Source: a virus. From it: a DNA stretch of 56,451 nucleotides. The notes under the pieces were generated by a model, which worked only from the letters and a program-made list of their open reading frames with translations, searched no databases and was not told the origin of the DNA. The stretch spans positions 1 to 56,451 of the IMG/VR virus record IMGVR_UViG_3300005663_000052; one strand, 5' to 3'. Positions 1 to 56,451 of the stretch are shown here, one piece after another. The position numbers and the translations under genes were made by a program. Each line of letters begins with the position of its first letter. The stretch's first letter is position 1.

Positions 1-435
1 CTGCGGTCCGCCGCCTTGGAAACGGATCGTCTCCTGCCAGAGCAACAGAGTCGCCTGTGAGTCGAGCCATTCGGCCTCGAGCGCAATCGTGTAGTTGCGA
101 AAGGTCGAGTACTCGGCACCCTTGCCCTGCGGAAAGCTGGGGGGTGCGATCACGCGCACCCCGCCGTTCGTGTCGGCACTGGTGATCTGGTGGCTGGTCG
201 GTTGCCCGTTGTCGAGGTAAAAACCGACGTCACGGGCCTGAATCGCGTAGGCCGCGGTCAAGGCGTCGATGGCGGCCGTCAATGCGGTTTGATCGACCGC
301 TTGCAGCAAGCCCTGAATGTCCCACCGCTCGCGGAGCCCGCGCACGATGCCCGCTTCGCTGAAGACCCGCTGTTTGGAGATCACCACCGAGGCTTCGCCG
401 GCCGCGTGCTGGTAATTGCCGTATTTCAGGTACAT
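1..435 (-). CDS. Partial tail-region structural protein (C-terminus beyond left edge)
   Basis: The frame is open for 145 codons from an ATG at 435-433 down to base 1, so the 3' end is missing. The protein begins MYLKYGNYQHAAGEA and contains an FYLDNGQPTS stretch; I see no membrane segment or catalytic motif. No purine-rich ribosome site precedes the ATG. It follows the tape measure gene in the direction of transcription, which suggests a tail component; this is inference from position. Codons end in G or C more often than in the genes to its right, so transfer or an assembly join should be kept in mind. Confidence 0.6.
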   Translation of the reverse strand, partial: MYLKYGNYQHAAGEASVVISKQRVFSEAGIVRGLRERWDIQGLLQAVDQTALTAAIDALTAAYAIQARDVGFYLDNGQPTSHQITSADTNGGVRVIAPPSFPQGKGAEYSTFRNYTIALEAEWLDSQATLLLWQETIRFQGGGPQ

Positions 436-444
436 TAGGAGGGG

Positions 445-472
445 TTGACAATTGTGGGGGATGTGGGAGAAT
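445..472 (+). promoter_or_regulatory. Possible promoter for the J-domain gene
   Basis: TTGACA at 445-450 is followed after 16 bases by GAGAAT at 467-472 (four of six matches to the usual -10). It lies about 50 bases before the start of the only convincing plus-strand gene in this half of the window. Independent expression of a moron gene would need such a promoter; the assignment is tentative. Confidence 0.35.
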
Positions 473-520
473 GGATATAGGTCAATTCATGGGAACATGA
501 AATGCCAAGGGGGAAACATC

Positions 521-1342
521 ATGTCTGGATTCGACGCATACCACAAATGGCTGGGCATTCCGCCAAAAGAACAGCCCCCCAGTCATTACCGACTGCTTGG
601 AATTGCTCTTCACGAATCCGATCTTGACGTTATTGATCATGCAGCCGATCAACGCATGATCCATCTTCAGACGTTTCAGATGGGTGAACACGGTCATGTT
701 TCTCAACAACTCCTCAACGAAGTCTCTGCCGCCCGAAAGTGTTTGCTCGATTCCGCCAAGAAACGCCATTACGACGAAGGATTGAAATGCCAGGCACCAC
801 GAAACGAGGTGCAACCGAAATCATTCTGCCCTCTCTGCAAGGAATCAGTGCATCCGGAAGCGATCAAATGCCGTCACTGTCAAAATCACATCCCGCCGAT
901 TCCTCCCCTTCCGGCTGAAGTCCTTGCTGCCGAGCCAGTTGTCTTTTCTGAATTGGTTCCCGAGCAGGTGGAGAGTGGACCACAACGCTCGGTTTCCATT
1001 TGGAATCGTTCTGTCAGTGATTGCTTGGTTGATTTCAACGTATGGCTCTTCTTGAAAACTGCACGGACCATAAAACGAATCGCGAGACTCTTTACAAAGA
1101 AGAAAGAAGATTGCGACATGGATCTTGAACAAATTCTCCCAGGATCATCAGCATTACACATTGATGAAAAAGACATATTGTCGGAACAATTCCCCATGTT
1201 GTCGGCATTTAATGACGAACCGCAAGCAAAGCCGCCAGCACAGTTTCCCGATGCCAAACTCATCTATCCACCTTATTCTGAAAATCCCATGACGAAATCT
1301 CCTCCCATCATCCGGGAATCTCGGCCAGGCGAATTGCGTTAG
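521..1342 (+). CDS. J-domain-like protein with C4 zinc ribbon (planctomycete type, moron)
   Basis: 273 residues from the ATG at 521, chosen because AAGGGGG lies 8 bases upstream and because MSGFDAYHKWLGIPP matches the usual N-terminus of this group. Residues 1-85 (YHKWLGIPP, HYRLLGI, ACLLDSAKKRHYD-like end) resemble the J-like domain that planctomycetes place before kinases and other modules; the HPD tripeptide of true DnaJ is absent. Residues about 103-122 hold CPLC and CRHC, a zinc ribbon. The rest is low in recognisable features. It stands alone on the plus strand inside the tail operon and its stop overlaps the tape measure stop by 3 bases. Probably a host-derived gene acquired by the phage; its role is unknown. 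Confidence 0.8.
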   Translation: MSGFDAYHKWLGIPPKEQPPSHYRLLGIALHESDLDVIDHAADQRMIHLQTFQMGEHGHVSQQLLNEVSAARKCLLDSAKKRHYDEGLKCQAPRNEVQPKSFCPLCKESVHPEAIKCRHCQNHIPPIPPLPAEVLAAEPVVFSELVPEQVESGPQRSVSIWNRSVSDCLVDFNVWLFLKTARTIKRIARLFTKKKEDCDMDLEQILPGSSALHIDEKDILSEQFPMLSAFNDEPQAKPPAQFPDAKLIYPPYSENPMTKSPPIIRESRPGELR

Positions 1343-2997
1343 TTCAAGGTCAGCGCCTTTGTCTGTTCAGCTCTTTCGTTTTCTAAATTCTGAACCGCCT
1401 GCTCAATGATCTTTATCCGTCGCAGATTGTCTTCTGCAATAGCATCTTTGACGGCCTGAGAAATCCGCTGGATTTCTTGTTCTGAATCTTGCCGGATGAT
1501 CTTGATGTTTAGGTTTTGTTGCTGAAGATTCACTTCGAGTCGCAGGACGTCTCGGCGAGCCTGGTCGGCCGCAGCAAGAAATCCGCTGTCGAAGAATCCC
1601 CCTGCACCTGCCCGCAAGGATTCCTGGCGAAGGCCCGCCGAAACATCCTTGTCGAAATCCTCCATCCCCAATCCCCGGAACTTTCCCAATTGTTGCAAAT
1701 CTCGGGTTGTTGCCGTTCCTCGATGTAGCTTTTTGCGAGCACCAATGAGTCTCTGGCGTTCAAATGAAGTCATCGAAAGAAACCGTTCCAATCCCTTTTG
1801 CCCACCTTTGGCAAGTTGCTCAGTCTTCTGAAGTTGCTGCTTGAGCAAGTCAACCTTTTCTCGGGCTGAACGAAGGTCGATACGGGCAGTTTCCTGGACA
1901 GTTGTTTTGATCTGCTTGTAAACATCGAGTACTGCTTGAAACGCAACCGCCTTGGCTTGCGGTCCCTGGGCCTGTTGTAGATTGGCCGTTGCCCCTGCTA
2001 GATCTGTCGGTGCGCGTAGGCCAAGTTGTTGAGCACGTAACACAGCAAGCTGAGTGTTAATCTTCCCAACGGCCACTTCCGTCGTCACCTGGGCTTCTTT
2101 CCTTTTGATTTGACGATCAAGGTCACGTTTCGAAAATACTTCAGCCCGGAACGGATTATCGGGATCACTGCCTTCTCGCTCAATTGCTTTTAGAGTTTTG
2201 ATGCTCGCAAAACCTTGACGCCATATATTTAGGCGATGGAAAACGCCAGCAACCTTTTCCGTAATAGTCCCTGGACCTTTTTTGCCCTCCGATTTTCGAA
2301 CAGCCGTTTCAATTGAGCTTGCTGCTCCTACCAATGCCACGCCCGCCGCCAAGAGAACTCCGCCGGCCATAACGACAGAACCAAATCCGCCAGCACTAAT
2401 TGCCGCCGTTCCGCCTGCGCCAGCAGCACCAGCAACAACACCACCACCAAAACCGTATGAGACAACATTGCCAGCAGACGTTGTGAGAGCGACGTTTCGA
2501 GCACCAGTCGCGGCCGCCAGTGCCGCCTGACTTGCTGCTGCTGCCTGCGATACAGCCGTGAATGCCCGCATCGAACGGGAGAGCTGTGCAAACATCATTA
2601 TGCCGCCACCGAGAATGTCAAAGGCAGCTTGGATTTTCACCAGGCTCTTTAACATCTTCGCAGCATCTTCCTCGGAACTTGCAAAACTCAACGCGACGCC
2701 ACGGCCGAAACGAAGGGCAGCGGACAACCCAGTGACCAACTCGCGGCTGAATTGTTCCGTGGCTGTGCGAGCACGAATTGTGGCCCTTTCGGCCTGCCTC
2801 ATTGCCTTATCCGTTGCCGAAGCAGTTTCCCTGACGGCCTTGGTGGTGGTACTGGTGATCGCCCGCGTGGCCTTTTCGGCCTGGGCCGTTGCATCCCCAG
2901 TCACCTTCCGAATCTCAGCAGACGCATTGGCAGCCTGACCTTTGTCGACCTCCAGCTTCAGCCGAATAATCACTTCGCGTTCGTGTTCTAGTGCCAT
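1339..2997 (-). CDS. Tail tape measure-like protein
   Basis: 552 residues. The N-terminal 130 residues are Ala/Thr/Lys-rich helix likely to form coiled coil; residues about 160-250 are a long Gly/Ala hydrophobic stretch; the C-terminal half is again charged helix rich in Gln. This pattern, and the position after the tail tube and two small chaperone-type genes, fits a tape measure protein that sets tail length and helps DNA entry. It is short for the family (often 600-2000 residues), consistent with a short tail. The start is coupled to the stop of the previous gene as TAATG. Confidence 0.75.
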   Translation of the reverse strand: MALEHEREVIIRLKLEVDKGQAANASAEIRKVTGDATAQAEKATRAITSTTTKAVRETASATDKAMRQAERATIRARTATEQFSRELVTGLSAALRFGRGVALSFASSEEDAAKMLKSLVKIQAAFDILGGGIMMFAQLSRSMRAFTAVSQAAAASQAALAAATGARNVALTTSAGNVVSYGFGGGVVAGAAGAGGTAAISAGGFGSVVMAGGVLLAAGVALVGAASSIETAVRKSEGKKGPGTITEKVAGVFHRLNIWRQGFASIKTLKAIEREGSDPDNPFRAEVFSKRDLDRQIKRKEAQVTTEVAVGKINTQLAVLRAQQLGLRAPTDLAGATANLQQAQGPQAKAVAFQAVLDVYKQIKTTVQETARIDLRSAREKVDLLKQQLQKTEQLAKGGQKGLERFLSMTSFERQRLIGARKKLHRGTATTRDLQQLGKFRGLGMEDFDKDVSAGLRQESLRAGAGGFFDSGFLAAADQARRDVLRLEVNLQQQNLNIKIIRQDSEQEIQRISQAVKDAIAEDNLRRIKIIEQAVQNLENERAEQTKALTLN

Positions 2998-3365
2998 TAC
3001 CTACTCGCCATCACTTCGATAATTGCTCTCGCCTGACTCCGTTGATAGACGTCGAACATCTGCTGGATGATTCCAAAGTTCTTTCGGGTAATGGGGTCGT
3101 CAACTGGCCCACCAGCAGCTTGATGTTCGTGGAACCGCTGTAGCGTTTCCTGATTTCTTCGATTGAGAGTGTTCCGTTGGCCAACTGCCGGCGAAGGCGT
3201 TTTCTCATCTTGGCATTTGGGGCAGGCACGGCACGGCGGCTTGACGTGCTGAGGCCGCCTAACAAACCTGGTTCCCCGTTTGTTTCGCTGCCAAGTTTTA
3301 CTATCGTACATCCAGTGTTTGCAGTCATCGCACGTTGGGACATTGGGATGGGCTAGCAGAATCAC
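2997..3365 (-). CDS. Cysteine-rich tail assembly protein, probable chaperone
   Basis: 122 residues starting with GTG at 3365, coupled to the preceding stop as TAGTG. Cysteines are clustered (CDDCKHW near residue 12, CRACPKC near 46) and probably bind zinc; the C-terminal half is helical. Its place between a tail protein and the tape measure is where tail assembly chaperones lie, but zinc motifs are not typical of those in model phages, so the role is inferred from position. Confidence 0.6.
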   Translation of the reverse strand: MILLAHPNVPTCDDCKHWMYDSKTWQRNKRGTRFVRRPQHVKPPCRACPKCQDEKTPSPAVGQRNTLNRRNQETLQRFHEHQAAGGPVDDPITRKNFGIIQQMFDVYQRSQARAIIEVMASR

Positions 3366-3832
3366 TAGCCCGGTTCTGAGTTTTTTTCCGCCACTGTCTC
3401 GCGAGCAACGCCAATGGGAGCCGGCATGGCATGGGCAACCTCTTCGATTGCCACCTGCTCGGTCGCCTCGTCATCATCCCACTCGGGATCAAGGTCACTG
3501 GCCTCGGTGCCCAGCAGAATGGCCCACAGCCGATAGAACAGAATCGGCTTCAACCGCCGGGCCACATCCACAGTCACCTTGATCTGCCCGCCCTTGGCAT
3601 CCCGCAAATCCCAGGACACAAGATGTTCAACCAACGCCTGGGCGATCGAAACATCCCGCTTCTCTTCCGCCATTTCCTGCTGAGTTCGCAACAACTTGCT
3701 CCGTGCCTCGGCAATGAATGGACGAAACTCGAATCGAAGATCACCATGGAGTCCAGGACTGCCTTTGATGAATCCTTCCTCCGTGTATCCATCGTCGGGA
3801 ACGTAACTGAGCGGCTGGTGGTTGCTGTTCAT
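3365..3832 (-). CDS. Probable tail assembly chaperone
   Basis: 155 residues from the ATG at 3832 (MNSNHQPLSYV), which overlaps the stop of the tail tube gene as ATGA. The protein has a helical middle (FIAEARSKLLRTQQEM) and an acidic C-terminus with DPEWDDDEA. It sits directly between tail tube and tape measure genes, the normal position of the first tail assembly chaperone. No sequence motif confirms this. Confidence 0.6.
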   Translation of the reverse strand: MNSNHQPLSYVPDDGYTEEGFIKGSPGLHGDLRFEFRPFIAEARSKLLRTQQEMAEEKRDVSIAQALVEHLVSWDLRDAKGGQIKVTVDVARRLKPILFYRLWAILLGTEASDLDPEWDDDEATEQVAIEEVAHAMPAPIGVARETVAEKNSEPG

Positions 3833-4650
3833 GTTCTCTTGATCTCCGGTGTGGTTGAAACTTTCCTGGCAACCCAATCCATGGTAAATGGAATGGGGCC
3901 TTTGTCACGGACTTCTGGTGAATTGAGGGGAGCCTGGAGTCGGCCAAACGTATATGTGCGGGTGTTCGTCCCGTCACTGATTGTCAGCACTCCCGCCGCT
4001 CCGGCAACTACGGCTGCATACAAGCCGGACGTGTTGCTGGACCAGGTATGTTCTGTCCGCAAAGTGACAATTCGATCGCCTTCTGGCATATCCAACCGCG
4101 TGCGGGAATTGGCAAAGCGATCTTTGACAAGAGCGTTGTCAACTACCAACTCGAATCCCTCGATTTCATAGCCCGTCCCACTGTAGCTGAATGTGATGTT
4201 GGAGAATGCAAACAGGGCGGCGTCGGCCGGTTCGGACGGAGCACTGCCCGTGGCACTCTCACTTCGCGCCTCCATGTCCATCGTCAATTCGAGCAAGTCT
4301 CCCTTGCGGCCACGCATCGTCAACCGATCAACTTGCGTGTTCGCATAGGTGTAGACGTCATCGCCCTTGTCGATGATGAGTGGAGCTTCGCCAATTGTCT
4401 CTGCGGGAGTGCCAGCAGCACCAATGGCGTACAGCTCGAAAAGGTTCAGCTCAGCATTGGTTGGATTGCAAATGATTTGGCCGCTGGAAGTATTGGTGCC
4501 GAGAGCTACATCCAAAGACTCATGCGTCCGTGTCCCTCGCATCCCATCACGTTCAAGATGCGTCTCGTGCTTGGCCACGGTACACCAGCCCATCACGGAA
4601 GTGCCGGCATACGAAAACTTCTGCTGATGGCCCATGCGAACTGTAGTCAT
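3829..4650 (-). CDS. Major tail (tube) protein
   Basis: 273 residues beginning MTTVRMGHQQKFSYAG. Predicted mostly beta, with GTNTSSGQIICNPTNAELN early and repeated Gly/Thr/Ser loops, as in tail tube proteins that stack into hexameric rings. Position after a terminator-type gene and before chaperone and tape measure genes supports the call. The start follows AGGAGGGTAC in the gap after the previous gene, a strong ribosome site. Confidence 0.7.
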   Translation of the reverse strand: MTTVRMGHQQKFSYAGTSVMGWCTVAKHETHLERDGMRGTRTHESLDVALGTNTSSGQIICNPTNAELNLFELYAIGAAGTPAETIGEAPLIIDKGDDVYTYANTQVDRLTMRGRKGDLLELTMDMEARSESATGSAPSEPADAALFAFSNITFSYSGTGYEIEGFELVVDNALVKDRFANSRTRLDMPEGDRIVTLRTEHTWSSNTSGLYAAVVAGAAGVLTISDGTNTRTYTFGRLQAPLNSPEVRDKGPIPFTMDWVARKVSTTPEIKRT

Positions 4651-4662
4651 GGCCGTACCCTC

Positions 4663-5178
4663 CTATGAATTCCGATTTTCTCGGCTTGTGAATTTGAGTA
4701 AGTGGCCGGATGCCCAGAAATTATTGAGCCAGTGGTGCTGGCTTACTGGCGGCATCGGTACCACGGCACACGTGTTGACGGTTGTTATGTTTTGTAGCCG
4801 CTTGGAATGGAATGCCTTGCGGATTTCCTGCAACCAGAGCAGATACTTATTGATGTTGGCCGCCAAAGTTCTTTCCTGATTGTCGTCGTCTACTACGTTG
4901 ACTCCCACGCCGTAGACAATGTCGTCTTGGACGTTACTGCCCGCCGTAGGGTTGAGCACTGATTGTTCTGGTGTGATGATGATGATCGGATAGCTCAAAC
5001 TGTCATTGTCCTTCGTCCGTTCCAACGGCAATTTCTTGACAACAATGCTGGCCGATGCCACGCCTGCCAATCCGAGATTCCGAATGATCGTTTGGACTTC
5101 AGTCAAACACTGATTGTGAATCGCACCGGATGCGTCCACGTAGCTCTGTACCCAGTGACTTGAATGCCAATGTCCCAT
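4663..5178 (-). CDS. Tail terminator-like or minor tail protein
   Basis: 171 residues. Alternating beta and helix with a central YPIIIITPEQ strand and a helix near the C-terminus. The size and the position just upstream of the tail tube gene are those of tail terminator (neck) proteins that cap the tube. I see no diagnostic motif, so another neck role is possible. Confidence 0.5.
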   Translation of the reverse strand: MGHWHSSHWVQSYVDASGAIHNQCLTEVQTIIRNLGLAGVASASIVVKKLPLERTKDNDSLSYPIIIITPEQSVLNPTAGSNVQDDIVYGVGVNVVDDDNQERTLAANINKYLLWLQEIRKAFHSKRLQNITTVNTCAVVPMPPVSQHHWLNNFWASGHLLKFTSRENRNS

Positions 5179-5184
5179 GATTGC

Positions 5185-5727
5185 CTACGAAATCGTGCTC
5201 GCTGATCGGCTGCCGTCGGCTGTCCCGTAAGTCACTCGCCTCCGTTCGTTGCCACTGCGATCCTTGAATGCTGCTTGATTGGCTGTATCGGTATTCGTAA
5301 CGCCGCCGAGAACGGCATCCATCACCTCCAAGTAATCGTAGACACTATTGGCTGTTGGACTTGCCGGCATGGCCGTGTTGAGAACGTTGCTCACTACGGT
5401 TGTTTGTTCGATGAATGCACTCCCGTCCCACTCGACCACCCCCGGGCCACCAGTCACCGGGAAATCACTCTCGGCCAACGAACCGCCCGCCTGCTCGACG
5501 ACATAGGCCGAATACTGTCCAGCCGCGGCACTCGGAAACGGAAATGTGTAGATTCCCAGACTGCCAATTTCCGTCCCGGAAATCGCGTTGTTCGCAACAT
5601 GCGAGGAATCATACGTCTGAAACGAATCTGTTCCAGTCGTGCTCCACAATTTCCCGGTACTATCCAGCACAACCATCGACGTGTTGGTGATGCCGCTGCG
5701 TAGGCCGATGTTGAGTTTGTTGCCCAT
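5185..5727 (-). CDS. Small phage surface or baseplate protein of unknown function
   Basis: 180 residues, MGNKLNIGLRSG start, Thr/Ser/Gly-rich and probably beta-rich in the first two thirds, ending in a helix and a basic ERRRVTYGTADGSRS tail. Its start ATG is preceded by the same ACTAGGTAACCC leader that, with one change, precedes the next small gene upstream. It lies in the neck/tail block; role unknown. Confidence 0.55.
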   Translation of the reverse strand: MGNKLNIGLRSGITNTSMVVLDSTGKLWSTTGTDSFQTYDSSHVANNAISGTEIGSLGIYTFPFPSAAAGQYSAYVVEQAGGSLAESDFPVTGGPGVVEWDGSAFIEQTTVVSNVLNTAMPASPTANSVYDYLEVMDAVLGGVTNTDTANQAAFKDRSGNERRRVTYGTADGSRSASTIS

Positions 5728-5730
5728 GGG

Positions 5731-5886
5731 TTACCTAGTCCGCGGCCCTACCGAATTATGGTCATCAAGTAACCGCCGAACACAACAGAGGATCAGGTAC
5801 GGGAGTCCGTAAATGGCAATGCGTATCAGCCAAATAAGACACGCAAGGCACCTGACCAAGAACTCTATTTCATACCACGCTTTCAT
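5731..5886 (-). CDS. 51-residue membrane protein
   Basis: An ATG at 5886 opens 51 codons ending TAA at 5733-5731. The product is MKAWYEIEF followed by a hydrophobic segment (about residues 9-35, with LACLIWLIRIAIYGLPYL inside) and a basic tail CVRRLLDDHN. It fills the only gap between two tail-region genes. The small size and membrane segment would fit a holin-like or envelope protein, but nothing proves it. Confidence 0.5.
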   Translation of the reverse strand: MKAWYEIEFLVRCLACLIWLIRIAIYGLPYLILCCVRRLLDDHNSVGPRTR

Positions 5887-5897
5887 GGGTCACCTAG

Positions 5898-6305
5898 TCA
5901 GGGCACAGCGACAAATTCGGTTTTGTCAACGGGAATATCAATAGCTTCCTGAGCCGCCCTCACTCTTGTACGACGCTGCGGTTTCCAGATCATCTCCTCC
6001 TCGATAAACTTCTGCACCCACTGGCGTGATGTGTAGAGATCGTCGCCTGTACCTGCCTCTGTCGGGATCGGGTGCCGTCTCTGGAATGTAGAGTAGAAGG
6101 CGGCTTGCTTGCCCTGTGGAATACGGAACGTAATGCTGTGATCCCCCGGGACGGCTGCCGCGACAACGGGAGCCATCGTGGTCAACGTCTGCGTTGGCGG
6201 GGAGGCGTTCAGCCTTCCCAGCCAGGCCGTCAAGGTCACAGACAGGGCCACAACTACAAGGACACCGGCAAGAACAACGCCTTGAATTCTCATCTCTCTC
6301 TGCAT
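5898..6305 (-). CDS. Membrane-anchored small protein in the tail block
   Basis: 135 residues. Residues about 8-30 (VVLAGVLVVVALSVTLTAW) form a membrane anchor or signal; the rest is soluble with a basic patch KPQRRTRVRAAQE near the end. GGGAG sits 6 bases before the first ATG; an internal ATG at 6293 is an alternative start. It is translated between the fibre gene and a small membrane protein. Function not recognised. Confidence 0.55.
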   Translation of the reverse strand: MQREMRIQGVVLAGVLVVVALSVTLTAWLGRLNASPPTQTLTTMAPVVAAAVPGDHSITFRIPQGKQAAFYSTFQRRHPIPTEAGTGDDLYTSRQWVQKFIEEEMIWKPQRRTRVRAAQEAIDIPVDKTEFVAVP

Positions 6306-6346
6306 TTCATTCTCCCTTCGACTTGCTGGATGGTGAGGGTCATCTT

Positions 6347-8443
6347 TCAGTCACCAATCCTGAATGCGTCAAAACTGACTGCATGGACCGTTAGGTTCGT
6401 CGTTCCGTCGAGGTTCGCTACGTACAACGCCAGCACATCGCTACCTGCAAGAACGTGTAGACCTGTTGCTGAGATTGCTCCTAAAGTAGCGCCCCTTACT
6501 TCCCGATGGACTACCATGTTGCCCGGGTATTCGATTGTCACGTTGCCCGTGGGTGTGCCCTCGTCATAGTCACCATTTCCAGTTGTCGCCGAGCCGTCTA
6601 GGGCGACGATCTCAAACGTGTCGTCGGCTTTGCTTGCAACAATGAATGAACCGTTCGCAGCCGTGTTTACCAGCACGCCTGCAATCTCAACCATGTCGCC
6701 ATTTTCCAGACCGTGCGCCACGGAGGTAATCACGATGGGAGTGACGAGATCGTCTGTGACATTCGTGATATCCAAGGGCACGGCAAGGGTAATGCCCAAC
6801 ACGATTACCATTTCCTTGTCAGCCCCACCGGTTGCCGTTATCGAAGCGTGAAACGATATTTCATACTCTCCGTCGGCAATGGAAGAGAGGGTCAAGGTGT
6901 TTGCGGCCGCAGAGCCAACCAAGTGTGCCAAGTCGTCTTCGTTCCCAACGACCGCGAAAGAGTCTATCTTAGTGAAGGCGTTTTGCGTTGAGATTGCCAC
7001 CTCAACTGTGCCGGCAGCGTGAAACCAGATATTCGAGAAAGCATCGCCATGCAGAAGGTGGTTTCCACCGGCCCCATCTTGGAAGAACAACTCATTGTCG
7101 GACGTGGTCCAGAGCTTGGCGTAGTTCGTATCGGCCGTGGGTGTGGTGGTTTCTTTGAGGGTGAGAAGACCGGCTTCGATCGAGAGGCCGGCCATGTTGG
7201 CTGTAGGGATGAGGCCGATGCCGACATTGCCATTCGCATCAATGACCATCCTGAATGTATCATTTGTGTAAAAGTGTACGTCTCCGTCTTGGCGATTGAT
7301 GAAACAAATGTTATCATTGCTACTTGACATACTTCCGAGATACCAAAGCTGTGTATTCGTATTATAGGCACTATGTCCTGTGATTACTGAATTAGAAAAT
7401 TGAGCAGTCCCATCACCAGTTACATGAAAATGACCACTAGGGAAACCACCGACATTTCCTGGCAAAGCACCTTTAACTTCTAATGGAGCGTTTGGAGAAG
7501 CTGTCCCAGCCCCAAAATTGCCTCCCATGAAAGCAAACGTCCCCGACGTAATCGTGTGCAGTGCGTCTGTGTTGGGGTTGTCCCACTGGATCGTGTAGTC
7601 CGTGGCCAGACCGAACTCTAATTGTTGGTTGTCTGCGGGAAGGGAGATGTTTGTAGTCGCACCGTCGATGATTAGAGCAGAGGTATTCGACCCGCCGTCG
7701 TTGACCTGGAAGATAATGTCGCCGTCCAGGAGGAGGTGCTTCAGAACCAGTTGAGTTGCACTCTGGGTTATTGTTGAGGCGACAGTTCCACTGCGAAGTC
7801 TGAGTGTTGCAACCTGGCCAGTCACGGCTTCAACCTGAAAGTCTGTACCAACGCCGGCCGTCATCCCCTGCACTACTAACCTGTCATTGCCGAGATTTTC
7901 ATCTAAGAACACGTTGATCTGATTCGCGGTGTTGGTCGTCTTGAAACTCAGCGTCGGGTCAGAAGCCCCGCTAGTTTCCAGGCGAAGTTCCGTGCTGGTA
8001 GCCGAGACGAAGTGGCCTAACGTATCCGGTGAGGATGTTCCCACACCCAGTTGAGCGTTGAGGATCTCTATCTCGTCATTGCTGTCGTCGAATACGATCT
8101 GCCCCTTACCGGAACCTGCTCCTATCCACTTGCCGTTGGCCATCGTAACATCGCCGCCGATGCTGATGGTGCCGGAATCCAAAACCGTGAATATCGGGGT
8201 GCCGTTGTCTTGAATGATGAAGTCTTGAGTACTCGTCAAATTGAAAATGATATCAGTCGCATTGACAGTGATCGTCCCGCCCGCCCGGTAAGCCCGATCC
8301 AACGTGGGGATGGCTGGAATGCCGAACTGCGGGATCACAATGACAAGGGAGTCTTGCGGAATCACAACTGGCAGGACGACAGGATCCGCCCCCCAGGCAT
8401 TCCCGGCCAACAGCAAAACAACAGCGACTATCAAACGTCTCAT
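6347..8443 (-). CDS. Tail fibre-like protein with Sec signal peptide
   Basis: 698 residues from the ATG at 8443, one base after the stop of the previous gene (TGAAATG). The N-terminus MRRLIVAVVLLLAGNAWGADP is a clear Sec signal with a cleavage site after WGA. The body consists of Gly/Thr/Asn-rich beta repeats including LGVGTSSP and FGAGTASP segments common in trimeric tail fibres and needles; the last ~200 residues look like a beta-sandwich tip. Its place in the structural operon supports a receptor-binding fibre. A signal peptide on a fibre is odd: either the mature protein is exported and assembled or displayed outside, or the gene was borrowed from a host surface protein. Confidence 0.7.
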   Translation of the reverse strand: MRRLIVAVVLLLAGNAWGADPVVLPVVIPQDSLVIVIPQFGIPAIPTLDRAYRAGGTITVNATDIIFNLTSTQDFIIQDNGTPIFTVLDSGTISIGGDVTMANGKWIGAGSGKGQIVFDDSNDEIEILNAQLGVGTSSPDTLGHFVSATSTELRLETSGASDPTLSFKTTNTANQINVFLDENLGNDRLVVQGMTAGVGTDFQVEAVTGQVATLRLRSGTVASTITQSATQLVLKHLLLDGDIIFQVNDGGSNTSALIIDGATTNISLPADNQQLEFGLATDYTIQWDNPNTDALHTITSGTFAFMGGNFGAGTASPNAPLEVKGALPGNVGGFPSGHFHVTGDGTAQFSNSVITGHSAYNTNTQLWYLGSMSSSNDNICFINRQDGDVHFYTNDTFRMVIDANGNVGIGLIPTANMAGLSIEAGLLTLKETTTPTADTNYAKLWTTSDNELFFQDGAGGNHLLHGDAFSNIWFHAAGTVEVAISTQNAFTKIDSFAVVGNEDDLAHLVGSAAANTLTLSSIADGEYEISFHASITATGGADKEMVIVLGITLAVPLDITNVTDDLVTPIVITSVAHGLENGDMVEIAGVLVNTAANGSFIVASKADDTFEIVALDGSATTGNGDYDEGTPTGNVTIEYPGNMVVHREVRGATLGAISATGLHVLAGSDVLALYVANLDGTTNLTVHAVSFDAFRIGD

Positions 8444-8444
8444 T

Positions 8445-8948
8445 TCACAACCCCAGTGCAACTTGCTCAATCAAAGCATCAGCCACAATCTCCGCACACT
8501 TGTCTGCTGACTCTTCACTCACTCCGAAATACGGCCGGGCGAGAATTCCCGGGCTTCCTACCTCCTTGTCCCCAGCGTAAATCCGCAAAGCAGCCGAGAG
8601 ATTCTGCCTGCGTGTTGCGTCACCAAACTCATGCCGCCGAATCCCCGCCCGGCTGGTTCCCGTCGGTCCCTCCGGCATGATCTTGGTGAGCACCTTGCCG
8701 TCAGACACCGTCCCGACACTGTAAATGGCCGCCACCAATAAATCCCCGTCCATGATCAGCAATGGATGCGTCGGTTTCGGATCCTTCCGCAACGGCCATG
8801 CTTCGCCCCGGGCCGTCCTCGACTGCCGGAAGTTGTCTTCGATGCCCGCCTGCAACACAACATCGCACCGTTCCAGGGCCTCGGTATTCTCTTCACCGAA
8901 ACTCGCCGCAATCCGCTCAACCTTCCCTTGGAATTCTTCGAGATTCAT
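8445..8948 (-). CDS. Phage virion morphogenesis protein (gpG/HK97 gp10-like)
   Basis: 167 residues from the ATG at 8948, which overlaps the previous stop as ATGA. Contains the typical layout of the family: N-terminal helix, a DNFRQSR segment, an RRHEFGD loop and a C-terminal ILARPYFGVSEE motif followed by a helix. Such proteins complete the head-tail joint or tail tube tip. Size (about 150-170) fits. Confidence 0.75.
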   Translation of the reverse strand: MNLEEFQGKVERIAASFGEENTEALERCDVVLQAGIEDNFRQSRTARGEAWPLRKDPKPTHPLLIMDGDLLVAAIYSVGTVSDGKVLTKIMPEGPTGTSRAGIRRHEFGDATRRQNLSAALRIYAGDKEVGSPGILARPYFGVSEESADKCAEIVADALIEQVALGL

Positions 8949-9271
8949 TTCTCTTGCCTGCACAGGCACCGCCAGCGTGTACCCAACGTATCCTTGGAAA
9001 CCGACAGAATCGTAAAGACGACACTGCCACTATCAGTGATCGTATCGCCGGCAACGGGCACAATCGCCGTAGTGTTCGCCTGAAGATGAAAGGCAACATC
9101 CCTGGCTTCGATGCCAGCCGGAAAACCGAGTTGGACTTCCCGATGGGAGAGTGCTCGGCGGAGAGCGGTGACTGACGTATCAGTCGTGTCGGCCGACGCA
9201 TCGTAAAGAGTGACGGTTTCTATGCCGTCCATTGTGGCCAGATCAGAAGCGATGTCGGTGGCTAAAGTCAC
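8945..9271 (-). CDS. Head-tail connector-like protein
   Basis: 108 residues, small alpha/beta protein beginning MTLATDIASDLATMDG and ending in a beta region with IVPVAGDTITDSG. It lies between a capsid-associated gene and the gp10-like gene, where head closure proteins are found. Family not recognised with certainty; call rests on position and size. Confidence 0.55.
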   Translation of the reverse strand: MTLATDIASDLATMDGIETVTLYDASADTTDTSVTALRRALSHREVQLGFPAGIEARDVAFHLQANTTAIVPVAGDTITDSGSVVFTILSVSKDTLGTRWRCLCRQEK

Positions 9272-9287
9272 GTCGAGTATCTCTCAG

Positions 9288-9506
9288 TCAAACCAAGCCG
9301 AGAGTCTCCACCTCGAACGGGCCTCCCGACGCGGCAATTTGCTTGTTGACTTCCTGGAGCTGGCCCCACATCATCCGGTACCAATCGTTGTAGTTCACCG
9401 TCTGACCGTCGATCGAATAGCTCACCTTCGGACTGCTCGATTCACTCGCCAGTTTCGTGAGAATGTTGCTCCGAATGGTCGCCAGGTTTTCAAGGTCACT
9501 TGGCAT
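9288..9506 (-). CDS. 72-residue conserved head-region protein
   Basis: The ATG at 9506 is preceded by GAGAAG and gives MPSDLENLATIRSNIL, a helix, then YSIDGQTVNYNDWYRMM and a final ASGGPFEV motif. This helix-short beta-helix arrangement recurs in many phages beside connector genes, function unknown. It overlaps the end of the preceding gene by 11 bases. A longer upstream frame exists but is antisense-like and lacks a ribosome site. Confidence 0.65.
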   Translation of the reverse strand: MPSDLENLATIRSNILTKLASESSSPKVSYSIDGQTVNYNDWYRMMWGQLQEVNKQIAASGGPFEVETLGLV

Positions 9507-10002
9507 CTTCTCGCATCGTCTTGATGGCCGTACGAATGATCTCCAGATCATCAGGCACCAAGCCCGGCACGTTGCCAAACTTCTTGCCGGACCGAGCAAA
9601 GTCGATGATCTTGTCAACGGTAATGAGTTTTGCATCCCGCAACCCCTCGACTTGCCGGTCATCCAAGCCGAATTCCCTCAGTAACTCCAACTCATCCACG
9701 GGCGGCACTGGAGTAGGCTCGGCGGCTGATTCCGTCGTCTGCCCCACGGCCCGGTCGATGGCCTCCTGAGCTGAGGTCGGCAGTGCCCCAGGCTCGGAGG
9801 CCACCTTGCTGGGCTGCTCTTGGAGGAGTTGGGCTTCGACGGCAATCGGGCCATGGTCCGGATGATCCTTCTCCCACTTGTCGAGCCGCTGGATCTCCCG
9901 AAACTGCCGAATGGCATCGGCGTCGTTCTCGGCATGGTCAATGAAGTTGTTGATCTGACCGGCCGGTGGCCGACTCGCCGTGCAACTGTATTTGCCGGGC
10001 AC
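9496..10002 (-). CDS. Head-region protein with helical C-terminal domain
   Basis: 168 residues starting with GTG at 10002, coupled to the capsid stop as TAGTG and preceded by GGGAGG. The N-terminal part (IRQFREIQRLDKWE) is helical and charged, the middle is Glu/Pro-rich linker, and the last 60 residues (FGLDDRQVEGL, IDFARSGKKFG) look like paired helix-hairpin-helix elements. It may be a head completion or accessory protein; not recognised beyond that. A frame extended to 10107 would lie inside the capsid gene and is rejected. Confidence 0.6.
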   Translation of the reverse strand: MPGKYSCTASRPPAGQINNFIDHAENDADAIRQFREIQRLDKWEKDHPDHGPIAVEAQLLQEQPSKVASEPGALPTSAQEAIDRAVGQTTESAAEPTPVPPVDELELLREFGLDDRQVEGLRDAKLITVDKIIDFARSGKKFGNVPGLVPDDLEIIRTAIKTMREDAK

Positions 10003-11165
10003 TAGCTGCCTCCCGTGGACTTTACCATGAAGTGGGGATCGAGGACGGCCGCCACCGATCGTTCCGAAACCTTGTACCGCTGGATGATGTCCCGCGTGAA
10101 AGCCCACTCGCTGTTGGCGGGAGCGATCTCCTGGGTGATGCCCCAGTTTTCCATCAGGGCGAAGGCCCTCTGCGGATCACCAACCCACCAGTCGTTGGTC
10201 TCGGAAGTGAGGGCTTCGATCAACGGAGAATAGACGATCTGTAACGGCATCAAGTTCTGGATCGGATCCATGCTGATCGTCTGGAAATTCGTCGTATTGC
10301 TGGTACCACCACGAACCTGCGTTGACGTGAGAATGTACCGTGCCGTCGGCAAAAGCGTCTGGCCCACCAGTAGGATCCTCGGAATGATAATGATCGGCTC
10401 GGTCGTTGTGAAATCCGTCATGCCGGCAAACTTCTGGAATGCTGCATTGAGATCCGTCCAGTCAACCAAGGCGTCCGTGATCGAATTGACGACCCCGTGG
10501 CCACCAGACGTCTTGTAAGTGTCGGACGTCGAACCATCTTTCTTGTAGTTGTTGGTCACACCCGTTACGAGGTTGATGACTTCCTTCTCGCGACGGACAC
10601 CCGCCCAATAGCCGACTTGACTGGCACGCTGAAGAACCAGATTCGTCCGATCGAAGAAAATGGCTTCTTTGGTCACCGGCACGATCATGCCGTGCTTGAC
10701 GGTTTCTGGCGTCTCGATGTAGAGCTGAGCCAACCCAACCAAGGGATATTCGTACCCTTCGGAAACCTGCAACGCCTTGTCGCCCATCGCCCCGATACCG
10801 GGGATCTTCTCTCCGCTGAACTGCGTCGGAATCACAGTAACCAACTGCTGCCAGATGAATGCCGCGTCTTGATACGCCTGCAAGATCATGCTATAGACGA
10901 TCTGGCCCGTGATGTTGGAGAACGTCGAAGTATCGACGGCACCACCCACCGCTTCCATCAACGACATTCCCTCGCTTGTCCGCGGATCCAACCGCCGCAC
11001 AAACTCCCGGCCATTGTCGATCGTGCTCTCGGCAAGATCCCGCAAACTGAATTCCTGCGGCGTGAACCAATTCTCTTCCAATCCTTCACGGATAAACGCA
11101 ACGGCCCGCTGCGGTCCATCCAACTCAATTTGCCGCTGGAGATTGCGGTAATTGATTGCTACCAT
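10002..11165 (-). CDS. Major capsid protein
   Basis: 387 residues with an ATG preceded by GAGGAGG. The pattern is that of HK97-fold capsid proteins found in planctomycete and other phages: a helical arm (IREGLEENWFTPQEF), GGAVDTSTFSNITGQIV, then GEKIPGIG, a YEYPLVGLAQLYIETPE loop and IVPVTKEAIFFDRT, and a C-terminal WVGDPQRAFALMENWG followed by beta strands. It should self-assemble into the head shell; the protease encoded upstream probably matures the prohead. A perfect palindrome and terminator lie ahead of the preceding structural gene, so capsid production may have its own transcript. Confidence 0.85.
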   Translation of the reverse strand: MVAINYRNLQRQIELDGPQRAVAFIREGLEENWFTPQEFSLRDLAESTIDNGREFVRRLDPRTSEGMSLMEAVGGAVDTSTFSNITGQIVYSMILQAYQDAAFIWQQLVTVIPTQFSGEKIPGIGAMGDKALQVSEGYEYPLVGLAQLYIETPETVKHGMIVPVTKEAIFFDRTNLVLQRASQVGYWAGVRREKEVINLVTGVTNNYKKDGSTSDTYKTSGGHGVVNSITDALVDWTDLNAAFQKFAGMTDFTTTEPIIIIPRILLVGQTLLPTARYILTSTQVRGGTSNTTNFQTISMDPIQNLMPLQIVYSPLIEALTSETNDWWVGDPQRAFALMENWGITQEIAPANSEWAFTRDIIQRYKVSERSVAAVLDPHFMVKSTGGS

Positions 11166-11200
11166 CGGTATATCCTCCTCAAGTTCGTTTCGTTTCGAGG

Positions 11201-11977
11201 TTATCGCCGCTGAGCTGCATAGATCCAGTCAACGTCGAGATACTGACTGTCGTTTGCGACGCCGGCCTTCACGCCAAGAACAACGGCCATTTCGGCCGCA
11301 CTGGTATGGGTGATTGTCTGGCAAACAAGTTGCTTGCCGACAAGAGTTTGGCCAACCTCCCGGATCGAATAGCTTCCATCACTGGAATTTTCGAGTGCAA
11401 AACCGAAATGCACTTCCGTCAAGGTGGACGACTTGGGAACCGTTCGGATGGTCAAATTCTGCCACTGATTGTTGGTGGCCGTCTCGTTGGTGTCCACGCC
11501 ATCGGTGATGCCACTCATTTCAGTTGAATTGGCTTCAGCCATCGCGTACCAAGTCGCATCGGTGTTGGACTTGTAGAACAACACCGCGTCGGTCGAAGTT
11601 TTCGGAACACCGGTCGTATCGACAATGGCATTGGCAGCCACCGCGTCAATGAGCCCAACCATCAATGCCTGATTGGCAATCGTGTTTCCGACCGGGCGAA
11701 CCCTTGCCGCAAAGAACATCGGCTTGTCGGTGGCCAACTTGAAAAGCTCGTGGGTGCTCTCCACGTAGGTCTCATCATTGACGGCCTGCGAATTACCACC
11801 ATTGCTGCTGGGATTGACCTTCAAAATTCCATTGACGGCCTCCTGAACGGCAACGGTACCGCTGTTGCTGGCCGTGGTAGTCCACATGTCCGCCGTCACG
11901 TAGTGATCGAAGTGGTCGAAGATCTCGAAAGTTCGCTCACGAAGAAACCGTTCGGCGAGTTGCACTTCGTAACTCAT
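11201..11977 (-). CDS. Virion structural protein, probable capsid decoration
   Basis: 258 residues, Thr/Ser/Asn-rich, mostly beta, beginning MSYEVQLAERFLRERTFEIFDHF. The fold looks like a jelly-roll or lectin-like sandwich; no catalytic motif is visible. It is the first gene after a strong terminator and has a good AGGAGG site, directly before the major capsid gene, which suggests an abundant head protein such as a decoration or spike protein. Confidence 0.55.
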   Translation of the reverse strand: MSYEVQLAERFLRERTFEIFDHFDHYVTADMWTTTASNSGTVAVQEAVNGILKVNPSSNGGNSQAVNDETYVESTHELFKLATDKPMFFAARVRPVGNTIANQALMVGLIDAVAANAIVDTTGVPKTSTDAVLFYKSNTDATWYAMAEANSTEMSGITDGVDTNETATNNQWQNLTIRTVPKSSTLTEVHFGFALENSSDGSYSIREVGQTLVGKQLVCQTITHTSAAEMAVVLGVKAGVANDSQYLDVDWIYAAQRR

Positions 11978-11991
11978 CTGTATTTCCTCCT

Positions 11992-12005
11992 ATTCCAATT
12001 GGAAT
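11992..12005. promoter_or_regulatory. Perfect 14-bp palindrome upstream of the capsid genes
   Basis: ATTCCAATTGGAAT reads the same on both strands. It lies between a terminator and the ribosome site of the first capsid-unit gene, so it is well placed as an operator or promoter element. No standard -35/-10 pair was seen next to it. Confidence 0.4.
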
Positions 12006-12015
12006 CGTTGTATGC

Positions 12016-12052
12016 AAAAAAGAAGGGGCCGTGCGATTGCTCGCACGACCCC
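12016..12052 (-). terminator. Rho-independent terminator
   Basis: On the minus strand a 12-bp stem (one G-T pair) with a GCAA loop spans 12052-12025, followed by TTCTTTTTT. It ends the transcript that comes from the portal-protease-glycosyltransferase genes before the capsid unit. Confidence 0.85.
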
Positions 12053-12140
12053 CAATTATGGCCGCGAGTAATTGGCTCTCTGCCGAGGAGCTACCCCGGG
12101 GAGGCCACTGGTTTGCCGGCGGCAATGCCGGCCCCATCTG

Positions 12141-13148
12141 TCAGACGCCTATCAATTCTTCCTGTGAAACTGGTTCTTGGACTTCTGTTTGCTCGGCCGA
12201 TTGCTCGGCTGGTTGTTCGGCTGGTTGTTCGGCTGCTACCGTGCCTTCATCGTGCTCCCATTCCCCCCACGCATGATCGTTGGGATATCCCGTCTCGCCC
12301 ATGTGCAACACACGGACTTTCCGAGTGGCCAGCACCCTAGCCTTTGGATCCACCGTCTGCACCATCCGCGAGAAGGTCCAATCTTCCGGCTGAACACCTG
12401 CAAGGTACGATCCATCGGCGTTCGCCCTGATGCCGTCCCCTATCGTGAAATGACATTTCAGCCATCCCTCGTCATCGGCAGCATCCACCCAATCTTTCCG
12501 CAAGTCGCAAATCCAACAACCCGTGTTGACGAGCAATCGATCGCCATCGGGATTGAACCCTGCCTCCATCGTCGCTTGCCGACCAAACGTCTCCGGCAAC
12601 TCCATGATCTCCGTCATCGTCAATCGCCGCGGATGCCACGGGTCGCTCGAATTGTCAATTGCAGTGGAGGTTAACCCCAACGAACTCTTGATCGGAATGA
12701 TGGCCGAGAGAATATCAGCATGTTGGGCAGTCAGCTCTTCCCAAAGTACATCCAACCAATTGGCTTCGGGAGCGACGTCGGTATGAATCATCGCAAAATG
12801 CGTGACACCCTGCGTATTGCGTGCGAAAATCGCCTGTGCGTAGAGTTGATTGAACGAATGGGCCAAGAGCGAACTGTTCATTTTGGACTTGGACGCAGTG
12901 ATGTTTTCCCCGTCAGTCGGCGACACCACAAATCCTTGCCATGCTGGATCCCAAGTCCCGGTTTTTGAATACGACGGCATCCCCAAAAACACCTTCGGCC
13001 GTTCGGCAAGCAACCGTTGCTTTTCTTTCGCCAATGCAGATTCCAGAGTGCTCAGTGCAGACAGCCGACGAACGCCGGCATTCTGCAACGTGGTTTCCGC
13101 ACCACGGCAAAAGAAACTCCAGCGGGGATCGCCGTTGCACTCACTCAT
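12141..13148 (-). CDS. GT-A-fold glycosyltransferase-like protein with repeat tail
   Basis: 335 residues; ATG overlaps the previous stop (ATGA). After a helical lead, residues about 50-130 (PKVFLGMPSYSKTG, then HFAMIHTDVAPEANWLD) follow the pattern of family 2-like transferases: a first beta strand with nucleotide-binding loop and a strand ending in an acidic HTD in the place of DxD. A later segment LLVNTGCWICDLR and DWTFSRMV would form the acceptor side. The C-terminus is a tail of repeated AEQP units. Placed between prohead protease and capsid genes, it may add sugar to the virion or to the cell envelope during assembly; donor and acceptor unknown. Confidence 0.6.
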   Translation of the reverse strand: MSECNGDPRWSFFCRGAETTLQNAGVRRLSALSTLESALAKEKQRLLAERPKVFLGMPSYSKTGTWDPAWQGFVVSPTDGENITASKSKMNSSLLAHSFNQLYAQAIFARNTQGVTHFAMIHTDVAPEANWLDVLWEELTAQHADILSAIIPIKSSLGLTSTAIDNSSDPWHPRRLTMTEIMELPETFGRQATMEAGFNPDGDRLLVNTGCWICDLRKDWVDAADDEGWLKCHFTIGDGIRANADGSYLAGVQPEDWTFSRMVQTVDPKARVLATRKVRVLHMGETGYPNDHAWGEWEHDEGTVAAEQPAEQPAEQSAEQTEVQEPVSQEELIGV

Positions 13149-14038
13149 GCGATGATAGCCTCACAGAATTCTTTGGCATTCTCCGACTTCTTGCCGGTGC
13201 CGTTGGGCTGATCGAACTTCTGTCCACCCTGCGGTCGCTGGACGTTGGTTTGGCCCTTGATCTCGGTCAGTTGGGTTTGCAGGGAATCCTGGTTTTCTAG
13301 GATCTTGGCCAATGCCGCATCCATGTCCGGAATCACTGCAACGGGAACCAACTTCGGATCTTTCTTCTCCGGATCTTTCTTCTCGGGCGCCTTGACCTCC
13401 AGGATCTTGAGGACCTTCTCGCCCACCTCATCCTCGACGGTATCATCCTCGGCCAGCAGCCCCGCGTCGACCACCTCCCTCAGAAACTTCGTGCCGGGAG
13501 TCTCTTCCTTCACGGATTCCAGCAAGCCTTTGATCGTGAGGGTCATGTCTGTCTCCTCTTGTTCAATTGACTCAAAAAGCGAACGGGTGGTAGCCGGATC
13601 TGATACCAGATCGACGGATCTCACCCGAGTGATTTCTTCGACGAACGTCTTGCCGTTCTTTCGGTGGATCTTAGCTTCGATGGCATGGGAAAGCCCGAAA
13701 AGTTCTGGCCGCCGCTCAGCAGCCTCCATGATCTTGTCGAATCGGGGATCAGCTTTTAGAAGGTGCAGGTCAGCCTTCATTCCGTCGGGCACCACTTCCG
13801 CATTTTCGAGCCAACCAGCCCGATCAGCTACCGACGTCTGACGAGTAGGAGAATGGCTCGGCGGATGATCGAAGTTGACGACTGCCCCATCGTACTGGCC
13901 CCGTGCCTTCACAATCGCCTCGGGCAGATACTCCCGGCCGTTGCGAGATATCCTGCCGAGAACCTTGACACCTCGGATCACGCCGGCCTCGCGGTCGACT
14001 TGTAAGTTCGGAGATTGAACGATCTCAAACAGTTTCAC
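13145..14038 (-). CDS. Prohead protease with scaffold-like C-terminus
   Basis: 297 residues from the GTG at 14038 (VKLFEIVQSPNL). The N-terminal 160 residues match the herpesvirus-type phage maturation protease layout: REYLPEAIVKARGQYDGAVV, VNFDHPP with a candidate catalytic His, and GLSHAIEAKI plus VRSVDLVSDPATT, where the second His and Ser are expected. The C-terminal 120 residues are Lys/Glu-rich coiled coil (KKDPEKKDPK) and a Gln-rich end, typical of a fused scaffold. It cleaves scaffold and capsid arms during head maturation. A longer frame to 14104 overlaps a small gene and is less likely. Confidence 0.8.
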   Translation of the reverse strand: MKLFEIVQSPNLQVDREAGVIRGVKVLGRISRNGREYLPEAIVKARGQYDGAVVNFDHPPSHSPTRQTSVADRAGWLENAEVVPDGMKADLHLLKADPRFDKIMEAAERRPELFGLSHAIEAKIHRKNGKTFVEEITRVRSVDLVSDPATTRSLFESIEQEETDMTLTIKGLLESVKEETPGTKFLREVVDAGLLAEDDTVEDEVGEKVLKILEVKAPEKKDPEKKDPKLVPVAVIPDMDAALAKILENQDSLQTQLTEIKGQTNVQRPQGGQKFDQPNGTGKKSENAKEFCEAIIA

Positions 14039-14045
14039 GAGTTTC

Positions 14046-14150
14046 TCACTTGGTAGTTGCACGCAAGATTTCCAAGGCCATCTCCAACCAGGCTGGTCGC
14101 ACAATCAAAACTCTGGGCACCACCTGCTTTTGATTGACCTTTTCAGCCAT
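14046..14150 (-). CDS. Small 34-residue ORF between minor head and protease genes
   Basis: ATG at 14150 overlaps the end of the minor head gene by 8 bases and the frame closes with TGA 8 bases before the protease start. Product: MAEKVNQKQVVPRVLIV, then RPAWLEMALEILRATTK. It fills a gap of 105 bases exactly. Too short for the usual ORF cut-off; coding is supported by spacing and by sensible composition only. Confidence 0.4.
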   Translation of the reverse strand: MAEKVNQKQVVPRVLIVRPAWLEMALEILRATTK

Positions 14151-14745
14151 TGGAAACTTCCTTAAACGTCAAATGGCAACGGCACCTCGGATGGGCTGGC
14201 GGCCCTTCGGGAATCGACTGCTGCCAAAACTCCCTTTCCGTCGCGTGCAACGGAGCACAAACAGGACAAACCCTTTCATCTGCCTCAGTATACCAAAACA
14301 CGCCGAATACCAATCCCGCCTCCGTCATCAGCAACAGCAACACCCAGAGTTCCCCGACGGTAATCGCCCGGGTGACTTCGGTGATCGCAATCATCACGGT
14401 GCGTTCGGCGCCGAACACCTTTTCCAGGGATTCCTCGTCTTCGATCGCCTTTTCAGTGCTCTCGACAATCTGCCTGCCCAACTCGGCCGCCCGCTGCCGA
14501 GCCCAGCCCACACCCTTCTGGTTGGCTTCCCCTGCCGATAGGGGGAAAGATTGGAGGGAGGCCAGATTGCCGGCGGCTTCACCGTGGACTTGGGCCAATG
14601 TGGGAAGAGCGGCTCCAGCCACGGCCGCGTCGAGGCCCTCCAGCCGGCCGAAGGCTATCCAGCGGTCGTGCCAATCGTTGAAGATCAGCAGCAGGGCGGC
14701 TGCCAGGGCGTCTTCATGCTGGTTGCGGGTTTTGAGATCAGGCAT
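14143..14745 (-). CDS. Minor head / head morphogenesis protein (SPP1 gp7, Mu gpF type)
   Basis: 200 residues from the ATG at 14745 (MPDLKTRNQHEDAL), overlapping the portal stop by 8 bases. A long helical region ends in the family signature: WYTEADERVCPVCAPLHA and, 20 residues on, PPAHPRCRCHL. These Cys/His residues are characteristic of the phage head morphogenesis domain. The protein joins a few copies to the portal and helps DNA exit. A longer frame starting at 14985 would read the portal C-terminus in another frame and is rejected. Confidence 0.85.
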   Translation of the reverse strand: MPDLKTRNQHEDALAAALLLIFNDWHDRWIAFGRLEGLDAAVAGAALPTLAQVHGEAAGNLASLQSFPLSAGEANQKGVGWARQRAAELGRQIVESTEKAIEDEESLEKVFGAERTVMIAITEVTRAITVGELWVLLLLMTEAGLVFGVFWYTEADERVCPVCAPLHATEREFWQQSIPEGPPAHPRCRCHLTFKEVSNG

Positions 14746-16468
14746 GGCCGGTATCGGGGCCCGGATAGTTGCCCCAGAGCAATTGAGCCGCTTCCGCCAG
14801 ATCCCCTTCCCGCAAACTCCCCTCTGCCTTCCCCTTGTCCGCCTTCCCCTTCTGCACCGACTGCCCCGGCTTGTCGCCGCCAGCCAACGGATTCTCTTGG
14901 ACGTGTTCCTTCGCCCCGAGCTTCTGTTCGCGCTCGAGATCCAGCCCTTCCTTCGCCGCCCAGCTCGCGTCCGAAAGAATCCCATTATTTCTCAGCAACA
15001 ACAACCGATTGCTCTCGACGTTCCGATCGCGGTTCGGCACGATGGGCGCCTTGGCTTCGATCTTCACCAATCGCTTGATTTCATCGAACGCCATCCGATG
15101 CTGATCAAACCGGCCGGCCGCATGGGCAATCGCCAACGCCTTCCAAAAGATCTCCGCGTACTCATCCCCATGGTAGATCTGCTGGCGTTCGCAATACTTA
15201 GTAAACGGCGACTCGGCCGCCAACGTCGAAGCATACGCCGCCTCACTGACGTTCCCCGTAATCATGTAGGCCGGCATTGACCAGTTGGTCCCAGCAATCC
15301 GCAACACCGCCTCTTCCACATTCACCATCGCGAGCCCCACACCCTGCTCAGCCATCGGCGAAGGCTTGTATTTCGTCCCGTGGCCCGTATCCAGGATCGT
15401 ACCGGTCTGGTACTGGTGCATGATCCGAGTCCGCGTGCCCTCGGTGGCCGTCGCCTGATTGAATCTGGCGTAGGCACCGGACGATCGCATAGTCTCGACT
15501 GAGCCCTGACTGACTCCCTCAGCGTGCTCTCTGATGAATGCAATCGCCGCCATGATCGCATGGCCTTTGACGGTATTCTTCAGCAGCACTCCTGCATCCA
15601 AAAGTTGTTGATAAACAGGATAGAAATCCGTAATCCCCCGTTTAATGCCGATGTCGACGTTCAACTTGCAATGGGTAATCTGCGACGGATCGAAAAACCT
15701 TCCGGTATCCCGGCCTTCCGGCGTCCGCCACCGAAACCAATAGCCGTGAATGTTCTCGGCGTCGTCATCATCCGTGGCAATGCCGAATTTCCAGGAAATC
15801 GGACGGTCCAGTAAACCATACTCGCGATTCACCGCATCCGGATCATTCGGTTCGCTATTTTGCTCCGGCTCCAAGATCCGCAACTGCACGTGACCGCCAC
15901 CGACGTGATACAGGGCCACAAAATACTCTCCGTCCCGGTGGCACCGCTGAAACAAGTCCACCTCCCTCTCCCACCACCGATTCTCATTGCGAACTTCGCC
16001 AAGGATTTCCTGGACAGTTTTCAATAACGCTTCCTGGGGTGCCTCCCCCTCTTCGGCCACGGCCTTGTATTTGTAACCCACGCCCAAAATGTAGCTGGTG
16101 AGATTGTTCAGCACGGCCCGAGCGTTGACGGACGAATTGCCCAGCAGCCGGCCGATCGCCCGGATGCGGTCCAAGTCAATCTCGTTCTGAAAGACAAGCT
16201 GCTCAGCCCCCGCGGCCCGGTCCCCAAGCTGAGCACCGATAGTATTCCAGCCCAGGCCATCATATCCCCTCGATCCATCCCACTGGCCGCTGGGATAATC
16301 CTGCTGGGCAACCCGATCGCCCCAGGCCTCACGCATCGCTGCCGTTTCGTCCACGTGCATTCCCGGGGACATAATCCCGGAAATGGCCGCCGTCTCGGCT
16401 TCCATCACGGCCATTTCGTGACGCAACCGAACGGACTCGTGTTGCTCTCGCAACTGGTCGACCGTCAT
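14738..16468 (-). CDS. Portal protein
   Basis: 576 residues from the ATG at 16468 (MTVDQLREQHE), immediately after the preceding TAG. Features of the family: an N-terminal helical arm, NSSVNARAVLNNLTSYILG, a FQRCHRDGEYFVALY stem region, FFDPSQITHCKLN and a VYQQLLDAGVLLKN helix, NWSMPAYMITG, and a Lys/Gly-rich C-terminal tail (QKGKADKGKAEG). It forms the dodecameric ring through which the terminase pumps DNA. Followed by the minor head gene, as in most lambda-like and HK97-like orders. Confidence 0.85.
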   Translation of the reverse strand: MTVDQLREQHESVRLRHEMAVMEAETAAISGIMSPGMHVDETAAMREAWGDRVAQQDYPSGQWDGSRGYDGLGWNTIGAQLGDRAAGAEQLVFQNEIDLDRIRAIGRLLGNSSVNARAVLNNLTSYILGVGYKYKAVAEEGEAPQEALLKTVQEILGEVRNENRWWEREVDLFQRCHRDGEYFVALYHVGGGHVQLRILEPEQNSEPNDPDAVNREYGLLDRPISWKFGIATDDDDAENIHGYWFRWRTPEGRDTGRFFDPSQITHCKLNVDIGIKRGITDFYPVYQQLLDAGVLLKNTVKGHAIMAAIAFIREHAEGVSQGSVETMRSSGAYARFNQATATEGTRTRIMHQYQTGTILDTGHGTKYKPSPMAEQGVGLAMVNVEEAVLRIAGTNWSMPAYMITGNVSEAAYASTLAAESPFTKYCERQQIYHGDEYAEIFWKALAIAHAAGRFDQHRMAFDEIKRLVKIEAKAPIVPNRDRNVESNRLLLLRNNGILSDASWAAKEGLDLEREQKLGAKEHVQENPLAGGDKPGQSVQKGKADKGKAEGSLREGDLAEAAQLLWGNYPGPDTGHA

Positions 16469-16469
16469 G

Positions 16470-16853
16470 CTATCGCCAGTAGAGGACATGGACTGTTGCA
16501 CTCGCTGCGGTTTCGATCATTTCGATATTGCCCATCGGAATTTCCGAATTGTTGATGATGAGAAAATCGCTGGCAAGAACAGGCATTCCCGTCGTTGCAT
16601 CCGGATCGGTACCATCGTATCGCCATCGGATGCCCTGGCCTTCCGGTACGATCATACACTTGGTTGCCCCGGAAGGAACCGTAAGTGTCTGAACGGTACT
16701 GAGCCCCGTGATTTTTTCGTAGCTGCTGGTGTAGATGTCCTGGACAACGACATCGGGCAACGTGGGTTCGACAACGGTCTGCCGTCTACCGCAACCAGAC
16801 GAAAAAACCACGGCCAATAGGACAATCGGAATCCACAATCGAAATGACTTCAT
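16470..16853 (-). CDS. Lipoprotein with phage decoration-like domain
   Basis: 127 residues. MKSFRLWIPIVLLAVVFSSGC is a lipoprotein signal with an SSGC lipobox at about residue 21. The mature part has a beta domain (TKCMIVPEGQGIRWRYDG, then PDATTGMPVLASDF) of a type often seen in small phage capsid-associated proteins. The combination implies a membrane-anchored copy of a virion-type domain. It lies directly upstream of the portal gene (one base gap) and downstream of a hydrolase-like gene. Role unknown; superinfection or assembly-site anchoring are only guesses. Confidence 0.6.
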   Translation of the reverse strand: MKSFRLWIPIVLLAVVFSSGCGRRQTVVEPTLPDVVVQDIYTSSYEKITGLSTVQTLTVPSGATKCMIVPEGQGIRWRYDGTDPDATTGMPVLASDFLIINNSEIPMGNIEMIETAASATVHVLYWR

Positions 16854-16868
16854 TGGGATTTCTCCTAG

Positions 16869-17690
16869 TTAATGACAACCGGAATCCATCAGACCACGAA
16901 ATATCTTCCACCAGTCCGCGTCATCATCGTACCACGGCACCTTGCTCGCCCCGAAGACGATCGTGCCGTCGGCGAGAGCTTCCGCTTGCTTCAGTAATTC
17001 GCCGAAGTAATCCCCTGGAATTCTAAACGGCATTTGCTTTTCCAGCGAGTTGTTCTCGGGAGCCCGGGCTTCCTTGATCTTGTCTTCCCAAACCGTGTAG
17101 AACATCACGTAGGCCGGCAGGTGGTACACCTCGTGAACCGCCTTGATCGTCTCCCGCATGTACCAAAGAGCCTTGCCCAGCGCCCAGTCGCTTCGCACAT
17201 AGCACTCGATGCAACAGCAGTCGACCTTGCGGGCCAACGGGATGAGGTCTTGGCATAATCGCCGCCATCGCGGCCTGACGGCATCCTTCCAAATGAACGC
17301 CGGGACGCAGGGTGGGAGCTGCTCGAAGAAGCCAAGCTGAACGCCCGAGGGGGCGTGATTGCGTACCGTATCCGCGATCTCCATGCGGCGTTTGACCGCC
17401 TCGGGATTCAGGTTGGCCGAGTCATCGTGAACGATATTCGCCGGCTTCTCGACGTTTAGTAGAACGGGCTCCTTTGGCGGCAGTTTCGCGGCGTTCATGG
17501 CGAGCTTGACATGATCGACTTCAGTCTCGTCCCAGCCACCGCTGCCGTCGTCAATGAAGATATCGTCATGGAACAACGCCTTTAGTTCGGGAATGCCGGC
17601 GGCCTTCTGCCGCATGAACTGCCATGCCCGCTTCCACGGCTTGGGCTCTGTGTCAGTCGGATCGTAGAATCTGAGGTAGTGGCGGATCAT
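16869..17690 (-). CDS. Possible TIM-barrel glycosidase-like protein
   Basis: 273 residues; ATG overlaps the spike stop as ATGA. Alternating strands and helices with acidic residues at strand ends: ALFHDDIFIDDGSGGWDE, PVLLNVEKPANI, VQLGFFEQLPP, CCCIECYVRSDWALG, YVMFYTVWEDKIKE and DGTIVFGASK. This resembles the barrel of glycoside hydrolases and sugar-binding phage enzymes, with the ECY glutamate and the VEKP glutamate as candidate catalytic residues. Beside a beta-helix spike gene, a role in degrading host surface glycan is reasonable. Family not identified. Confidence 0.45.
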   Translation of the reverse strand: MIRHYLRFYDPTDTEPKPWKRAWQFMRQKAAGIPELKALFHDDIFIDDGSGGWDETEVDHVKLAMNAAKLPPKEPVLLNVEKPANIVHDDSANLNPEAVKRRMEIADTVRNHAPSGVQLGFFEQLPPCVPAFIWKDAVRPRWRRLCQDLIPLARKVDCCCIECYVRSDWALGKALWYMRETIKAVHEVYHLPAYVMFYTVWEDKIKEARAPENNSLEKQMPFRIPGDYFGELLKQAEALADGTIVFGASKVPWYDDDADWWKIFRGLMDSGCH

Positions 17691-19798
17691 GGTTTGATGT
17701 ATCTCTCGGCAGGCGGAAGAATATAGACAGCTCTGGCATTGATACCGCCGTCCAATGCACCGTTGTTGATTTCTTCAGCAATGGCCACAACCCAGTGAGT
17801 GGATGCCGCCTCCTCTAGAGTGCCTTGGGTGTTATTGGATAGACATAGCTCATCACCCACGGCTACAGCACCATTGTTTGAACCTACAGCATCATCGAGG
17901 TCGACCTTGGGGTTGTATCCGGACACCTGCACGAACCCCGCTGTGCCTGCACTGATTGCCGCTGGGAGGTAGCCGAACGGGTCGATGGCCGTGTTGGACG
18001 ATTCGGCAATGATGATCGTGCCCGAGCTTCCGCTTCGCTGTACCCACCTTCTAGTCGCGAGGCCAGCCCCTGAATCCAACAGGTGAACCGTCTGCACGTC
18101 CGGCGGCACTCGCGTCACACTGCGGGCATCGTCGGTAATGAACGCCCCCATGTTGTTGGCGAAATTTCCATAGAACGTCGTCGCTACTATGTCGATTGGC
18201 TTTGGTGTAGTGTCGAAGCGGTTGCCGGTAATCGTGTTCTCGGAGCCGCGTACGCTAACCCCTTTGGCTCCGGCTGGGGCTACCTCAATCAGGCATCCGC
18301 TGACGATGTTGTCGGTGCCAAAAAGTTCGATACCAATTGTTACGCCAGATCCAGAGGCAGCACTAATATGGGCTCCGAGAATGCGATGGCCGTGGGCGTT
18401 TTCCAGGCGAATGCACCGCTGTTGCTTGGCACGAACGATTGACGGTCTGAACAAGCATTTCCCGCTCTCCATGATGCGGATGCCAGAGACATTGATCGTG
18501 GTGCCGTCGCCAGGCAGCCTGTTGTCTGTTGCGTCGCGATCCGTTGCGTCGGCTACGTCTGCGATTTTGTGGTCTACGAGTTTGCCATTGGTCCCGTCGC
18601 CATAGCAAACGCCTGACCCACTACAGAATTCCGTCCAGCCGAAACCGATATAGGATCCCCATGGCTGTAGAAGCCACCAGGCATCACCGTCACACGAGAT
18701 CACTGCAATCATCTCGAAGTGGGCATCCCATGACTGGTCATTCAAAAGGATACCGTTACACTCGCCGTGGAAGGTCGTGTCTCCCGTGTCGTCCCCATCG
18801 CCCTGGTTGCCGCGATTGCCGTCGATCGTTAGGTGAGAAATCCCCATACCAATGTAGGGCGAGGCCACTGGCGTATTGCCGTCGGAAATCACAACCGAAC
18901 GATTCTGGTTGGCCGCCAGCTTGATTCGCGTGGCGTGAATACCGGCACCGCGAATGTAAACCTGTTCTTTGAGCTGGATACAGCCGATCATCCGCACGAA
19001 GGTAGGCTGACCACCCGAACCACCGGCGATTGACCCGTAGTCTTCTGCAAAATCTTCACTGGATAGAAGGGCCTCGCTGGATGCAATATCCCCAGCAGCT
19101 AAGTCCCCAGCCCCGTCGTCTATCTCGGTGGCTGTGATGGTCACGTTGTCGTCATCGACAACAGTCGCTATTTGGTGCCAACCTACCGTAACGTTGGTGC
19201 CGCCACTGATGTAAAGCCAATCATCGACCGCTGCACTTGCAAAGGCTCCTACTTCCGTCAGTGTATTCGTTGCATCAACCCAGGTCGCTATCGTGACTGA
19301 TGAAGCCCCGGTCTTCTGCATGACTGTAAAGCAGATGTCTCGGTTGTTATCCTCGACACTGTTGTCGCCATCATCTTGACCACCTGACACTCGGTAGATT
19401 TGCCCTATAGATGTGTCGGAAAATGCACCCGTTGTAAAGTCGATGGTGGCATCGTCGTCTACAATAGTTGCCTCTGCTGAACCGTCCACTACGTCGGCGG
19501 GAAATACTATCTCCGTTGCCCCACTCGGCTTCGAGACAGTGAACAGTCCTGGGGACATCTCTATCAGAACCCCACCCGCAGCCGCACCCGTGTCGATCGC
19601 CTCTTGGATCTTGACTTGAGCATTCGTACTAGGGCACAGGAACACATTAGGCCCGCCCCGCTGGAACGTCCCCGGCGCATCACTGGCCACCACAAAGTAG
19701 GTCGTCGTTGGCATCCCGCCGCGACGCATCTCAACCTGCCCAAACACTGACGGACAAATCCCCGCCAGCAGGCAAAAGACAATTGCAATCCGTTTCAT
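17687..19798 (-). CDS. Exported beta-helix (pectate lyase-fold) tailspike-like protein
   Basis: 703 residues from the ATG at 19798, chosen for AAGGAG 6 bases upstream and for the Sec signal MKRIAIVFCLLAGICPSVFG. The centre carries repeated beta-helix turns (HLTIDGNRGNQGDG, NIVSGCLIEV, SENTITGNRFDTTP), the fold of tailspikes and polysaccharide lyases. The C-terminus (DELCLSNNTQGTL, WVVAIAEEI) resembles a small DUF2190-like virion domain. Probably binds or cuts surface polysaccharide. A signal peptide on a virion spike is unusual, as for the fibre at 6.3-8.4 kb. Confidence 0.65.
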   Translation of the reverse strand: MKRIAIVFCLLAGICPSVFGQVEMRRGGMPTTTYFVVASDAPGTFQRGGPNVFLCPSTNAQVKIQEAIDTGAAAGGVLIEMSPGLFTVSKPSGATEIVFPADVVDGSAEATIVDDDATIDFTTGAFSDTSIGQIYRVSGGQDDGDNSVEDNNRDICFTVMQKTGASSVTIATWVDATNTLTEVGAFASAAVDDWLYISGGTNVTVGWHQIATVVDDDNVTITATEIDDGAGDLAAGDIASSEALLSSEDFAEDYGSIAGGSGGQPTFVRMIGCIQLKEQVYIRGAGIHATRIKLAANQNRSVVISDGNTPVASPYIGMGISHLTIDGNRGNQGDGDDTGDTTFHGECNGILLNDQSWDAHFEMIAVISCDGDAWWLLQPWGSYIGFGWTEFCSGSGVCYGDGTNGKLVDHKIADVADATDRDATDNRLPGDGTTINVSGIRIMESGKCLFRPSIVRAKQQRCIRLENAHGHRILGAHISAASGSGVTIGIELFGTDNIVSGCLIEVAPAGAKGVSVRGSENTITGNRFDTTPKPIDIVATTFYGNFANNMGAFITDDARSVTRVPPDVQTVHLLDSGAGLATRRWVQRSGSSGTIIIAESSNTAIDPFGYLPAAISAGTAGFVQVSGYNPKVDLDDAVGSNNGAVAVGDELCLSNNTQGTLEEAASTHWVVAIAEEINNGALDGGINARAVYILPPAERYIKP

Positions 19799-19799
19799 C

Positions 19800-20006
19800 T
19801 CAATCTCCTTGTTCCAGTCGTGCAATCCGCTCGTCATTTTCGGCACACGGCAGAGAATTGAGTTTCGCTTCAATGTGAACCAAATGGTTTTCGGAAATCA
19901 CCGTCACAGCATCCTGCACTCGTTTGATCTGCATTCGCAGGGAATTCCAACCAGCCCCAAACATAAACGCCATTCCCAGTAGCTGTAGAATCGTGCCTGT
20001 CTCCAT
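19800..20006 (-). CDS. Small membrane protein, holin or spanin candidate
   Basis: 68 residues with CAGGAG upstream of the ATG. Residues 6-23 (ILQLLGMAFMFGAGWNSL) form one membrane segment, followed by a charged helix (QIKRVQDAVTVISENH) likely to be a coiled coil. The shape suits a one-segment holin or a phage membrane accessory protein. It lies among packaging and spike genes. No lysis enzyme is adjacent, so the call is tentative. Confidence 0.45.
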   Translation of the reverse strand: METGTILQLLGMAFMFGAGWNSLRMQIKRVQDAVTVISENHLVHIEAKLNSLPCAENDERIARLEQGD

Positions 20007-20054
20007 GGAATTGGCTCCTGACGTGAGGTAGGTAGTTGCCCGTCAGTATACAAG

Positions 20055-20387
20055 CTACTTCCCATTGCTTAGGAACCAAGACTCTGGGGCTGCCGGTATC
20101 TCCAACATGCTGATGATCGTATTCCCGGCCGGTACCGGTGGCTGCAAGACGTTGTTGGCAACGCTCCAGCCTGCTAGAAAACGCGAGCAAAACCACCGAA
20201 TCACCGAGGGGCTCGGCACGGGCCGGCCATCTTCCGATAGGCTCGATTGCGGCTCTCCCCGCTGCACAATTCTGCCTACCACCTTCGGGGTAAGAGAAAG
20301 GATGTCCGCAATCTCCTGCTGGGTGAAACCCCGACTACGGAAATCGAGCACCTGAATCTCGCACAATTCAGAGATTGGCCAGCTCAT
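20055..20387 (-). CDS. Helix-turn-helix protein next to the large terminase
   Basis: 110 residues; ATG overlaps the terminase stop (ATGA). Residues 12-45 contain GFTQQEIADILSLTPKVVGRIV, a helix-turn-helix of the sigma-4/small terminase type (written here in two parts: GFTQQEIADIL and SLTPKVVGRIV). The C-terminus is Pro-rich. It could be a second small terminase or packaging-site binder, or a regulator of late genes. Confidence 0.6.
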   Translation of the reverse strand: MSWPISELCEIQVLDFRSRGFTQQEIADILSLTPKVVGRIVQRGEPQSSLSEDGRPVPSPSVIRWFCSRFLAGWSVANNVLQPPVPAGNTIISMLEIPAAPESWFLSNGK

Positions 20388-21802
20388 CCTACTTCCACAA
20401 AATGCTCCGCCTCGGAAAACTCGTCAATCGGCGGCTGCCGGGCCACCAACGCCGCGGCCGGGAGAGCCATCACAAACGCCACGGCCCGGTCCGCATGGCC
20501 GTAACCATCCCGCACAGACTTCAGTTTGTACGTTCCAAGCTTGGTCTCTTCGATATTCAGCCGGTGGAGATCCCGCACGAACAATTCCTGTCGATAGATA
20601 CGGATCAAGCGATTGCGGAAATGCTCAAGTACCGTCCTGGCAATTTCATCCCCCGTCGCTCCGGTCATTGTGATCGGATCCATGATCACACCCCGCTGGC
20701 GAACTCGCTCAGCAATGTACTCCATTTGCCACGGATCGAAACAGCACCCCAGGCAAGGAAAATCCGCCCAGCCGCGGAGAATGGCCGATTCCACCTGCTC
20801 CAACGCAATTCGCCCGCCGATGGGCGCCCAGGATTCACACCGAGCCAACCAGATCTGCGGATTCCCCCGCTGAACGGCCAAATGAACCACGGCCGCATGG
20901 TCGTGCTGCACGCCAGCGTCTACCCCTTGGATTACGACAAACCCGTTGTCCAGAACATGCTTCGGAGTCATCGGCCCGTCCATCCGCACGGCCGCCTCGA
21001 TGTCATCCGCGTCAATCGCATTGGCTTCCGTGGCCGACCAAATCCCACGCCAGAGTCGATTGAACCGCAACGTCGTGTTCCGCATCTTGGCCCCCCTGAC
21101 GTTCCGCTGCGGAATCCAGGGAGCCGGCTCTTCGACTTTCTGGAACCACCAGTCACCTGACTGCCGATGCTCTTCCCGCCAATCGTGCTGCCAAGTTTGC
21201 AAATGGCCGGCGTTGGTGGCGATCAGCATGAAGTTGTTGCCGATCTTGTCTGCATTGTCGGCCATCGTCTCCATGAAATCCTTGTTGGTGACGTGGCTCA
21301 GCTCGTTGCAGACGGTCATGTTGGGCCGCGAACCATGGGCGCCCGTGGAAGTCGTAGTCAGCACATCCATGACCGCCTCGGTTTGTTTGCCGATGACTTT
21401 GCTCTTCTGAAATTCCACCAGCGGTGCCATCCACGGATTGAGCCGAACCACCGATTGCATGGCCAAAAGAGTCTCGGCAGCCTGCTCTTGTTGTTCGGCG
21501 CCAATTTCGATCAGAATCGGCCGACGCGAAAATATCAGCATCCACAACAGGCAACACCCGACGTCCGAATCCTTGCTAGCTCCCTTGGTCCGCTCGATCC
21601 AGATCCCCCGGTCCGGCGGCATCTTGTGATGGGCTACTGCTTGCAGACACGGCACCAACCGCTCATAGGCCTCGAACTGAAAATCCGCACAGACGTCCCG
21701 TTGCTTCTTGGTGGGATCGGCCCCCGGCACGACCAGATCCATGATGAAGGCCATGGGGTCGCGGGCGTATTGCTTGAATTTTGTAGGGGTAATGCGTTTC
21801 AC
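20384..21802 (-). CDS. terL: Terminase large subunit
   Basis: 472 residues, GTG start at 21802. The ATPase half has a degenerate Walker A (RTKGASKDSD, near residue 72) and an acidic Walker B-like CNELSHV near residue 167. The nuclease half has the RNase H-type acids: GVDAGVQHDHAAVV, CCFDPWQMEYIAER and YGHADRAVAF near the C-terminus. It cuts and packages phage DNA with the small subunit encoded upstream. The Walker A is unlike the usual GxxGxGKT, though the Lys-Asp-Ser context keeps one Lys. A hairpin sits just before the GTG and may limit translation. Confidence 0.85.
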   Translation of the reverse strand: MKRITPTKFKQYARDPMAFIMDLVVPGADPTKKQRDVCADFQFEAYERLVPCLQAVAHHKMPPDRGIWIERTKGASKDSDVGCCLLWMLIFSRRPILIEIGAEQQEQAAETLLAMQSVVRLNPWMAPLVEFQKSKVIGKQTEAVMDVLTTTSTGAHGSRPNMTVCNELSHVTNKDFMETMADNADKIGNNFMLIATNAGHLQTWQHDWREEHRQSGDWWFQKVEEPAPWIPQRNVRGAKMRNTTLRFNRLWRGIWSATEANAIDADDIEAAVRMDGPMTPKHVLDNGFVVIQGVDAGVQHDHAAVVHLAVQRGNPQIWLARCESWAPIGGRIALEQVESAILRGWADFPCLGCCFDPWQMEYIAERVRQRGVIMDPITMTGATGDEIARTVLEHFRNRLIRIYRQELFVRDLHRLNIEETKLGTYKLKSVRDGYGHADRAVAFVMALPAAALVARQPPIDEFSEAEHFVEVG

Positions 21803-21805
21803 ACA

Positions 21806-21833
21806 GGAGCCCTCGCATAAGAGGATGGGCTCC
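21806..21833 (-). promoter_or_regulatory. Hairpin just upstream of the large terminase start
   Basis: GGAGCCC at 21833-21827 pairs with GGGCTCC at 21812-21806 and an inner CCTC/GAGG extends the stem. It ends three bases before the GTG start of the large terminase and covers the expected ribosome site. It could slow translation or act as a processing site; no U-run follows, so it is not a normal terminator. Confidence 0.4.
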
Positions 21834-21860
21834 CAGCCCTACAAATGAAATTCCGCTCAC

Positions 21861-22268
21861 TCACTCGTCATCGTCGCCGAAATCCAGATTACCCAAGCCG
21901 ACTTCTTTTTCCTTGATACCGAGCTTGAGCACCGCTGCGTTCCGTCTCATCGAAGCATCACGAACCTGCTTGGTGATTTCCCGAATAACCTTGATGCTGG
22001 GCTCCGTTTTCCAGACGCGAGCCAAGAGCTTTTGCACCAGCATCTCTTCCATGTAGCACTTGACGGCATAAGTCATGGCCGACACAAATTGAATGGGAAT
22101 CTTCAAATCATCGTCAATCCCGTACTCTCGGCAAACGGCCTGCCGCATGCTCATCCAGAATTTGAACGCCCGGTATTTCTCCGGCCCACAATCAGCCGGC
22201 CAATCGCCCAAGTCCAATCCATGAATCTGCCGACGCTGCCGCCCGCTTCTCCCCTTCACTCCCGCCAT
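21861..22268 (-). CDS. Probable terminase small subunit
   Basis: 135 residues starting MAGVKGRSGRQRRQ, the usual basic opening of small terminases. It continues with helices (FKFWMSMRQAVCREYG, TYAVKCYMEEMLVQKLLAR, IREITKQVRDASMR) and an acidic end DFGDDDE. It lies directly before the large subunit. Its first 77 bases overlap the end of the recombinase gene in another frame. Confidence 0.7.
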   Translation of the reverse strand: MAGVKGRSGRQRRQIHGLDLGDWPADCGPEKYRAFKFWMSMRQAVCREYGIDDDLKIPIQFVSAMTYAVKCYMEEMLVQKLLARVWKTEPSIKVIREITKQVRDASMRRNAAVLKLGIKEKEVGLGNLDFGDDDE

Positions 22269-22839
22269 CCCACTCCCTCCGCGAAATCACATCGACCACC
22301 CGCTGCGGCGCGATGTGGTCCAAATACCGGGCCGTAACCGCAATCGACTCATGGCCGAGCTGCTTACTGATTATTCCAATATCCACGCCTTCACGCAATA
22401 GCTCCGCGGCCAGCGTGTGCCGAAATCCGTGGGCATGAATGCGTTTTTCGATCCCCGCCCTGGCCCCCAGCCGCGGCAACAGCGTGCGAATGTACTGGCC
22501 GGCCAGCTTGCCTCCCTGAAGCGTGCAGAAGATCGGCTGATGCCCATTCAACCCGATTTCCCGCCGCCGATCCAGCCACCGTGCCAGCAGTGCCAGTGCT
22601 GCCGTGTCGATCCCCACCACCCGGAATTTGCCCCCCTTGCCGTGGCGGACAGTCACCTGGCCGGCGGCCGAATCGACGTCACGAGCCCGCAGACTGAGTG
22701 CCTCGTCAATCCGCAGGCCGGTGCGGTAGAGTAGACCGATCAGCGCCCGATTGCGGATGCCGGTGGGAGCGTCCTGCGAACAGGCTCCCATCAGCCGGTC
22801 GATTTCGTTTTGCGTGTAGACTTCAGGTGGACGTTTCAT
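22192..22839 (-). CDS. Short tyrosine recombinase (catalytic domain only)
   Basis: 215 residues from the ATG at 22839 (AAAGGGG upstream). All catalytic residues are visible: R in YRTGLRIDEAL, K in RHGKGGKFRVV, HxxR in HAHGFRHTLAAELL, H in KQLGHES, and Y in TARYLDHI. The N-terminal core-binding domain of normal integrases (about 100 residues) is missing, leaving MKRPPEVYTQNEIDRLM at the front. The C-terminal tail reads through the start of the small terminase. Could act in resolving multimers or integrating with a partner. A second, full-length integrase is at 47-48 kb. Confidence 0.8.
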   Translation of the reverse strand: MKRPPEVYTQNEIDRLMGACSQDAPTGIRNRALIGLLYRTGLRIDEALSLRARDVDSAAGQVTVRHGKGGKFRVVGIDTAALALLARWLDRRREIGLNGHQPIFCTLQGGKLAGQYIRTLLPRLGARAGIEKRIHAHGFRHTLAAELLREGVDIGIISKQLGHESIAVTARYLDHIAPQRVVDVISRREWDGGSEGEKRAAASADSWIGLGRLAG

Positions 22840-23123
22840 GGCTTTTCCCCTTTTCGTAATGGAAATATCCCCAAACCAACAAACGCGATTTTTCCTACCA
22901 ATAATTTGCCGGTTTCTGCGTCTGTTCCAATAGCACACCAATCGACATCTAGATTGCCGTGGTTGCCCGGTACCGATGCCCAATACCAATTCTCCTCATC
23001 AAACGAAACTCCCACTTCGGTACATTGCCGTCCTGCCCCTTGTTTGGAACCAAACCACTGAGAAGATGGCAGACACACCATGCCAACAATTGCCACAAGA
23101 GACTCACGTCGATTGAGTTTCAT
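22836..23123 (-). CDS. Small protein with twin-arginine-like start
   Basis: 95 residues from the ATG at 23123 (ATGA overlap, GGGAAAGAG upstream). N-terminus MKLNRRESLVAIVGMVC has two arginines and a hydrophobic run, somewhat like a Tat signal. The remainder (ENWYWASVPGNHGN, then WCAIGTDAETGKLLVG) is unrecognised. It precedes the short recombinase. Confidence 0.5.
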   Translation of the reverse strand: MKLNRRESLVAIVGMVCLPSSQWFGSKQGAGRQCTEVGVSFDEENWYWASVPGNHGNLDVDWCAIGTDAETGKLLVGKIAFVGLGIFPLRKGEKP

Positions 23124-23398
23124 GGCTCTTTCCCTTCCTGTGGCTGTTGTGGTTCTCGCCCCTCGACTTTGGCGATAGCGTCTCGCAGCATGCAGGGGAT
23201 TGCAATTGCCAATTTGTGCTTGCCCCATGGTTTTTCGCCAATAGCCTTGCGATCGGCATCAGTGCCAATCAGATACAAGGCTGCCTGACATGCCTTCCGC
23301 AGCTCAGCGATCACCCGCTCCCGCTGATCCACGGGGGCACGTTGTTGCCATCGGGGCATTGCTCCACAGGACGGACAGGGTTTGTTTTGGTCAGTCAT
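23120..23398 (-). CDS. Small zinc-finger-like protein (CPSC module)
   Basis: 92 residues from the ATG at 23398 (ATGA overlap). Opens with KPCPSCGAMPRWQQRAP, a module that is repeated at the start of the gene at 26.7-27.0 kb and shared at DNA level. The rest is a helix ending AIAKVEGRE. Function unknown. Confidence 0.5.
   Translation of the reverse strand: MTDQNKPCPSCGAMPRWQQRAPVDQRERVIAELRKACQAALYLIGTDADRKAIGEKPWGKHKLAIAIPCMLRDAIAKVEGREPQQPQEGKEP
23333..23380. repeat. 48-bp repeat, copy 1 (CPSC module)
   Basis: Matches 26893-26940 at 45 of 48 positions in the same orientation. It encodes the first residues of two different small proteins, so it marks duplication or shuffling of gene starts. 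Confidence 0.85.
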
Positions 23399-23799
23399 GT
23401 TCTCTCCTTGGCTTTGGCAATGGCGAAAAAAGCCAGCGTTGCAGCAACGCCACCTGCCGCTGGGTCGTTTATTTTGGCAGCATGTACGATGGCTTCGCAC
23501 GCAACTAGAAGATCGGGAGCGGCGGCGATGAGGCAGGCGTCGGCTACGTTGAATTCTCGGGGATACACCGGGGTGAGTACACATACGCAGCCGCGCCCAG
23601 GTCCAGCCGGGCCCCAGATCAAGCCGGGCTTGCCGCGTTCGTAGTGCTCATTAGTGTTAACGGACCACGGTCCTGGCGTATGCTCGATCTCTTCCGCCTT
23701 CTTTCTGACTTTGATCTCAGGCCGAAAGTCGCCGAGCGCGGCTTCAGTCCACTGCTCGGCCCACCCTTCTTCTCCCGGTCCCGGGGTATGCTTGCTCAT
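23395..23799 (-). CDS. Phage small protein with HTPGPW motif
   Basis: 134 residues from the ATG at 23799 (ATGA overlap). It contains two HTPGP segments (HTPGPGEEG and HTPGPWSVN) and the AFNVADACLIAAAPDLL-type stretch common in phage early proteins of the Ead/Ea22 group (here FNVADACLIAAAPDLL). Function unknown; such proteins often vary between phages. Confidence 0.6.
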   Translation of the reverse strand: MSKHTPGPGEEGWAEQWTEAALGDFRPEIKVRKKAEEIEHTPGPWSVNTNEHYERGKPGLIWGPAGPGRGCVCVLTPVYPREFNVADACLIAAAPDLLVACEAIVHAAKINDPAAGGVAATLAFFAIAKAKERT

Positions 23800-24002
23800 G
23801 TTCGCTCCTCGACTTTGACGATGGCCTCGCGAGCCATTTGGGCATACGATCGAGCCAAGGCTTGATGACCCGCAGCCCATTGGCCGGCAGAGTGTCCTGC
23901 GGCCTCAACGAGATTCGCCATCAATCTGCTCGCCTCCACCAGCTCCTCAATCAGCCGCTCCCGCTCTTCGCAGACGGGGCAGTGGTTGGTTGTGTCAGGC
24001 AT
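23796..24002 (-). CDS. Small helical protein with CxxC
   Basis: 68 residues from the ATG at 24002. Starts MPDTTNHCPVCEERERL then one long amphipathic helix ending REAIVKVEERT. The start lies in a GAGGCGACCG leader that recurs before the gene at 26.96 kb. Function unknown. Confidence 0.5.
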   Translation of the reverse strand: MPDTTNHCPVCEERERLIEELVEASRLMANLVEAAGHSAGQWAAGHQALARSYAQMAREAIVKVEERT

Positions 24003-24540
24003 CGGTCGCCTCACTTTCTTGAACAGCCGGGAAGTGAGCTAATGCGTGATAGATGAATTTGTGTGTGGCTGTGTAGGTGCTGTCGCGATTGTCAATAATC
24101 CAGCCACGCTCAATCAGCCCATTGAACAAATAGTCGTATTTGTCTTCAGCGTCTAGCTGGTGTTTTGCTACTGTCCAACCTCCTGCCTTCTGGCAAGCAC
24201 GCACGAAAAACTTGGCGGACACTTCACGTTCGCAGTTGTCGAAACTGTCCCACCAGTGCCTATCATCAGTCTCAATCATGTCGGGCGCGATCACCCTGGC
24301 AAAATGCTGCGGCTTTTGCTCGGCAAGCCAGTTCGCGGCATGGCATTGCAGGTCCAGCCAAATCCCCGCCAATAATTGTTTGGGATAGGCCCCTTCTCCC
24401 TCGATCGGGTCAGACCACTGCATCGTCTTGTAGACGCCATCGGAATCGCGTTCCAGCATGAAGTCGAAGATGGCCCGAGCATCGGCTGGCCAGAGCCCGC
24501 AGTCATAGAGCATCTTTTCGAGTTTTTCTCTTACCGTCAT
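23995..24540 (-). CDS. Early protein of unknown function
   Basis: 181 residues preceded by GAGAGGTGAAAG. Begins MTVREKLEKMLYDCGL; the N-terminal ADARAIFDFMLE region and the WDSFDNCEREVSAKFF segment look like small helical domains. This start is often found in phage early genes. Not recognised further. Confidence 0.55.
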   Translation of the reverse strand: MTVREKLEKMLYDCGLWPADARAIFDFMLERDSDGVYKTMQWSDPIEGEGAYPKQLLAGIWLDLQCHAANWLAEQKPQHFARVIAPDMIETDDRHWWDSFDNCEREVSAKFFVRACQKAGGWTVAKHQLDAEDKYDYLFNGLIERGWIIDNRDSTYTATHKFIYHALAHFPAVQESEATDA

Positions 24541-24572
24541 CTTTCACCTCTCGGGGTTACATTTCCTCTCAG

Positions 24573-24773
24573 TCAATCAAGACATTTTGGACACAACAAC
24601 CGAAAGTTGCGACCAATAACAACGATCGTCTCCGGTGCATATCCATATCCCGCAGTGACACTGGCTTCACCCATCAAGGCAACATCTCCGTTCCTCACCG
24701 GACAAAAACATCGATCACACGAGAAGGGTGTTTCCAATATTCTCATGCGGTGTAAATGAGCTTCTCCGGCCAT
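24573..24773 (-). CDS. Small zinc-binding protein
   Basis: 66 residues. CDRCFCP near residue 19 and LLCPKC at the C-terminus give four to five cysteines in zinc-ribbon spacing. GGAAGG lies upstream of the ATG. Function unknown. Confidence 0.5.
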   Translation of the reverse strand: MAGEAHLHRMRILETPFSCDRCFCPVRNGDVALMGEASVTAGYGYAPETIVVIGRNFRLLCPKCLD

Positions 24774-24788
24774 GCGTCTTTTCCTTCC

Positions 24789-24909
24789 TCAATCAATCAA
24801 CTCACTAACCTCCACCCCCAACGCCCCAGCCAACTTCTTCAGCGTCCGCACCTGTGGATCGTAATGCCTCCTCAAAATCCTGCTGGGACTCTGTTTTCCT
24901 GTCGGCCAT
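24789..24909 (-). pseudogene. Chimeric remnant carrying the 3' end of a repressor-like gene
   Basis: An ATG at 24909 with a good leader opens a 34-residue frame (MADRKTESQQDFEEA, stop at 24807-24805). In a second frame the same DNA encodes the last ~24 residues of the HTH gene at 25.6 kb (ending VSELID), and 72 bases match it at 69 positions. A recombination seems to have joined a new start to the old 3' end out of frame. A real 34-residue peptide cannot be excluded. Confidence 0.6.
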
Positions 24910-24931
24910 CGTCTCACCTCTCGGGCTTACA

Positions 24932-25207
24932 TCAGAATGCACGGACGCCAGGCAATCCTATGATCGCCAGCCTCACGTTACTCTCATCCCGTAGCGTATA
25001 GTTGCCCATTCCCATTGCATGGTGCAACAATTGCTTGATCTGATCCGTCTGAAACTTCTCGTCAACGACAAGCGATGCCGTGTTGTGATACGTCTTTCGG
25101 TCCGATGCCATAAAGTGGCCAGTCACTCCACGGGACTGAGCGTGAAGACGAAACTCCAGCGTGCCACATCGAAGGTCAAAGAACACTGACGTATGAGTCC
25201 ATCGCAT
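24932..25207 (-). CDS. Small protein of unknown function
   Basis: 91 residues, CAAGAGGTGAGA upstream of the ATG. Begins MRWTHTSVFFDLRCG; beta-rich first half with FRLHAQSRGVTGHF, second half helical. Not recognised. It belongs to the chain of short early genes. Confidence 0.45.
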   Translation of the reverse strand: MRWTHTSVFFDLRCGTLEFRLHAQSRGVTGHFMASDRKTYHNTASLVVDEKFQTDQIKQLLHHAMGMGNYTLRDESNVRLAIIGLPGVRAF

Positions 25208-25246
25208 CTTCTCACCTCTTGGAGTTACATTTGGCGTTGATATACT

Positions 25247-25564
25247 TCAGTCACCATGCCCTCTTTCAAGAGCAGCCAGTGCCTTACGTAATAGGTCAAC
25301 ACAAGCTGAGTGGTCGCCGCGAAACACACAGTAATTCAACGGGACGGGGGTTTCGCCGCCACCGATTGAGATCCTCAGAATACCGTGTTCGTCTGGCGGC
25401 AAATGTCGAACGTCGATGCCGTTTGTCTTCCACTCCCCGAGTACCGGTTCACCTTCCTTGCCGGCCGTAATCTTAGATTCTCCGGCGACACACATTTGCT
25501 CTGCCTTGGCCGCCAAACTGCGCAGCCAGTCGCGACGAGCATCTCTATCTTCGTGGGTTTGCAT
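25247..25564 (-). CDS. Small protein of unknown function
   Basis: 105 residues with CAGGAG before the ATG. N-terminal helix (DRDARRDWLRSLAAKAEQ), central beta region (RHLPPDEHGILRISIGG) and a C-terminal helix DLLRKALAALERGHGD. Not recognised. Confidence 0.5.
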   Translation of the reverse strand: MQTHEDRDARRDWLRSLAAKAEQMCVAGESKITAGKEGEPVLGEWKTNGIDVRHLPPDEHGILRISIGGGETPVPLNYCVFRGDHSACVDLLRKALAALERGHGD

Positions 25565-25614
25565 TAGAATCTCCTGTTTGGTGAGCCTGCTATATCAGTG
25601 CCTTACATTTCCTC

Positions 25615-25686
25615 TCAGTCAATCAACTCACTAACTTCCACCCCCAACGCCCCAGCCAACTTCTTCAGCGTCCGCACCTGCGGATC
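25615..25686. repeat. 72-bp repeat, parent copy (HTH 3' end)
   Basis: Direct repeat of 24789-24860, 69 of 72 bases identical. This copy is inside the intact HTH gene. Confidence 0.85.
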
Positions 25687-25827
25687 ATGGTCACTCCCCT
25701 CGATCCGCGAGAGATAGCTCTGCTTGATCCCAGCCGCCTCAGCCAACGCCTCCTGCGAAAGCTCAGCCGCCAGCCGCATGGCTTTGATCCGCTGGCCGAT
25801 GGATTGAGGTTTTTTCTTTCGGCTCAT
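25615..25827 (-). CDS. XRE-family helix-turn-helix protein (Cro/CI-like)
   Basis: 70 residues. A compact HTH-XRE domain fills the protein: IGQRIKAMRLAAELSQ, EALAEAAGIKQSYLSRIE, then VRTLKKLAGALGVEV. It lacks a dimerisation or cleavage domain, so it looks like a Cro-type or antitoxin-type DNA binder, probably setting early gene expression. GAGAGGAC precedes the ATG. Its 3' end is duplicated 0.8 kb away. Confidence 0.8.
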   Translation of the reverse strand: MSRKKKPQSIGQRIKAMRLAAELSQEALAEAAGIKQSYLSRIEGSDHDPQVRTLKKLAGALGVEVSELID

Positions 25828-25841
25828 GCCGTCCTCTCAAT

Positions 25842-26504
25842 TCAAGTAGGTTTGTACGCCCCGACAGTCGCCATATCCAAAACGCTCCGTTCCACGTCCG
25901 TGAGGTCCCACTGGGCCAACACCACAAACAAATCCTGCGTGATGCGACGGAGTAGGTACGGATCTTCGGGCGCCTCTTGCCAGTTGGCTTCCCAGAGCAG
26001 GACGTAGTTGGCCAAGCTGCCTTTCGGCCGAAGGGCCGGCGGTACAATCGGCACGCGGGCACGAATTGGGTCTCTCACGCGAATACCAAAAAATGCTCGC
26101 GGGAAACGAAACGTTCCCGTCTTGGTCCCTCTGCTGTAATTGCCATAATTCCAGCCCGGATTGACGGCATGATCCGAAACGAACGCACTGGCCTCATGCC
26201 ACCATCTACCATCGGAATCGTGCATTCGGCCAGCATTCCAACGAAACCAGACCCACTTGGCCGTCGCACCTGCAACCGCCAAAACCGGATGGCCGCTAGA
26301 ATCAATCCCGGCAGACTCCATGGCCTTGTTTAGGGAGATTATGGTTCGGCCCATCCCAATCTGCTGATACGCTTTCTTCAACTCAACGTCCACGGCGGTT
26401 CCGCGGCCGGCAGATACCACCTCCCTGTACTCGGCAAACTTCCGCCGGGCATCCGCCTGCCCCGTCGCCGTGAGTTTCGCTTCCTCGATTACTGCTGTCG
26501 ACAT
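25842..26504 (-). CDS. Unrecognised 220-residue protein
   Basis: From the ATG at 26504 with AAGGAG upstream (a GTG at 26513 lies inside that site). N-terminal helix, then a beta-rich middle with WVWFRWNAGRMHDSDGRWW and a C-terminal helical part with WDLTDVERSVLDMA. The many Trp and Arg residues suggest nucleic-acid or sugar contact, but I do not recognise a family. Confidence 0.5.
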   Translation of the reverse strand: MSTAVIEEAKLTATGQADARRKFAEYREVVSAGRGTAVDVELKKAYQQIGMGRTIISLNKAMESAGIDSSGHPVLAVAGATAKWVWFRWNAGRMHDSDGRWWHEASAFVSDHAVNPGWNYGNYSRGTKTGTFRFPRAFFGIRVRDPIRARVPIVPPALRPKGSLANYVLLWEANWQEAPEDPYLLRRITQDLFVVLAQWDLTDVERSVLDMATVGAYKPT

Positions 26505-26554
26505 GATCGTCACTCCTTGGGTTTGTGGTGATCGCAGTGGCTACGGCGATCTTC

Positions 26555-26734
26555 TCATCCTTTCCCGTCACGTAGCTCTTTAAGTTCAGCCTTTGTGGCC
26601 AAATGAACCTCTTTTTCCAACTCGTACCGTCGCTTTGACGCAGCAGAAATCTTTTCCTGAATGGCGTCACGCTGGTCGCAAAGGGAACTCACTTCATCTT
26701 CTAGTGATTTGATCTCTCTTTCTAGGTCAGTCAT
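26555..26734 (-). CDS. 59-residue coiled-coil protein
   Basis: ATG at 26734 overlaps the stop of the gene before it as TGATG; stop TGA at 26557-26555. The product is one charged helix with heptads (LEREIKSLEDEVSSL, then YELEKEVHLATKAELKEL). Likely a small adaptor. Seen only on direct reading because of its size. Confidence 0.5.
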   Translation of the reverse strand: MTDLEREIKSLEDEVSSLCDQRDAIQEKISAASKRRYELEKEVHLATKAELKELRDGKG

Positions 26735-26964
26735 CAGTCTTCCCTTTTTGGTTTGTGGTGAACGCAGCCGAAGCGGGAGGGGGTCGGCCCTATTTGCAGG
26801 TTTCTAAGCCTGTTGGCTCCACAGTACCCAACCCCCGGATATCGGTCCAATATAGTCCAGTCCTCACACGTCTCGCACCTCGGGTAGTCGATGGGGGCAC
26901 GTTGTTGCCACCGGGGCATTGCTCTACAGGACGGACAAGGCTTGAGCTTGTCTTGGTTAGGCAT
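26734..26964 (-). CDS. Cysteine-rich small protein (second CPSC module)
   Basis: 76 residues with GAGGTGACC before the ATG. Begins with KPCPSCRAMPRWQQRAP, nearly the same as the protein at 23.1-23.4 kb, then continues with its own CETCEDW and GYCGANRL cysteines. Probably zinc binding; part of a shuffled set of small genes. Confidence 0.55.
   Translation of the reverse strand: MPNQDKLKPCPSCRAMPRWQQRAPIDYPRCETCEDWTILDRYPGVGYCGANRLRNLQIGPTPSRFGCVHHKPKRED
26893..26940. repeat. 48-bp repeat, copy 2 (CPSC module)
   Basis: Direct repeat of 23333-23380 with three mismatches. Confidence 0.85.
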
Positions 26965-27105
26965 CGGTCACCTCACTGAGTTGAATTCCACTCCTGCCAT
27001 TCTGGCACTCCCCATCCAATAAGTCAATAGCCGCAAAGCCTATTCCATTGGAAAACTTTACTGGGGGATTGACAAACACCCGTCACTTGGCCGAACGGAC
27101 GGCCG

Positions 27106-27408
27106 TCAGTCTGTACTGGTTTCCGCAGAGTTCGGCACCGGGGCCGCAACCGAATCTCCCCGCTCTCCCAGCAACTCGATCGTCACCGAAGTCGGAGCCG
27201 GATCTCCACACTCGCACGGCAACTCGATCTTCGCCCAGGCCGTGGTTGCAAGTGGAATCGGTTCTCCCGTGGAACTCCAGAAGAAAATGGCTCCATTTGC
27301 TGCCACCGAACAGAATCCACCTCTCTTGGCTCGCCCGGCCGTATTCTCCACCCATAACCAATCCCCCGGCTCGTCCGGCGGGGATTTCTGCCATCTCAAT
27401 TCAGCCAT
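27106..27408 (-). CDS. Small phage protein of unknown function
   Basis: 100 residues from the ATG at 27408 (GGAGGGTGAGAACG upstream). Starts MAELRWQKSPPDEPGDW, a PPDEPGxWxW opening seen in many small phage proteins, then beta strands with FCSVAANGAIFFW. The last 30 residues are low complexity. The 140 bases between its stop and the gene to the left hold no clear gene. Confidence 0.45.
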   Translation of the reverse strand: MAELRWQKSPPDEPGDWLWVENTAGRAKRGGFCSVAANGAIFFWSSTGEPIPLATTAWAKIELPCECGDPAPTSVTIELLGERGDSVAAPVPNSAETSTD

Positions 27409-27646
27409 CGTTCTCACCCTCCTCCCTCAGGATCCCCATCAAAGGAATTTCCATCCCAGTTCCTCCGCGACGAATTTCCGCCAGCAGCATCATGGCAATT
27501 TCCCAAGCTTGCCGCTCATCCAGAATTAGCCGCAGAAAATTGGGCTGATAGCTCTTCCCTTTCACGACTTGACAACCTCCCCCAATAACAAAAGAGTGCA
27601 TCTCCCGAAAAGGCCGATCCGACGAAGGCCAAGCTTGTACGCACAT
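27401..27646 (-). CDS. Small protein of unknown function
   Basis: 81 residues; ATG preceded by TTGAGGAA. C-terminal helix LDERQAWEIAMMLLAEI. Overlaps the next gene by 8 bases. A later ATG would remove 15 residues. Not recognised. Confidence 0.4.
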   Translation of the reverse strand: MCVQAWPSSDRPFREMHSFVIGGGCQVVKGKSYQPNFLRLILDERQAWEIAMMLLAEIRRGGTGMEIPLMGILREEGENDG

Positions 27647-27669
27647 TTCCTCAATCCTCCGTTTTTATT

Positions 27670-27864
27670 TCACTCATTCCGAAAAACCGCCCGGATCCCG
27701 TCCGGCCCAATGAAAATCTCGACAAGCACCTGACCATCCCGCTCGGCCGCGAACTCACCAAAATGACTTCGAATCACGTGCTGCAATTCCGGATCCCCCC
27801 AATCCAAAAACGGAACCTTCTCAACCGGCCGAAGACTCCCGTCTGGATCAAATGTGATCTTCAT
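27670..27864 (-). CDS. Small protein of unknown function (first gene of the left early block)
   Basis: 64 residues from the ATG at 27864 with AGGAGG nine bases upstream. Sequence MKITFDPDGSLRPVEKVP, then a helix VIRSHFGEFAAERDG and strands VLVEIFIGPDGI. It is the first gene after the 720-base intergenic region. Not recognised. Confidence 0.5.
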   Translation of the reverse strand: MKITFDPDGSLRPVEKVPFLDWGDPELQHVIRSHFGEFAAERDGQVLVEIFIGPDGIRAVFRNE

Positions 27865-28157
27865 GGGTTTTTTCCTCCTCAAAAACCTCGTGGCGGAAGC
27901 ACCCGCTCTTTTTTGCACCACCAACACGTTTTGTATCTTGGGTCTCCTGGCAATGCAATGCACAATTGCCGCCAACAGTGGAAACCAAGCCAGCAAGAAA
28001 ATCTACGAAAACAACTCATAAAATTTCCTCCTCAATTTTTCCGATATTTTTTCCAACGCACGTGTCATCCTCAATGCCCCCTGGACCCTCCCCTCCCCTT
28101 ATGAACGGACGGGGGGGGTGCTGACATTTTCTCGACCGAGTAGCGTTTCAGTATCAA

Positions 28158-28280
28158 AACGCAACTCTATGGCCGCCCATCACGCCCAATCGGCGACTCT
28201 CCAGTAGGAACGCAACTCTACACCCAACTCAGCCTGTCAATACCCACATTAGGTGCCGTTCCCTGCCGTTAATCTGTCAA
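28158..28280 (-). repeat. Paired direct repeats upstream of the early block
   Basis: AACGCAACTCTA occurs at 28158-28169 and 28209-28220 (51 bases apart). CTGTCAATNCCC occurs at 28234 and 28274 (40 bases apart); on the minus strand these read TTGACAG. They could be paired -35-type elements or protein-binding sites for the leftward early genes, but no -10 box at normal spacing was found. Confidence 0.45.
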
Positions 28281-28363
28281 TCCCCCTTTTAGGCTATATG
28301 TAGGGGCACGCACCTAGCCGCGCATTTCCTTTTTGTCTTTCCTTTTTTCTGTGGCCATCACCA

Positions 28364-28537
28364 ATACCTTGGGCACATTCCCATTCCCGTTGTGCCCAAG
28401 GTATCTTGTGCATTTGGTGTAATGAGCAGTGTCCTGACCTTACGCACACGGGCAGGGGGTATCCCCTAAAGGGATACACCCCTGTCCAAAAAGTGCCTAA
28501 GGTCTGGCCCCATGCTCAAGGTTCATTGTGCGTAAGG
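28364..28537. other. Candidate replication origin: iteron-like inverted repeats
   Basis: A TGTGCSYAAGG-like word recurs six times in both orientations: reversed at 28367-28377, forward at 28391-28401, reversed at 28438-28448, forward at 28493-28502 (GTGCCTAAGG), weak at 28512-28521, forward at 28527-28537. The first two form a perfect 14-bp inverted repeat (ATACCTTGGGCACA, 28364-28377, and its complement at 28391-28404). The third and last form an 11-bp inverted repeat enclosing a 7-bp hairpin (28459-28465 with 28471-28477). No gene is visible. It directly follows the primase-helicase gene, where phage origins are often found. Confidence 0.5.
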
Positions 28538-28585
28538 GTGCGGGAGGTGGATAGTTGTTGTGCCGTAGCTACCATAGAGGGGGTA

Positions 28586-30607
28586 TTAGAATAGTGGTTG
28601 CTGGGTATTGGAGGATATGAGCTTGTATACTGGGTAGGGAGTTTTTCGATTGGGCTTGATTATGGCAGTCTCGCACCACAGCATTTGAGCTAGACCCAGA
28701 TCGATAGCCCGGGACATGCGGTGATCGCCCCAGTGGAGTGCCAAGCGAATTTCTCGTTTGCCACAGCCTGGGAGATTGGGAGTTTGGGATAGATAATCTT
28801 GGATGGTTGCTGTGTCTTCGGCAGTGGTAATGGCGGTTTTTTCTTTACGGTCAGCGGCCCTTTCTTGGGATTTTGCTATGCGGTCGAATTCCTTGGCTTC
28901 TTCGAGTGGGGAGAGTTTGGTTGACCATTTTTCTAGTCCACCGAATTTCTCGGGTGAGAATTCGCCTTCGTCGACGGAGAGGGACCAATGGGAGGAATGG
29001 CCGGCGGAACCGCCAATGACGAAATTCATCTCATGGAGGCCGGGGTGGTATGGGAGTCGGCGGTTGAGAAGGATCCATTGGCGGCACCATTCTCCGATTC
29101 CTGAACCGTGGAGATCTTCGCGTTCGAGGGGTTCTTGGGAGCCGCGATTGGAAAGAAGGCCGGGGCGCTTGATGGTGTGGTGGGCGAGAATCAGCGTGCA
29201 GCCGGTTTTCAGACACATGGAATTTGCGGAACGGAGCATGGCCCCCATTTCATTGAGGGAGGCGGAATTGGCTTCACCGGCCGCTAGATAGAGCGGATCG
29301 AGAATGAGGACGTCGAGGCCGTGTGCGGCTATCAAACGGCCGATGGCGTCGAGGTGGTCTTTTCGGTCGAGTCTGGGGAGAGACTCGCTCAGAAAGAAGC
29401 CTGCGGCGTCTACCGCAGGGTCTAGGCCCTTGGAGTGGCAAATTCGGCGATAGCAGTTCTGGAGGGCAGCCAAGCCGGATTCTCCTGAGAGCAAAGCCAC
29501 TTTCCGTTTTTCGGGAATCCAGAAATGGTCCAGGAATTTCCGACGGCAGGAAATGGAAATGGCCATTTCGACAAGCAGGGAGGTTTTTAGGGATTTGGAT
29601 GGGCCGCCGATGACGCAGGGTTGCTGGGCATAGAGAACTCGATCGATGATGGGGTCGAGCTTGACGTCGGCGGCATGGAGCTGGGGGCCGGAGATGAGTT
29701 CGAACTCTGGTTGTTCGAGGAACTCGCCATGGGAGTCTACTGGCCGAGCGAGCCGGATGGCCCGGTCGACCATTTCTCGGCCGCCAGCGAGCCGGAGGAT
29801 GTCGCGAACGTCATCGCCGTGGCTTGGAGCTAGCGGGCCAGGTAATTGAGCGATGCGTAGCGAGCGGGAGTGACCGGCAAGCATTTTAGCCGTGGTCTTG
29901 GCTCCCTTTTCGCTCGGCTCATCCCGGTCTGGGACGACGATTATGTCAACCCCCTGAAATAGGTGGCAGAACTTGGCTGCCAGGTGATTGGTGTTTAGCC
30001 CGACGGTGTTGAGGTAGCCGAGTGACCAGAGTGCAGCCGCATCCTTGACGCCCTCGACCATGTACCAAGTTTCGCCTGGCTTGGCTCGTTGCCCGGGCCA
30101 GAACAGGCCGGCCGGCATCCCCCTGAGGTTTTTGCCCTTGTCCTGGGGAGAATTGAGCGTGAATCCTGAACAGCGTTCACCGTCGGGGCCGTAGACTGGA
30201 AACTTGATGCCATGGCCATCCTTCTGGAGCACGGCGCCGTAGGCTCGGAAGGCTTCGCCGGTGGTTCCCTTGGCATGGGCCAGGAAGTCGATGGGATCGA
30301 CGGTGTCGAGCAGGTTGGTCCGTTGCTGGCTGTCTGAGGAAGTCTCAAACCCCGCGGCCGCCAGAGCATCCCGACAGGACTCGTCACCCCAGCTCAGTAA
30401 CTTGGCGAACGTGTAGGAACCGCCGCCTTTGCCGCAACTGAAGCAATACCAGAGAGCTTTGTCGATGTGCAGCTTGCACGCATCAGACGTCCCACAGGCA
30501 TGAGGGCAGGTGCCAGCGAGATTGTGGCCTTCGCGACGTTTGGGTTTCCAGGAGAGAGCTTCGGCCAAGCGTTGGCCGGCATTGGCTGGCGGTGGAGAGA
30601 AAGCCAT
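28586..30607 (-). CDS. Primase-helicase (zinc finger, TOPRIM, RepA-like ATPase)
   Basis: 673 residues in three parts. Residues about 33-60: CPHACGTSDACK and WYCFSCGKGG, a primase zinc finger. Residues about 180-270: TOPRIM-type primase core with YMVEGVKDAAAL and IIVVPDRDEP. Residues about 325-520: RepA/DnaB-related ATPase with Walker A GGPSKSLKTSL, Walker B LDVLILDPLYL and a LILAHHTIKR sensor. The C-terminus adds a winged-helix-like tail. It should unwind DNA and lay primers for phage replication. The gap downstream carries iteron-like repeats, supporting a self-contained replicon. Confidence 0.85.
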   Translation of the reverse strand: MAFSPPPANAGQRLAEALSWKPKRREGHNLAGTCPHACGTSDACKLHIDKALWYCFSCGKGGGSYTFAKLLSWGDESCRDALAAAGFETSSDSQQRTNLLDTVDPIDFLAHAKGTTGEAFRAYGAVLQKDGHGIKFPVYGPDGERCSGFTLNSPQDKGKNLRGMPAGLFWPGQRAKPGETWYMVEGVKDAAALWSLGYLNTVGLNTNHLAAKFCHLFQGVDIIVVPDRDEPSEKGAKTTAKMLAGHSRSLRIAQLPGPLAPSHGDDVRDILRLAGGREMVDRAIRLARPVDSHGEFLEQPEFELISGPQLHAADVKLDPIIDRVLYAQQPCVIGGPSKSLKTSLLVEMAISISCRRKFLDHFWIPEKRKVALLSGESGLAALQNCYRRICHSKGLDPAVDAAGFFLSESLPRLDRKDHLDAIGRLIAAHGLDVLILDPLYLAAGEANSASLNEMGAMLRSANSMCLKTGCTLILAHHTIKRPGLLSNRGSQEPLEREDLHGSGIGEWCRQWILLNRRLPYHPGLHEMNFVIGGSAGHSSHWSLSVDEGEFSPEKFGGLEKWSTKLSPLEEAKEFDRIAKSQERAADRKEKTAITTAEDTATIQDYLSQTPNLPGCGKREIRLALHWGDHRMSRAIDLGLAQMLWCETAIIKPNRKTPYPVYKLISSNTQQPLF

Positions 30608-30635
30608 TGGGGGAAATCCGTTTCTCTGACATTAC

Positions 30636-30812
30636 TCACTTAGCAGCGTCCTTGGCAGCATCGCGAATTATCTGTGCGTGCTTCGATTGGATTTCGGCAA
30701 ACAGCTCAGCCTCATCCTCATCGTATTTTAGATCATCTAAACCAAACCCTCTACGATTGCTTAGGTCGCACCAAATCTGTGCGGCAGCTTGATCGGCCCA
30801 ATCAGCTTTCAT
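30636..30812 (-). CDS. 58-residue acidic helical protein
   Basis: ATG overlaps the preceding stop (ATGA) and the stop lies 29 bases before the primase start. Product: MKADWADQAAAQIWCD, then an acidic DDLKYDEDEAELFAE and a helix to the end. The sequence type (Trp-Ala-Asp opening with Ala/Asp helix) is common in phage early genes. Function unknown. Confidence 0.5.
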   Translation of the reverse strand: MKADWADQAAAQIWCDLSNRRGFGLDDLKYDEDEAELFAEIQSKHAQIIRDAAKDAAK

Positions 30813-31057
30813 CCCATTTCCTCCTTTGCCTTCTCGGCCTTCTCAGCGGCTTCTCGTTGCAGCTTGCGGACTGCACGCTTATCATTATAAAACTTCCATT
30901 GTCCAAGATCCCTTCGACGGCATTTGGCACAATACCAAAATGGTGTTGCCTCGTAACCCATGTGAGAATTGCCCCACCCTGAAAACCGTAGGAGGACTTG
31001 TTGCAAATCCTCTTCTATTCTGCCGGGGGGACAATTCCTTGATTGACACTCACGCAT
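30809..31057 (-). CDS. Small zinc-binding protein
   Basis: 82 residues. CxNCPPG near residue 8 and WYCAKCRRRD near 42 give two Cys pairs; the C-terminus is a Lys/Glu helix. It overlaps the previous gene by 43 bases in another frame. Not recognised. Confidence 0.5.
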   Translation of the reverse strand: MRECQSRNCPPGRIEEDLQQVLLRFSGWGNSHMGYEATPFWYCAKCRRRDLGQWKFYNDKRAVRKLQREAAEKAEKAKEEMG

Positions 31058-31533
31058 CCTTCCTCCTTTGCCTCATCGGCGGCTTCGCGGATGCTTCGTT
31101 TGTAGCTATCTACGGCACTTCGTAATACCGATATACGGTTTTCGACGGAAGGCCTGCTCTTGCCATCATGCCGTATCCCTAGTTTACAAGCCGCGTGATG
31201 CACCTCTGCGGCTCGCCAGTCCATCGCTAACGCTGCAATGCCCTTCAGTTGCTCATACTGCTTCTCACTAGGTAACTCGTCGACGATGGCCTGGAGTTGT
31301 TCGACCTTCCTGATAACTGCGTCTGGAGCATAGTGGTCTTTGTCCTCACCCCAAAACATCCGACCAATTTGATTGATGTTGCTGCAAAATCTATCGCGAG
31401 CTTTCGTCATTCCGTTAACCTCAGCCTCCAGGCGGGTGATCTCCTCGGCGGCTTCATCGGCCAAGACACTAATAGCCCCCTTCCAGTATTTTGGATCTCC
31501 ATTACACGCTCGAATGCGATGTGGCAAATTCAT
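31015..31533 (-). CDS. Helical phage protein of unknown function
   Basis: 172 residues from the ATG at 31533. Predominantly helix: DEAAEEITRLEAEVNGMTK, a middle region VIRKVEQLQAIVDELP and a C-terminal RSIREAADEAKEEG. Looks like a coiled-coil adaptor. Not recognised. Confidence 0.5.
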   Translation of the reverse strand: MNLPHRIRACNGDPKYWKGAISVLADEAAEEITRLEAEVNGMTKARDRFCSNINQIGRMFWGEDKDHYAPDAVIRKVEQLQAIVDELPSEKQYEQLKGIAALAMDWRAAEVHHAACKLGIRHDGKSRPSVENRISVLRSAVDSYKRSIREAADEAKEEGCVSVNQGIVPPAE

Positions 31534-31748
31534 CACGTTTCCTCCTCGGCGGCTTCGCCAGCAGCGGTGTGCGCTTTTGCGTTGCTCACCATTTTCCGTT
31601 TCGACGATCCCTTCCTCCACTCATCCGTCATTTCCCTAGCCATGACACTGGCAATTCTCTCAAAGCGTCTGACGAATTCATGCGTGTCGTGGCCATCGGC
31701 CAGGGCCGGTTGCATCATACGTTCTACGGCAGACCGCAAAGCGAGCAC
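31533..31748 (-). CDS. Small helical protein
   Basis: 71 residues, GTG start, no clear ribosome site, so the start is uncertain (an ATG at 31718 is the alternative). Contains HEFVRRFERIASVMAREM and a basic end. The 71 bases before it hold nothing recognisable. Confidence 0.4.
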   Translation of the reverse strand: MLALRSAVERMMQPALADGHDTHEFVRRFERIASVMAREMTDEWRKGSSKRKMVSNAKAHTAAGEAAEEET

Positions 31749-31819
31749 GGCAGGTTTGGAAAAAAATGGGCTTGTCTCTGGACCTGGGCATCGGCGTATG
31801 ACTCACTGCTGATGTCTCT

Positions 31820-32206
31820 CTACCAAAACCAAGCCAGCGACAAAGCACCCAAGATACAGGCAAATAGATCAAACAGGGAATTGAGCACACTGTCTCCACG
31901 ATACCGCGGGTATCCCCAGCTATGCTGCTGGCGAATTCCGAGCTGGCTGTTTTCCCAGAGTTCCCAACAGAATTCCAGGAGCATGGTTACGATAACCAGA
32001 TTGTACGGTAGCGCCGACGCCCCAGACAACAGAAGGCCGGTCTTCAGTGCAGTATAGAAACCCAGCCCGTGGCAGAAATGCGTGAATGTCCAGAGATCGA
32101 CACACCGCTGATCTTCATTCGGCCGCCACCACGGCAGGCGGTAGCCGAATCGCAGGGTCAACAGTAAGGCAACTGGGATGGCGATGGAGATAATGTAGAT
32201 CATCAC
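31820..32206 (-). CDS. Membrane protein, DUF2585/VanZ-like
   Basis: 128 residues with four hydrophobic segments. The pattern HFCHGLGFYTALK, then LEFCWELWENSQ and YRGDSVLNSLFDLFAC matches the DUF2585-type membrane family, in which HG, WE.EN and GDS motifs are conserved. Function of the family is unknown. The start may be the GTG at 32206 or the ATG three bases on. Confidence 0.6.
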   Translation of the reverse strand: MMIYIISIAIPVALLLTLRFGYRLPWWRPNEDQRCVDLWTFTHFCHGLGFYTALKTGLLLSGASALPYNLVIVTMLLEFCWELWENSQLGIRQQHSWGYPRYRGDSVLNSLFDLFACILGALSLAWFW

Positions 32207-32791
32207 TCACCCAACTTTCGCCAGCGTAGGTTTCTCAACCCCAGGCAACAAAGGCTGGCTCCTGGCCTCGATCGCCGTGGCCGCGAACTGCTCGACGTCC
32301 GCCTTGTAATAACCGAATTTCGCCACCACCTCGTTGAACTCTTCGATGTCGTGTTTCCTCAATCGAAAACACGTCCGCTTCTTGTCGTCCATTTTTGGTT
32401 CACCGTCGGTATCCTTGGCAATTTCCAAATGGCACAGCTCGTGGAAAATCACGGCTTCCTGTTGCTGGTCATTCAGAATGCCCTTGTTGAATGCCTCGTG
32501 GTTGAGTAGCATGACGGCATCGTAGGCGTCACTCGGCAAATCCCGTTGGAACTCCGAAGCCAGGGACATCGTCCCCAGCTTCAGCTTGCCATCTGCGTCC
32601 GCCCGCCAACCCATCCGCCAGGCAATGGCAATTTGAGCGTCCGCCAAATCCTTCCGATGGCTCTTGATTAGACTTTCCATGATGCGGTAGGGACTACGGA
32701 CTTTGCCGGCGTGCAGCCGTGCCAGGAAATGGACGGCCACTGCCTTGCGTTTCTTCTCGGCCGTTTTGTCTTTTTTGCGGCGACGTGCCAT
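32207..32791 (-). CDS. Putative phage metallopeptidase
   Basis: 194 residues with GGAGG before the ATG. After a basic start (MARRRKKDKTAEKKRK) comes a domain with AVIFHELCHLEIA, an HExxH zinc site, and a downstream FRLRKHDIEEFNEVVAKFG segment with further His/Glu residues. This matches the small phage metallopeptidase group that is often found near replication genes. Substrate unknown. Confidence 0.7.
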   Translation of the reverse strand: MARRRKKDKTAEKKRKAVAVHFLARLHAGKVRSPYRIMESLIKSHRKDLADAQIAIAWRMGWRADADGKLKLGTMSLASEFQRDLPSDAYDAVMLLNHEAFNKGILNDQQQEAVIFHELCHLEIAKDTDGEPKMDDKKRTCFRLRKHDIEEFNEVVAKFGYYKADVEQFAATAIEARSQPLLPGVEKPTLAKVG

Positions 32792-32827
32792 GGCTCAATC
32801 CTCCATGGAAAAGTAGGGGGTTGTCCG

Positions 32828-33013
32828 CTAGGTTGCGGATGCTTCCGTCTTTATCATTTTGTCAGTTTCAGATATTCGATCATCTCGGACTTCCAAAAGC
32901 TCAATTCCTTTTGCCCTCAATACGCATTGCCCATTGACGCAAACCCAGACTCGCTGCCCATCAGCAGAAATCTGAAGCCCCAGGCACTCCACGTCAAAGA
33001 ATTCCTGATTCAT
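32828..33013 (-). CDS. Small protein of unknown function
   Basis: 61 residues from the ATG at 33013. Mostly beta: FFDVECLGLQISADG, VWVCVNGQCVLRAKG. Looks like a single small barrel. Not recognised. Confidence 0.45.
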   Translation of the reverse strand: MNQEFFDVECLGLQISADGQRVWVCVNGQCVLRAKGIELLEVRDDRISETDKMIKTEASAT

Positions 33014-33070
33014 TGCCACACCACTCCTTTCTCAGTCAGTGTTAATTGCCGGTACCGAATTTCCAGAAAC

Positions 33071-33256
33071 TCAACACAATCCGCAGTCGCATGGGTCACT
33101 TGGATAGTTGCAATAGGATTTGTGGGTAGTACGCCTTTCTCGTTTGTTGTCTACTTCACAGCCACATGGTTCGGATGGGTAGCCGCACGAACTTGCATGT
33201 GAAACGTGGCCCACTCGCTTTTGCTGTTCTCTTAATTCTTTTTCAGTTCTTGCCAT
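33071..33256 (-). CDS. Small protein with two CxYPSxPCxC repeats
   Basis: 61 residues from the ATG at 33256 (AAAGGGATATC upstream). A helical start (MARTEKELREQQKRV) is followed by CGYPSEPCGC and, 18 residues later, CNYPSDPCDC with a final Cys. The twin motif suggests metal binding or a disulfide knot. It overlaps the next gene by 25 bases. Confidence 0.5.
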   Translation of the reverse strand: MARTEKELREQQKRVGHVSHASSCGYPSEPCGCEVDNKRERRTTHKSYCNYPSDPCDCGLC

Positions 33257-34482
33257 GATATCCCTTTCTTTGAAACAGTGAATCGTCGGCACCGAATGTG
33301 GCTCGACGTTCCTTCGGTATAGTAAATCACCAGCACACTCCCATCCCTGCAAGTCACGAAACAAGGATACGCACCGCCGCAAGAATCAATCTGGATCGGC
33401 CCCTTCCACGTCTTGCACTCGTCGAGAGAATAGTGGAGGGCCGTGGCGGGGACGCGGTGGGCGAGAAGGATGGCAGTTGGATGCTTCGGGACTATGGCCA
33501 CTTGCCCAGGTTCGGTGGATTTCTCCCCTCTGCCTTTTTCCACATCCAACTGCACCCGATGCAACACCGGACAGTGCAAAGGAAATCCAATATCCTCAGC
33601 CACCGTCCAATTCTTTCCGTCGTTGCTGGTGCTGTAGTGGCCGTTGCAGTTGTGGCCACGCATGACGGCGTAAAAACGAGCCGGTGCAGGACTGGGGTTC
33701 CCGGTTTGGCTTTTGCCAAGCGACGGTGCATCCGCTACGCTGCCAACGCCTGCGGACCCAGGGGGTTCACCACAACTCTCCCCCGTGGTTAATTCACGGC
33801 TCTGCACCAACTCGATAATATCCGTCTCAGCATCCAAATGCTTCCCACCATTCGGAATGTCGAACACCTGCCAGGTCTTGCCGTTGTCGGCCGAGCGAAT
33901 GACGTATGGCTGGTCGATGTGGTAGCTGCCGAGCATCAACAGGCCGTTGCCGAAATCGCGGACCGGGGAACTGGTGCCGGCGTCGTGCTGGAGTTTGCGG
34001 ACATGGCGGGAGTTGAACGTCTTTTGACTCAACGGGAGAATGAAAGTACCCGGGTTTGTTCGGGCCGCGGACGAACCGCCATCCCGTGTTTCAACTCCCG
34101 CCACAATCTCCGCAATATACACCCCATCCCCCGTCAACACCGGCACCGTCCCCAGCCGAAAATAGCTGAGCATCAACCGGCCGTCCCTCAGCAAGCTGAT
34201 GCTGGGGTCTCGGTCGTCTTCCTCTGTGTCCAGCAGCATGGCCGGCTCGCTCCACGTCCGCCCCTCATCACCGGAAATCGTGTAGGCGATCGCCCCGCCA
34301 CCTTTCCGCTGGTCCGTCCGTGTGACGTGGCCAGTCCCGTTGTAAAATACCACGATGATTCGGCCGTCGGCCATTCGACAGGCGCCGGGGAATGCACAGT
34401 ACGTGCCGGCGGGGCCGTGGTTGGCGACGGTCGTGTAGTTTTGGCTGCCGAGTAGGCAGGTGAGTAGGGCGAGTAGTTTCAT
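33232..34482 (-). CDS. Exported Asp-box (sialidase-like) protein
   Basis: 416 residues with a short signal-like start MKLLALLTCLLGSQN. Four Asp boxes (SxDxGxTW pattern) are visible: SGDEGRTW, SADNGKTW, SNDGKNW and SLDECKTW, giving a six-bladed propeller as in sialidases and other BNR proteins. RDPSISLLRDGRLMLSYF and VMRGHNCNGHYSTS supply candidate active-site residues, but the classic RIP motif near the N-terminus is not clear (FPGACRM instead). A Gly/Ser/Pro-rich insert lies near residue 240. Beside a symporter gene; may bind or cut host or competitor glycans. True sialidase activity is unproven. Confidence 0.65.
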   Translation of the reverse strand: MKLLALLTCLLGSQNYTTVANHGPAGTYCAFPGACRMADGRIIVVFYNGTGHVTRTDQRKGGGAIAYTISGDEGRTWSEPAMLLDTEEDDRDPSISLLRDGRLMLSYFRLGTVPVLTGDGVYIAEIVAGVETRDGGSSAARTNPGTFILPLSQKTFNSRHVRKLQHDAGTSSPVRDFGNGLLMLGSYHIDQPYVIRSADNGKTWQVFDIPNGGKHLDAETDIIELVQSRELTTGESCGEPPGSAGVGSVADAPSLGKSQTGNPSPAPARFYAVMRGHNCNGHYSTSNDGKNWTVAEDIGFPLHCPVLHRVQLDVEKGRGEKSTEPGQVAIVPKHPTAILLAHRVPATALHYSLDECKTWKGPIQIDSCGGAYPCFVTCRDGSVLVIYYTEGTSSHIRCRRFTVSKKGISWQELKKN

Positions 34483-34706
34483 TGTTCCCTCGTTTCTAGC
34501 ATTGCGTCGGCCAAAATGTAGGCTGCCTTGGAAATGTGTTCCGTCTCCCAGTCGTGTGCGAAAAGTTGATGTCTACCAATGCAACTAGATAATCCCGTCA
34601 ATGCCTGCCCCGCAAACCAATCGCGAAGGGACATTCCCGAATGGCTACAGTCAGCGGCGTTAGCCGCCGTTCTTGGAAAAGCATGCCCACCATCTTTTTG
34701 ATTCAT
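34479..34706 (-). CDS. Phage protein with GMSLRDWFAGQAL motif
   Basis: 75 residues with GGAGGGG before the ATG. Contains GMSLRDWFAGQAL and AAYILADAMLE, the two segments of a small widespread phage family of unknown function. Overlaps its neighbours by a few bases. Confidence 0.65.
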   Translation of the reverse strand: MNQKDGGHAFPRTAANAADCSHSGMSLRDWFAGQALTGLSSCIGRHQLFAHDWETEHISKAAYILADAMLETREQ

Positions 34707-35110
34707 TGCACTTCCCCTCCATTTCGAGTGGCCTCAACAGCAAAATACTTCGTCTGGATTTCCTCGAAAAACGGTAGCCCGTAGCCGTGGTAATTGTCGT
34801 GATGCTGCAAGGGATCGTCAAGAATCCACAGCCACATCTTGACGACTTCATACATCAGGCTGGCCGAGATTCCCCGTTGCCCTTCCGCTTTCTCGATTCC
34901 GAAATTCAAGTCAGATTCAAGTTGAGCCAAGAGTTCTTCTCTTGCCCAGGGTTTCAGAGTACATGTTTCTTCTCCTGGTAATGCAAAACCAAACGGCTCC
35001 CATTGGTCACTCTCGAAAAACAAAACCAAGCGAGCATAATCTCGGCCATCAAGGCATTGCGACTCTCTGCCGTTTCGCACTGCTTCCAAAACTGCCTCTT
35101 TGGTTTTCAT
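34703..35110 (-). CDS. Protein of unknown function between direct repeats
   Basis: 135 residues with GGAGGGG before the ATG. Mixed helix and strand with QRGISASLMYEVVKMWLWI. The final ATRNGGE residues repeat the end of the preceding protein because both ends lie in the same 22-base direct repeat. Not recognised. Confidence 0.45.
   Translation of the reverse strand: MKTKEAVLEAVRNGRESQCLDGRDYARLVLFFESDQWEPFGFALPGEETCTLKPWAREELLAQLESDLNFGIEKAEGQRGISASLMYEVVKMWLWILDDPLQHHDNYHGYGLPFFEEIQTKYFAVEATRNGGEVQ
34712..34733. repeat. 22-bp direct repeat, copy 1
   Basis: Identical to 35116-35137. Each copy encodes the last residues of one gene and the ribosome site of the next, and together they flank a whole gene. 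Recombination between them would remove or add that gene without harming its neighbours. Confidence 0.8.
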
Positions 35111-36015
35111 GGAATTTCCCCTCCATTTCGAGTGGCCAGTTTCCTCAAAACCCCAATCCCCATCTTGTCCCCCAAAAACTCCACATGGCCGTCGGCATAC
35201 AAAAACTCCACGCCCCCATCATGCCGACTGCTGAAAAAGATATCGTTGAACAAACAGTTCTGATCCGCCCGAGCGTGATTGTACTTCCGCTCTTCCGGAT
35301 CAGTATTGAGTGGCCACGTCACATTCTTGCAACTGAACACGCAGACGTGGTTGTCAATCCCGTAGATGTCCGTTCGATAAGCCCCCGCCGTCCACACTCT
35401 CAACCAGTTGATTTGCTCGCCGACGGCCAGGGTGTTGCTCGCACCGTCATGGGTATCGGCGATTCGCACACCGGACAGTGGATACAAGATTCCGTCGGTG
35501 TGATACCCGCCACAGTGACTTGTTTCGAGTAAGCGAAATTCCGCAGCCCCAGCGACACCGCAATAATTTGCAGTCCGCCATCGGAAGACTGTTTGCATGT
35601 GCGGGTCGAACGGCTGCCGCCCATCGCTGGGACATTCGTATCCTGGGATCCTGGTGGAGGACAACCGATTGTCCAGGCCATTGCAGATCGAATCATCGAA
35701 ATCAAACGCATCGTGTCGCCCCCTTTCATCGAGAAATGGAAGGATGAGAACTCGCCAGCCTTCTCGGGTGCCCGTGGGTGTGCCGTAGGGCCCGCCTGTT
35801 GATGTGAGAAAACCAACGGCAGCTCCGCATGGGAATGATTCGTGGGCTTCGTGGTAGCTGTGGAGAGCCAGGCCGATTTGTTTGAGGTTGTTGGAGCATT
35901 GGGCCATGCGGGCGGATTCCCGGGCTGATTGGACTGCGGGGAGTAGGAGAGCGAGCAGGACGCCGATGATGGCGACTACTACTAGGAGTTCGATTAGAGT
36001 GAATGCTTTCTTCAC
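35107..36015 (-). CDS. DUF1559 prepilin-like protein
   Basis: 302 residues from the GTG at 36015 (GTGA overlap). The N-terminus VKKAFTLIELLVVVAIIG has the type IV prepilin cleavage site and helix; it continues LPAVQSARESARMAQC, SNNLKQIGLALHSYHE, then the C-terminal DHVEF-like ending (YADGHVEFLGD). This is the DUF1559 family, hugely expanded in planctomycetes and nearly confined to them. It would be inserted in the inner membrane and processed by the host prepilin peptidase. Host-derived cargo next to a symporter and an Asp-box protein. Confidence 0.85.
   Translation of the reverse strand: MKKAFTLIELLVVVAIIGVLLALLLPAVQSARESARMAQCSNNLKQIGLALHSYHEAHESFPCGAAVGFLTSTGGPYGTPTGTREGWRVLILPFLDERGRHDAFDFDDSICNGLDNRLSSTRIPGYECPSDGRQPFDPHMQTVFRWRTANYCGVAGAAEFRLLETSHCGGYHTDGILYPLSGVRIADTHDGASNTLAVGEQINWLRVWTAGAYRTDIYGIDNHVCVFSCKNVTWPLNTDPEERKYNHARADQNCLFNDIFFSSRHDGGVEFLYADGHVEFLGDKMGIGVLRKLATRNGGEIP
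35116..35137. repeat. 22-bp direct repeat, copy 2
   Basis: Identical to 34712-34733; see that entry. Confidence 0.8.
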
Positions 36016-36317
36016 AACTCCAAGTCCTCCAGTAACTTTGTCATTTGCAAGCCGTGAATATACAGAGCATCCCAGCGGCCTTCTGTGCCCATGCATGCCC
36101 ACCAGCCATTCAATTTCATTTTGTAAAATCTGGCTTTCAGGTCGGCTGGCGAACTTCTGTCAAGACAAAATGATTCGTAGCCCGTGACACCGCCCTTAGC
36201 GAGCCACACGGCTCTGTCTGCTTCTGAGTCAGTCCGTACTTCTACTTGAATGTCTACAACTCGCGGCTCGCCTGTTCGACAATCAAACCGCACGCCTTGG
36301 ATGGTTGTTGTTTCCAT
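36012..36317 (-). CDS. Small protein of unknown function
   Basis: 101 residues from the ATG at 36317, five bases after GGAGG. Starts METTTIQGVRFDCRTG; probably alpha/beta with IQVEVRTDSEADRAV and a C-terminal helix. Sits between symporter and DUF1559 genes, overlapping both by a few bases. Not recognised. Confidence 0.5.
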   Translation of the reverse strand: METTTIQGVRFDCRTGEPRVVDIQVEVRTDSEADRAVWLAKGGVTGYESFCLDRSSPADLKARFYKMKLNGWWACMGTEGRWDALYIHGLQMTKLLEDLEL

Positions 36318-37666
36318 CATTTCCTCCCCGCCCACGCGGCCGTAAGTTGCACCGCCAACCCCAACGGACTGGCCAGTAGAAACGTAATCCCCGAAAAGTA
36401 AGTCACGTAAACCACCACGGCCAGGCAGAGAAAGCAACCCAGCCATACCATACGCACGCGGGCACGCGGGATAAAGAGAGCTGTCAACATCAACCCGCCG
36501 AGCGGCGTGGCCAGCAGATTGACAACCTTGTAGCACAGCTCGAAAAGGTTGCCTTCGATAACCCCGATGATTTGAGAGAGAATGAAAATGATGATGCCAA
36601 GGCCGACGGTGGCAAGGATGGTAATTCCCTGAGAACTACGCCTAGCAATCATGGGTTGAAACCAATCACTCGCCACCGTCGACACACACGAATTGATACC
36701 GCTAGAAAGACTACTCATGGCCGCCGAAAGCAAAGCTGCCACAATCAACCCACTGACGCCCACGGGGAGCCCCGCCCCAACGATTCGGGGGAACAAATCG
36801 TCCGCAACCGAGACGGGGCTCGACCCATGGGCCATCAGACAGCACACACCAACGCACGCGAGCAAGCCTGTCAACAGACAGTCCAACGCAAATCCCCCGA
36901 AGAGAACCTGCCGGGCCTGGCGTGAATCGGCCACTGCCAAAAACCGCTGGGCATTCATTTGGTCGTCCGTTTTCACGCAAATGCCGAGCGAAAGCGATCC
37001 CACGATTGCCGTGACTACTGAAGCCCGTGCCCACGGATCGCAGAATTTGAGCACAGGCCAATCTACGTGAAAGGGCGCATTTTGCCCATTCCACACCACC
37101 TCCTTTCCAGCGATCAAAATGACAGCGACAGCCCCGCCAAACATGACCGCCGCCTGAATGCAATCAGTCAAGCCAACCATTATCACAGCGAGTGTCCAGG
37201 TTGTTGCTCGATTACTGCGACCAAAGACAATCGGGGACAGAATCACACTTGATGCAATGTGGACTATCATGGCCATCCAAGCAACCCTCATGGCCAGAAA
37301 CAACGCCGATGCAAACCGCCCCAAAAAAACTCCAAATTTTTTCTCGATGATTTTGTAGGCCGAAACCGTTTGCGAAAACCGTAGGCGGGGAATGACTTTC
37401 CAGCCGACGAACCAAAGGGCAAAAGGGGCTGCCAACAGGCCAACGTAAACGCCCGGGCCGTTGGCTGCCACTTCCCCTGGGATGGCCGTGTAGCTGATTA
37501 CCGAGAACCACGAGACAAACAACGATGCCGCCACCGGCAACGGACCCATCCGTCGGCCGCCGAGAAAGAAATCATCGGCAGTGCGGTTCCGTTGCTGGTA
37601 CCATCTGCCAATCATCAGGACTGCCAGGCAGTAGCTCGCGATAATCAGATAATCCAACCAACTCAT
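36317..37666 (-). CDS. Sodium:solute symporter (SSS family)
   Basis: 449 residues, about 12 membrane helices. Family marks: ADDFFLGGRRMGPL near residue 30, SWFSVISYTAIPGEV with the sodium-site serines, and VAALLSAAMSSLSSGINS near residue 320. The SSS family imports sugars, sialic acids, amino acids and vitamins with sodium; the substrate cannot be read from sequence alone. In planctomycetes such symporters often sit beside Asp-box proteins, as here. A full-length transporter is very unusual phage cargo and implies metabolic help to a lysogen or infected cell. Confidence 0.85.
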   Translation of the reverse strand: MSWLDYLIIASYCLAVLMIGRWYQQRNRTADDFFLGGRRMGPLPVAASLFVSWFSVISYTAIPGEVAANGPGVYVGLLAAPFALWFVGWKVIPRLRFSQTVSAYKIIEKKFGVFLGRFASALFLAMRVAWMAMIVHIASSVILSPIVFGRSNRATTWTLAVIMVGLTDCIQAAVMFGGAVAVILIAGKEVVWNGQNAPFHVDWPVLKFCDPWARASVVTAIVGSLSLGICVKTDDQMNAQRFLAVADSRQARQVLFGGFALDCLLTGLLACVGVCCLMAHGSSPVSVADDLFPRIVGAGLPVGVSGLIVAALLSAAMSSLSSGINSCVSTVASDWFQPMIARRSSQGITILATVGLGIIIFILSQIIGVIEGNLFELCYKVVNLLATPLGGLMLTALFIPRARVRMVWLGCFLCLAVVVYVTYFSGITFLLASPLGLAVQLTAAWAGRK

Positions 37667-37869
37667 TCCGGATCTTCCTCTTGGCGAAACGGCACAGGTA
37701 CTTCCTCGTTTCCAACCAGTACATCAATGACCATTTTGATTCCGGCTGGTGTGTGTTCGACCGCCTCCAGCGTTTGCCGAAGTCGTTGTTCCACTGTCTT
37801 TCCGTCAATGACGCCGAAAATCTCGTGTTCGCCGGCAACAATCAGACAGACAATTCGCTTGGCTTTCAT
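37663..37869 (-). CDS. Small protein of unknown function
   Basis: 68 residues, ATGA overlap with the symporter. A strand (KRIVCLIVAGEHEIFG) followed by a helix (EQRLRQTLEAVEHTPAG). Not recognised. Confidence 0.45.
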   Translation of the reverse strand: MKAKRIVCLIVAGEHEIFGVIDGKTVEQRLRQTLEAVEHTPAGIKMVIDVLVGNEEVPVPFRQEEDPE

Positions 37870-38486
37870 TTCTGACTCGCAATGAATTCCATCAGAGCCT
37901 CGGAAATCCTCTTCTCCCGGGCTTCCGTGATCCGTTCCAGTCCAGAGAGATTCCCGTTGTTCTCGTGGTAGGCGGCCAAGTCTCCGACTGTCTCGAATCC
38001 ATTGTGCTTTGTCAGTGCAGTTTCAATCACCGACGACAATTTCAACACGGAAATAGGTGCCTTTGCCCAGCCAGCATTCTTCGGACTGATTTTCACCGTC
38101 GGGGCAGGTGCCATCAAGTCGGGTGATTCGGCAACCAGTCGGCCGAGTTCCGTGTAGGCAGCATCAATCTTCCCGCGAATCTCGTTGGCTTGATCCAGCA
38201 GGTTTTTTTCCTTGACCTGCAAATTCCGCACCTTCGCACGTGCTCTTTCTGCGGACGCCAGAAACTTCGGTAGCTGGGCTGCCGGTTGCTCGGGTTGCTG
38301 GGTGGGTGGTGCTGGCTCTGATTCTGGTTCTGTCTCGGGTTCGGGTTCTGGCTCGGGTTCGGGCGCCGCGGCCTCTGGTGCCGTTTCCGGCTCCGCTCCA
38401 TCCGCAACCTCATTCCAAGTTTCCAACTCGCCAGACTTCTCGGGCTTTTCCGTCTTCACTTCACTTGCGTCCAGTTCGATTCCCAT
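37866..38486 (-). CDS. Protein with Pro/Glu repeat linker and helical C-terminus
   Basis: 206 residues from the ATG at 38486 (TGATG overlap). Residues 35-75 are alternating Pro and Glu (PEPEPEPEP type), an extended linker. Then a coiled coil (SAERARAKVRNLQVKEKN) and a C-terminal domain with GFETVGDLAAYH and ISEALMEFIASQK, helix-hairpin-helix-like. Next to the ERCC4 nuclease gene, so a DNA recombination partner is plausible. Confidence 0.5.
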   Translation of the reverse strand: MGIELDASEVKTEKPEKSGELETWNEVADGAEPETAPEAAAPEPEPEPEPETEPESEPAPPTQQPEQPAAQLPKFLASAERARAKVRNLQVKEKNLLDQANEIRGKIDAAYTELGRLVAESPDLMAPAPTVKISPKNAGWAKAPISVLKLSSVIETALTKHNGFETVGDLAAYHENNGNLSGLERITEAREKRISEALMEFIASQK

Positions 38487-38980
38487 CAGTCTCCCTTTCC
38501 TTCTTGGGCTTGCTGCCAGAATTTCTCCAGCAGTCGGAATGTAGTGATTTCTGCGAGCCGCCTGTCGTGCATGGCCCACCAGCAAACCTTGTGGCGGACG
38601 GACCAACTGAGTGCTGTCCGGTAGATCGACTTGGGCGGCATTTTCGTATGTTCTGGTGGTGATTTGAGAATGGTTTTCCAATCGGCCTCGACAACTACCG
38701 CCGCGTACTCGAATTCTGCGAGCCGTGCGAATTCTTTCTCGAATCGTTCTCTGCCCTGGCCGCAGGAATTGTAGAGGTCGGCCAGGCTCTTCCGTTCGAT
38801 GGCGATGCGATGTTCGAGACCTTCGATTGAATAGTCACCTGTTTTGAGTCCCTTCCATTTCCACTCGACGGCCAGCGGGCGGTACTGCTGAGCGGCGCCT
38901 GCCCTGAATCCCTTGAATTCGTACGGCCGTTGCTCGCGGGAGTCTACCAGTACAACGAATGGGCATTTGATTGATTCCAT
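38486..38980 (-). CDS. ERCC4-domain nuclease
   Basis: 164 residues. The XPF/ERCC4 fold is marked by VVLVDSREQRPYEF, LKTGDYSIEGLE and IAIERKSLADLY, giving the GDxxxERKxxxD metal site, then AAVVVEADW. Such small phage proteins act as junction resolvases or structure-specific nucleases. Belongs to the recombination module with the ATPase and exonuclease at 42-44 kb. One pentamer array lies directly upstream of its start. Confidence 0.85.
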   Translation of the reverse strand: MESIKCPFVVLVDSREQRPYEFKGFRAGAAQQYRPLAVEWKWKGLKTGDYSIEGLEHRIAIERKSLADLYNSCGQGRERFEKEFARLAEFEYAAVVVEADWKTILKSPPEHTKMPPKSIYRTALSWSVRHKVCWWAMHDRRLAEITTFRLLEKFWQQAQEGKGD

Positions 38981-38986
38981 TGTGTT

Positions 38987-39545
38987 TTGCCTGCCAGTCC
39001 GTGCCGTGCCTTGCCCCGTCTCGCCATGCCCTGTCTAGCCTCGCCTGCGACGCCATGCCCTTCCCAGCCAGACCTTGCCGATCCGGACCCAGCCACACCG
39101 CGCCTCACCGTACCTGCCGTGCCTCACCTCGCCTTGCCGGTCCTGGCCCAGCCGGTCCGGGCCTTTCCGTGCCTGCCATGCCTGGCCCAGCCTTGCCCAT
39201 CCGAACCAATCCTCGCCCATCCGTACCGCGCCAGACCATCCCTTGCCTGCCGTGCCTCGCCTGCCGTGCCGTGCCATGCCATGCCTAGCCGCACCAGGCC
39301 CAGCCTTGCCACACCGGCCGTGCCCCGCCTGCCCAGCCTCGCCTTGCCTTGCCGTACCCATCCCTGCCGGTCCGCGCCTTGTCATGCCTGCCGTGCCGTG
39401 CCTTGCCATGCCTGGCCAGACCTTGCCTGGCCGATCCAGGCCCAGCCTTGCCACACCGGCCGTGCCGTGCCTTGCCATGCCTAGCCTGACCATGCCCAGC
39501 CCCACCGAGCCCCGCCAGCCGCGCCAAGCCCATCCGGGCCACGTC
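38987..39545. repeat. Pentamer array B (punctuated NNNCC repeat)
   Basis: About 560 bases made almost only of five-base units ending in CC on the plus strand (gtgcc, ttgcc, cagcc, gatcc and the like), roughly 110 units. Now and then a four-base unit, nearly always tgcc or ggcc, interrupts the run and is usually followed by gtgcc; distances between these marks are 14, 54, 59, 69 or 74 bases, all 4 more than a multiple of 5. Sub-blocks are shared with array A. Open frames across it are low-complexity and without ribosome sites. It occupies the whole gap upstream of the ERCC4 nuclease gene. Confidence 0.9.
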
Positions 39546-39554
39546 AAACTGCCT

Positions 39555-40025
39555 TCACTCAATATCATCCACCCCCGCGAAGGTCCGCTTGACGGCCCGT
39601 TCCAAAATGCTCAAATCCAACTCACTCAACTGCCCGTATTTCATTTGGAAACTGGACAGCCAATTTTCAGCCTCCCGTTTCGATTGCAGCAGCAGTTTCA
39701 CCCGACGTTCCTTGTCGTCAAGCACCTCAGCCAAAATATGGTACCCCTGCTCCTCACCCGACGGCGTCAAGTTGATGTAGTGCCGTGTCACTTCCCCGCT
39801 GCCGTCTGGCTTCGTTATATGCACCTGCCGAATGACCCGCCGGCAAACCTCCCGCCAGTGTTCCAGAGCGGCTTCCTTGATGTTCCAGTTGAACCGCTTA
39901 TGCAGTTCCCAATCCTTGTTTTCTTTGGCTGCCTCAATCACATCGTCTACCAACAGCCGGCCATCAGGCGTCCGCTCCACCTGGTCCAACTCTTGCCTGA
40001 TTTGTTCAACGTCCTCGCGGGTCAT
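39555..40025 (-). CDS. Protein of unknown function between the two arrays
   Basis: 156 residues from the ATG at 40025 (MTREDVEQIRQELDQVE). Helical and charged with KRFNWNIKEAALEHWREVC and LQSKREAENWLSSFQMKY. May be a DNA-binding partner of the recombination genes. Not recognised. Flanked by an array on one side and a strong hairpin on the other. Confidence 0.5.
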   Translation of the reverse strand: MTREDVEQIRQELDQVERTPDGRLLVDDVIEAAKENKDWELHKRFNWNIKEAALEHWREVCRRVIRQVHITKPDGSGEVTRHYINLTPSGEEQGYHILAEVLDDKERRVKLLLQSKREAENWLSSFQMKYGQLSELDLSILERAVKRTFAGVDDIE

Positions 40026-40052
40026 TACATGCCTCCGATTGTTTTGAGTAAT

Positions 40053-40084
40053 GGCCGCGGCCAGCCATGAAACTGGCCGCGGCC
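40053..40084 (-). terminator. 12-bp inverted repeat, possible terminator
   Basis: GGCCGCGGCCAG at 40053-40064 pairs with CTGGCCGCGGCC at 40073-40084 with an 8-base loop. It sits in the short gap between two genes. There is no good T-run on the minus strand, so it may be a processing or pausing site instead. Confidence 0.5.
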
Positions 40085-40100
40085 CGAACCGCCTCATCCA

Positions 40101-40763
40101 TCAAGCGGCAATCTTGAAAAAGCCCCAGCCCAAACCAGTGGACTTCTTGCTGTCGTTCCGGCCTTCACCGATGCCAACCTGCAAGCCCACTCTCAACAGC
40201 AGATTGCCAACGTCTTCGGCCGTGAATTGGTCGGCGTCATACTCGACGCGAACCTTTGCCTGCCAACCAGGCGACCACATCGGCCTTGCCCGAATGTCCA
40301 CAACCCCCGTGGCGTTGCGTACCGGCAACTCACTGTACTTGGGCTTGCCCTTGGTGATTTTCACCAGTGGCGTACCGTCGCTGCCGTAGCCGTCCGCCTG
40401 GATGACCAGGGCCAACTTGCCGCGAGTCATAGCGAACCCACACAGCTTGCAGGCGGAGATCATCGCTGCCCGCAGTCCGGGAGCCGGCAATCCGTGCCAA
40501 CCGCCGTCCTCTGCCTTGTGCATGGCATTCTCGTAACACTCCTTGAAATTCTTCGGCTTCCGTTTGGCTCCCTTCGTAGCAGTCGAGCCCGCTTCCTGCT
40601 TGGCTCGCATCTCTGCCAGTGCCTTGTTCGGAAACCTGTTCTGCACGTAGGGCGAGGTGCCCTCGATCAGGAATTCCGCCACGCGGAGATTCGGTGCAGT
40701 GATTTGGAGTGCCTCTGTCTTGCTTTCGGCACTCTTTGCCTTAGGTGCAGCTTTCTTAGCCAT
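40101..40763 (-). CDS. Conserved phage protein, possible RAMP-like fold
   Basis: 220 residues from the ATG at 40763, with AAGGAG upstream; frames that begin further up only read the repeat array. Basic start (MAKKAAPKAKSAESK), then GWHGLPAPGLRAAMISACK, LCGFAMTRGKLALVI, DGTPLVKITKG, RNATGVVDIRARPMW, and a final VGIGEGRNDSKKSTGLGWG. I recognise this as a family spread over many phages with no agreed function; the Gly-rich end is reminiscent of RNA-binding RAMP proteins. In this context it may take part in recombination. Confidence 0.55.
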   Translation of the reverse strand: MAKKAAPKAKSAESKTEALQITAPNLRVAEFLIEGTSPYVQNRFPNKALAEMRAKQEAGSTATKGAKRKPKNFKECYENAMHKAEDGGWHGLPAPGLRAAMISACKLCGFAMTRGKLALVIQADGYGSDGTPLVKITKGKPKYSELPVRNATGVVDIRARPMWSPGWQAKVRVEYDADQFTAEDVGNLLLRVGLQVGIGEGRNDSKKSTGLGWGFFKIAA

Positions 40764-40855
40764 TGTCTGGCTCCTTGTTCTGCATTCCCCGAGATTGATA
40801 AATTGCTCGCCATGGTTCGGGGGTGCCCATGGGTTGCTTGTATTGGTTGGTGGCC

Positions 40856-41363
40856 ATGCCGTGCCTTGCCTAGCCTTGCCGTGCCAGTCCACTCCCGGCC
40901 GCTCCTTGCCTGCGATGCCCGGCCAGTCTTCGCCAAACCCAGCCCTGCCGGTCCTGGCCAAACCCCGCCGCACCAAACCTTTCCATGCCTGCCGTGTCAC
41001 GCCTGGCCGTACCTAACCTCGCCCGGCCACGCCGCACCTCGCCCTGCCTCGCCTGCCGTGCCGTGCCCTGCCTGGCCCAGCCCCGCCAAGCCCCGCCTGC
41101 CATGCCCTACCCCGCCCCGCCGTGCCAAGCCCCGCCAATCCGTGCCTGCCGTGCCGTGCCTTGCCAAGCCTTGCCGCGCCCAGCCCCGCCGCGCCTAGTC
41201 ATGCCTGCCGTGTCTTGCCTGGCCCCGCCGCGCCGCGCCATACCTCGCCTCACCGTACCTGCCGTGCCATACCTCGCCTGGCCGATCCAGGCCCAGCCTT
41301 GCCGCGCCTGCCGTGCCGTGCCTTGCCATGCCTAGCCCAGCCCCGCCGCGCCCCGCCTGCCAA
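40856..41363. repeat. Pentamer array A (punctuated NNNCC repeat)
   Basis: About 505 bases with the same make-up as array B: runs of five-base units ending CC, interrupted by four-base tgcc marks followed by gtgcc. Blocks such as gccgatccaggcccagcc (near 41279) and gtgccttgccatgcctagcc (near 41318) are also present in array B (near 39430 and 39466). The array lies between the single-strand-binding-like gene and the conserved phage gene. No coding capacity is credible. Confidence 0.9.
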
Positions 41364-41367
41364 TATC

Positions 41368-41934
41368 CTAAACATCATCCCAATCACCCGCCGCCCCATC
41401 CCCTGCCCCCTCATCCCCAGCACCCTCAGCACCATCAAAAGGGACAGCTTCCTCTCCCGCCACTTCTCCCGTCCCTCGCGGCACATTCGCCACGTCCGGA
41501 TGGTCGAGAGTCCACATGGAGTCCCAGGGGATCTTGGTATACTTCTTGCCCTTGTCTATCTGTTCCTCGGCAACCACAATCAACTCAGCCCCTTCGGCAT
41601 CGGCGAAATCCACGTCTTTTTTTTCACCGATTTTTAGCAGCCTACAGGCAATCGCAAAAACCCTGAGACGTTCCAGCATCTTCTTGGTCTTCTCCGGTCG
41701 CTTGCATATGTCTTCATCCTTGGACGCCACTCCAAAGAACTCTGTGAACTGCGTGCCCTGCTGGCCAGGCACCGTACCGTTCAGCACCTTGAACTCAACG
41801 ATCACCTTTTCGATCTTGACGAAAGTATCGTCCGCCCGCAGCACCTTCACATGGTACTGCCCTGGCTTCGGCCGCGGCGTCCCATGGGCATCGTCTTCAC
41901 TCTCGAACCCGCTGGCGTCCAGTTTAATGGGCAT
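41368..41934 (-). CDS. Single-strand DNA-binding-like protein (DUF669 type)
   Basis: 188 residues. An OB-like beta domain (PKPGQYHVKVLRADDTFV, VIVEFKVLNGTVPGQQG, then FFGVASKDEDICKR) is followed by a linker and an acidic end DGAAGDWDDV. The acidic tail is typical of single-strand-binding proteins that recruit partners. Its place directly before an annealing-type ATPase supports a role in replication or recombination. The 126 bases upstream hold a frame of ~45 codons without a normal start and are left unassigned. Confidence 0.65.
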   Translation of the reverse strand: MPIKLDASGFESEDDAHGTPRPKPGQYHVKVLRADDTFVKIEKVIVEFKVLNGTVPGQQGTQFTEFFGVASKDEDICKRPEKTKKMLERLRVFAIACRLLKIGEKKDVDFADAEGAELIVVAEEQIDKGKKYTKIPWDSMWTLDHPDVANVPRGTGEVAGEEAVPFDGAEGAGDEGAGDGAAGDWDDV

Positions 41935-42060
41935 CTTCTATCTCCAATGCTCGTGTAATGGTTTCAGTTTCTTTGCGTGTGTGGCAGAAACTCGCTGGGT
42001 AGCCAAGCACTGCCCGTGCCGTACGTTCGACGGCAGCATTTCCGTGCCGCTCAATCAGGT

Positions 42061-43140
42061 TCAGTAGGGAATGTCCCCTTCCTTCACCATGGTCTTCTGG
42101 CGAGGGTTTGCCGGTGCCTTCGCTGCCTCCTGGCCTTCGAGTTTCTTTTGCAGAGCCGAAATCAAATTTGCGGCCCCCTCAACATTCAATCCAGCAGTAG
42201 TTTTCGCTCCACGTTTTGCGATAGCCTTTTGGAAAGCCGCCAGTGGCATCCCCAGTTTTTTCGCCAGTCCCTTGCACAGATCAATCTGTTCGGCACTCGC
42301 TCGCTCCTGCCCACTGGTGTCGGCCGGCGGAGTGACTGGGGCCATGGAATCGGCCATCAGCCCGGCAGAAGAAGCCGGCTCCGGTTTAGCAGGAGGCGAT
42401 GTTTCGACTCCACCTGCCGCGGTGTCCCGCCCGCCCGGAGCCGGCTGGGAAGTGCTGCCAAGATTGAGCCAATCAATGATCGGCTTGACGAAGTCAGGCC
42501 CCGGCTTCTCAGCCCGGGCCCCATCGACTGCCGAACATCTTGTCTTGGTAACCAAAATCCGATGGTCCCAATCGAGTTCGCAGACTACGTCAAACTCGTA
42601 TTCCATGCCGGGTCGTTGGATGGGAGCCATGCCAACCTTTCGTGGAACCAATCGGCCTTTGGAATCTTCCTCCAGTACGTGTTCCATCTTGGAACGCATG
42701 GTGACAATCACGTGGGCTGGAAAAGAGAGCAGGGATTCCACCATCCGCTGGTGCTTTGGCGTAACGTCTTTCCACGCAGTGTATTTGTTTTTGGATGGGC
42801 TGTTTGCCACCTGCTCCAACGCACCTCCGATGCCCTCCCAAGCATGGCTGAGCGAATCCACGATCAGGACGTCAGGCCTCAGTCGAGCCGCCTCCTGCAT
42901 TGCCACCGTGTAATTCTGCGGATCAAAATGTTTGAGTTCGCAGACTCGCCAATTCCAGGTATGCCCATCAACCACTTCCCCCTGGTACTTGCTCATCGAA
43001 CCGTGTTCGGTATCAATGGCCACTACCCTCTTGCCGAGAGCAAATGCAAATCGCAATGCCGTGTAGGTTTTCCCGCTGCCCGATGGCCCGTCAATGGCCA
43101 TTCGGAGCTTGGCTTTTTTTCGTGTCGCTGGTTCAAACAT
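42061..43140 (-). CDS. Sak4-like RecA-fold ATPase
   Basis: 359 residues. Walker A GPSGSGKTYTALRFA at residue 18, Walker B PDVLIVDSLSHAWEG near 90, and IVTMRSKMEHVLEE with an arginine-finger region near 147. This is the phage AAA/RecA-fold family (Sak4, DUF-type AAA_24) that promotes single-strand annealing with a single-strand-binding protein. The C-terminal 140 residues are a Pro/Ala linker and a small helical domain. Lies in one run with the exonuclease and the binding protein. Confidence 0.8.
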   Translation of the reverse strand: MFEPATRKKAKLRMAIDGPSGSGKTYTALRFAFALGKRVVAIDTEHGSMSKYQGEVVDGHTWNWRVCELKHFDPQNYTVAMQEAARLRPDVLIVDSLSHAWEGIGGALEQVANSPSKNKYTAWKDVTPKHQRMVESLLSFPAHVIVTMRSKMEHVLEEDSKGRLVPRKVGMAPIQRPGMEYEFDVVCELDWDHRILVTKTRCSAVDGARAEKPGPDFVKPIIDWLNLGSTSQPAPGGRDTAAGGVETSPPAKPEPASSAGLMADSMAPVTPPADTSGQERASAEQIDLCKGLAKKLGMPLAAFQKAIAKRGAKTTAGLNVEGAANLISALQKKLEGQEAAKAPANPRQKTMVKEGDIPY

Positions 43141-43897
43141 TCAGACACCCCAATCTCTCGGCACAAGCCCGAGTATTAGTCAAGTCATTCGCCAAGTACG
43201 CCTTGGCTTTGTTCCTGTTGGTCGCCCATACCTTGTAGAAATCGGCACCAGACATGTCGGGAGTCTTCTGGCCAACGCCAAGTCCCTTGGCTAAAGTGTC
43301 CAGCGAAATGTATTCGCCATACACGCCCAGTCGATATACTTCCCTGATGTCGATGAAACCAGCATTCCATTTCCGGCCATCGAACATTTCCGATAATGGG
43401 AACGACAACCTGAGCACCCAGGTCCGGTGGGCCAAGAATGGTAAATCGAAACGAAAAATGTCGAAGCCAATCATCCGGTTGCCGCGACCGATCGTTTCCT
43501 TGGCAACGCCCCAAAATTTCAAAAGCTGATCGCGTTCGTCGCGACTGTCAATCTGGATCCGCTGATTGAAGTAGCCGGTGGCCAACACCTGGCCAGTCAT
43601 GGCGGAGAGTGCAGCCTTGTCTCGGAATTTCCCGAAGGCTGTCTGCCGTGCCGTTTCGACTTGCTTGACCAAGTCCGCTTGCTTGGCGGCAAATTTCACA
43701 CGGCCTTCGCTGATTTTTTTGGCAACCGTTTTCGCCAAACTTGCATTGCCGAGTTTGACGTCAGCATCCTTGTCGAACTCTCGGCCGATGATCCCCCCCT
43801 TGTCGAATTTCAACGGATCGAATGGCGGTGCCAACCGTTCCAACACGCCATCCGGCAACGGCCCAGTTTCGATATCAAACACCACTGCCTCAGGCAT
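43133..43897 (-). CDS. DEDD 3'-5' exonuclease
   Basis: 254 residues from the ATG at 43897 (GGAGGGCAAG before it; an ATG at 43915 is a weaker choice). The DnaQ-type motifs are AVVFDIETGPL, MIGFDIFRFDLPFL and YLANDLTNTRACAERL, giving acids D, E, D and D. It probably degrades or proofreads DNA ends and feeds the annealing ATPase. Residues 40-110 form an extra helical insert. Confidence 0.8.
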   Translation of the reverse strand: MPEAVVFDIETGPLPDGVLERLAPPFDPLKFDKGGIIGREFDKDADVKLGNASLAKTVAKKISEGRVKFAAKQADLVKQVETARQTAFGKFRDKAALSAMTGQVLATGYFNQRIQIDSRDERDQLLKFWGVAKETIGRGNRMIGFDIFRFDLPFLAHRTWVLRLSFPLSEMFDGRKWNAGFIDIREVYRLGVYGEYISLDTLAKGLGVGQKTPDMSGADFYKVWATNRNKAKAYLANDLTNTRACAERLGCLNV

Positions 43898-44183
43898 CTT
43901 GCCCTCCATTGGCATCGTAATGAGCCAGACAATCAGCCCGGCAATCCACGGAACAAAAGAAGTGGCGGCCCTGGTGCGTTACTGCCCTACCTTGAATTGG
44001 ATTGTTGCACCACTCGCAGACAAAGCAATTCTGCAACTCACTGCGGATGATTAGAATGTTTCGTGGTGCCGTAATTCCCAGCCGCACGGCACTACGTCCA
44101 ATCTGATTGACGACAATCTCAATACGATCAGGACCACGACCAATAAGAATCTTTTCCCTCAGCTTCCGTCTGAGTTCCAGCAT
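43890..44183 (-). CDS. csrA: CsrA RNA-binding domain fused to a zinc finger
   Basis: 97 residues with AAAGGAATT before the ATG. Residues 1-50 follow the CsrA pattern: MLELRRKLREKILIG, IEIVVNQIGRSAVRLGI, TAPRNILIIRSEL, keeping the N-terminal Leu/Arg and the Arg near residue 47 that contact RNA. Residues 54-85 are a zinc finger of treble-clef or TRASH type: CEWCNNPIQGRAV and HFFCSVDCRADC. CsrA normally dimerises and binds GGA hairpins to block ribosome sites. The fusion could tether a partner or a target. It is the last gene before the exonuclease and could control host or phage translation. Confidence 0.8.
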   Translation of the reverse strand: MLELRRKLREKILIGRGPDRIEIVVNQIGRSAVRLGITAPRNILIIRSELQNCFVCEWCNNPIQGRAVTHQGRHFFCSVDCRADCLAHYDANGGQDA

Positions 44184-44201
44184 CGAGCAATTCCTTTCTG
44201 C

Positions 44202-44345
44202 TCAGGTGAATTGAAAAGCACGGCGGGCCGGATTATCGTTGCGAAGGTATTGGGCGACAGGACCCTCACGCACACCTATGATTTCCGACAACTCTCTACG
44301 ATTCTTTGTGCCGCAACAACGTGCGACAGGAGCCGACGCTGCCAC
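44202..44345 (-). CDS. Possible 47-residue ORF ahead of the CsrA gene
   Basis: GTG at 44345 to TGA at 44204-44202. Ends RRELSEIIGVREGP, then QYLRNDNPARRAFQ, helical and basic, with a CCG near the start. It lies neatly between two genes in the same direction, but the start has no good ribosome site. Confidence 0.3.
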   Translation of the reverse strand: MAASAPVARCCGTKNRRELSEIIGVREGPVAQYLRNDNPARRAFQFT

Positions 44346-44722
44346 GCCGCCGCCGTGAGTTCTCAGTTTTTTCCAGGTCCAGTTATGACATTGGCTGCTG
44401 CCCTACCGCGTATCAGGCCAACTCGGCGACCCTCTGCCCATCCTGGATCTGTGGTTTCTTTTTGTCCGCAACTTGAACAGAGTAGCCCACCAGGATCTAT
44501 CGTATGGCTCTGAGAGCACATCACTTTGTCAGTCGGCAGGAATTCACCGCAGCCTGGACAAGTTTCTCTCACAAGACTCCTCCTCTCAAATAGTAAGCAC
44601 GGCGGGGCCGGAGTCTTCCGTCGTTTTGGGTGGTAGACCGCAGACAGAATCATCCGACAAGCTGGTTTGTTGCTCCTGGGGAGGTCCCCCGGGCCCGGCT
44701 CTACCACGCCGCCACCGTGATT
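44341..44722. repeat. Short direct repeats flanking the zinc-ribbon gene
   Basis: CCACGCCGCCGCCGTGA at 44342-44358 and CCACGCCGCCACCGTGA at 44704-44720 differ at one base. The second ends a few bases from the tRNA 3' end. They may be remnants of an insertion, but could also be chance. Confidence 0.4.
44363..44572 (-). CDS. Small zinc-ribbon protein
   Basis: 69 residues from the GTG at 44572, preceded by AGGAGGAG at ideal spacing. CPGCGEF at residue 5 and CSSCGQK near 34 form a zinc ribbon, with a further Cys near 19. The basic tail follows. Longer frames to 44707 lack a ribosome site. Role unknown; it lies upstream of the CsrA gene. Confidence 0.55.
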   Translation of the reverse strand: MRETCPGCGEFLPTDKVMCSQSHTIDPGGLLCSSCGQKETTDPGWAEGRRVGLIRGRAAANVITGPGKN

Positions 44723-44727
44723 TCAAA

Positions 44728-44801
44728 TCGTGGGGGCCAGACTCGAACTGGCGACCTCAAGGTTATGAGCCTTGCGAGCTAGCCAACTGCTCCACCCCAC
44801 A
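44728..44801 (-). tRNA. tRNA-Met (anticodon CAT)
   Basis: Reads as a complete cloverleaf: acceptor stem TGTGGGG with CCCCACG (1-72 is a U-G pair), D arm GAGC/GCTC, anticodon stem CAAGG/CCTTG with loop CTCATAA, T arm GCCAG TTCGAGT CTGGC. The anticodon stem lacks the three G-C pairs of initiators, so this should be an elongator Met tRNA, or an Ile tRNA with modified C. No CCA is encoded. It could supplement host supply or mark an integration target. Confidence 0.9.
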
Positions 44802-44809
44802 GTCGCCAT

Positions 44810-45046
44810 CTATCGACAGCAGAAGAACCCCGCCACCAGTCGCCGGAGTGGCCGACGGCAATGGAAGAAATGGTGAGCACGCGGGGGCACTACATGCCGC
44901 CGGAAACAGTGGCCGTGATGGTTCAATACGGCCGGTAGACTGACGGCGCAATGGCCGCCCGAACATCCGATGGTACTGGCCGGAGCGCACGCCGCACAGC
45001 CAGTAACGAAAACACAAATCAACGCAATCCACATCAAACGGTTCAT
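44810..45046 (-). CDS. Small Cys/His-rich lipoprotein
   Basis: 78 residues, MNRLMWIALICVFVTGC with a VTGC lipobox near residue 17. The mature part is Cys/His-rich (CSGGHCAV, HHGHCFRRHV, FHCRRPLRR), unlike a normal enzyme and probably metal binding. It ends eight bases from the tRNA. An overlapping frame exists, but this one has the signal. Confidence 0.5.
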   Translation of the reverse strand: MNRLMWIALICVFVTGCAACAPASTIGCSGGHCAVSLPAVLNHHGHCFRRHVVPPRAHHFFHCRRPLRRLVAGFFCCR

Positions 45047-45050
45047 CGTT

Positions 45051-45551
45051 TCATCCTTTTTTCGAGGAAACAGGAATAGGGGTAAGTCGACATCGCAGGT
45101 ACAGGCCGCTCTTGTACGGCATGTACAGAATCAGTTGAGGCAGGGTGTCGTTCTGCATTTGCTTCAGCGACGGTCCCTTGCTGCCGTAGAGGGCGACCAT
45201 GGCTCGTTTGCGATCGGTATCGTGGTACACTCGGGAGAATTCGTAGCCGTTGACCAGTAGATTTGGCAGCAACTCTTTCTCCATTACCTGGCATGCAGGG
45301 CAATCGTGTCGCCCGACGTACACGAGGAACGGAGTCTTGTTTTTCATGGCCCGAGCCCTTGCCGCCACGTAGTCGTCCGTTGGGACTGCACGTGGAGTCG
45401 GAAGTGTGGGAGTCTCGGCAGCCGGGCCAACGCGAATCCAAGACAGGAGAATCATGCCGACGAGGATGGCAAATGCGAAGATCACCCAAATGGGAACACC
45501 CATCCACTTTGCCAGATCCGAAAACCAAGAGAATGGCTTTATCATCATCAT
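45051..45551 (-). CDS. Membrane-anchored thioredoxin-like protein
   Basis: 166 residues. Membrane segment at about 18-42 (WVIFAFAILVGMILLSWI), a Pro/Thr linker, then a thioredoxin domain FLVYVGRHDCPACQVMEKEL with a CPAC active site and a downstream TLPQLILYMP (cis-Pro region). It would face the periplasm and could form or reduce disulfides in exported phage proteins, several of which are Cys-rich. A stem-loop precedes the gene. Confidence 0.65.
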   Translation of the reverse strand: MMMIKPFSWFSDLAKWMGVPIWVIFAFAILVGMILLSWIRVGPAAETPTLPTPRAVPTDDYVAARARAMKNKTPFLVYVGRHDCPACQVMEKELLPNLLVNGYEFSRVYHDTDRKRAMVALYGSKGPSLKQMQNDTLPQLILYMPYKSGLYLRCRLTPIPVSSKKG

Positions 45552-45564
45552 GCTTCTTCAAAAT

Positions 45565-45603
45565 GCCCGGCGGGGCGAAGAACATATCAACTCCCCGCCG
45601 GGC
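45565..45603 (-). terminator. Stem-loop between polyproline and thioredoxin-like genes
   Basis: An 11-bp perfect inverted repeat (GCCCGGCGGGG at 45565-45575 with its complement at 45593-45603) has a 17-base loop and is followed on the minus strand by ATTTTG. It is probably a weak rho-independent terminator. Confidence 0.6.
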
Positions 45604-45622
45604 GGCCCACAGACAACATGCG

Positions 45623-46030
45623 TCAGTTCCCGCAACGCTTCACTTCCCTGCCTGCAAAGTCCGGGATTTCACCCGACGGCGGAGGCGGAGGCGGAGGTGG
45701 CTGCGGCGGTTGGCTGAGCAGGCACATGACCAGGGCCATGAGAGCCTGGGACAACGGTGTGCCAGTGAGCCATGACCACGCGAAATCCATCAAGCATTTC
45801 TTTGCATCTGCCTGCGAAATGAGTTGTGTTTCCATCAGGCACCGCAACAAGCTCTTCACGGACTCGTACAGATCGCCAGTCTCGAACAACTTCATCAGGA
45901 AGTCGAACCAGCAACTTGTCTTTTGCGAATCGACTGGCGGTGTGCAGATAAACTCAATGTGGACTTCCGACAGACCGAGTCCCGAGTGTTTCTCAATCAA
46001 CGCACCTTGAATGTCTACGAGTGACACCAT
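45623..46030 (-). CDS. Helical protein with polyproline stretch
   Basis: 135 residues from the ATG at 46030 (GAGAGGG upstream). MVSLVDIQGALIEKHSG opens a beta-helix N-terminal part; a long helical middle (LYESVKSLLRCLMETQ, FAWSWLTGTPLSQAL) ends in eight consecutive Pro residues. Not recognised. Translated with the protease gene to its right. Confidence 0.5.
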   Translation of the reverse strand: MVSLVDIQGALIEKHSGLGLSEVHIEFICTPPVDSQKTSCWFDFLMKLFETGDLYESVKSLLRCLMETQLISQADAKKCLMDFAWSWLTGTPLSQALMALVMCLLSQPPQPPPPPPPPSGEIPDFAGREVKRCGN

Positions 46031-46046
46031 CAGAAAACCCTCTCTT

Positions 46047-47054
46047 TCATTGGAATGAATGGACGCGGCCAAGTTCGATCACGTATTCTGCGGGCGAGAC
46101 AATCGTCGTTCCCGTCCCGCCAGCAAACAACAATCCAAACGGCCGCATTGCCGGATACTCGAAAACCATAGAACCTGAATCGCCGGAAGCAGAGAATTCT
46201 CCGCCCTGGCGAGTACAGACGAATTGATCCTTGAATAGGGCGACTTTTCCGCCGCCATAGCCGACACGAACGGTTGCTCCGATCTGAGAACAACGGCCGT
46301 CGATGATTCGACCGAGCGTGCGGCCATCACGAGCGACGACAGTACCGACGCCACCTTCACTGATCTCTTTGCTGTAGCTGCCGAGTGTGAGTTGTTCGGG
46401 CTTGACAGTGTGAGTGATAGGTGCGTAGGGCCCGTCTGTGCGTTGTATATCCAACACGGCGAGGTCGACGTAATTCGTGCCGCCGAAGACGATGCCCGGC
46501 GACGAAGCCACCTCGCCAAACCATTCGCTCGAACCGCCATGTTGCACCATTCGCTGACCGACTTCACCTGTGGCTACGTGCCAGTTGGTAATGGCTCCGT
46601 GGCGGAGAGAACCATCTTTGGCAATGCGAACGACCTTGCAGCCGAGAGTGCCGACCCAGCGTTGGCCGGTCGGCTGGATTTCCACGCCGCCCGGGATCGG
46701 GGTATTGTGACAGTTACGATTCTGGCCACCCGGATCACGCATGAACCTGGTTAGAAAGTCTGATTCCCGCAGCAACTCAATCTCTGCCGGCGGCGCCTGG
46801 ATGACGTCCGTCGAAACCATGCCATCCCCGAGAGTTCGAGGAATCGACATTGACTGAATGCAATCACGATCCCCCTTGATTGCAACAGTGAAAATGACGC
46901 CGTGGCCACGCAAATCCGGCTGGCCATCAAGAGTCCGTTTCCCAAAACCCACACTGTGGATATTCCTACTTAGATCTGCGGCCATCATCTTTTCCGCATC
47001 AGCCAATGCTTGCTGAACATCCAAAGGCAAATCATCCCTCCGTCTCGCCATCAT
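46047..47054 (-). CDS. Trypsin-like serine protease
   Basis: 335 residues. The triad can be read as His in GAITNWHVATG, Asp in YVDLAVLDIQ and Ser in EFSASGDSGSMVF, in the usual order for the S1 (trypsin/DegP-like) fold. The N-terminal 120 residues (DVQQALADAEKMMAAD and following) are a separate helical or beta domain. No signal peptide. It may process virion proteins or act on the host. Placed next to the integrase. Phage-encoded S1 proteases of this kind are uncommon. Confidence 0.75.
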   Translation of the reverse strand: MMARRRDDLPLDVQQALADAEKMMAADLSRNIHSVGFGKRTLDGQPDLRGHGVIFTVAIKGDRDCIQSMSIPRTLGDGMVSTDVIQAPPAEIELLRESDFLTRFMRDPGGQNRNCHNTPIPGGVEIQPTGQRWVGTLGCKVVRIAKDGSLRHGAITNWHVATGEVGQRMVQHGGSSEWFGEVASSPGIVFGGTNYVDLAVLDIQRTDGPYAPITHTVKPEQLTLGSYSKEISEGGVGTVVARDGRTLGRIIDGRCSQIGATVRVGYGGGKVALFKDQFVCTRQGGEFSASGDSGSMVFEYPAMRPFGLLFAGGTGTTIVSPAEYVIELGRVHSFQ

Positions 47055-47140
47055 TGCTTCCTTTCAAGCTGCCAGGGCATAGCCACAGACCATCCCTGTA
47101 GAAAATCGTTGGGTAGAAAACCGGTAGAATCTTGCCGAGA

Positions 47141-48052
47141 CTAGATCACCCGCAGTCGCGGTTTCGGCAGAGTTGGAGAAGGCAGAACATCGGCTGCCTG
47201 CCGTTGCTGAGTGATAGTCGGATCTTCGTAACGGGCCGATTGATCGGAGTGGTGGCCGAGTTGATGGCCCGCGTCTATACCGCCGAGCTTGGAGTAGCTG
47301 TAGGTGGTTCGGCGGATCTTGTGGCACAAGTCTCGTCGACTTGACGGCAGCTCTGCTTTGGTCAACAGTCGACGGAAATGAACGTAGAACGTCGAATCGC
47401 TGTGCGGCCAGGGGAATAGTAATCTGCGAGGTGGTTCCCAGATCACCTCGATAGCCACCATACAGTCGGCGGGCAATCGAAACACTTGATCGGCATTTTG
47501 CTTCTGAGTCTCCGCGAACACCAACACAAAGGATCCTTGTCGGTCCACGTTGGCCTGTTCGATAGCAAGTGCCGCACCTTTCCGGAGCCCAGTCCAATAA
47601 AGCACCTGAATGAATGCCATCCACCAATCGCAAGCAGCTATCTCGCCAATCCGCCCTGGCGTGAGTGTCGCGGATTCCAGCATTTTGGAAATCTGGTTCA
47701 CCCGAAAGGCAACAGGCACTCGCTTTGGTTCCTGCAACGGATGCACGTCTGGCTCTTCGTCCAGCACTCCCTTCCGAAACGCATACCGAGCCAATGTCAG
47801 TAACCGCGTGATGTGGAAGTTGACGGTCACGTTGCCTAACTCGGGTTTGGCTACCAGCCATGCCCGAAAGCCGTGTAGAGTATTCTCGATCAAGTCTTCG
47901 AGGTGTGGATCCCGATCGAGATACTTTTGGAAATGAGCCAGTGTGGCCAGATAGTTCTTTGCCGTACCCCGCTTCCCGCTGGGCTGGCGGCGAGGGCGGT
48001 AGACATCCACGTAGAACGTAGATAATTTGGTAGGTTTCATGGCATGAAGCAT
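47141..48052 (-). CDS. Tyrosine integrase
   Basis: 303 residues. N-terminal SAM-like DNA-binding part (LATLAHFQKYLDRDP, YAFRKGVLDE), then a catalytic domain with R in LYWTGLRKGAALAIE, HxxR-type KIRRTTYSYSK, H in GHQLGHHSDQSARY and the nucleophile in ARYEDPT. The conserved DHSD-like stretch resembles the planctomycete integrase group. Integrates and excises the phage. The adjacent non-coding stretch may be attP. An alternative start is the ATG at 48040. Confidence 0.8.
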   Translation of the reverse strand: MLHAMKPTKLSTFYVDVYRPRRQPSGKRGTAKNYLATLAHFQKYLDRDPHLEDLIENTLHGFRAWLVAKPELGNVTVNFHITRLLTLARYAFRKGVLDEEPDVHPLQEPKRVPVAFRVNQISKMLESATLTPGRIGEIAACDWWMAFIQVLYWTGLRKGAALAIEQANVDRQGSFVLVFAETQKQNADQVFRLPADCMVAIEVIWEPPRRLLFPWPHSDSTFYVHFRRLLTKAELPSSRRDLCHKIRRTTYSYSKLGGIDAGHQLGHHSDQSARYEDPTITQQRQAADVLPSPTLPKPRLRVI

Positions 48053-48364
48053 TGATTATACAGGAGAAAGTCCTGCTAATCGCAATGCCAAGACTGATTT
48101 TCAAGTCTTGACGACAAAACTCCACGCATGAAATCCTTTTCACCGGAAAAATCCCCCGAGCTTTCCTGTCCGACAAAACCTTCGTGGTCATTTCAGATGT
48201 TTGCAGTCTAGGGAACTGGCCCCAGTTTTGTCAATCAAATTCCTGAACGAAAATCCCAGTTGTGCCCAAAATTCCTGTCAAGCCACTACATCTTGTGGTT
48301 GATAGCACCTGAAAAAATCTGCCGGCTTCTGGTTTTCGCCGAATCATTGTGGGAACCCACAAAG
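48053..48364. other. Intergenic region beside the integrase, candidate attP
   Basis: About 310 bases with no gene. It has small inverted repeats (CAAGACT at 48090 with AGTCTTG at 48105; TTGTGGG at 48348 with CCCACAA at 48357) and two TTGACA-like words on the minus strand near 48216 and 48269. Its position between an integrase and unrelated genes, with no host DNA near, makes it a candidate attachment site. The core cannot be told from this sequence alone. Confidence 0.35.
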
Positions 48365-49036
48365 CTACGGGAAATGGCCAGTCGGCAATTGGAATTCCGC
48401 CGGCAACGGTTCTAGGTGCCGATTGCAGTCGACGAACTCATACCCATGGGAATCCTGGAGATCTCTCAGCCCCTGCCACATGCACCGTTTGACTTCCGGC
48501 CAGATCCGCGGCCACCGCTCAGTGATCCGGCCCTCCCAGAAATGGCCGAAGCCATCCCCCCACTCATTTCCGTAGAGGTAGATGGGCTGGCCCGGATTGA
48601 GGATGGCCGCGAAGTTGACGAGATCAGTAAAAGTAGATCCGTAGTGATAAATGGATTGTTGGAGGGTGGTGGCTGGGATCTGATTCCGGGTGCCGGGGTC
48701 CCCGCGGCGGTAGAAGAGCCCTGGGACACCTCGGACTCTCACTCTGCCCTGAGCCTCGCTGGCGAAAGCCTCTTTGCCGACGAACATGAAGCGGAGTCGC
48801 TCCTGGAGCCTGGCATCGTCGGCAATGGCCGCCAGCTCGACGTCAAGCTGCCTCACCATCTCGGCCGAGTGGTTGTCGCCCCAGGTCCACACCGTCGGCC
48901 GAAAGCCCGCTGACTGCCAGTGAGACAGGAATGAGTTGCAGGTGAATACCCACTCAGCCTGATCGAGGTGTTGCCGCTGACTGTTTGTCAAATCTGCGAG
49001 GCTAAAACTGCTGCCGAGGACATACGATGGAGCCAT
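48365..49036 (-). CDS. Possible GT42/DUF115-like glycosyltransferase
   Basis: 223 residues with GGAG before the ATG. The N-terminus MAPSYVLGSSFSLADL followed by WVFTCNSFLSHW and FRPTVWTWGDN has the layout of sialyltransferase-like (GT42) and DUF115 proteins: a first strand with a Gly/Ser loop, an Asn strand and an aromatic DN strand. Downstream NPGQPIYLYGNEWGDG could be the donor site. In a cassette with NeuA and NeuB it could transfer the activated sugar. Family match is weak. Confidence 0.45.
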   Translation of the reverse strand: MAPSYVLGSSFSLADLTNSQRQHLDQAEWVFTCNSFLSHWQSAGFRPTVWTWGDNHSAEMVRQLDVELAAIADDARLQERLRFMFVGKEAFASEAQGRVRVRGVPGLFYRRGDPGTRNQIPATTLQQSIYHYGSTFTDLVNFAAILNPGQPIYLYGNEWGDGFGHFWEGRITERWPRIWPEVKRCMWQGLRDLQDSHGYEFVDCNRHLEPLPAEFQLPTGHFP

Positions 49037-50009
49037 GGAATTCTCCGATTGCTTGCTGCGCTACCTTGTGCTGTTGTTGAATGGTATCGACGACAACAGA
49101 ATAGTCATGTCCCAAGCACTTCTCAATCGCCCCGTCAATTTGCTTGGCAATTTCTGGAGCTTCAATATCACACGGAGACTGCAAAGCTTCAGACATTCCC
49201 TTACCGCGAATATCTGTCTTGATGAGGATGCTCTTGGTACCAGCAATCAGGCTTGCGATATGGCTATGAACTCTAAACCCAATATGCAAATCGCTGTTGC
49301 GACACACCGATAACATCCTCTCGAATGAACCGGCAACTTCCACAATTTCAACGCCGTGTTGTCGACAACAAAGGATGAGATCTTCGTCCTCGCCAAAAAT
49401 CCCGTGATTGAATAAGCATTGGATCTTAGATACAGGGAACCGTTTTAGTAGATAGGAGAGAACATGATGATTCAACCTGGACCATCTGATAAATGGAGCA
49501 CCGCTGGAAAAAACAACGGTAGCGGGTTCTTCGCTCCTGAAGGAAATCTCGTCTACGTCGTTGTGAAACCAAGTAGAGCAACCAACAAAGGTTGAAGTCA
49601 CTCCCTTGCTCTGCAATTCTCGCTGAGTAACTTTGTCTCTGGTAACAATGACCATCTGCTTCAAGGCATCGACTATACCGTCTTTCAATGTTAGCGAATA
49701 AGCATCGGGATCTTTTTCAATGTCCCCCAGCCCAACACCCCATGCCACAACCGGCACCCTGACGGCATCCAGATCCAGGCCGTAAAAATCAAACACGCCA
49801 TTGCATATACACGGGCCGCCGGGAATCACCAGGCAGTCACTGGCGTTGATGACTTCTAGTTGCTGAGCAGTAAATGATTGCCTGCTCTGCTCGGCCGTCC
49901 AGCGGATTACGTCAAAGCCAGCGTCACGAAAGAGCTTGCTGGTAGATGCCACGATGAAATGGTCGCCAGCATTCTTCCGGGCTCCACTGAGAAGTACAAT
50001 TCTGGCCAT
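49002..50009 (-). CDS. Polysaccharide pyruvyl transferase family protein
   Basis: 335 residues. Marks of the family are LLSGARKNAGDHFIV near the start, CLVIPGGPCICNG, TRDKVTQRELQSKG and IGFRVHSHIASLIAG with the RxHxxxxA-type motif near the C-terminus. Such enzymes either add pyruvate ketals to polysaccharide or have been recruited for other sugar steps. Overlaps the next gene by 35 bases, suggesting coupled expression. Confidence 0.8.
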   Translation of the reverse strand: MARIVLLSGARKNAGDHFIVASTSKLFRDAGFDVIRWTAEQSRQSFTAQQLEVINASDCLVIPGGPCICNGVFDFYGLDLDAVRVPVVAWGVGLGDIEKDPDAYSLTLKDGIVDALKQMVIVTRDKVTQRELQSKGVTSTFVGCSTWFHNDVDEISFRSEEPATVVFSSGAPFIRWSRLNHHVLSYLLKRFPVSKIQCLFNHGIFGEDEDLILCCRQHGVEIVEVAGSFERMLSVCRNSDLHIGFRVHSHIASLIAGTKSILIKTDIRGKGMSEALQSPCDIEAPEIAKQIDGAIEKCLGHDYSVVVDTIQQQHKVAQQAIGEFHGSIVCPRQQF

Positions 50010-50678
50010 TCAATCGGCAATCCACATCCCATCGGCATCAAACCGCTTGCTGCTGAGTTCCTTAGCCAATTCAACGATTGACCAATCGATGTCTCGCTTT
50101 GCCGGTGGTGGTTTGATTCGTTTGAGGACAGTCAATCCGCAGCAATTCCGAAAATGTTTAACCATCTGCCATTCCATGGAAACAATCAATCCATCAACTA
50201 CAGCCTTCATACCCGGCAAGCCAGTTGAGCCGACTCTACCGCAATCTTCCGTGTCGTGGAGAATCAGCCAACGACCCACAGACGAAGCGTGCAGTTCCAA
50301 TTCAGCCGCCAGTTGAATGCCGTGGTGCCAGGTATCAATGAACAACAAGTCCGTTGGCTCGATCGGTTTGATGTCCAGGACATTCACGCAGTAGAATTCC
50401 CACTGCACTCCGCCGTCTCTGGCAATACGTCTGAAGTCATCCAGCGAGAACCAACAGTGAATGTCGTAGCTTGACAATTGCTCGGGACGGCTGGCCAGAA
50501 AGGCAACTGTGGAATTGCCGTAGTAGACACCGAACTCCGTGACTCGCTGGCACGACTCGGCGTAAGTTCTGAGCGTCGGGAGATGTTCCCAAATATCCGA
50601 AGGTGTCCTGCACCGCCGCTGATACTCAGGCGTCAAGGAAAGCAAGCTGCTGGAGACGCTGGCACCTGGTGTTTCCAT
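50010..50678 (-). CDS. Class I methyltransferase-like protein
   Basis: 222 residues. VTEFGVYYGNSTVAFL near residue 46 is the glycine loop of the methyltransferase fold (E-x-G-x3-G-xS), and DLLFIDTWHHGIQLA and LILHDTEDCGRV are later strands with acidic ends. It resembles the Methyltransf_24 and cephalosporin hydroxylase-like group found in surface sugar clusters. It overlaps the NeuB gene by 46 bases. Substrate unknown. Confidence 0.65.
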   Translation of the reverse strand: METPGASVSSSLLSLTPEYQRRCRTPSDIWEHLPTLRTYAESCQRVTEFGVYYGNSTVAFLASRPEQLSSYDIHCWFSLDDFRRIARDGGVQWEFYCVNVLDIKPIEPTDLLFIDTWHHGIQLAAELELHASSVGRWLILHDTEDCGRVGSTGLPGMKAVVDGLIVSMEWQMVKHFRNCCGLTVLKRIKPPPAKRDIDWSIVELAKELSSKRFDADGMWIAD

Positions 50679-51421
50679 TTTGGATAGCCACGAATGATGG
50701 GTGGAGCTTCGGCCCAGATGGCCTTTTCAATTTGCCGGCCGTAGTATACCAATGCCGCCAATTCATTCGGCGTGATGCTGCAAATATGATCGCTGCCGGG
50801 AAGTGTCTTGTCCAGGGTGAAATGCTTTTCGACAAAGCCTGCCCCACGGCCAATGGCTGCGAGAGAAACGCCGATACCTGGGGAATGATCGCTGATGCCA
50901 AAGTACGATGTGTGCGGATAGTGGCGTGGCTGAGACAAGTAATCGGCATACGTTGCAGGGTAGGCCGGCACACAGAATAGGTAATGGACGTTTGCCCATT
51001 TCCCTAAAAGACCATCTGCCTTTTCCGCATCAATCATGCCGAGCGAGGCATACACTGACTTGCCAGTACCAATGACCTTGCGTGCAAAGTCTGGCGTTTT
51101 TTTCAGGGTCCGCGACGCCAACTTGTACCGCCCGATGCCAGCACTCTCTGTCCAGCCGAATCGTTCGTCATCGAACACGGAGAAGAATGGTTCAATATTT
51201 TCTTCTTCGCACCAACCGAGGATCTGATCGAACACCGACCTTGAAATTGCACATCGCTTGCCTTCCGGAATCAACTCGGGTTCATCGGCAAAAACATCCT
51301 CGGGATCATAGAGCTGGAATTTTGCCAAATCGGCCCCTGCATTGGCGGCCTGCCGAATGAGTTCCCGGCACAAGTTCCAGTCGCCGTTGTGGTTGATTCC
51401 AATCTCAGCACAAATCAACAT
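50633..51421 (-). CDS. neuB: NeuB-type nonulosonate synthase, short form
   Basis: 262 residues from the ATG at 51421 (GGAGGC upstream). The TIM-barrel motifs of NeuB/SpsE are intact: ICAEIGINHNGDW, GADLAKFQLYDPE and, near the C-terminus, GISDHSPGIGVSL and GFVEKHFTLDKTLPGSDH with the C-terminal SITPNELA. It condenses phosphoenolpyruvate with an N-acyl sugar to give sialic acid or a relative. Usual size is 340-350 with a C-terminal SAF (antifreeze-like) domain; that domain is missing here, replaced by a short basic tail. Confidence 0.85.
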   Translation of the reverse strand: MLICAEIGINHNGDWNLCRELIRQAANAGADLAKFQLYDPEDVFADEPELIPEGKRCAISRSVFDQILGWCEEENIEPFFSVFDDERFGWTESAGIGRYKLASRTLKKTPDFARKVIGTGKSVYASLGMIDAEKADGLLGKWANVHYLFCVPAYPATYADYLSQPRHYPHTSYFGISDHSPGIGVSLAAIGRGAGFVEKHFTLDKTLPGSDHICSITPNELAALVYYGRQIEKAIWAEAPPIIRGYPKWKHQVPASPAACFP

Positions 51422-52106
51422 TCGTCTGCCTCCGATGCAAAAGGAACTCTGCCCAATCAACGTCCCGTTGGTCGTCAATTTCGACAACCTCGTCATAGCC
51501 ACAGATTATCCCGCGGTGTTCCATGCCGTCAAGGGATGTTCGATCTGCAAAGATCTGCTGGAGGGCTGTCGTTCGGTATACCCAGCCAACGGCCGTCTCC
51601 ATGTAGACTACAGGGAACTCCTGGGAAGGTATCCGCATGTTGCCGAGACAAAAATTGTGAATGCGGCTTCGGTAATCCGAATGACGCATCCGATACGGGT
51701 GATCTTGTGGCTGTGTCAAAACATTGACCATCTGGGCACGGGTGGCTACTAAGTGCTCAATCATTCGATCGAAAATTCTCGACGGCCGGATTGGAGTATT
51801 GGCGTAAGCCAGCAAAACACAGTCGTATTCACCGTCAGTCTCGCCGACGACAAATTCGAGCACCTTGAAAAGATCGAATTCCCGGGCTAAGTGGACGGGC
51901 TCTTCCAGCCATAAAGCACCTCCGGCTTCCGTGATTACCTGGGCTTCTGGATCATCGCTCACTACCACCACATCGGGCTGGTAGGAACAGGCAGCCACGT
52001 GTTCCAGCGTCCACCGCAGGCACGGCTTGCCGGCAATCATCATGGTGTTCTTGCCCGGCACGCGGGATGAGTTCTTGCGGCAGGGGATGACGGCGAGAAT
52101 TTTCAT
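51405..52106 (-). CDS. neuA: CMP-nonulosonate cytidylyltransferase (NeuA-like)
   Basis: 233 residues from the ATG at 52106. Opens MKILAVIPCRKNSSRVPGKN with the CTP-binding loop of NeuA/PseF-type enzymes, then VVVSDDPEAQVITEA, LLAYANTPIRPSRI (the usual LQPTSPLR site) and EIDDQRDVDWAEFL near the end. It activates a nonulosonate to its CMP form for transfer. The overlap with NeuB by 17 bases shows one transcription unit. It cannot be told whether the sugar is Neu5Ac, Kdn, legionaminate or pseudaminate. Confidence 0.85.
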   Translation of the reverse strand: MKILAVIPCRKNSSRVPGKNTMMIAGKPCLRWTLEHVAACSYQPDVVVVSDDPEAQVITEAGGALWLEEPVHLAREFDLFKVLEFVVGETDGEYDCVLLAYANTPIRPSRIFDRMIEHLVATRAQMVNVLTQPQDHPYRMRHSDYRSRIHNFCLGNMRIPSQEFPVVYMETAVGWVYRTTALQQIFADRTSLDGMEHRGIICGYDEVVEIDDQRDVDWAEFLLHRRQTNVDLC

Positions 52107-52116
52107 GGAGTTGCCC

Positions 52117-52422
52117 CTACTCGCTTCGGTCCCAAATGTCCAATAATCCAAATATCCAGTACCAAATGTCACCAAAGAAGTCCGACAAGGGTTCGCACGG
52201 AATTTGATAGATGAAGAACCTCATCAGAATCTCAGGTGGCAGCATCACATGTACAATTACGACCTCCCAGATATACACCCACCAACGTCGAGGAAATGGT
52301 GATTCTGATGTGTATTCGTACCACCGAAGGAACGGATAAAACACAAACAGGAGAAACGGACAGACCACAAGCACGAAAAAGAGAATCTTGAACGGCAGGA
52401 GAATGGCAGCGAAGATTTTCAT
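52117..52422 (-). CDS. Membrane protein of unknown function
   Basis: 101 residues, two or three hydrophobic segments (FKILFFVLVVCPFLLFV, VVIVHVMLPPEILMRFF) and a Trp-rich C-terminus (DIWYWIFGLLDIWDRSE). It precedes the sugar cassette. Not recognised. Confidence 0.5.
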   Translation of the reverse strand: MKIFAAILLPFKILFFVLVVCPFLLFVFYPFLRWYEYTSESPFPRRWWVYIWEVVIVHVMLPPEILMRFFIYQIPCEPLSDFFGDIWYWIFGLLDIWDRSE

Positions 52423-52652
52423 GGCTGGCGGTAGGGAAAGAGTTCGTTGAGTTGTGCCTGGCGTTTACGACACCCGCCGCAAGGTTTGATGCCGACGGCC
52501 TTGATGAGTTTTGCTACGGTATCTCCGAGCCCTTGGGAAGGGGCCTTCGGGCAGTTGCGGCGCGGCGGCTCGTCAGATTGGATGCGGTATGTCCAATTGC
52601 ATTGGGGGCACTGCCAGATGCCGTCAGTATTGAGTTGGAGAGGGCAATCCAT
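52419..52652 (-). CDS. Zinc-ribbon phage protein of the tail end
   Basis: 77 residues from the ATG at 52652 (TGATG overlap). WQCPQCNWTY and a later PPRRNCP near the middle, then KPCGGCRKRQAQLNELFPY. The last part is a small motif found at the end of many phage tail operons in varied hosts; function unknown. Probably zinc-binding. Confidence 0.6.
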   Translation of the reverse strand: MDCPLQLNTDGIWQCPQCNWTYRIQSDEPPRRNCPKAPSQGLGDTVAKLIKAVGIKPCGGCRKRQAQLNELFPYRQP

Positions 52653-53152
52653 CACAAAGCAGTCAGCAAGCAAGTTGCTGCACTTGTGTTACATTGATCA
52701 AGGAAGTGGCCGTCTGGCGGAATGGAATAACTGTTCCAAGATGCACAATCCATGTCGGCAGAAGTTTTCTTGAATCCCCATCTTCGCGTTCCACTACAAG
52801 TATTCATGCCTAACACCCGGATTTCATCGCTAGCATTCACAAGGGCATAGATTGCTGCTACACCACAGATTGTCGGAGCCAGATCATACCACCAAAAACA
52901 GCAACCGGAGCAGGCGCCCGCCCCAGTGCCGGCAGTAAGGATGTAGGTTTCATTGAAACCGTTGCATGATCCACAGCTACCATCAGTGATGCCCGAAATT
53001 ATCATTTGTATAGTTAGAGGCGTCGAACCAGTGCAATATCCGCAAGGACAAGGCAGAGAGCAGCAGCACGGATACCCCGGAGCAAACTCCAGCTTGGGAA
53101 TCCAAAGGAACGGACGCGGGAAAATCGGACGTGGCAGTATTAGGCGGGACAT
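52652..53152 (-). CDS. Cysteine-rich tail-region protein
   Basis: 166 residues from the ATG at 53152 (MSRLILPRPIFPRPF). It carries about 19 cysteines in clusters: PCCCSLPCPCGYC, GSCGSCNG, ACSGCCFWW, DQCNTSAATC. No enzyme motif is visible. The Pro-rich start and the Cys pattern suggest a structural tail protein stabilised by disulfides or metal. It overlaps its neighbour by 13 bases. Confidence 0.55.
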   Translation of the reverse strand: MSRLILPRPIFPRPFLWIPKLEFAPGYPCCCSLPCPCGYCTGSTPLTIQMIISGITDGSCGSCNGFNETYILTAGTGAGACSGCCFWWYDLAPTICGVAAIYALVNASDEIRVLGMNTCSGTRRWGFKKTSADMDCASWNSYSIPPDGHFLDQCNTSAATCLLTAL

Positions 53153-53760
53153 GAAATCTGCAACATCTCCCACTGGCCGTCAGTGTAGTTCCACATGAAT
53201 TCGCAGACAGCGTCATTGTCGCCGTCCCAATCGTGCTGATTCTGAACAGTCAACTCATCCGACGCAGCAGCAACAGGAACTATCCCCGACATCGCCACCA
53301 CGTTATCCACCGTAGCGGTTGCATCGGTATCCGCCAAGACCCCATCCAACAGCCCCTTGCAAATCGTCGGCCCAGGATCTCTCACCACCAGCACCACCCC
53401 GTTCGCATCGGCTGCCAGGGCAATGAACCCAGGGAAGTCGGCCGTCAATGTCCAATCGGAATCCGTTGGTCCACAAATACCCCCTTCATTGATCGTGCTG
53501 GTGGCCTTGGCATAGGCCGGCACGCCCATCGCCAAACTGCACTGGCCGTAAGCCCCGCTGGCCACATCCATCGGCCCATTCACGTAGATGAGTTTTGGCG
53601 GGGCGCCGGCTGTGAACTGCTTGGTCTGGACGACAGTCAGCTTCTCGACGGTGGCTGTCCCGTTGGCTTCCATTACCGCAAACGCATCCACCGCGGTGTT
53701 CGGAGTGAACGGGATGGAAATTGCGTAGGTTTGTGGAGAATCACCGAACACTGCTACCAC
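53140..53760 (-). CDS. Virion protein of unknown function
   Basis: 206 residues, Ala/Thr/Val-rich and probably beta-structured, starting MVAVFGDSPQTYAIS; includes WTLTADFPGFIALAAD and QNQHDWDGDNDAV. It lies between the hub gene and the Cys-rich gene. Probably a baseplate or fibre-type component; not recognised. Confidence 0.5.
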   Translation of the reverse strand: MVAVFGDSPQTYAISIPFTPNTAVDAFAVMEANGTATVEKLTVVQTKQFTAGAPPKLIYVNGPMDVASGAYGQCSLAMGVPAYAKATSTINEGGICGPTDSDWTLTADFPGFIALAADANGVVLVVRDPGPTICKGLLDGVLADTDATATVDNVVAMSGIVPVAAASDELTVQNQHDWDGDNDAVCEFMWNYTDGQWEMLQISCPA

Positions 53761-55412
53761 CTCCGAAATTTCGGTCGTCTCAGTTGCTTTTTGACTTTCC
53801 GTTGGAGTTTGTTAGCAGCCACCTGCTTTTCAACCCGCCTGCGTTCTCGATACGACAATGTCCGATGGAGAACTTCCATGTTCCTGGTAACCATCGTCGT
53901 GGCAAACTGCTTGCCCACCGTGAAAATGATCTGCTGGATTGCTCCGTCCAATTCAATCGGCCGCAGCCCCATGTAGACGATTGATTGCGGGAGTGTTTGT
54001 TCGTACTCTCGTTTTAATCCATCCAGGTAATGATCGGCTTCGCTTGCTATTTCCTGGAGATTATCAACAAGGAATCCTTCGACCTGGTAATTCGGGCCAT
54101 ACTTCGGGACCAGATTATGAACTAATTCATCGTGACTGACGTACCGTGTTTTTGTGCCGAAATTGCCCCCAAGATTTTCCGTCCGAACGAAATGTATCCA
54201 TGCCCATGTATCATCGGCTCTGACATTGCAAGCTGCACGCAACCGAAGCTGTGCATCCCCAGCTGTAATTTTGCCAGTCGTAGTGTTACGGTAAACTCGT
54301 TCACTAAATTTCACCACATTTGTTTCTGCGTCGAACTGATGTTCACGACGATAAGCACCAACCTCCTCCGTGTCGGTAGAATGTGGAGTTAGGACACTGG
54401 CCACATTTGTGTATGGAGGGCCGTAACCTGGCTCCCAGATTCCATATACCAATGCAGGGCGATTTCGCAACACACCATCTTCAACTTTCGTTAGGACTTG
54501 TTGTTCTTCTATGTCGAGTCGATCTAAGTGAAAGATTTTGTCGTCAAAACCCGGGACTTTCAATCCGGCACGCACATTTACCTGGTACCAGCGGAAGACA
54601 GTTTCCAGTGCCAAAACCTGAGCGGCCCATCCAAACTGGATGTGAACATTCTCGAAAGATAGAAGGTCCGCAGTTCCCCAACCGCCAACGGGAATGTAAC
54701 TCAGTGAAGCAATAGGCTTGATTGTTCCATCAAGATCTTTCCCTACTGCTAGCATGGGAAAGTCTACCTGGAATCGAGTCCGCCCGCAAATAATCGCAAT
54801 CGAATCGGGCCGCTCGGGAGGATCGATCGTCAGTGAGTTTTCGAGCACGCCGTCCAGTGGCAATGCTGAACCTTGCCCCGTTTTCCAAATTTTCACTCGA
54901 TTGTCCAAGCCAAGCACAATCCGACAGCCAAGATCATCGCAGATTTGAGCCAAAGCTTCCATGGGAGAATCATACTCCCATTCGATTTCTGGCTCAGCAT
55001 CATTGGGCATTTCCGCCAGGCTAAATCCTGTTTCACCAATGGCGGCGAAACACAACTCAGCCAACTGATGCGGTGTCTTCTCAAACCCCACCTTAAGCGA
55101 ACCATCATCTTCCCGGGTGTTATAGAAACCCGAGATTTTCCCCCACTTCCATTTCCATCGACGATCGAAGATCGACAGCCGCCAGACTTCCCCTTGGTTG
55201 TTCCGCTGGAGAGAACTGTAGTCAATCTTGCAGTCGGGGAAGTCTACTTTCTCGTCGCCGAAGAGAAAGGTGAGCGTACCACCTTCGCCGATGAAATTGA
55301 GCTGGGGCTTGATGGTGAGAGTGGCTACGGACGCGGAAATACCATGAACGAAGCTGATGGTTGCCTCGACAATGGATTCGATGCCTGGGAATGTGCATGT
55401 GCCTTGGAGCAT
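53754..55412 (-). CDS. Tail hub / baseplate protein (gpD-like)
   Basis: 552 residues. The first 200 residues run as beta domains (FPGIESIVEATISFVHG, KVDFPDCKIDYSSLQ) then DDLGCRIVLGLDNRVKIW, as in gpD/gp27-like hub proteins that build the ring at the tail tip. The C-terminus is strongly basic (RRRVEKQVAANKLQRKVKK). Its position at the far end of the tail operon supports a hub. Not confirmed by any invariant motif. Confidence 0.6.
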   Translation of the reverse strand: MLQGTCTFPGIESIVEATISFVHGISASVATLTIKPQLNFIGEGGTLTFLFGDEKVDFPDCKIDYSSLQRNNQGEVWRLSIFDRRWKWKWGKISGFYNTREDDGSLKVGFEKTPHQLAELCFAAIGETGFSLAEMPNDAEPEIEWEYDSPMEALAQICDDLGCRIVLGLDNRVKIWKTGQGSALPLDGVLENSLTIDPPERPDSIAIICGRTRFQVDFPMLAVGKDLDGTIKPIASLSYIPVGGWGTADLLSFENVHIQFGWAAQVLALETVFRWYQVNVRAGLKVPGFDDKIFHLDRLDIEEQQVLTKVEDGVLRNRPALVYGIWEPGYGPPYTNVASVLTPHSTDTEEVGAYRREHQFDAETNVVKFSERVYRNTTTGKITAGDAQLRLRAACNVRADDTWAWIHFVRTENLGGNFGTKTRYVSHDELVHNLVPKYGPNYQVEGFLVDNLQEIASEADHYLDGLKREYEQTLPQSIVYMGLRPIELDGAIQQIIFTVGKQFATTMVTRNMEVLHRTLSYRERRRVEKQVAANKLQRKVKKQLRRPKFRRW

Positions 55413-56311
55413 CAGACCGATGTGAAGGTAATAGTTTTGTGAGGCGGCTTCCAGATGGTCACATCTTGCAGCGTCGTTTGCTCCAAGTCGATGCCATTGG
55501 TCTCAACCAACACGCCATTGGGATCACGGTACTTGGCTTTGCCGTACAGATTGACGTTGGTAATCGTCTGAGTTTTCATCGAACGAGCGTGATCGAAGTC
55601 GCCAGCATTCTGAACATCCAGCGTTGTGATCGTGCCGCTGGAATCATCGAACACCGTACCGCTCATCGTCAAGAGAGTGACAGTCGCCGTCCCGCGAATC
55701 GTCATCTCGCAACCAGCCCGTTGGTCGATGTTGGTGACGTCGCTTTCGAGTTCGACTTGTCCGCCTGATTGTTCGATGTTTCCGAAGGTAACACCCGCCC
55801 CAAAGATCACACGGGAGTCGCCGAGCACGGACTGTTGGAAACTGATCTTGCAAGCACCGGCCACGTTGGCAGATTCGCCGTCGAAAAACGCCACTCCGAC
55901 GTCACCCTTCATGCAGATGAATGAGTTGCTCGTGTTGGTTCCCTTCAGCAAGGTGGCCGGAATACCCGTCTCCTCTCGACTGCCGAAACCGTAGAGCGTG
56001 ACAGCCGCATCGTTGGCCAGGAAGTCCAGCATGATTCGGCCACTGCCGTTGCCTTCGCCTTCGCCGAGAATAACTGTTGTCGGACCCATCTGAAGATATC
56101 GCGGCCGGTACTCAACATATTTGGTAGTATCGCCAGTTCCTCTATCTACGTTGGTTCTCGGCAAACCAATCCTGCCAGAGTAACTCTGTTTCTGTGTGAA
56201 GCTGAGTGGTTGAATCGCTGCCAACGCATCCAAGTCGTACAGACAATCGACGTCCGAATTCTCGAAAACAACATCGTCACTCCCGGTGGGCATGGCTCCG
56301 GTCGACCATTT
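55412..56311 (-). CDS. Tail-associated beta-structured protein, 5' end replaced
   Basis: About 300 codons of phage-type sequence: [16 protein letters not shown], then [16 protein letters not shown] and a long run of short beta turns ([33 protein letters not shown]) typical of pectate-lyase-like or autotransporter-like beta helices. The recognisable phage part begins near 56311. The frame stays open to 56443, but bases beyond ~56311 belong to a nuoL fragment on the other strand, so the true N-terminus is lost. Likely a tail fibre or a surface-binding protein. Confidence 0.55.
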
Positions 56312-56451
56312 CGCCGCCGTGTTCGCGGAAGCGCCGACGGGTCTGACCACCGGGATGGCGACGGCGATCACGTTGCTGCTCTTCCTTGGTGCCGTCGGCA
56401 AGTCGGCACAGATCCCGCTGTACGTGTGGCTCCCAGACGCCATGGAGGGCC
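56292..56451 (+). CDS. nuoL: Fragment of NADH-quinone oxidoreductase subunit L (NuoL)
   Basis: The plus strand codes for a hydrophobic stretch ([18 protein letters not shown]) ending [14 protein letters not shown], the strongly conserved core of NuoL, a proton-pumping subunit of respiratory complex I. The frame is open to the right edge. It overlaps the phage gene on the other strand and the exact join lies between about 56295 and 56311. This is bacterial, not phage, DNA. Assembly chimera is the simplest explanation. Confidence 0.75.

What the first reader, a model, noticed from the sequence alone, without database searches (positions are those of the whole stretch)
38987..41363. Two long noncoding arrays of punctuated five-base units flank two recombination-module genes
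Both arrays consist of degenerate pentamers ending in CC, with rare four-base marks (tgcc, sometimes ggcc) that reset the phase and are usually followed by gtgcc. In array B the distances between marks are 14, 54, 59, 69 and 74 bases. The two arrays share blocks of 18-25 bases although the two genes between them are unrelated to the arrays. Such a two-level code is not a known CRISPR, iteron, or attachment layout. Roles to consider: recombination-prone borders for swapping genes, an origin or packaging signal, strong DNA structure (GG every five bases on one strand), or transcribed structured RNA.
Basis: seen in the sequence. Interest (0 to 1): 0.85.

Follow-up and report, generated by a model that had tools for sequence, protein, structure and literature searches.

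The report
Phage RNA-guide arrays of VIPR type
The two odd five-base arrays are lists of about 17 guide RNAs for VIPR, a phage-encoded RNA-guided DNA-binding system related to CRISPR that was reported in 2026, and one of the two genes between them encodes its protein; this is a new, well-formed member of a very recently described kind of system.

Summary
The arrays are real and far beyond chance. They are not recombination borders. Read on the coding (minus) strand they are GGY-NN pentamers with GG nearly fixed and NN close to maximum entropy. Four-base GGCA marks cut them into 17 tracts of 8-15 units. One of the two genes between them (40101-40763) encodes a Cas7/Csm3-fold RAMP protein whose family profile matches PDB 36pp, "SUSP1 Vipr protein" (E=2.7e-39). 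The match, the GGY/NN repeats, the tract length and the layout fit VIPR (Viral Interference Programmable Repeat; bioRxiv 2026, PMC13142463). The other gene (39555-40097) is a conserved partner in about half of the Vipr loci and probably the accessory vap. A blind DNA scan for the pentamer alone recovered viral loci of which most also encode Vipr (63 of 74 strong arrays), on the same strand in 97 of 99 arrays. I found no target for the window's own guides. In related mycobacteriophages, one Quico/Florinda guide matches the tape-measure gene of Che8, Wachhund, Squirty and Minnie at 19 of 20 bases, under the published one-nucleotide-skip rule, with skips on codon wobble positions. Verdict: new member of a known kind; the GGCA-punctuated, tail-less array architecture is the least described part.

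The parts
38987..39546 (-). Guide array A (downstream): GGY-NN units on the minus strand, 8 tracts of 10-14 units separated by 4-base marks at 39520, 39461, 39392, 39333, 39319, 39265, 39251, 39177, 39118, 39049, 38995 (mostly GGCA)
   Evidence: Unit parse and mark coordinates; lies between the stop of 39555-40097 and the start of 38486-38980
40851..41363 (-). Guide array B (upstream): GGY-NN units on the minus strand, 9 tracts of 8-15 units separated by marks at 41361, 41312, 41263, 41209, 41150, 41101, 41057, 40993, 40914
   Evidence: Unit parse and mark coordinates
40101..40763 (-). vipr: 220-aa RAMP (Cas7/Csm3-like) protein, PHROG_4652 family
   Evidence: Family profile vs PDB: 36pp_D 'SUSP1 Vipr protein' E=2.7e-39; AF2 model pLDDT 92.3; Foldseek and VIA-align top hits all CRISPR RAMPs, best Z 12.2 Csm
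39555..40097 (-). Probable vap (vipr accessory protein), PHROG_15946 family; conserved part starts near the ATG at 40025
   Evidence: Homologues, same strand and close by, in 51 of 109 Vipr loci; AF2 model pLDDT 91.7, no significant fold match
38486..38980 (-). Neighbour, ERCC4-type nuclease of the phage; not a conserved part of the system
   Evidence: Pfam PF02732 and phrog_3490; homologue in only one other Vipr locus
41368..41934 (-). Neighbour gene upstream of array B, unknown, not conserved in other Vipr loci
   Evidence: No family, no homologue in the loci
42061..43140 (-). Neighbour, Sak4-like/AAA_24 ATPase of the phage recombination module; not part of the system
   Evidence: phrog_1366, phrog_124, PF13479; homologues in 2 loci only

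Best explanation
The locus is a VIPR system carried by a phage. The arrays are transcribed with the genes (minus strand) and supply about 17 guide RNAs. In each, GGY triplets are held by Vipr protomers that polymerise along the RNA, and the NN dinucleotides between them are read against DNA as NNxNNxNN, one target base skipped per unit. The GGCA marks delimit one guide from the next. The complex binds double-stranded DNA of competing phages or prophages and most likely represses their transcription; the conserved small gene downstream of vipr probably helps as a Vap. Shown here: the array grammar, the RAMP fold and homology to Vipr, the tight genetic linkage over many viruses, and one likely natural target under the 1-nt skip rule in a related phage group. 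Inferred from the published SUSP1 and P. fulva systems: expression, RNA binding, DNA binding and repression. Inferred only: the GGCA mark as guide boundary, and the targets of this window.
For: Profile of 83 relatives of 40101-40763 hits SUSP1 Vipr in the PDB, E=2.7e-39, next sequence 0.13. AF2 model matches Csm3/Cas7 subunits, Z up to 12.2, nearly all listed rows CRISPR RAMPs. Array units are GGY-NN with entropies 0.13, 0.27, 1.11, 1.90, 1.98 bits, as in the paper (PMC13142463). Tract length 8-15 units against 9-16 in the paper. A pentamer scan blind to proteins recovered 120 viral loci; 63 of 74 with strong arrays encode Vipr, 97 of 99 arrays on its strand, 0 of 13 control loci have Vipr. 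The converse: 17 of 19 genome loci found by Vipr alone have arrays. In 50,697 phage records array and Vipr hits have nearly the same holders (32 and 30 records). Target: Quico/Florinda guide matches tape-measure genes of Che8, Wachhund, Squirty, Minnie at 19/20 under 1-nt skip, differences among homologues only at skip (wobble) bases; 0 of 3000 unit-order shuffles reached 19.
Against: No target found for any window guide tested. Only one mycobacteriophage guide has a convincing target, and the same AT-rich guide also has a 17/18 match under a 2-nt skip at another place. No 3' tail like that of SUSP1 vrRNAs fits between the tracts. Third position is A in 22 of 199 window units, so GGY is not strict. 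No expression data.
Confidence: 0.93

Rival explanations
1. A VIPR-derived locus that has changed role: the arrays act as one long RNA scaffold or decoy for Vipr polymers, or in cis on the operon mRNA, rather than as a list of separate guides.
For: Arrays are in the operon, in the sense direction, between genes; no tail or promoter-like site between tracts; no targets for window guides.
Against: NN positions have near-maximal entropy while GG is fixed, as expected for guides; marks segment at guide length in 127 arrays; a related guide has a likely natural target.
Confidence: 0.05
2. Recombination-prone repeat borders for gene swapping.
For: Shared blocks of 18-25 bases between arrays; neighbours include an ERCC4 nuclease and a Sak4-like ATPase.
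Against: The recombination genes are not conserved beside the arrays, while Vipr is; strand bias 97 to 2; punctuation at guide length; arrays often lie on one side of vipr only.
Confidence: 0.02
3. Packaging, origin or other protein-binding DNA site.
For: Long GG-periodic DNA in a phage genome.
Against: Not universal in close relatives: Che8, Tweety and Fruitloop have none, other Cheoctovirus members do; found beside Vipr; NN hypervariable.
Confidence: 0.01
4. Repetitive coding sequence.
For: Open frames run through the arrays; Donkeykong gp48 and UmaThurman gp40 are annotated there.
Against: Unit lengths 5 and 4 shift the frame; open frames follow from the lack of stops in GGYNN repeats (inference from the unit sequence).
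Confidence: 0.01

Closest known systems
VIPR systems (SUSP1 and Pseudomonas fulva prophage, type II; PMC13142463)
   Same: RAMP protein of the same family (36pp), GGY/NN repeat RNA, arrays up- and downstream of vipr in a phage, small accessory gene, tract length
   Different: Here arrays are continuous, without room for the 3' tail, separated only by 4-base GGCA marks, and carry about 17 guides against 4 in SUSP1; the accessory gene is of the PHROG_15946 family; host is probably a planctomycete
VIPR types with staggered arrays of overlapping vrRNAs (mentioned in PMC13142463, fig. S18)
   Same: May be this very architecture
   Different: The supplement could not be read, so identity of type was not tested
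CRISPR-Cas class 1 effectors (Csm3/Cas7)
   Same: Fold of the protein subunit
   Different: No CRISPR repeats, no other cas genes seen beside it, guide code is non-contiguous
TIGR-Tas (PMC12045711)
   Same: Phage-borne RNA-guided system with tandem arrays (abstract)
   Different: Its Tas protein was found from a guide-interaction domain of Cas9 (abstract); the protein here is a RAMP. No direct comparison was run

Membership tests
VIPR | Vipr protein, single-domain RAMP homologue | tested here: met
   36pp_D E=2.7e-39; Cas7/Csm3 fold
VIPR | RNA of alternating conserved GGY and hypervariable NN | tested here: met
   (DNA level); third base C 148, T 28, A 22, G 1 of 199 window units
VIPR | 9-16 repeats per guide | tested here: met
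   Tracts of 8-15 units between marks; the lower end is one unit short of the published range
VIPR | Guides in intergenic DNA next to vipr, phage-encoded | tested here: met
   Window is a virus record with portal, terminase, capsid genes; arrays beside vipr in the window and in 63 of 74 loci with strong arrays
VIPR | vipr accessory gene (vap1-6) | tested here: inconclusive
   Conserved neighbour gene found but the vap families of the paper could not be compared; no fold match
VIPR | DNA recognition by NN with 1-nt skip | tested here: inconclusive
   Supported by one guide of related mycobacteriophages; no target found for window guides
VIPR | vrRNA expressed and bound to Vipr | not testable with these tools
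   No RNA data
VIPR type II (SUSP1-like) | Structured 3' tail after each repeat tract | tested here: not met
   Tracts abut, only 4 bases between
VIPR with hammerhead-interspersed array | Hammerhead ribozymes in the array | tested here: not met
   No Rfam match at E<=1 over 37500-42500
CRISPR-Cas | Near-identical repeats with unique spacers, and cas genes | tested here: not met
   Unit is 5 bases and degenerate; no cas family among the ten genes scanned around the arrays

The most novel reading that the evidence does not exclude
The GGCA-punctuated, tail-less array is a VIPR architecture of its own: one long transcript holds many abutting guides, and a single dropped base (a four-base unit) resets the register and marks where one Vipr filament ends and the next begins, so that the length of a tract alone defines a guide.
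Probability: 0.4. Interest if true: 0.65.

Novelty: new member of a known kind. Interest (0 to 1): 0.5.

Why it matters
VIPR is reported as a possible ancestor of CRISPR RAMPs and reads DNA by a gapped code, so each independent branch that keeps the grammar tests the claim. This locus and its relatives show it in phages and prophages of planctomycetes, cyanobacteria, actinobacteria and proteobacteria. They add a punctuation rule to the guide arrays, and give a testable natural target pair in easily grown phages (Quico or Florinda against Che8). Two protein families of unknown function (PHROG_4652 and PHROG_15946) gain a role, and array-overlapping 'hypothetical proteins' in phage records are probably annotation errors.

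Tried and rejected
Target searches that gave nothing beyond chance. Window guide A5 core in 2.9 million viral contigs: 1 hit, flanks do not match. B8 core: 12 hits, extension 1-6 of 14 where 3.5 is expected. A2 units 1-9, A7 and B7 cores: 0 hits. A2 units 2-10: 2 hits; one (L292) lies in frame in a portal-like gene with skips at wobble bases, but an 18-base pattern is expected to hit about once or twice by chance in such a collection, the flanks match only 3 of 8, no other window guide matches that locus, and portal homologues in planctomycetes do not match. Full A5 in 392 planctomycete genomes with up to 3 mismatches: 0. A Bradyrhizobium guide in 147 genomes of its genus: 3 hits at 2 mismatches against 1 in the control. 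All guides against 1.1 Mb of viral loci: no difference from shuffles. Rfam: no match. Sigma-70 promoters: none found; terminator-like sites at shuffle level. Fold of the accessory protein: best E 0.63, DNA-binding names but not significant.

Full report
WHAT IS THERE. The arrays are as described. The genes around them are on the minus strand, so the arrays were read on that strand, where the unit is GGY-NN. The order of transcription is: gene 41934-41368, array B, gene 40763-40101, gene 40097-39555, array A, ERCC4 nuclease 38980-38486. Position entropies over 199 window units are 0.13, 0.27, 1.11, 1.90 and 1.98 bits: the GG is fixed, the third base is C, T or some A, and the last two are almost random. 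Shuffled sequence of the same bases never came near the periodicity.

THE MARKS. The four-base units are mostly GGCA. In 127 arrays from viral contigs and phages they cut the arrays into tracts, with 68% of spacings at 8-14 units against 25% by random placement. In the window this gives 8 tracts in array A and 9 in array B, of 8-15 units each, plus odd 2-unit tracts and a 4-unit leader.

THE PARTNER GENE. A blastn search of phage records found the same kind of array in Mycobacterium phages of the genus Cheoctovirus, in Gordonia phage UmaThurman and in cyanophage Cy-LDV1. The records that encode a relative of the 40101-40763 protein are nearly the same ones. Of the 74 with strong arrays, 63 encode this protein, and 97 of 99 scored arrays lie on its strand; 13 control loci have none. 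Searching genomes with the protein gave 19 loci, 17 with arrays. The link is therefore seen from both sides.

IDENTITY. The family is PHROG_4652, 'unknown function', for 82 of 83 members, and has no Pfam model. Its profile matches one solved sequence, 36pp chain D, 'SUSP1 Vipr protein', E=2.7e-39. The AlphaFold2 model of the window protein (65 sequences, pLDDT 92.3) finds CRISPR RAMP subunits as its best matches. The paper on the SUSP1 system, PMC13142463, describes VIPR: a phage-borne RAMP with RNAs of alternating GGY and NN, 9-16 repeats each, flanking vipr, usually with a small accessory gene. The NNs pair with double-stranded DNA, one target base being skipped per unit, usually the wobble base. 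The general sequence-level features were met here; the 3' tail of the type II systems was not. The second gene between the arrays (PHROG_15946) sits beside vipr in 51 of 109 loci and is the best candidate for the Vap; its fold gave no significant match.

A TEST OF THE CODE IN A DIFFERENT BRANCH. Guides of VIPR-bearing mycobacteriophages were compared with the genomes of mycobacteriophages under skips of 0-3 bases. One guide of Quico and Florinda (AA TT AT TT TT AT GC CC TC AT) matched Che8 at 19 of 20 bases with a 1-nt skip. None of 3000 reorderings of its units reached 19. The site lies in the tape-measure gene, on the strand and in the frame that put every skipped base at a codon third position. 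Wachhund, Squirty and Minnie carry the same site with 19 of 20, and their differences from Che8 within the site fall only at skipped bases. No such site was found in Quico itself. Caveats: this is one of about 20 distinct guides, and the same AT-rich guide has a 17/18 match with a 2-nt skip elsewhere, which is about what chance gives. I regard the target as likely, not proven.

THE WINDOW'S OWN TARGETS are unknown. Several guides share their 5' starts (GT/GC AA TG CT) or 3' ends (AA AC AC), which explains the shared blocks of 18-25 bases and suggests either duplication of guides or several guides against variants of one gene; the second is only an idea. The searches that failed are listed under rejected.

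HOST. A DUF1559 protein with an N-methylation motif beside the phage genes (DUF1559 is, from general knowledge, typical of planctomycetes) and close Vipr relatives in planctomycete genomes point to a planctomycete host, by inference. The window itself is a phage: terminase, portal, capsid and primase/helicase genes are present.

VERDICT. A VIPR system, new member of a known kind, with an array style (tail-less, GGCA-punctuated, about 17 guides) that differs from the type II systems characterised in the paper and may or may not be among the other types it lists. Supplements could not be read, so this stays open.

Noticed in passing
L016, L020, L039, L040, L044, L051, L075, L090, L091, L110, L120: Eleven viral loci have strong GGYNN arrays but no protein recognised by the Vipr profile; some arrays are at a contig or locus end, others (L016, L020, L075, L091) are not and may have a diverged Vipr or act in trans.
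   Followed up: no
L013:3956-4342 (Donkeykong gp48) and L015:3982-4305 (UmaThurman gp40): Annotated hypothetical proteins coincide with guide arrays and are probably not genes.
   Followed up: partly
window 39333-39319 and 39265-39251: Two-unit tracts between marks (GGCGG GGCAC and GGCGA GGCAC), too short for a guide; similar short tracts occur in other phages.
   Followed up: no
window guides 39457-39393, 39315-39266, 41308-41264: Three guides begin with nearly the same units (GT/GC AA TG CT), and several others end in AA AC AC, as if aimed at variants of one gene or made by duplication.
   Followed up: partly
L292:7026-9185: Portal-like gene with an in-frame exact match to 9 units of window guide 39457-39393; not above chance.
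   Followed up: yes
window 35107-37666: A DUF1559 protein with N-methylation motif and a sodium:solute symporter, host-like genes inside a virus record; suggests a planctomycete host or prophage junction.
   Followed up: no
window 44728-44801: tRNA-Met (CAT) on the minus strand inside the phage.
   Followed up: no
window 38307-38363: Short tandem repeat coding for an EPEPEPE stretch in gene 37866-38681.
   Followed up: no
Che8, Tweety, Fruitloop (L179, L186, L187) against Quico, Saal, BobaPhett, Brocalys, Donkeykong: VIPR is an accessory module within the genus Cheoctovirus: present in some members, absent from others.
   Followed up: partly

Follow-up and report, generated by a model that had tools for sequence, protein, structure and literature searches.

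A phage CsrA-family protein with a treble-clef-like Cys4 tail at the head of a recombination gene cluster

CsrA is a global translation regulator that forms an intertwined dimer gripping GGA-bearing mRNA leaders, where it blocks or exposes the ribosome-binding site. To our knowledge, the extension through which the CsrA of B. subtilis binds FliW holds no cysteine finger. Arginine 44 of E. coli CsrA has been reported to be essential for RNA binding, partners may bind at the C-terminal extensions of CsrA proteins, as has been worked out for FliW, and a survey found csrA in 30 of 2,517 phage genomes (PMC7366521). Among other mobile elements, the csrT of Legionella ICEs can take over part of what host CsrA does (PMC5655016). 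The literature searched shows no tested role for phage copies of CsrA, and a full-text search found no publication on a CsrA-zinc finger fusion. A phage csrA is already known; the combination of CsrA with a finger described here is new in what was searched.

The window analysed is the whole virus record IMGVR_UViG_3300005663_000052, a stretch of 56,451 bases on which profile searches matched terminase, portal, capsid/protease and integrase genes. The integrase, of the tyrosine recombinase type, lies on the minus strand at 47141..48052 (PF13102 E 1e-11; phrog_1 E 7e-14). The gene of interest, also on the minus strand, is a single ORF at 43890-44183 that runs from ATG to TGA over 97 codons (97 aa), with the AAAGGA of a probable ribosome-binding site shortly 5' of the ATG (44189..44199, minus strand; a call from sequence only). 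Between these two genes stands a tRNA-Met (CAT) on the minus strand at 44728-44801, which may be a phage-borne tRNA or an attachment-site trace and was the only element returned by an Rfam scan of 43000-45600. Elsewhere on the record, the minus strand encodes a polysaccharide pyruvyl transferase-like protein (49002-50009; PF04230), and two degenerate short-repeat arrays of the GGCA/TGCC type (39068-39482 and 40917-41361) flank the genes at 39555-40097 and 40101-41000.

The N-terminal half of the protein (residues 1-52; 44028..44183, minus strand) is confirmed as a CsrA-family domain by profile scores, alignments and a structural model, as the initial annotation had read the first ~50 residues. 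Residues 1-51 scored 52.1 bits against Pfam PF02599 (E 6.5e-14, cut-off 27; 52.7 bits in a second search) and also matched PHROG 9500, 'CsrA-like regulator'. Against the NCBIfam equivalog TIGR00202 it obtained 42.1 bits, short of the cut-off of 70.1, and its matches to the other NCBIfam CsrA models were likewise under the equivalog cut-offs; we thus regard it as a member of the CsrA family and not as an ordinary orthologue, and for the same reason its RNA specificity may have drifted. Like the CsrA/RsmA family, the N-terminal 51 residues carry L4, R6, the G-I-x-A-P core and the RNA-contact arginine, and the alignment shows G15, R34, G36, A39-P40 and E49 conserved as well. That arginine is R47, the counterpart of E. 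coli R44 in the alignment, and the RNA-binding edge of the CsrA dimer includes the arginine equivalent to R47. Unlike the family, the phage protein carries R9 at the position of a G in E. coli CsrA, a 3-residue insertion after G15 and, in place of the C-terminal helix, a Cys4 tail of ~45 residues.

Given 21 aligned CsrA proteins as input, AlphaFold2 predicted the CsrA beta fold with a pLDDT of ~92-94 over residues 11-40. The only convincing Foldseek matches of this model were CsrA, RsmA and RsmE chains (prob 0.99-1.00, E 0.02-0.2); structural alignment to CsrA/RsmA chains gave a modest Z of ~5 over 48-51 residues, and the VIA structure-match list spans residues 1-48 only. The best PDB match by sequence was the CsrA-FliW structure 5dmb. 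Such a domain would form a homodimer and bind GGA-bearing RNA.

The tail (residues 53-97; 43893..44027, minus strand) holds six cysteines, arranged as C56-x2-C59-x17-C77-x3-C81 plus an extra C53 and C85, with FCSxxC at the second pair. The initial annotation had placed a Cys4 finger in frame with CsrA, and this can be read directly from the DNA: both halves share one frame with no stop between them. The tail resembles the FCS/FLZ, LIM and VATC fingers (PF04570, PF00412 and PF18716) in its C-x2-C, its predicted beta-hairpin and an FCSxxC that opens a predicted helix. Known members of these families are mostly eukaryotic and of unrelated context, and unlike them the phage tail falls under every curated cut-off: zf-FLZ gave E 0.009 and 15.9 bits (cut-off 23.4), LIM E 0.02 and 15.5 bits (22.9) and VATC E 0.02 and 14.9 bits (26.6). 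The profile search proposed for both halves was therefore successful for CsrA only; since no Pfam finger family reached its cut-off on the tail, the finger is a call at the level of motif and model.

In the full-length AlphaFold2 prediction, the tail forms a beta-hairpin (residues 68-75) and a helix (82-91) with pLDDT block means of 62-76, and the tail modelled alone without an alignment again gave a hairpin and a helix (pLDDT 53). The cysteine spacing fits a treble clef, a fold class defined by a C-x2-C zinc knuckle, a beta-hairpin and a second cysteine pair where the helix begins. A PDB search with the finger-only model, itself weak at pLDDT 53, gave no credible match, and all hits of the finger alone against phage proteins had an E of 1 or more. 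The weight of this evidence is limited because a single sequence stands behind the finger. We accordingly call the tail treble-clef-like, not a proven zinc finger; the putative finger may bind zinc.

The fusion gene is the first of a recombination cluster, in the order CsrA-finger, exonuclease, Sak4-like ATPase. The second gene, for a DnaQ/RNase H-like 3'-5' exonuclease (43133..43897, minus strand; PF13482 E 1.5e-7; phrog_403 E 0.003), has its best start at ATG 43897, so that it overlaps the end of the fusion gene by the 8 nt ATGCCTGA (43897-43890), and its GGAGGG sits inside the last codons of the fusion. The third encodes a Sak4-like/AAA_24 ATPase of the ssDNA annealing type (42061..43140, minus strand; PF13479 E 1.4e-24; phrog_1366 E 1e-76; phrog_124, Sak4-like, E 1.7e-8). 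We also considered whether the finger is a frameshifted part of the downstream gene, the outcome that the initial annotation had named as fatal to the fusion. This was rejected because the exonuclease gene begins in another frame at ATG 43897 and has its GGAGGG within the fusion's last codons. The fusion and exonuclease genes may be translationally coupled.

On this evidence we favor, with a rough probability of 0.55, the reading that the protein is a phage translational regulator encoded in an early recombination cluster, in which a treble-clef module replaces the C-terminal helix and adds a contact to protein or RNA. The main rival, which we regard as unlikely, is that the tail is unselected: a csrA lost its stop, translation reads through to the next in-frame stop, and the stretch is rich in cysteine by chance or is a decayed finger gene. 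Two sets of evidence bear on this, namely the distribution of the fusion and the properties of the tail itself.

With respect to distribution, the 44 distinct viral and 80 distinct cellular CsrA ORFs compared included no other with a Cys4 tail, which favors an unselected tail. The other phage CsrA proteins are like this one in being encoded by a small csrA on a phage genome and unlike it in being plain (median 62 aa). The 43 viral CsrA loci examined held no CsrA + Cys4 fusion. Whole-protein searches of viral contigs and genome contigs, of 294 Planctomycetota genomes, of 397 genomes of one class (with sequence-level inspection of the best matches) and of 102 genomes of one order returned no second fusion, the 294-genome and 397-genome sets overlapping. 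A CsrA-CxxC pattern run across the 397 genomes found no true fusion, nor did four pattern scans of viral sequence, each using a different alanine codon, whose 5, 14, 29 and 5 hits were all translated; as a positive control, the GCACC pattern recovered the fusion of the phage record itself. The whole 97-aa protein was unmatched in 50,697 phage records and 72,556 plasmid records. The suggestion that other planctomycete phages might carry the same fusion was thus followed up and none was found; the CsrA + Cys4 fusion is a singleton in the collections searched, from which near relatives of the record may be missing, and for that reason the finger gives no sign of selection. The finger is, as the initial annotation had maintained, no part of standard CsrA, being absent from the ordinary proteins.

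Several other CsrA architectures came to light in these searches. One of the 44 viral ORFs, L070 (contig IMGVR_UViG_3300028812_000120, from about 1075), has a CxxC in a different short cysteine-rich tail, CDSCHGAGCEGC, and another, L047 (from about 4001), has a C-terminal extension of ~100 aa. A pattern scan also brought up ORFs ending in a CsrA-like stretch, SISIQAPQSVAVRRTEIEKVEQ (L104, 183-327; L124, 10658-10802). In two planctomycete genomes, CsrA is fused to a response-regulator receiver domain (L189 in G543 and L190 in G519), in L189 as one 258-aa ORF with Pfam scores of 52 bits for CsrA and 49 bits for Response_reg; a CsrA tied to a phosphorylation switch would be of interest on its own.

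With respect to the tail itself, the sub-threshold Pfam scores fit an unselected stretch, and the looser Cys4 pattern arose in 4.6% of shuffled tails. Against this, the strict form '[FY]CSxxC' was found in 3 of 100,000 shuffles (3e-5), although both rates are guides and no p-values because the pattern was selected after the sequence had been seen. Scored over all its codons the tail comes out low, which also favors an unselected stretch; a low value would be expected of a Cys/His-rich stretch, since amino-acid composition enters this score along with codon choice. Synonymous codon usage, scored separately, is ordinary for the phage and speaks for a coding tail, in a test that hardly separates coding from non-coding or off-frame sequence. 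Further points against an unselected extension are that 45 codons remain open and run 8 nt into the gene that follows, as is seen where phage genes are coupled, and that both structure predictions place the hairpin and helix as a treble clef requires.

A second alternative concerns the host. The initial annotation spoke of a planctomycete phage, and a planctomycete host is likely, not proven, on two grounds. The record encodes a DUF1559 protein whose N-terminus is of the pilin type, a kind of protein typical of planctomycetes, and the closest CsrA found (L136, 59% identity, with the same 3-residue insertion) lies in a prophage-like region of the Planctomycetota genome G364, which was placed in that phylum by kinship steps from a Planctomycetota genome. 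A tree of the CsrA domain, built on 49 columns, had no resolution, and the row nearest to the phage domain by identity was again L136, at 57%. A cargo-like block on the minus strand of the record (33232-38681), with genes for a BNR-repeat protein, the DUF1559 protein and a sodium:solute symporter, could be host-derived cargo or a mark of host sequence in the record.

In such a host the phage protein could act as a competitor that forms mixed dimers with a host paralogue or titrates its RNAs, and its finger could bring in a host partner or block one. Rewiring of host mRNA use, which the initial annotation had suggested, would be a conceivable outcome of a phage CsrA. Planctomycete genomes often carry several CsrA-like genes, of several subfamilies with short tails and with first-look candidates numbering as many as 21 per genome, so a phage CsrA would meet host CsrA there. 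The conserved core positions of the phage domain and the precedent of csrT, which as noted replaces some host CsrA functions, point the same way. In contrast, the R9-for-G exchange and the insertion of 3 residues may change the dimer or its RNA edge, and overall we consider such competition improbable.

A third alternative assigns the protein to recombination, with the finger binding DNA or an exonuclease or Sak4 partner and the CsrA half serving as a mere dimerisation scaffold. It is suggested by the 8-nt overlap with the exonuclease gene, by the Sak4-like ATPase gene that comes next, and by the repetition of this gene association in other records. The ATPase as a query returned 22 viral loci, three of which have a csrA-like ORF close by: L166 is arranged as in the phage record, with csrA, exonuclease and ATPase; L167 has csrA, other ORFs, then exonuclease and ATPase; and L168 has csrA, other ORFs and the ATPase, with no match to the exonuclease. 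The exonuclease as a query found no relatives among the viral contigs. In L167, the ORF directly after the csrA-like one (3115-3744) encodes a homing-endonuclease-like AP2-domain protein with an N-terminal treble-clef-like finger, C-x2-C...CSQSC, and this protein could have been the origin of such a finger beside csrA.

The association extends to G364, where the surroundings of csrA (L211) include a Sak4-like ATPase 55% identical to that of the phage record, a resolvase-type nuclease and excisionase-like and primase-like proteins; from this gene content the stretch looks like a prophage early region. Its gene order differs, the ATPase gene being upstream of csrA there and downstream in the phage record, and its CsrA has an acidic, Cys-free tail of 17 residues where the phage protein has the finger. 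What counts against a recombination accessory is that csrA is a plain CsrA-like ORF elsewhere in the association: the three viral ones all score as Pfam CsrA, and neither these nor the G364 protein has a finger. The association is therefore independent of a DNA-binding finger, and we judge this alternative very unlikely. That a separate finger protein is made from the TTG at codon 50 (L50), the sole in-frame start-like codon ahead of the finger, can be practically dismissed, as this codon has no obvious Shine-Dalgarno sequence and the stop-free CsrA frame yields the fusion regardless.

Returning to the phage translational regulator, we propose that the phage makes a CsrA-family RNA-binding protein that would act as a dimer on GGA-bearing leaders. 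The treble-clef-like module would take the place of the usual C-terminal helix, and since it starts six residues past R47, each dimer would hold two fingers near its RNA-binding faces. The fusion protein would most likely time the translation of early phage messages, host messages or both, in infection or lysogeny. The finger would touch RNA or a protein partner, much as the B. subtilis CsrA extension does with FliW; an extension after the core could act as a partner site in the phage protein as well. The RNA targets and the role of the finger are inferred. One candidate target is the cluster itself, with a GGA at 44194, in the stretch that probably serves the fusion gene as its ribosome-binding site, and another in the GGAGGG of the exonuclease gene. 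Self-regulation through these sites is only a suggestion, because GGA upstream of the phage's genes shows no clear enrichment (15 of 36, against a background of 35%) and both sites are outside predicted hairpin loops.

More broadly, and tentatively, planctomycete phages may use a cluster-borne CsrA to time early translation, here in a zinc-dependent two-domain form whose treble clef would set targets or partners; we hold this wider picture to be possible though doubtful. The recurrent placement of csrA beside a recombination ATPase offers a defined locus at which the function of phage CsrA can be probed, and a CsrA with a built-in finger would lend itself to testing whether extensions at the C-terminus can re-aim CsrA.

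Follow-up and report, generated by a model that had tools for sequence, protein, structure and literature searches.

Among the sugar genes known from temperate phages, the gtr serotype-conversion cassettes consist of sugar-modifying genes that lie near the integrase and move an existing glucose. The bacterial synthases NeuB, LegI, PseI and SpsE are proteins of about 330 to 385 amino acids with a C-terminal SAF (antifreeze) domain. In NeuB of Neisseria meningitidis (NmNeuB) the SAF domain caps the active site of the neighbouring monomer and supplies Arg314, and changing this arginine to alanine abolishes activity (PMC6795526, citing Joseph et al. 2013). Phages have been described both as changing the serotype of their lysogens and as glycosylating their virions (PMC12619734). 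Our literature search on SAF-less NeuB proteins or phage nonulosonate genes returned nothing direct; a 'NeuB_NnaB' match is given for the DLP4 lysis module (PMC6469090). Here we describe a phage locus in which a NeuB-family synthase lacking the SAF domain is encoded next to a NeuA-like enzyme.

A putative five-gene sugar cassette beside a phage integrase

The window (the whole stretch of 56,451 nucleotides that was analyzed, IMG/VR record IMGVR_UViG_3300005663_000052) is classed as linear, no terminal overlap indicating a circular genome was detected in it, and its plausible genes lie nearly all on the minus strand. Between 48365 and 52106, five ORFs on the minus strand touch or overlap one another and are preceded by a small hydrophobic ORF:

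52117 to 52422, minus strand: hydrophobic protein of 101 amino acids, ending 10 nt upstream of the NeuA-like gene, no Pfam match
51405 to 52106, minus strand: NeuA-like CMP-sugar cytidylyltransferase of 233 amino acids, CTP_transf_3 (PF02348)
50633 to 51421, minus strand: SAF-less NeuB-family synthase (phosphoenolpyruvate [PEP] condensation) of 262 amino acids, PF03102
50010 to 50678, minus strand: probable class-I SAM methyltransferase of 222 amino acids, Methyltransf_24 (weak assignment)
49002 to 50009, minus strand: polysaccharide pyruvyltransferase family protein of 335 amino acids, PF04230
48365 to 49036, minus strand: orphan ORF of 223 amino acids, which only its position and short motifs mark as a candidate transferase

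Because the overlaps, in order from the NeuA-like gene to the last ORF, are 17, 46, 0 (abutting) and 35 nt, the five ORFs look like one translationally coupled unit, and the 101-residue ORF possibly shares their transcript, judging from its position and sequence. This arrangement, together with the Pfam families, bears out the original prediction of an overlapping unit of NeuA- and NeuB-type genes with methyltransferase-like and pyruvyltransferase-family genes. Neither promoter-like matches in the region (8 versus a shuffled expectation of 4.1 ± 1.9) nor terminator-like matches (6 versus 5.6 ± 2.6) were clearly above expectation, and a PHROG search gave no match for any of the five proteins. 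The prediction had named absence from related phages and an assembly break as points that would speak against it. The full five-gene set was indeed absent from the other phages found, so that it is known from a single phage record, and a search for close whole-phage relatives gave no DNA match covering the cassette; the five joined, overlapping frames show no sign of a break.

The same record carries genes of a tailed phage, including an integrase downstream of the cassette:

10002 to 11165, minus strand: head maturation protease/major head protein
14738 to 16501, minus strand: portal
20384 to 21802, minus strand: terminase
28586 to 30607, minus strand: primase/helicase
47141 to 48052, minus strand: tyrosine integrase (Phage_int_SAM_5, 1.1e-11; PHROG integrase, 6.7e-14)

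With the integrase adjoining the cassette, virion-like genes at 53 to 56 kb directly preceding it, and terminase, portal and head genes on the same record, the locus has the position expected of a conversion cassette. Like the gtr-type cassettes it places probable sugar-modifying genes near an integrase, but it appears to build and activate an acidic sugar of its own.

Relatives of the terminase (up to 31%) were found in 16 of 294 Planctomycetota genomes and neither among 50,697 named phage records nor in viral contigs. One of these 16 genomes also contains relatives of the window portal and head proteins, and no NeuA or NeuB was detectable within the 80 kb fetched from it (G205). The DUF1559 family is typical of Planctomycetota, and the window holds a DUF1559 pseudopilin-like gene, together with a sodium:solute symporter gene, at 35107 to 37666 (minus strand); the DUF1559 protein had no match among the 50,697 phage records. 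From the terminase relatives and the DUF1559 gene, the host of the phage is probably a planctomycete.

Several other features of the window were recorded: a second, different tyrosine recombinase (22192 to 22989, minus strand); a complete tRNA-Met (CAT) gene (44728 to 44801, minus strand), possibly a phage tRNA or an attachment site; GC-rich internal repeats of 72% to 94% identity in a low-complexity coding region (39092 to 39511 and 40853 to 41357); and a BNR/Asp-box protein (PF13088; 33232 to 34482, minus strand) with a signal-peptide-like N-terminus and three S-x-D-x-G-x-x-W-like boxes. The latter weakly matches sialidase B/NanC, which places a sialidase-like fold alongside the NeuA- and NeuB-like genes.

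A NeuB-type barrel that ends before the SAF domain

The synthase ORF starts at an ATG, its frame running upstream to a GTG at 51502, and contains the NeuB barrel domain (PF03102, 1.4e-36, 126.7 bits versus a cut-off of 22.1). Its best NCBIfam match, NeuB_NnaB (4.5e-41), scores 141 bits and falls far short of the equivalog cut-off of 399.65, and the PseI equivalog gives 96.5 bits versus 340.25. The ORF stops after the barrel, so that the C-terminal SAF/AFP domain and Arg314 are absent, and the next ORF is the methyltransferase-like one. An AlphaFold2 model built with 16 relatives (pLDDT 87.8) shows a complete (beta/alpha)8 barrel with a disordered tail and no C-terminal domain.

The solved structures closest to this model are 6ncs from Leptospira borgpetersenii (Z 31.5), NmNeuB (Z 29) and PseI (Z 27), followed by DAHP and KDO8P synthases (Z about 19). 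These last two are likewise PEP-condensing barrels without SAF, but they share 5% to 14% identity with the window protein, which by sequence clearly belongs to the NeuB family. The 6ncs chain, at 30% identity, has barrel length (285 to 290 residues) and no SAF domain by its matched range. NmNeuB (1XUU) superimposes on the barrel with an rmsd of 2.3 over 237 residues at about 26% identity.

The original prediction had treated loss of active-site residues as evidence against itself, and on this point the synthase gives a split answer. On one side, the window synthase keeps the same residues as NmNeuB at E25, K53, Q55, K129, S213, H215, E234 and H236, and these eight metal/PEP positions are invariant or nearly so across 47 short relatives; the chemistry on PEP and metal thus looks intact. 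On the other side, the position of T110 is serine in the window synthase and all 47 relatives, and G133-E134 of the S-G-E motif is replaced by R104-T105. Of the 47 relatives, 38 have arginine in place of G133 and all have lost E134 (mostly to Ser or Thr), whereas 13 of 14 long enzymes retain E or D at 134. The 6ncs chain differs again, with Cys-Asp at these two positions. We infer from these replacements that the sugar side looks changed. With the SAF domain and Arg314 missing, activity of the synthase on N-acetylmannosamine-like sugars is doubtful.

Most short synthases fall in a largely viral clade

In a first tree of 81 sequences, 15 short synthases including that of the window formed one group (support 100/100), separate from every SAF-bearing or reference enzyme. 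Because this tree included SAF columns, it was rebuilt on barrel columns only. The resulting tree of 92 sequences again groups the short synthases, now 48 including the window protein (SH-aLRT 95), and places the latter with those of loci L152, L153 and L154 (support 100). The 47 SAF-less co-members of the clade come from viral contigs (44) and bacterial MAGs (3). To the question of which sugar branch the NeuB-type protein belongs to, raised with the original prediction, the answer is a separate SAF-less clade outside the NeuB, LegI, PseI and SpsE branches. Membership of a branch without the SAF domain suggests that the sugar made could differ from a normal sialic acid.

A single origin of all short NeuBs was rejected: six of them (L128, L194, L201, L210, L214 and L217) fall outside the main clade, which indicates that SAF was lost more than once. 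The likewise short 6ncs is outside the window clade in both trees.

Among the distinct NeuBs that the same query recovered from the viral collection, 51 were short and 33 longer; of the best 80 bacterial and archaeal species matches, 3 were short (two Omnitrophota and one Bdellovibrionales MAG), lengths being mechanical ORF calls. As the searches differ in pattern and the query was itself short, these figures show a contrast and do not give a rate. Of 193 Omnitrophota genomes searched with a profile, 80 had a match, three of these being clear short proteins, and among the named phage records 3 of 50,697 had a NeuB match. In Planctomycetota, NeuB was found at E 1e-20 or better in 47 of 294 genomes, with open frames all of at least 286 amino acids. 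Capture of the gene from a planctomycete host is unsupported, the best identity among the 294 genomes being 39%. Two loci (L007, an IMG/VR contig whose NeuB is identical in the tree to Campylobacter jejuni LegI, and L186) carry LegI-type NeuBs identical to that of C. jejuni; they are probably host sequence under a viral label, as IMG/VR contigs are not all phage.

A recurring synthase-cytidylyltransferase pair

Among 54 other loci with a short synthase, 43 encode a NeuA-group cytidylyltransferase no more than 4.5 kb from it and without exception on the same strand, and in 29 of those the distance is at most 150 nt. Given this recurrence, the two-gene module is real and phage-enriched. Frequent neighbours in the 54 loci were GT2 transferases (31 loci), SDR epimerases (30) and a 437-residue peptidase-like protein (16), the families being named partly by sequence look-alikes and not all by profile search. 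The peptidase-like protein has 411 to 455 amino acids and an ITGxG motif across its 16 loci, which include L003, L004, L006, L027, L037, L069 and L152. In two bacterial loci an asparagine-synthase-like gene of about 616 codons directly precedes the short NeuB (L039, 7223 to 9073; L069, 3766 to 5619).

The nearest synthases (56% to 59% identity), those of L152 to L154, resemble the window protein in lacking SAF, in having an adjoining cytidylyltransferase and in lying in a phage genome. Their surroundings differ: they sit in large glycan-gene clusters beside T4-like, phage-type replication genes (SbcCD-like, ribonucleotide reductase and DnaB-like helicase, judged by eye from translations), without the methyltransferase, pyruvyltransferase and last-ORF set of the window. 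Four further loci (L002, L027, L034 and L037) were confirmed as phage by tail or exonuclease PHROGs nearby.

The NeuA-like protein of the window matches CTP_transf_3 (3.5e-9, 37.2 bits versus a curated cut-off of 22.6). Its best NCBIfam match is PseF, over the full length (2.1e-13), with 50.5 bits versus an equivalog cut-off of 205.7, and KdsB gives 24.4 versus 155.2; matches in the PDB include the CMP-NeuAc synthetase 6ifd and also KdsB. Its residues S13, K19, N20 and D215 recur in the cytidylyltransferases that adjoin other short synthases. A single-sequence scan of viral contigs with this protein as query gave no match.

The remaining cassette proteins

The 335-residue protein belongs to the polysaccharide pyruvyltransferase family (PS_pyruv_trans, 1.2e-17, 65.2 bits versus 25.3), and scores far under the cut-offs of the CsaB (28.7 versus 213 bits) and WcaK equivalogs. 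It had no relatives in viral contigs and two weak matches (E about 1e-5) in 199 Planctomycetota genomes. The 222-residue protein matches Methyltransf_24 under the curated cut-off (E 0.0013, 20.0 bits versus 26.3) and had no PDB or NCBIfam match. The last ORF matched nothing in Pfam, NCBIfam or the PDB, and searches of viral contigs, phage records, 294 Planctomycetota genomes and the fetched loci gave no relatives. It has a motif resemblance to GT42 transferases (VLGSSFSL..VFTCNSF), with pairwise z scores of 2 or less, and hhalign against an alignment of C. jejuni Cst-like/GNGPSL (GT42) proteins was not significant (E 0.21), so that the GT42-like assignment in the original prediction is statistically unsupported. 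Its single-sequence AlphaFold2 model has a pLDDT of 36.5, and its GC3 is 0.73 versus 0.51 for its neighbour.

Discussion

On balance we favor the view that a temperate tailed phage, whose host is probably a planctomycete, carries the cassette as an accessory ('moron') operon, which would make and activate a non-standard ulosonic acid and thereby alter a surface. This reading draws on protein families, catalytic residues, operon layout and the recurrence of the module, and its chemistry is deduced from these. The NeuB-fold enzyme would form a 2-keto-3-deoxy-ulosonic acid by condensing PEP with a sugar aldehyde, and the NeuA-like enzyme would couple this acid to CMP. No sugar-precursor genes (NeuC, aminotransferase, dehydratase) were seen among the larger window ORFs scanned, so the acceptor sugar would have to be supplied by the host. 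The methyltransferase-like and pyruvyltransferase-family proteins may decorate the sugar or its carrier glycan, a transferase, which might be the last ORF or a host enzyme, would attach it, and the lysogen or infected cell would have an altered surface (lysogenic conversion). In this form the earlier idea of a phage-borne sugar-making unit survives, carried by the NeuB-fold synthase, the CMP-activating enzyme, the decorating genes and the recurring pair; its 'sialic acid-type' label does not.

Since the operon lies between virion genes and the integrase, surface alteration is its most likely use, and the main alternative is that the sugar is placed on tail or capsid proteins of the phage itself and not on the host envelope. 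The virion-like genes directly before the operon, the known virion glycosylation of mycobacteriophages (PMC12619734) and the occurrence of synthase relatives in large phages that carry extensive glycan clusters all agree with such a target. However, the adjoining integrase fits conversion equally well and no target protein was identified, and we regard decoration of the virion as somewhat unlikely.

We would give still less weight to a conventional pathway to sialic, legionaminic or pseudaminic acid, in which the short NeuB would need no SAF domain to form a standard nonulosonate. NeuB_NnaB is the best NCBIfam match, and the SAF-less Leptospira chain 6ncs was deposited as a sialic acid synthetase; yet this label is the deposited name only, as we found no report of 6ncs activity. 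The scores under the NeuB and PseI cut-offs, the position outside the NeuB, LegI, PseI and SpsE branches, the loss of the E134 and Arg314 equivalents and the lack of precursor genes among the ORFs scanned argue against this pathway. It is quite improbable that the cassette came from a host glycan locus as cargo that is now decaying or without function: the last ORF is an orphan of deviating GC3 and the five-gene set is unique, but every frame is open and overlapping, the catalytic positions are intact, and the nearest kin of the synthase are phage-borne and not planctomycete.

Returning to the operon as a source of a non-standard ulosonic acid, we tentatively propose that the SAF-less, Arg-motif synthases may differ in function from other NeuB enzymes and form a class of their own, carried largely by phages. 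Such a class would condense PEP with another acceptor, unlike N-acetylmannosamine and perhaps phosphorylated or acidic, and would provide phages with CMP-activated ulosonic acids that the hosts do not make. To annotate these genes as 'sialic acid synthase' could then be an error. If this proposal is true, SAF-less synthases would provide a test of why bacterial NeuB enzymes require the SAF domain, and the cassette would add a rare accessory function to the phages of Planctomycetota, few of which, to our knowledge, have been described. Phages would own a branch of sugar-acid chemistry separate from the sialic, legionaminic and pseudaminic acid enzymes, and would bring in new surface sugars.
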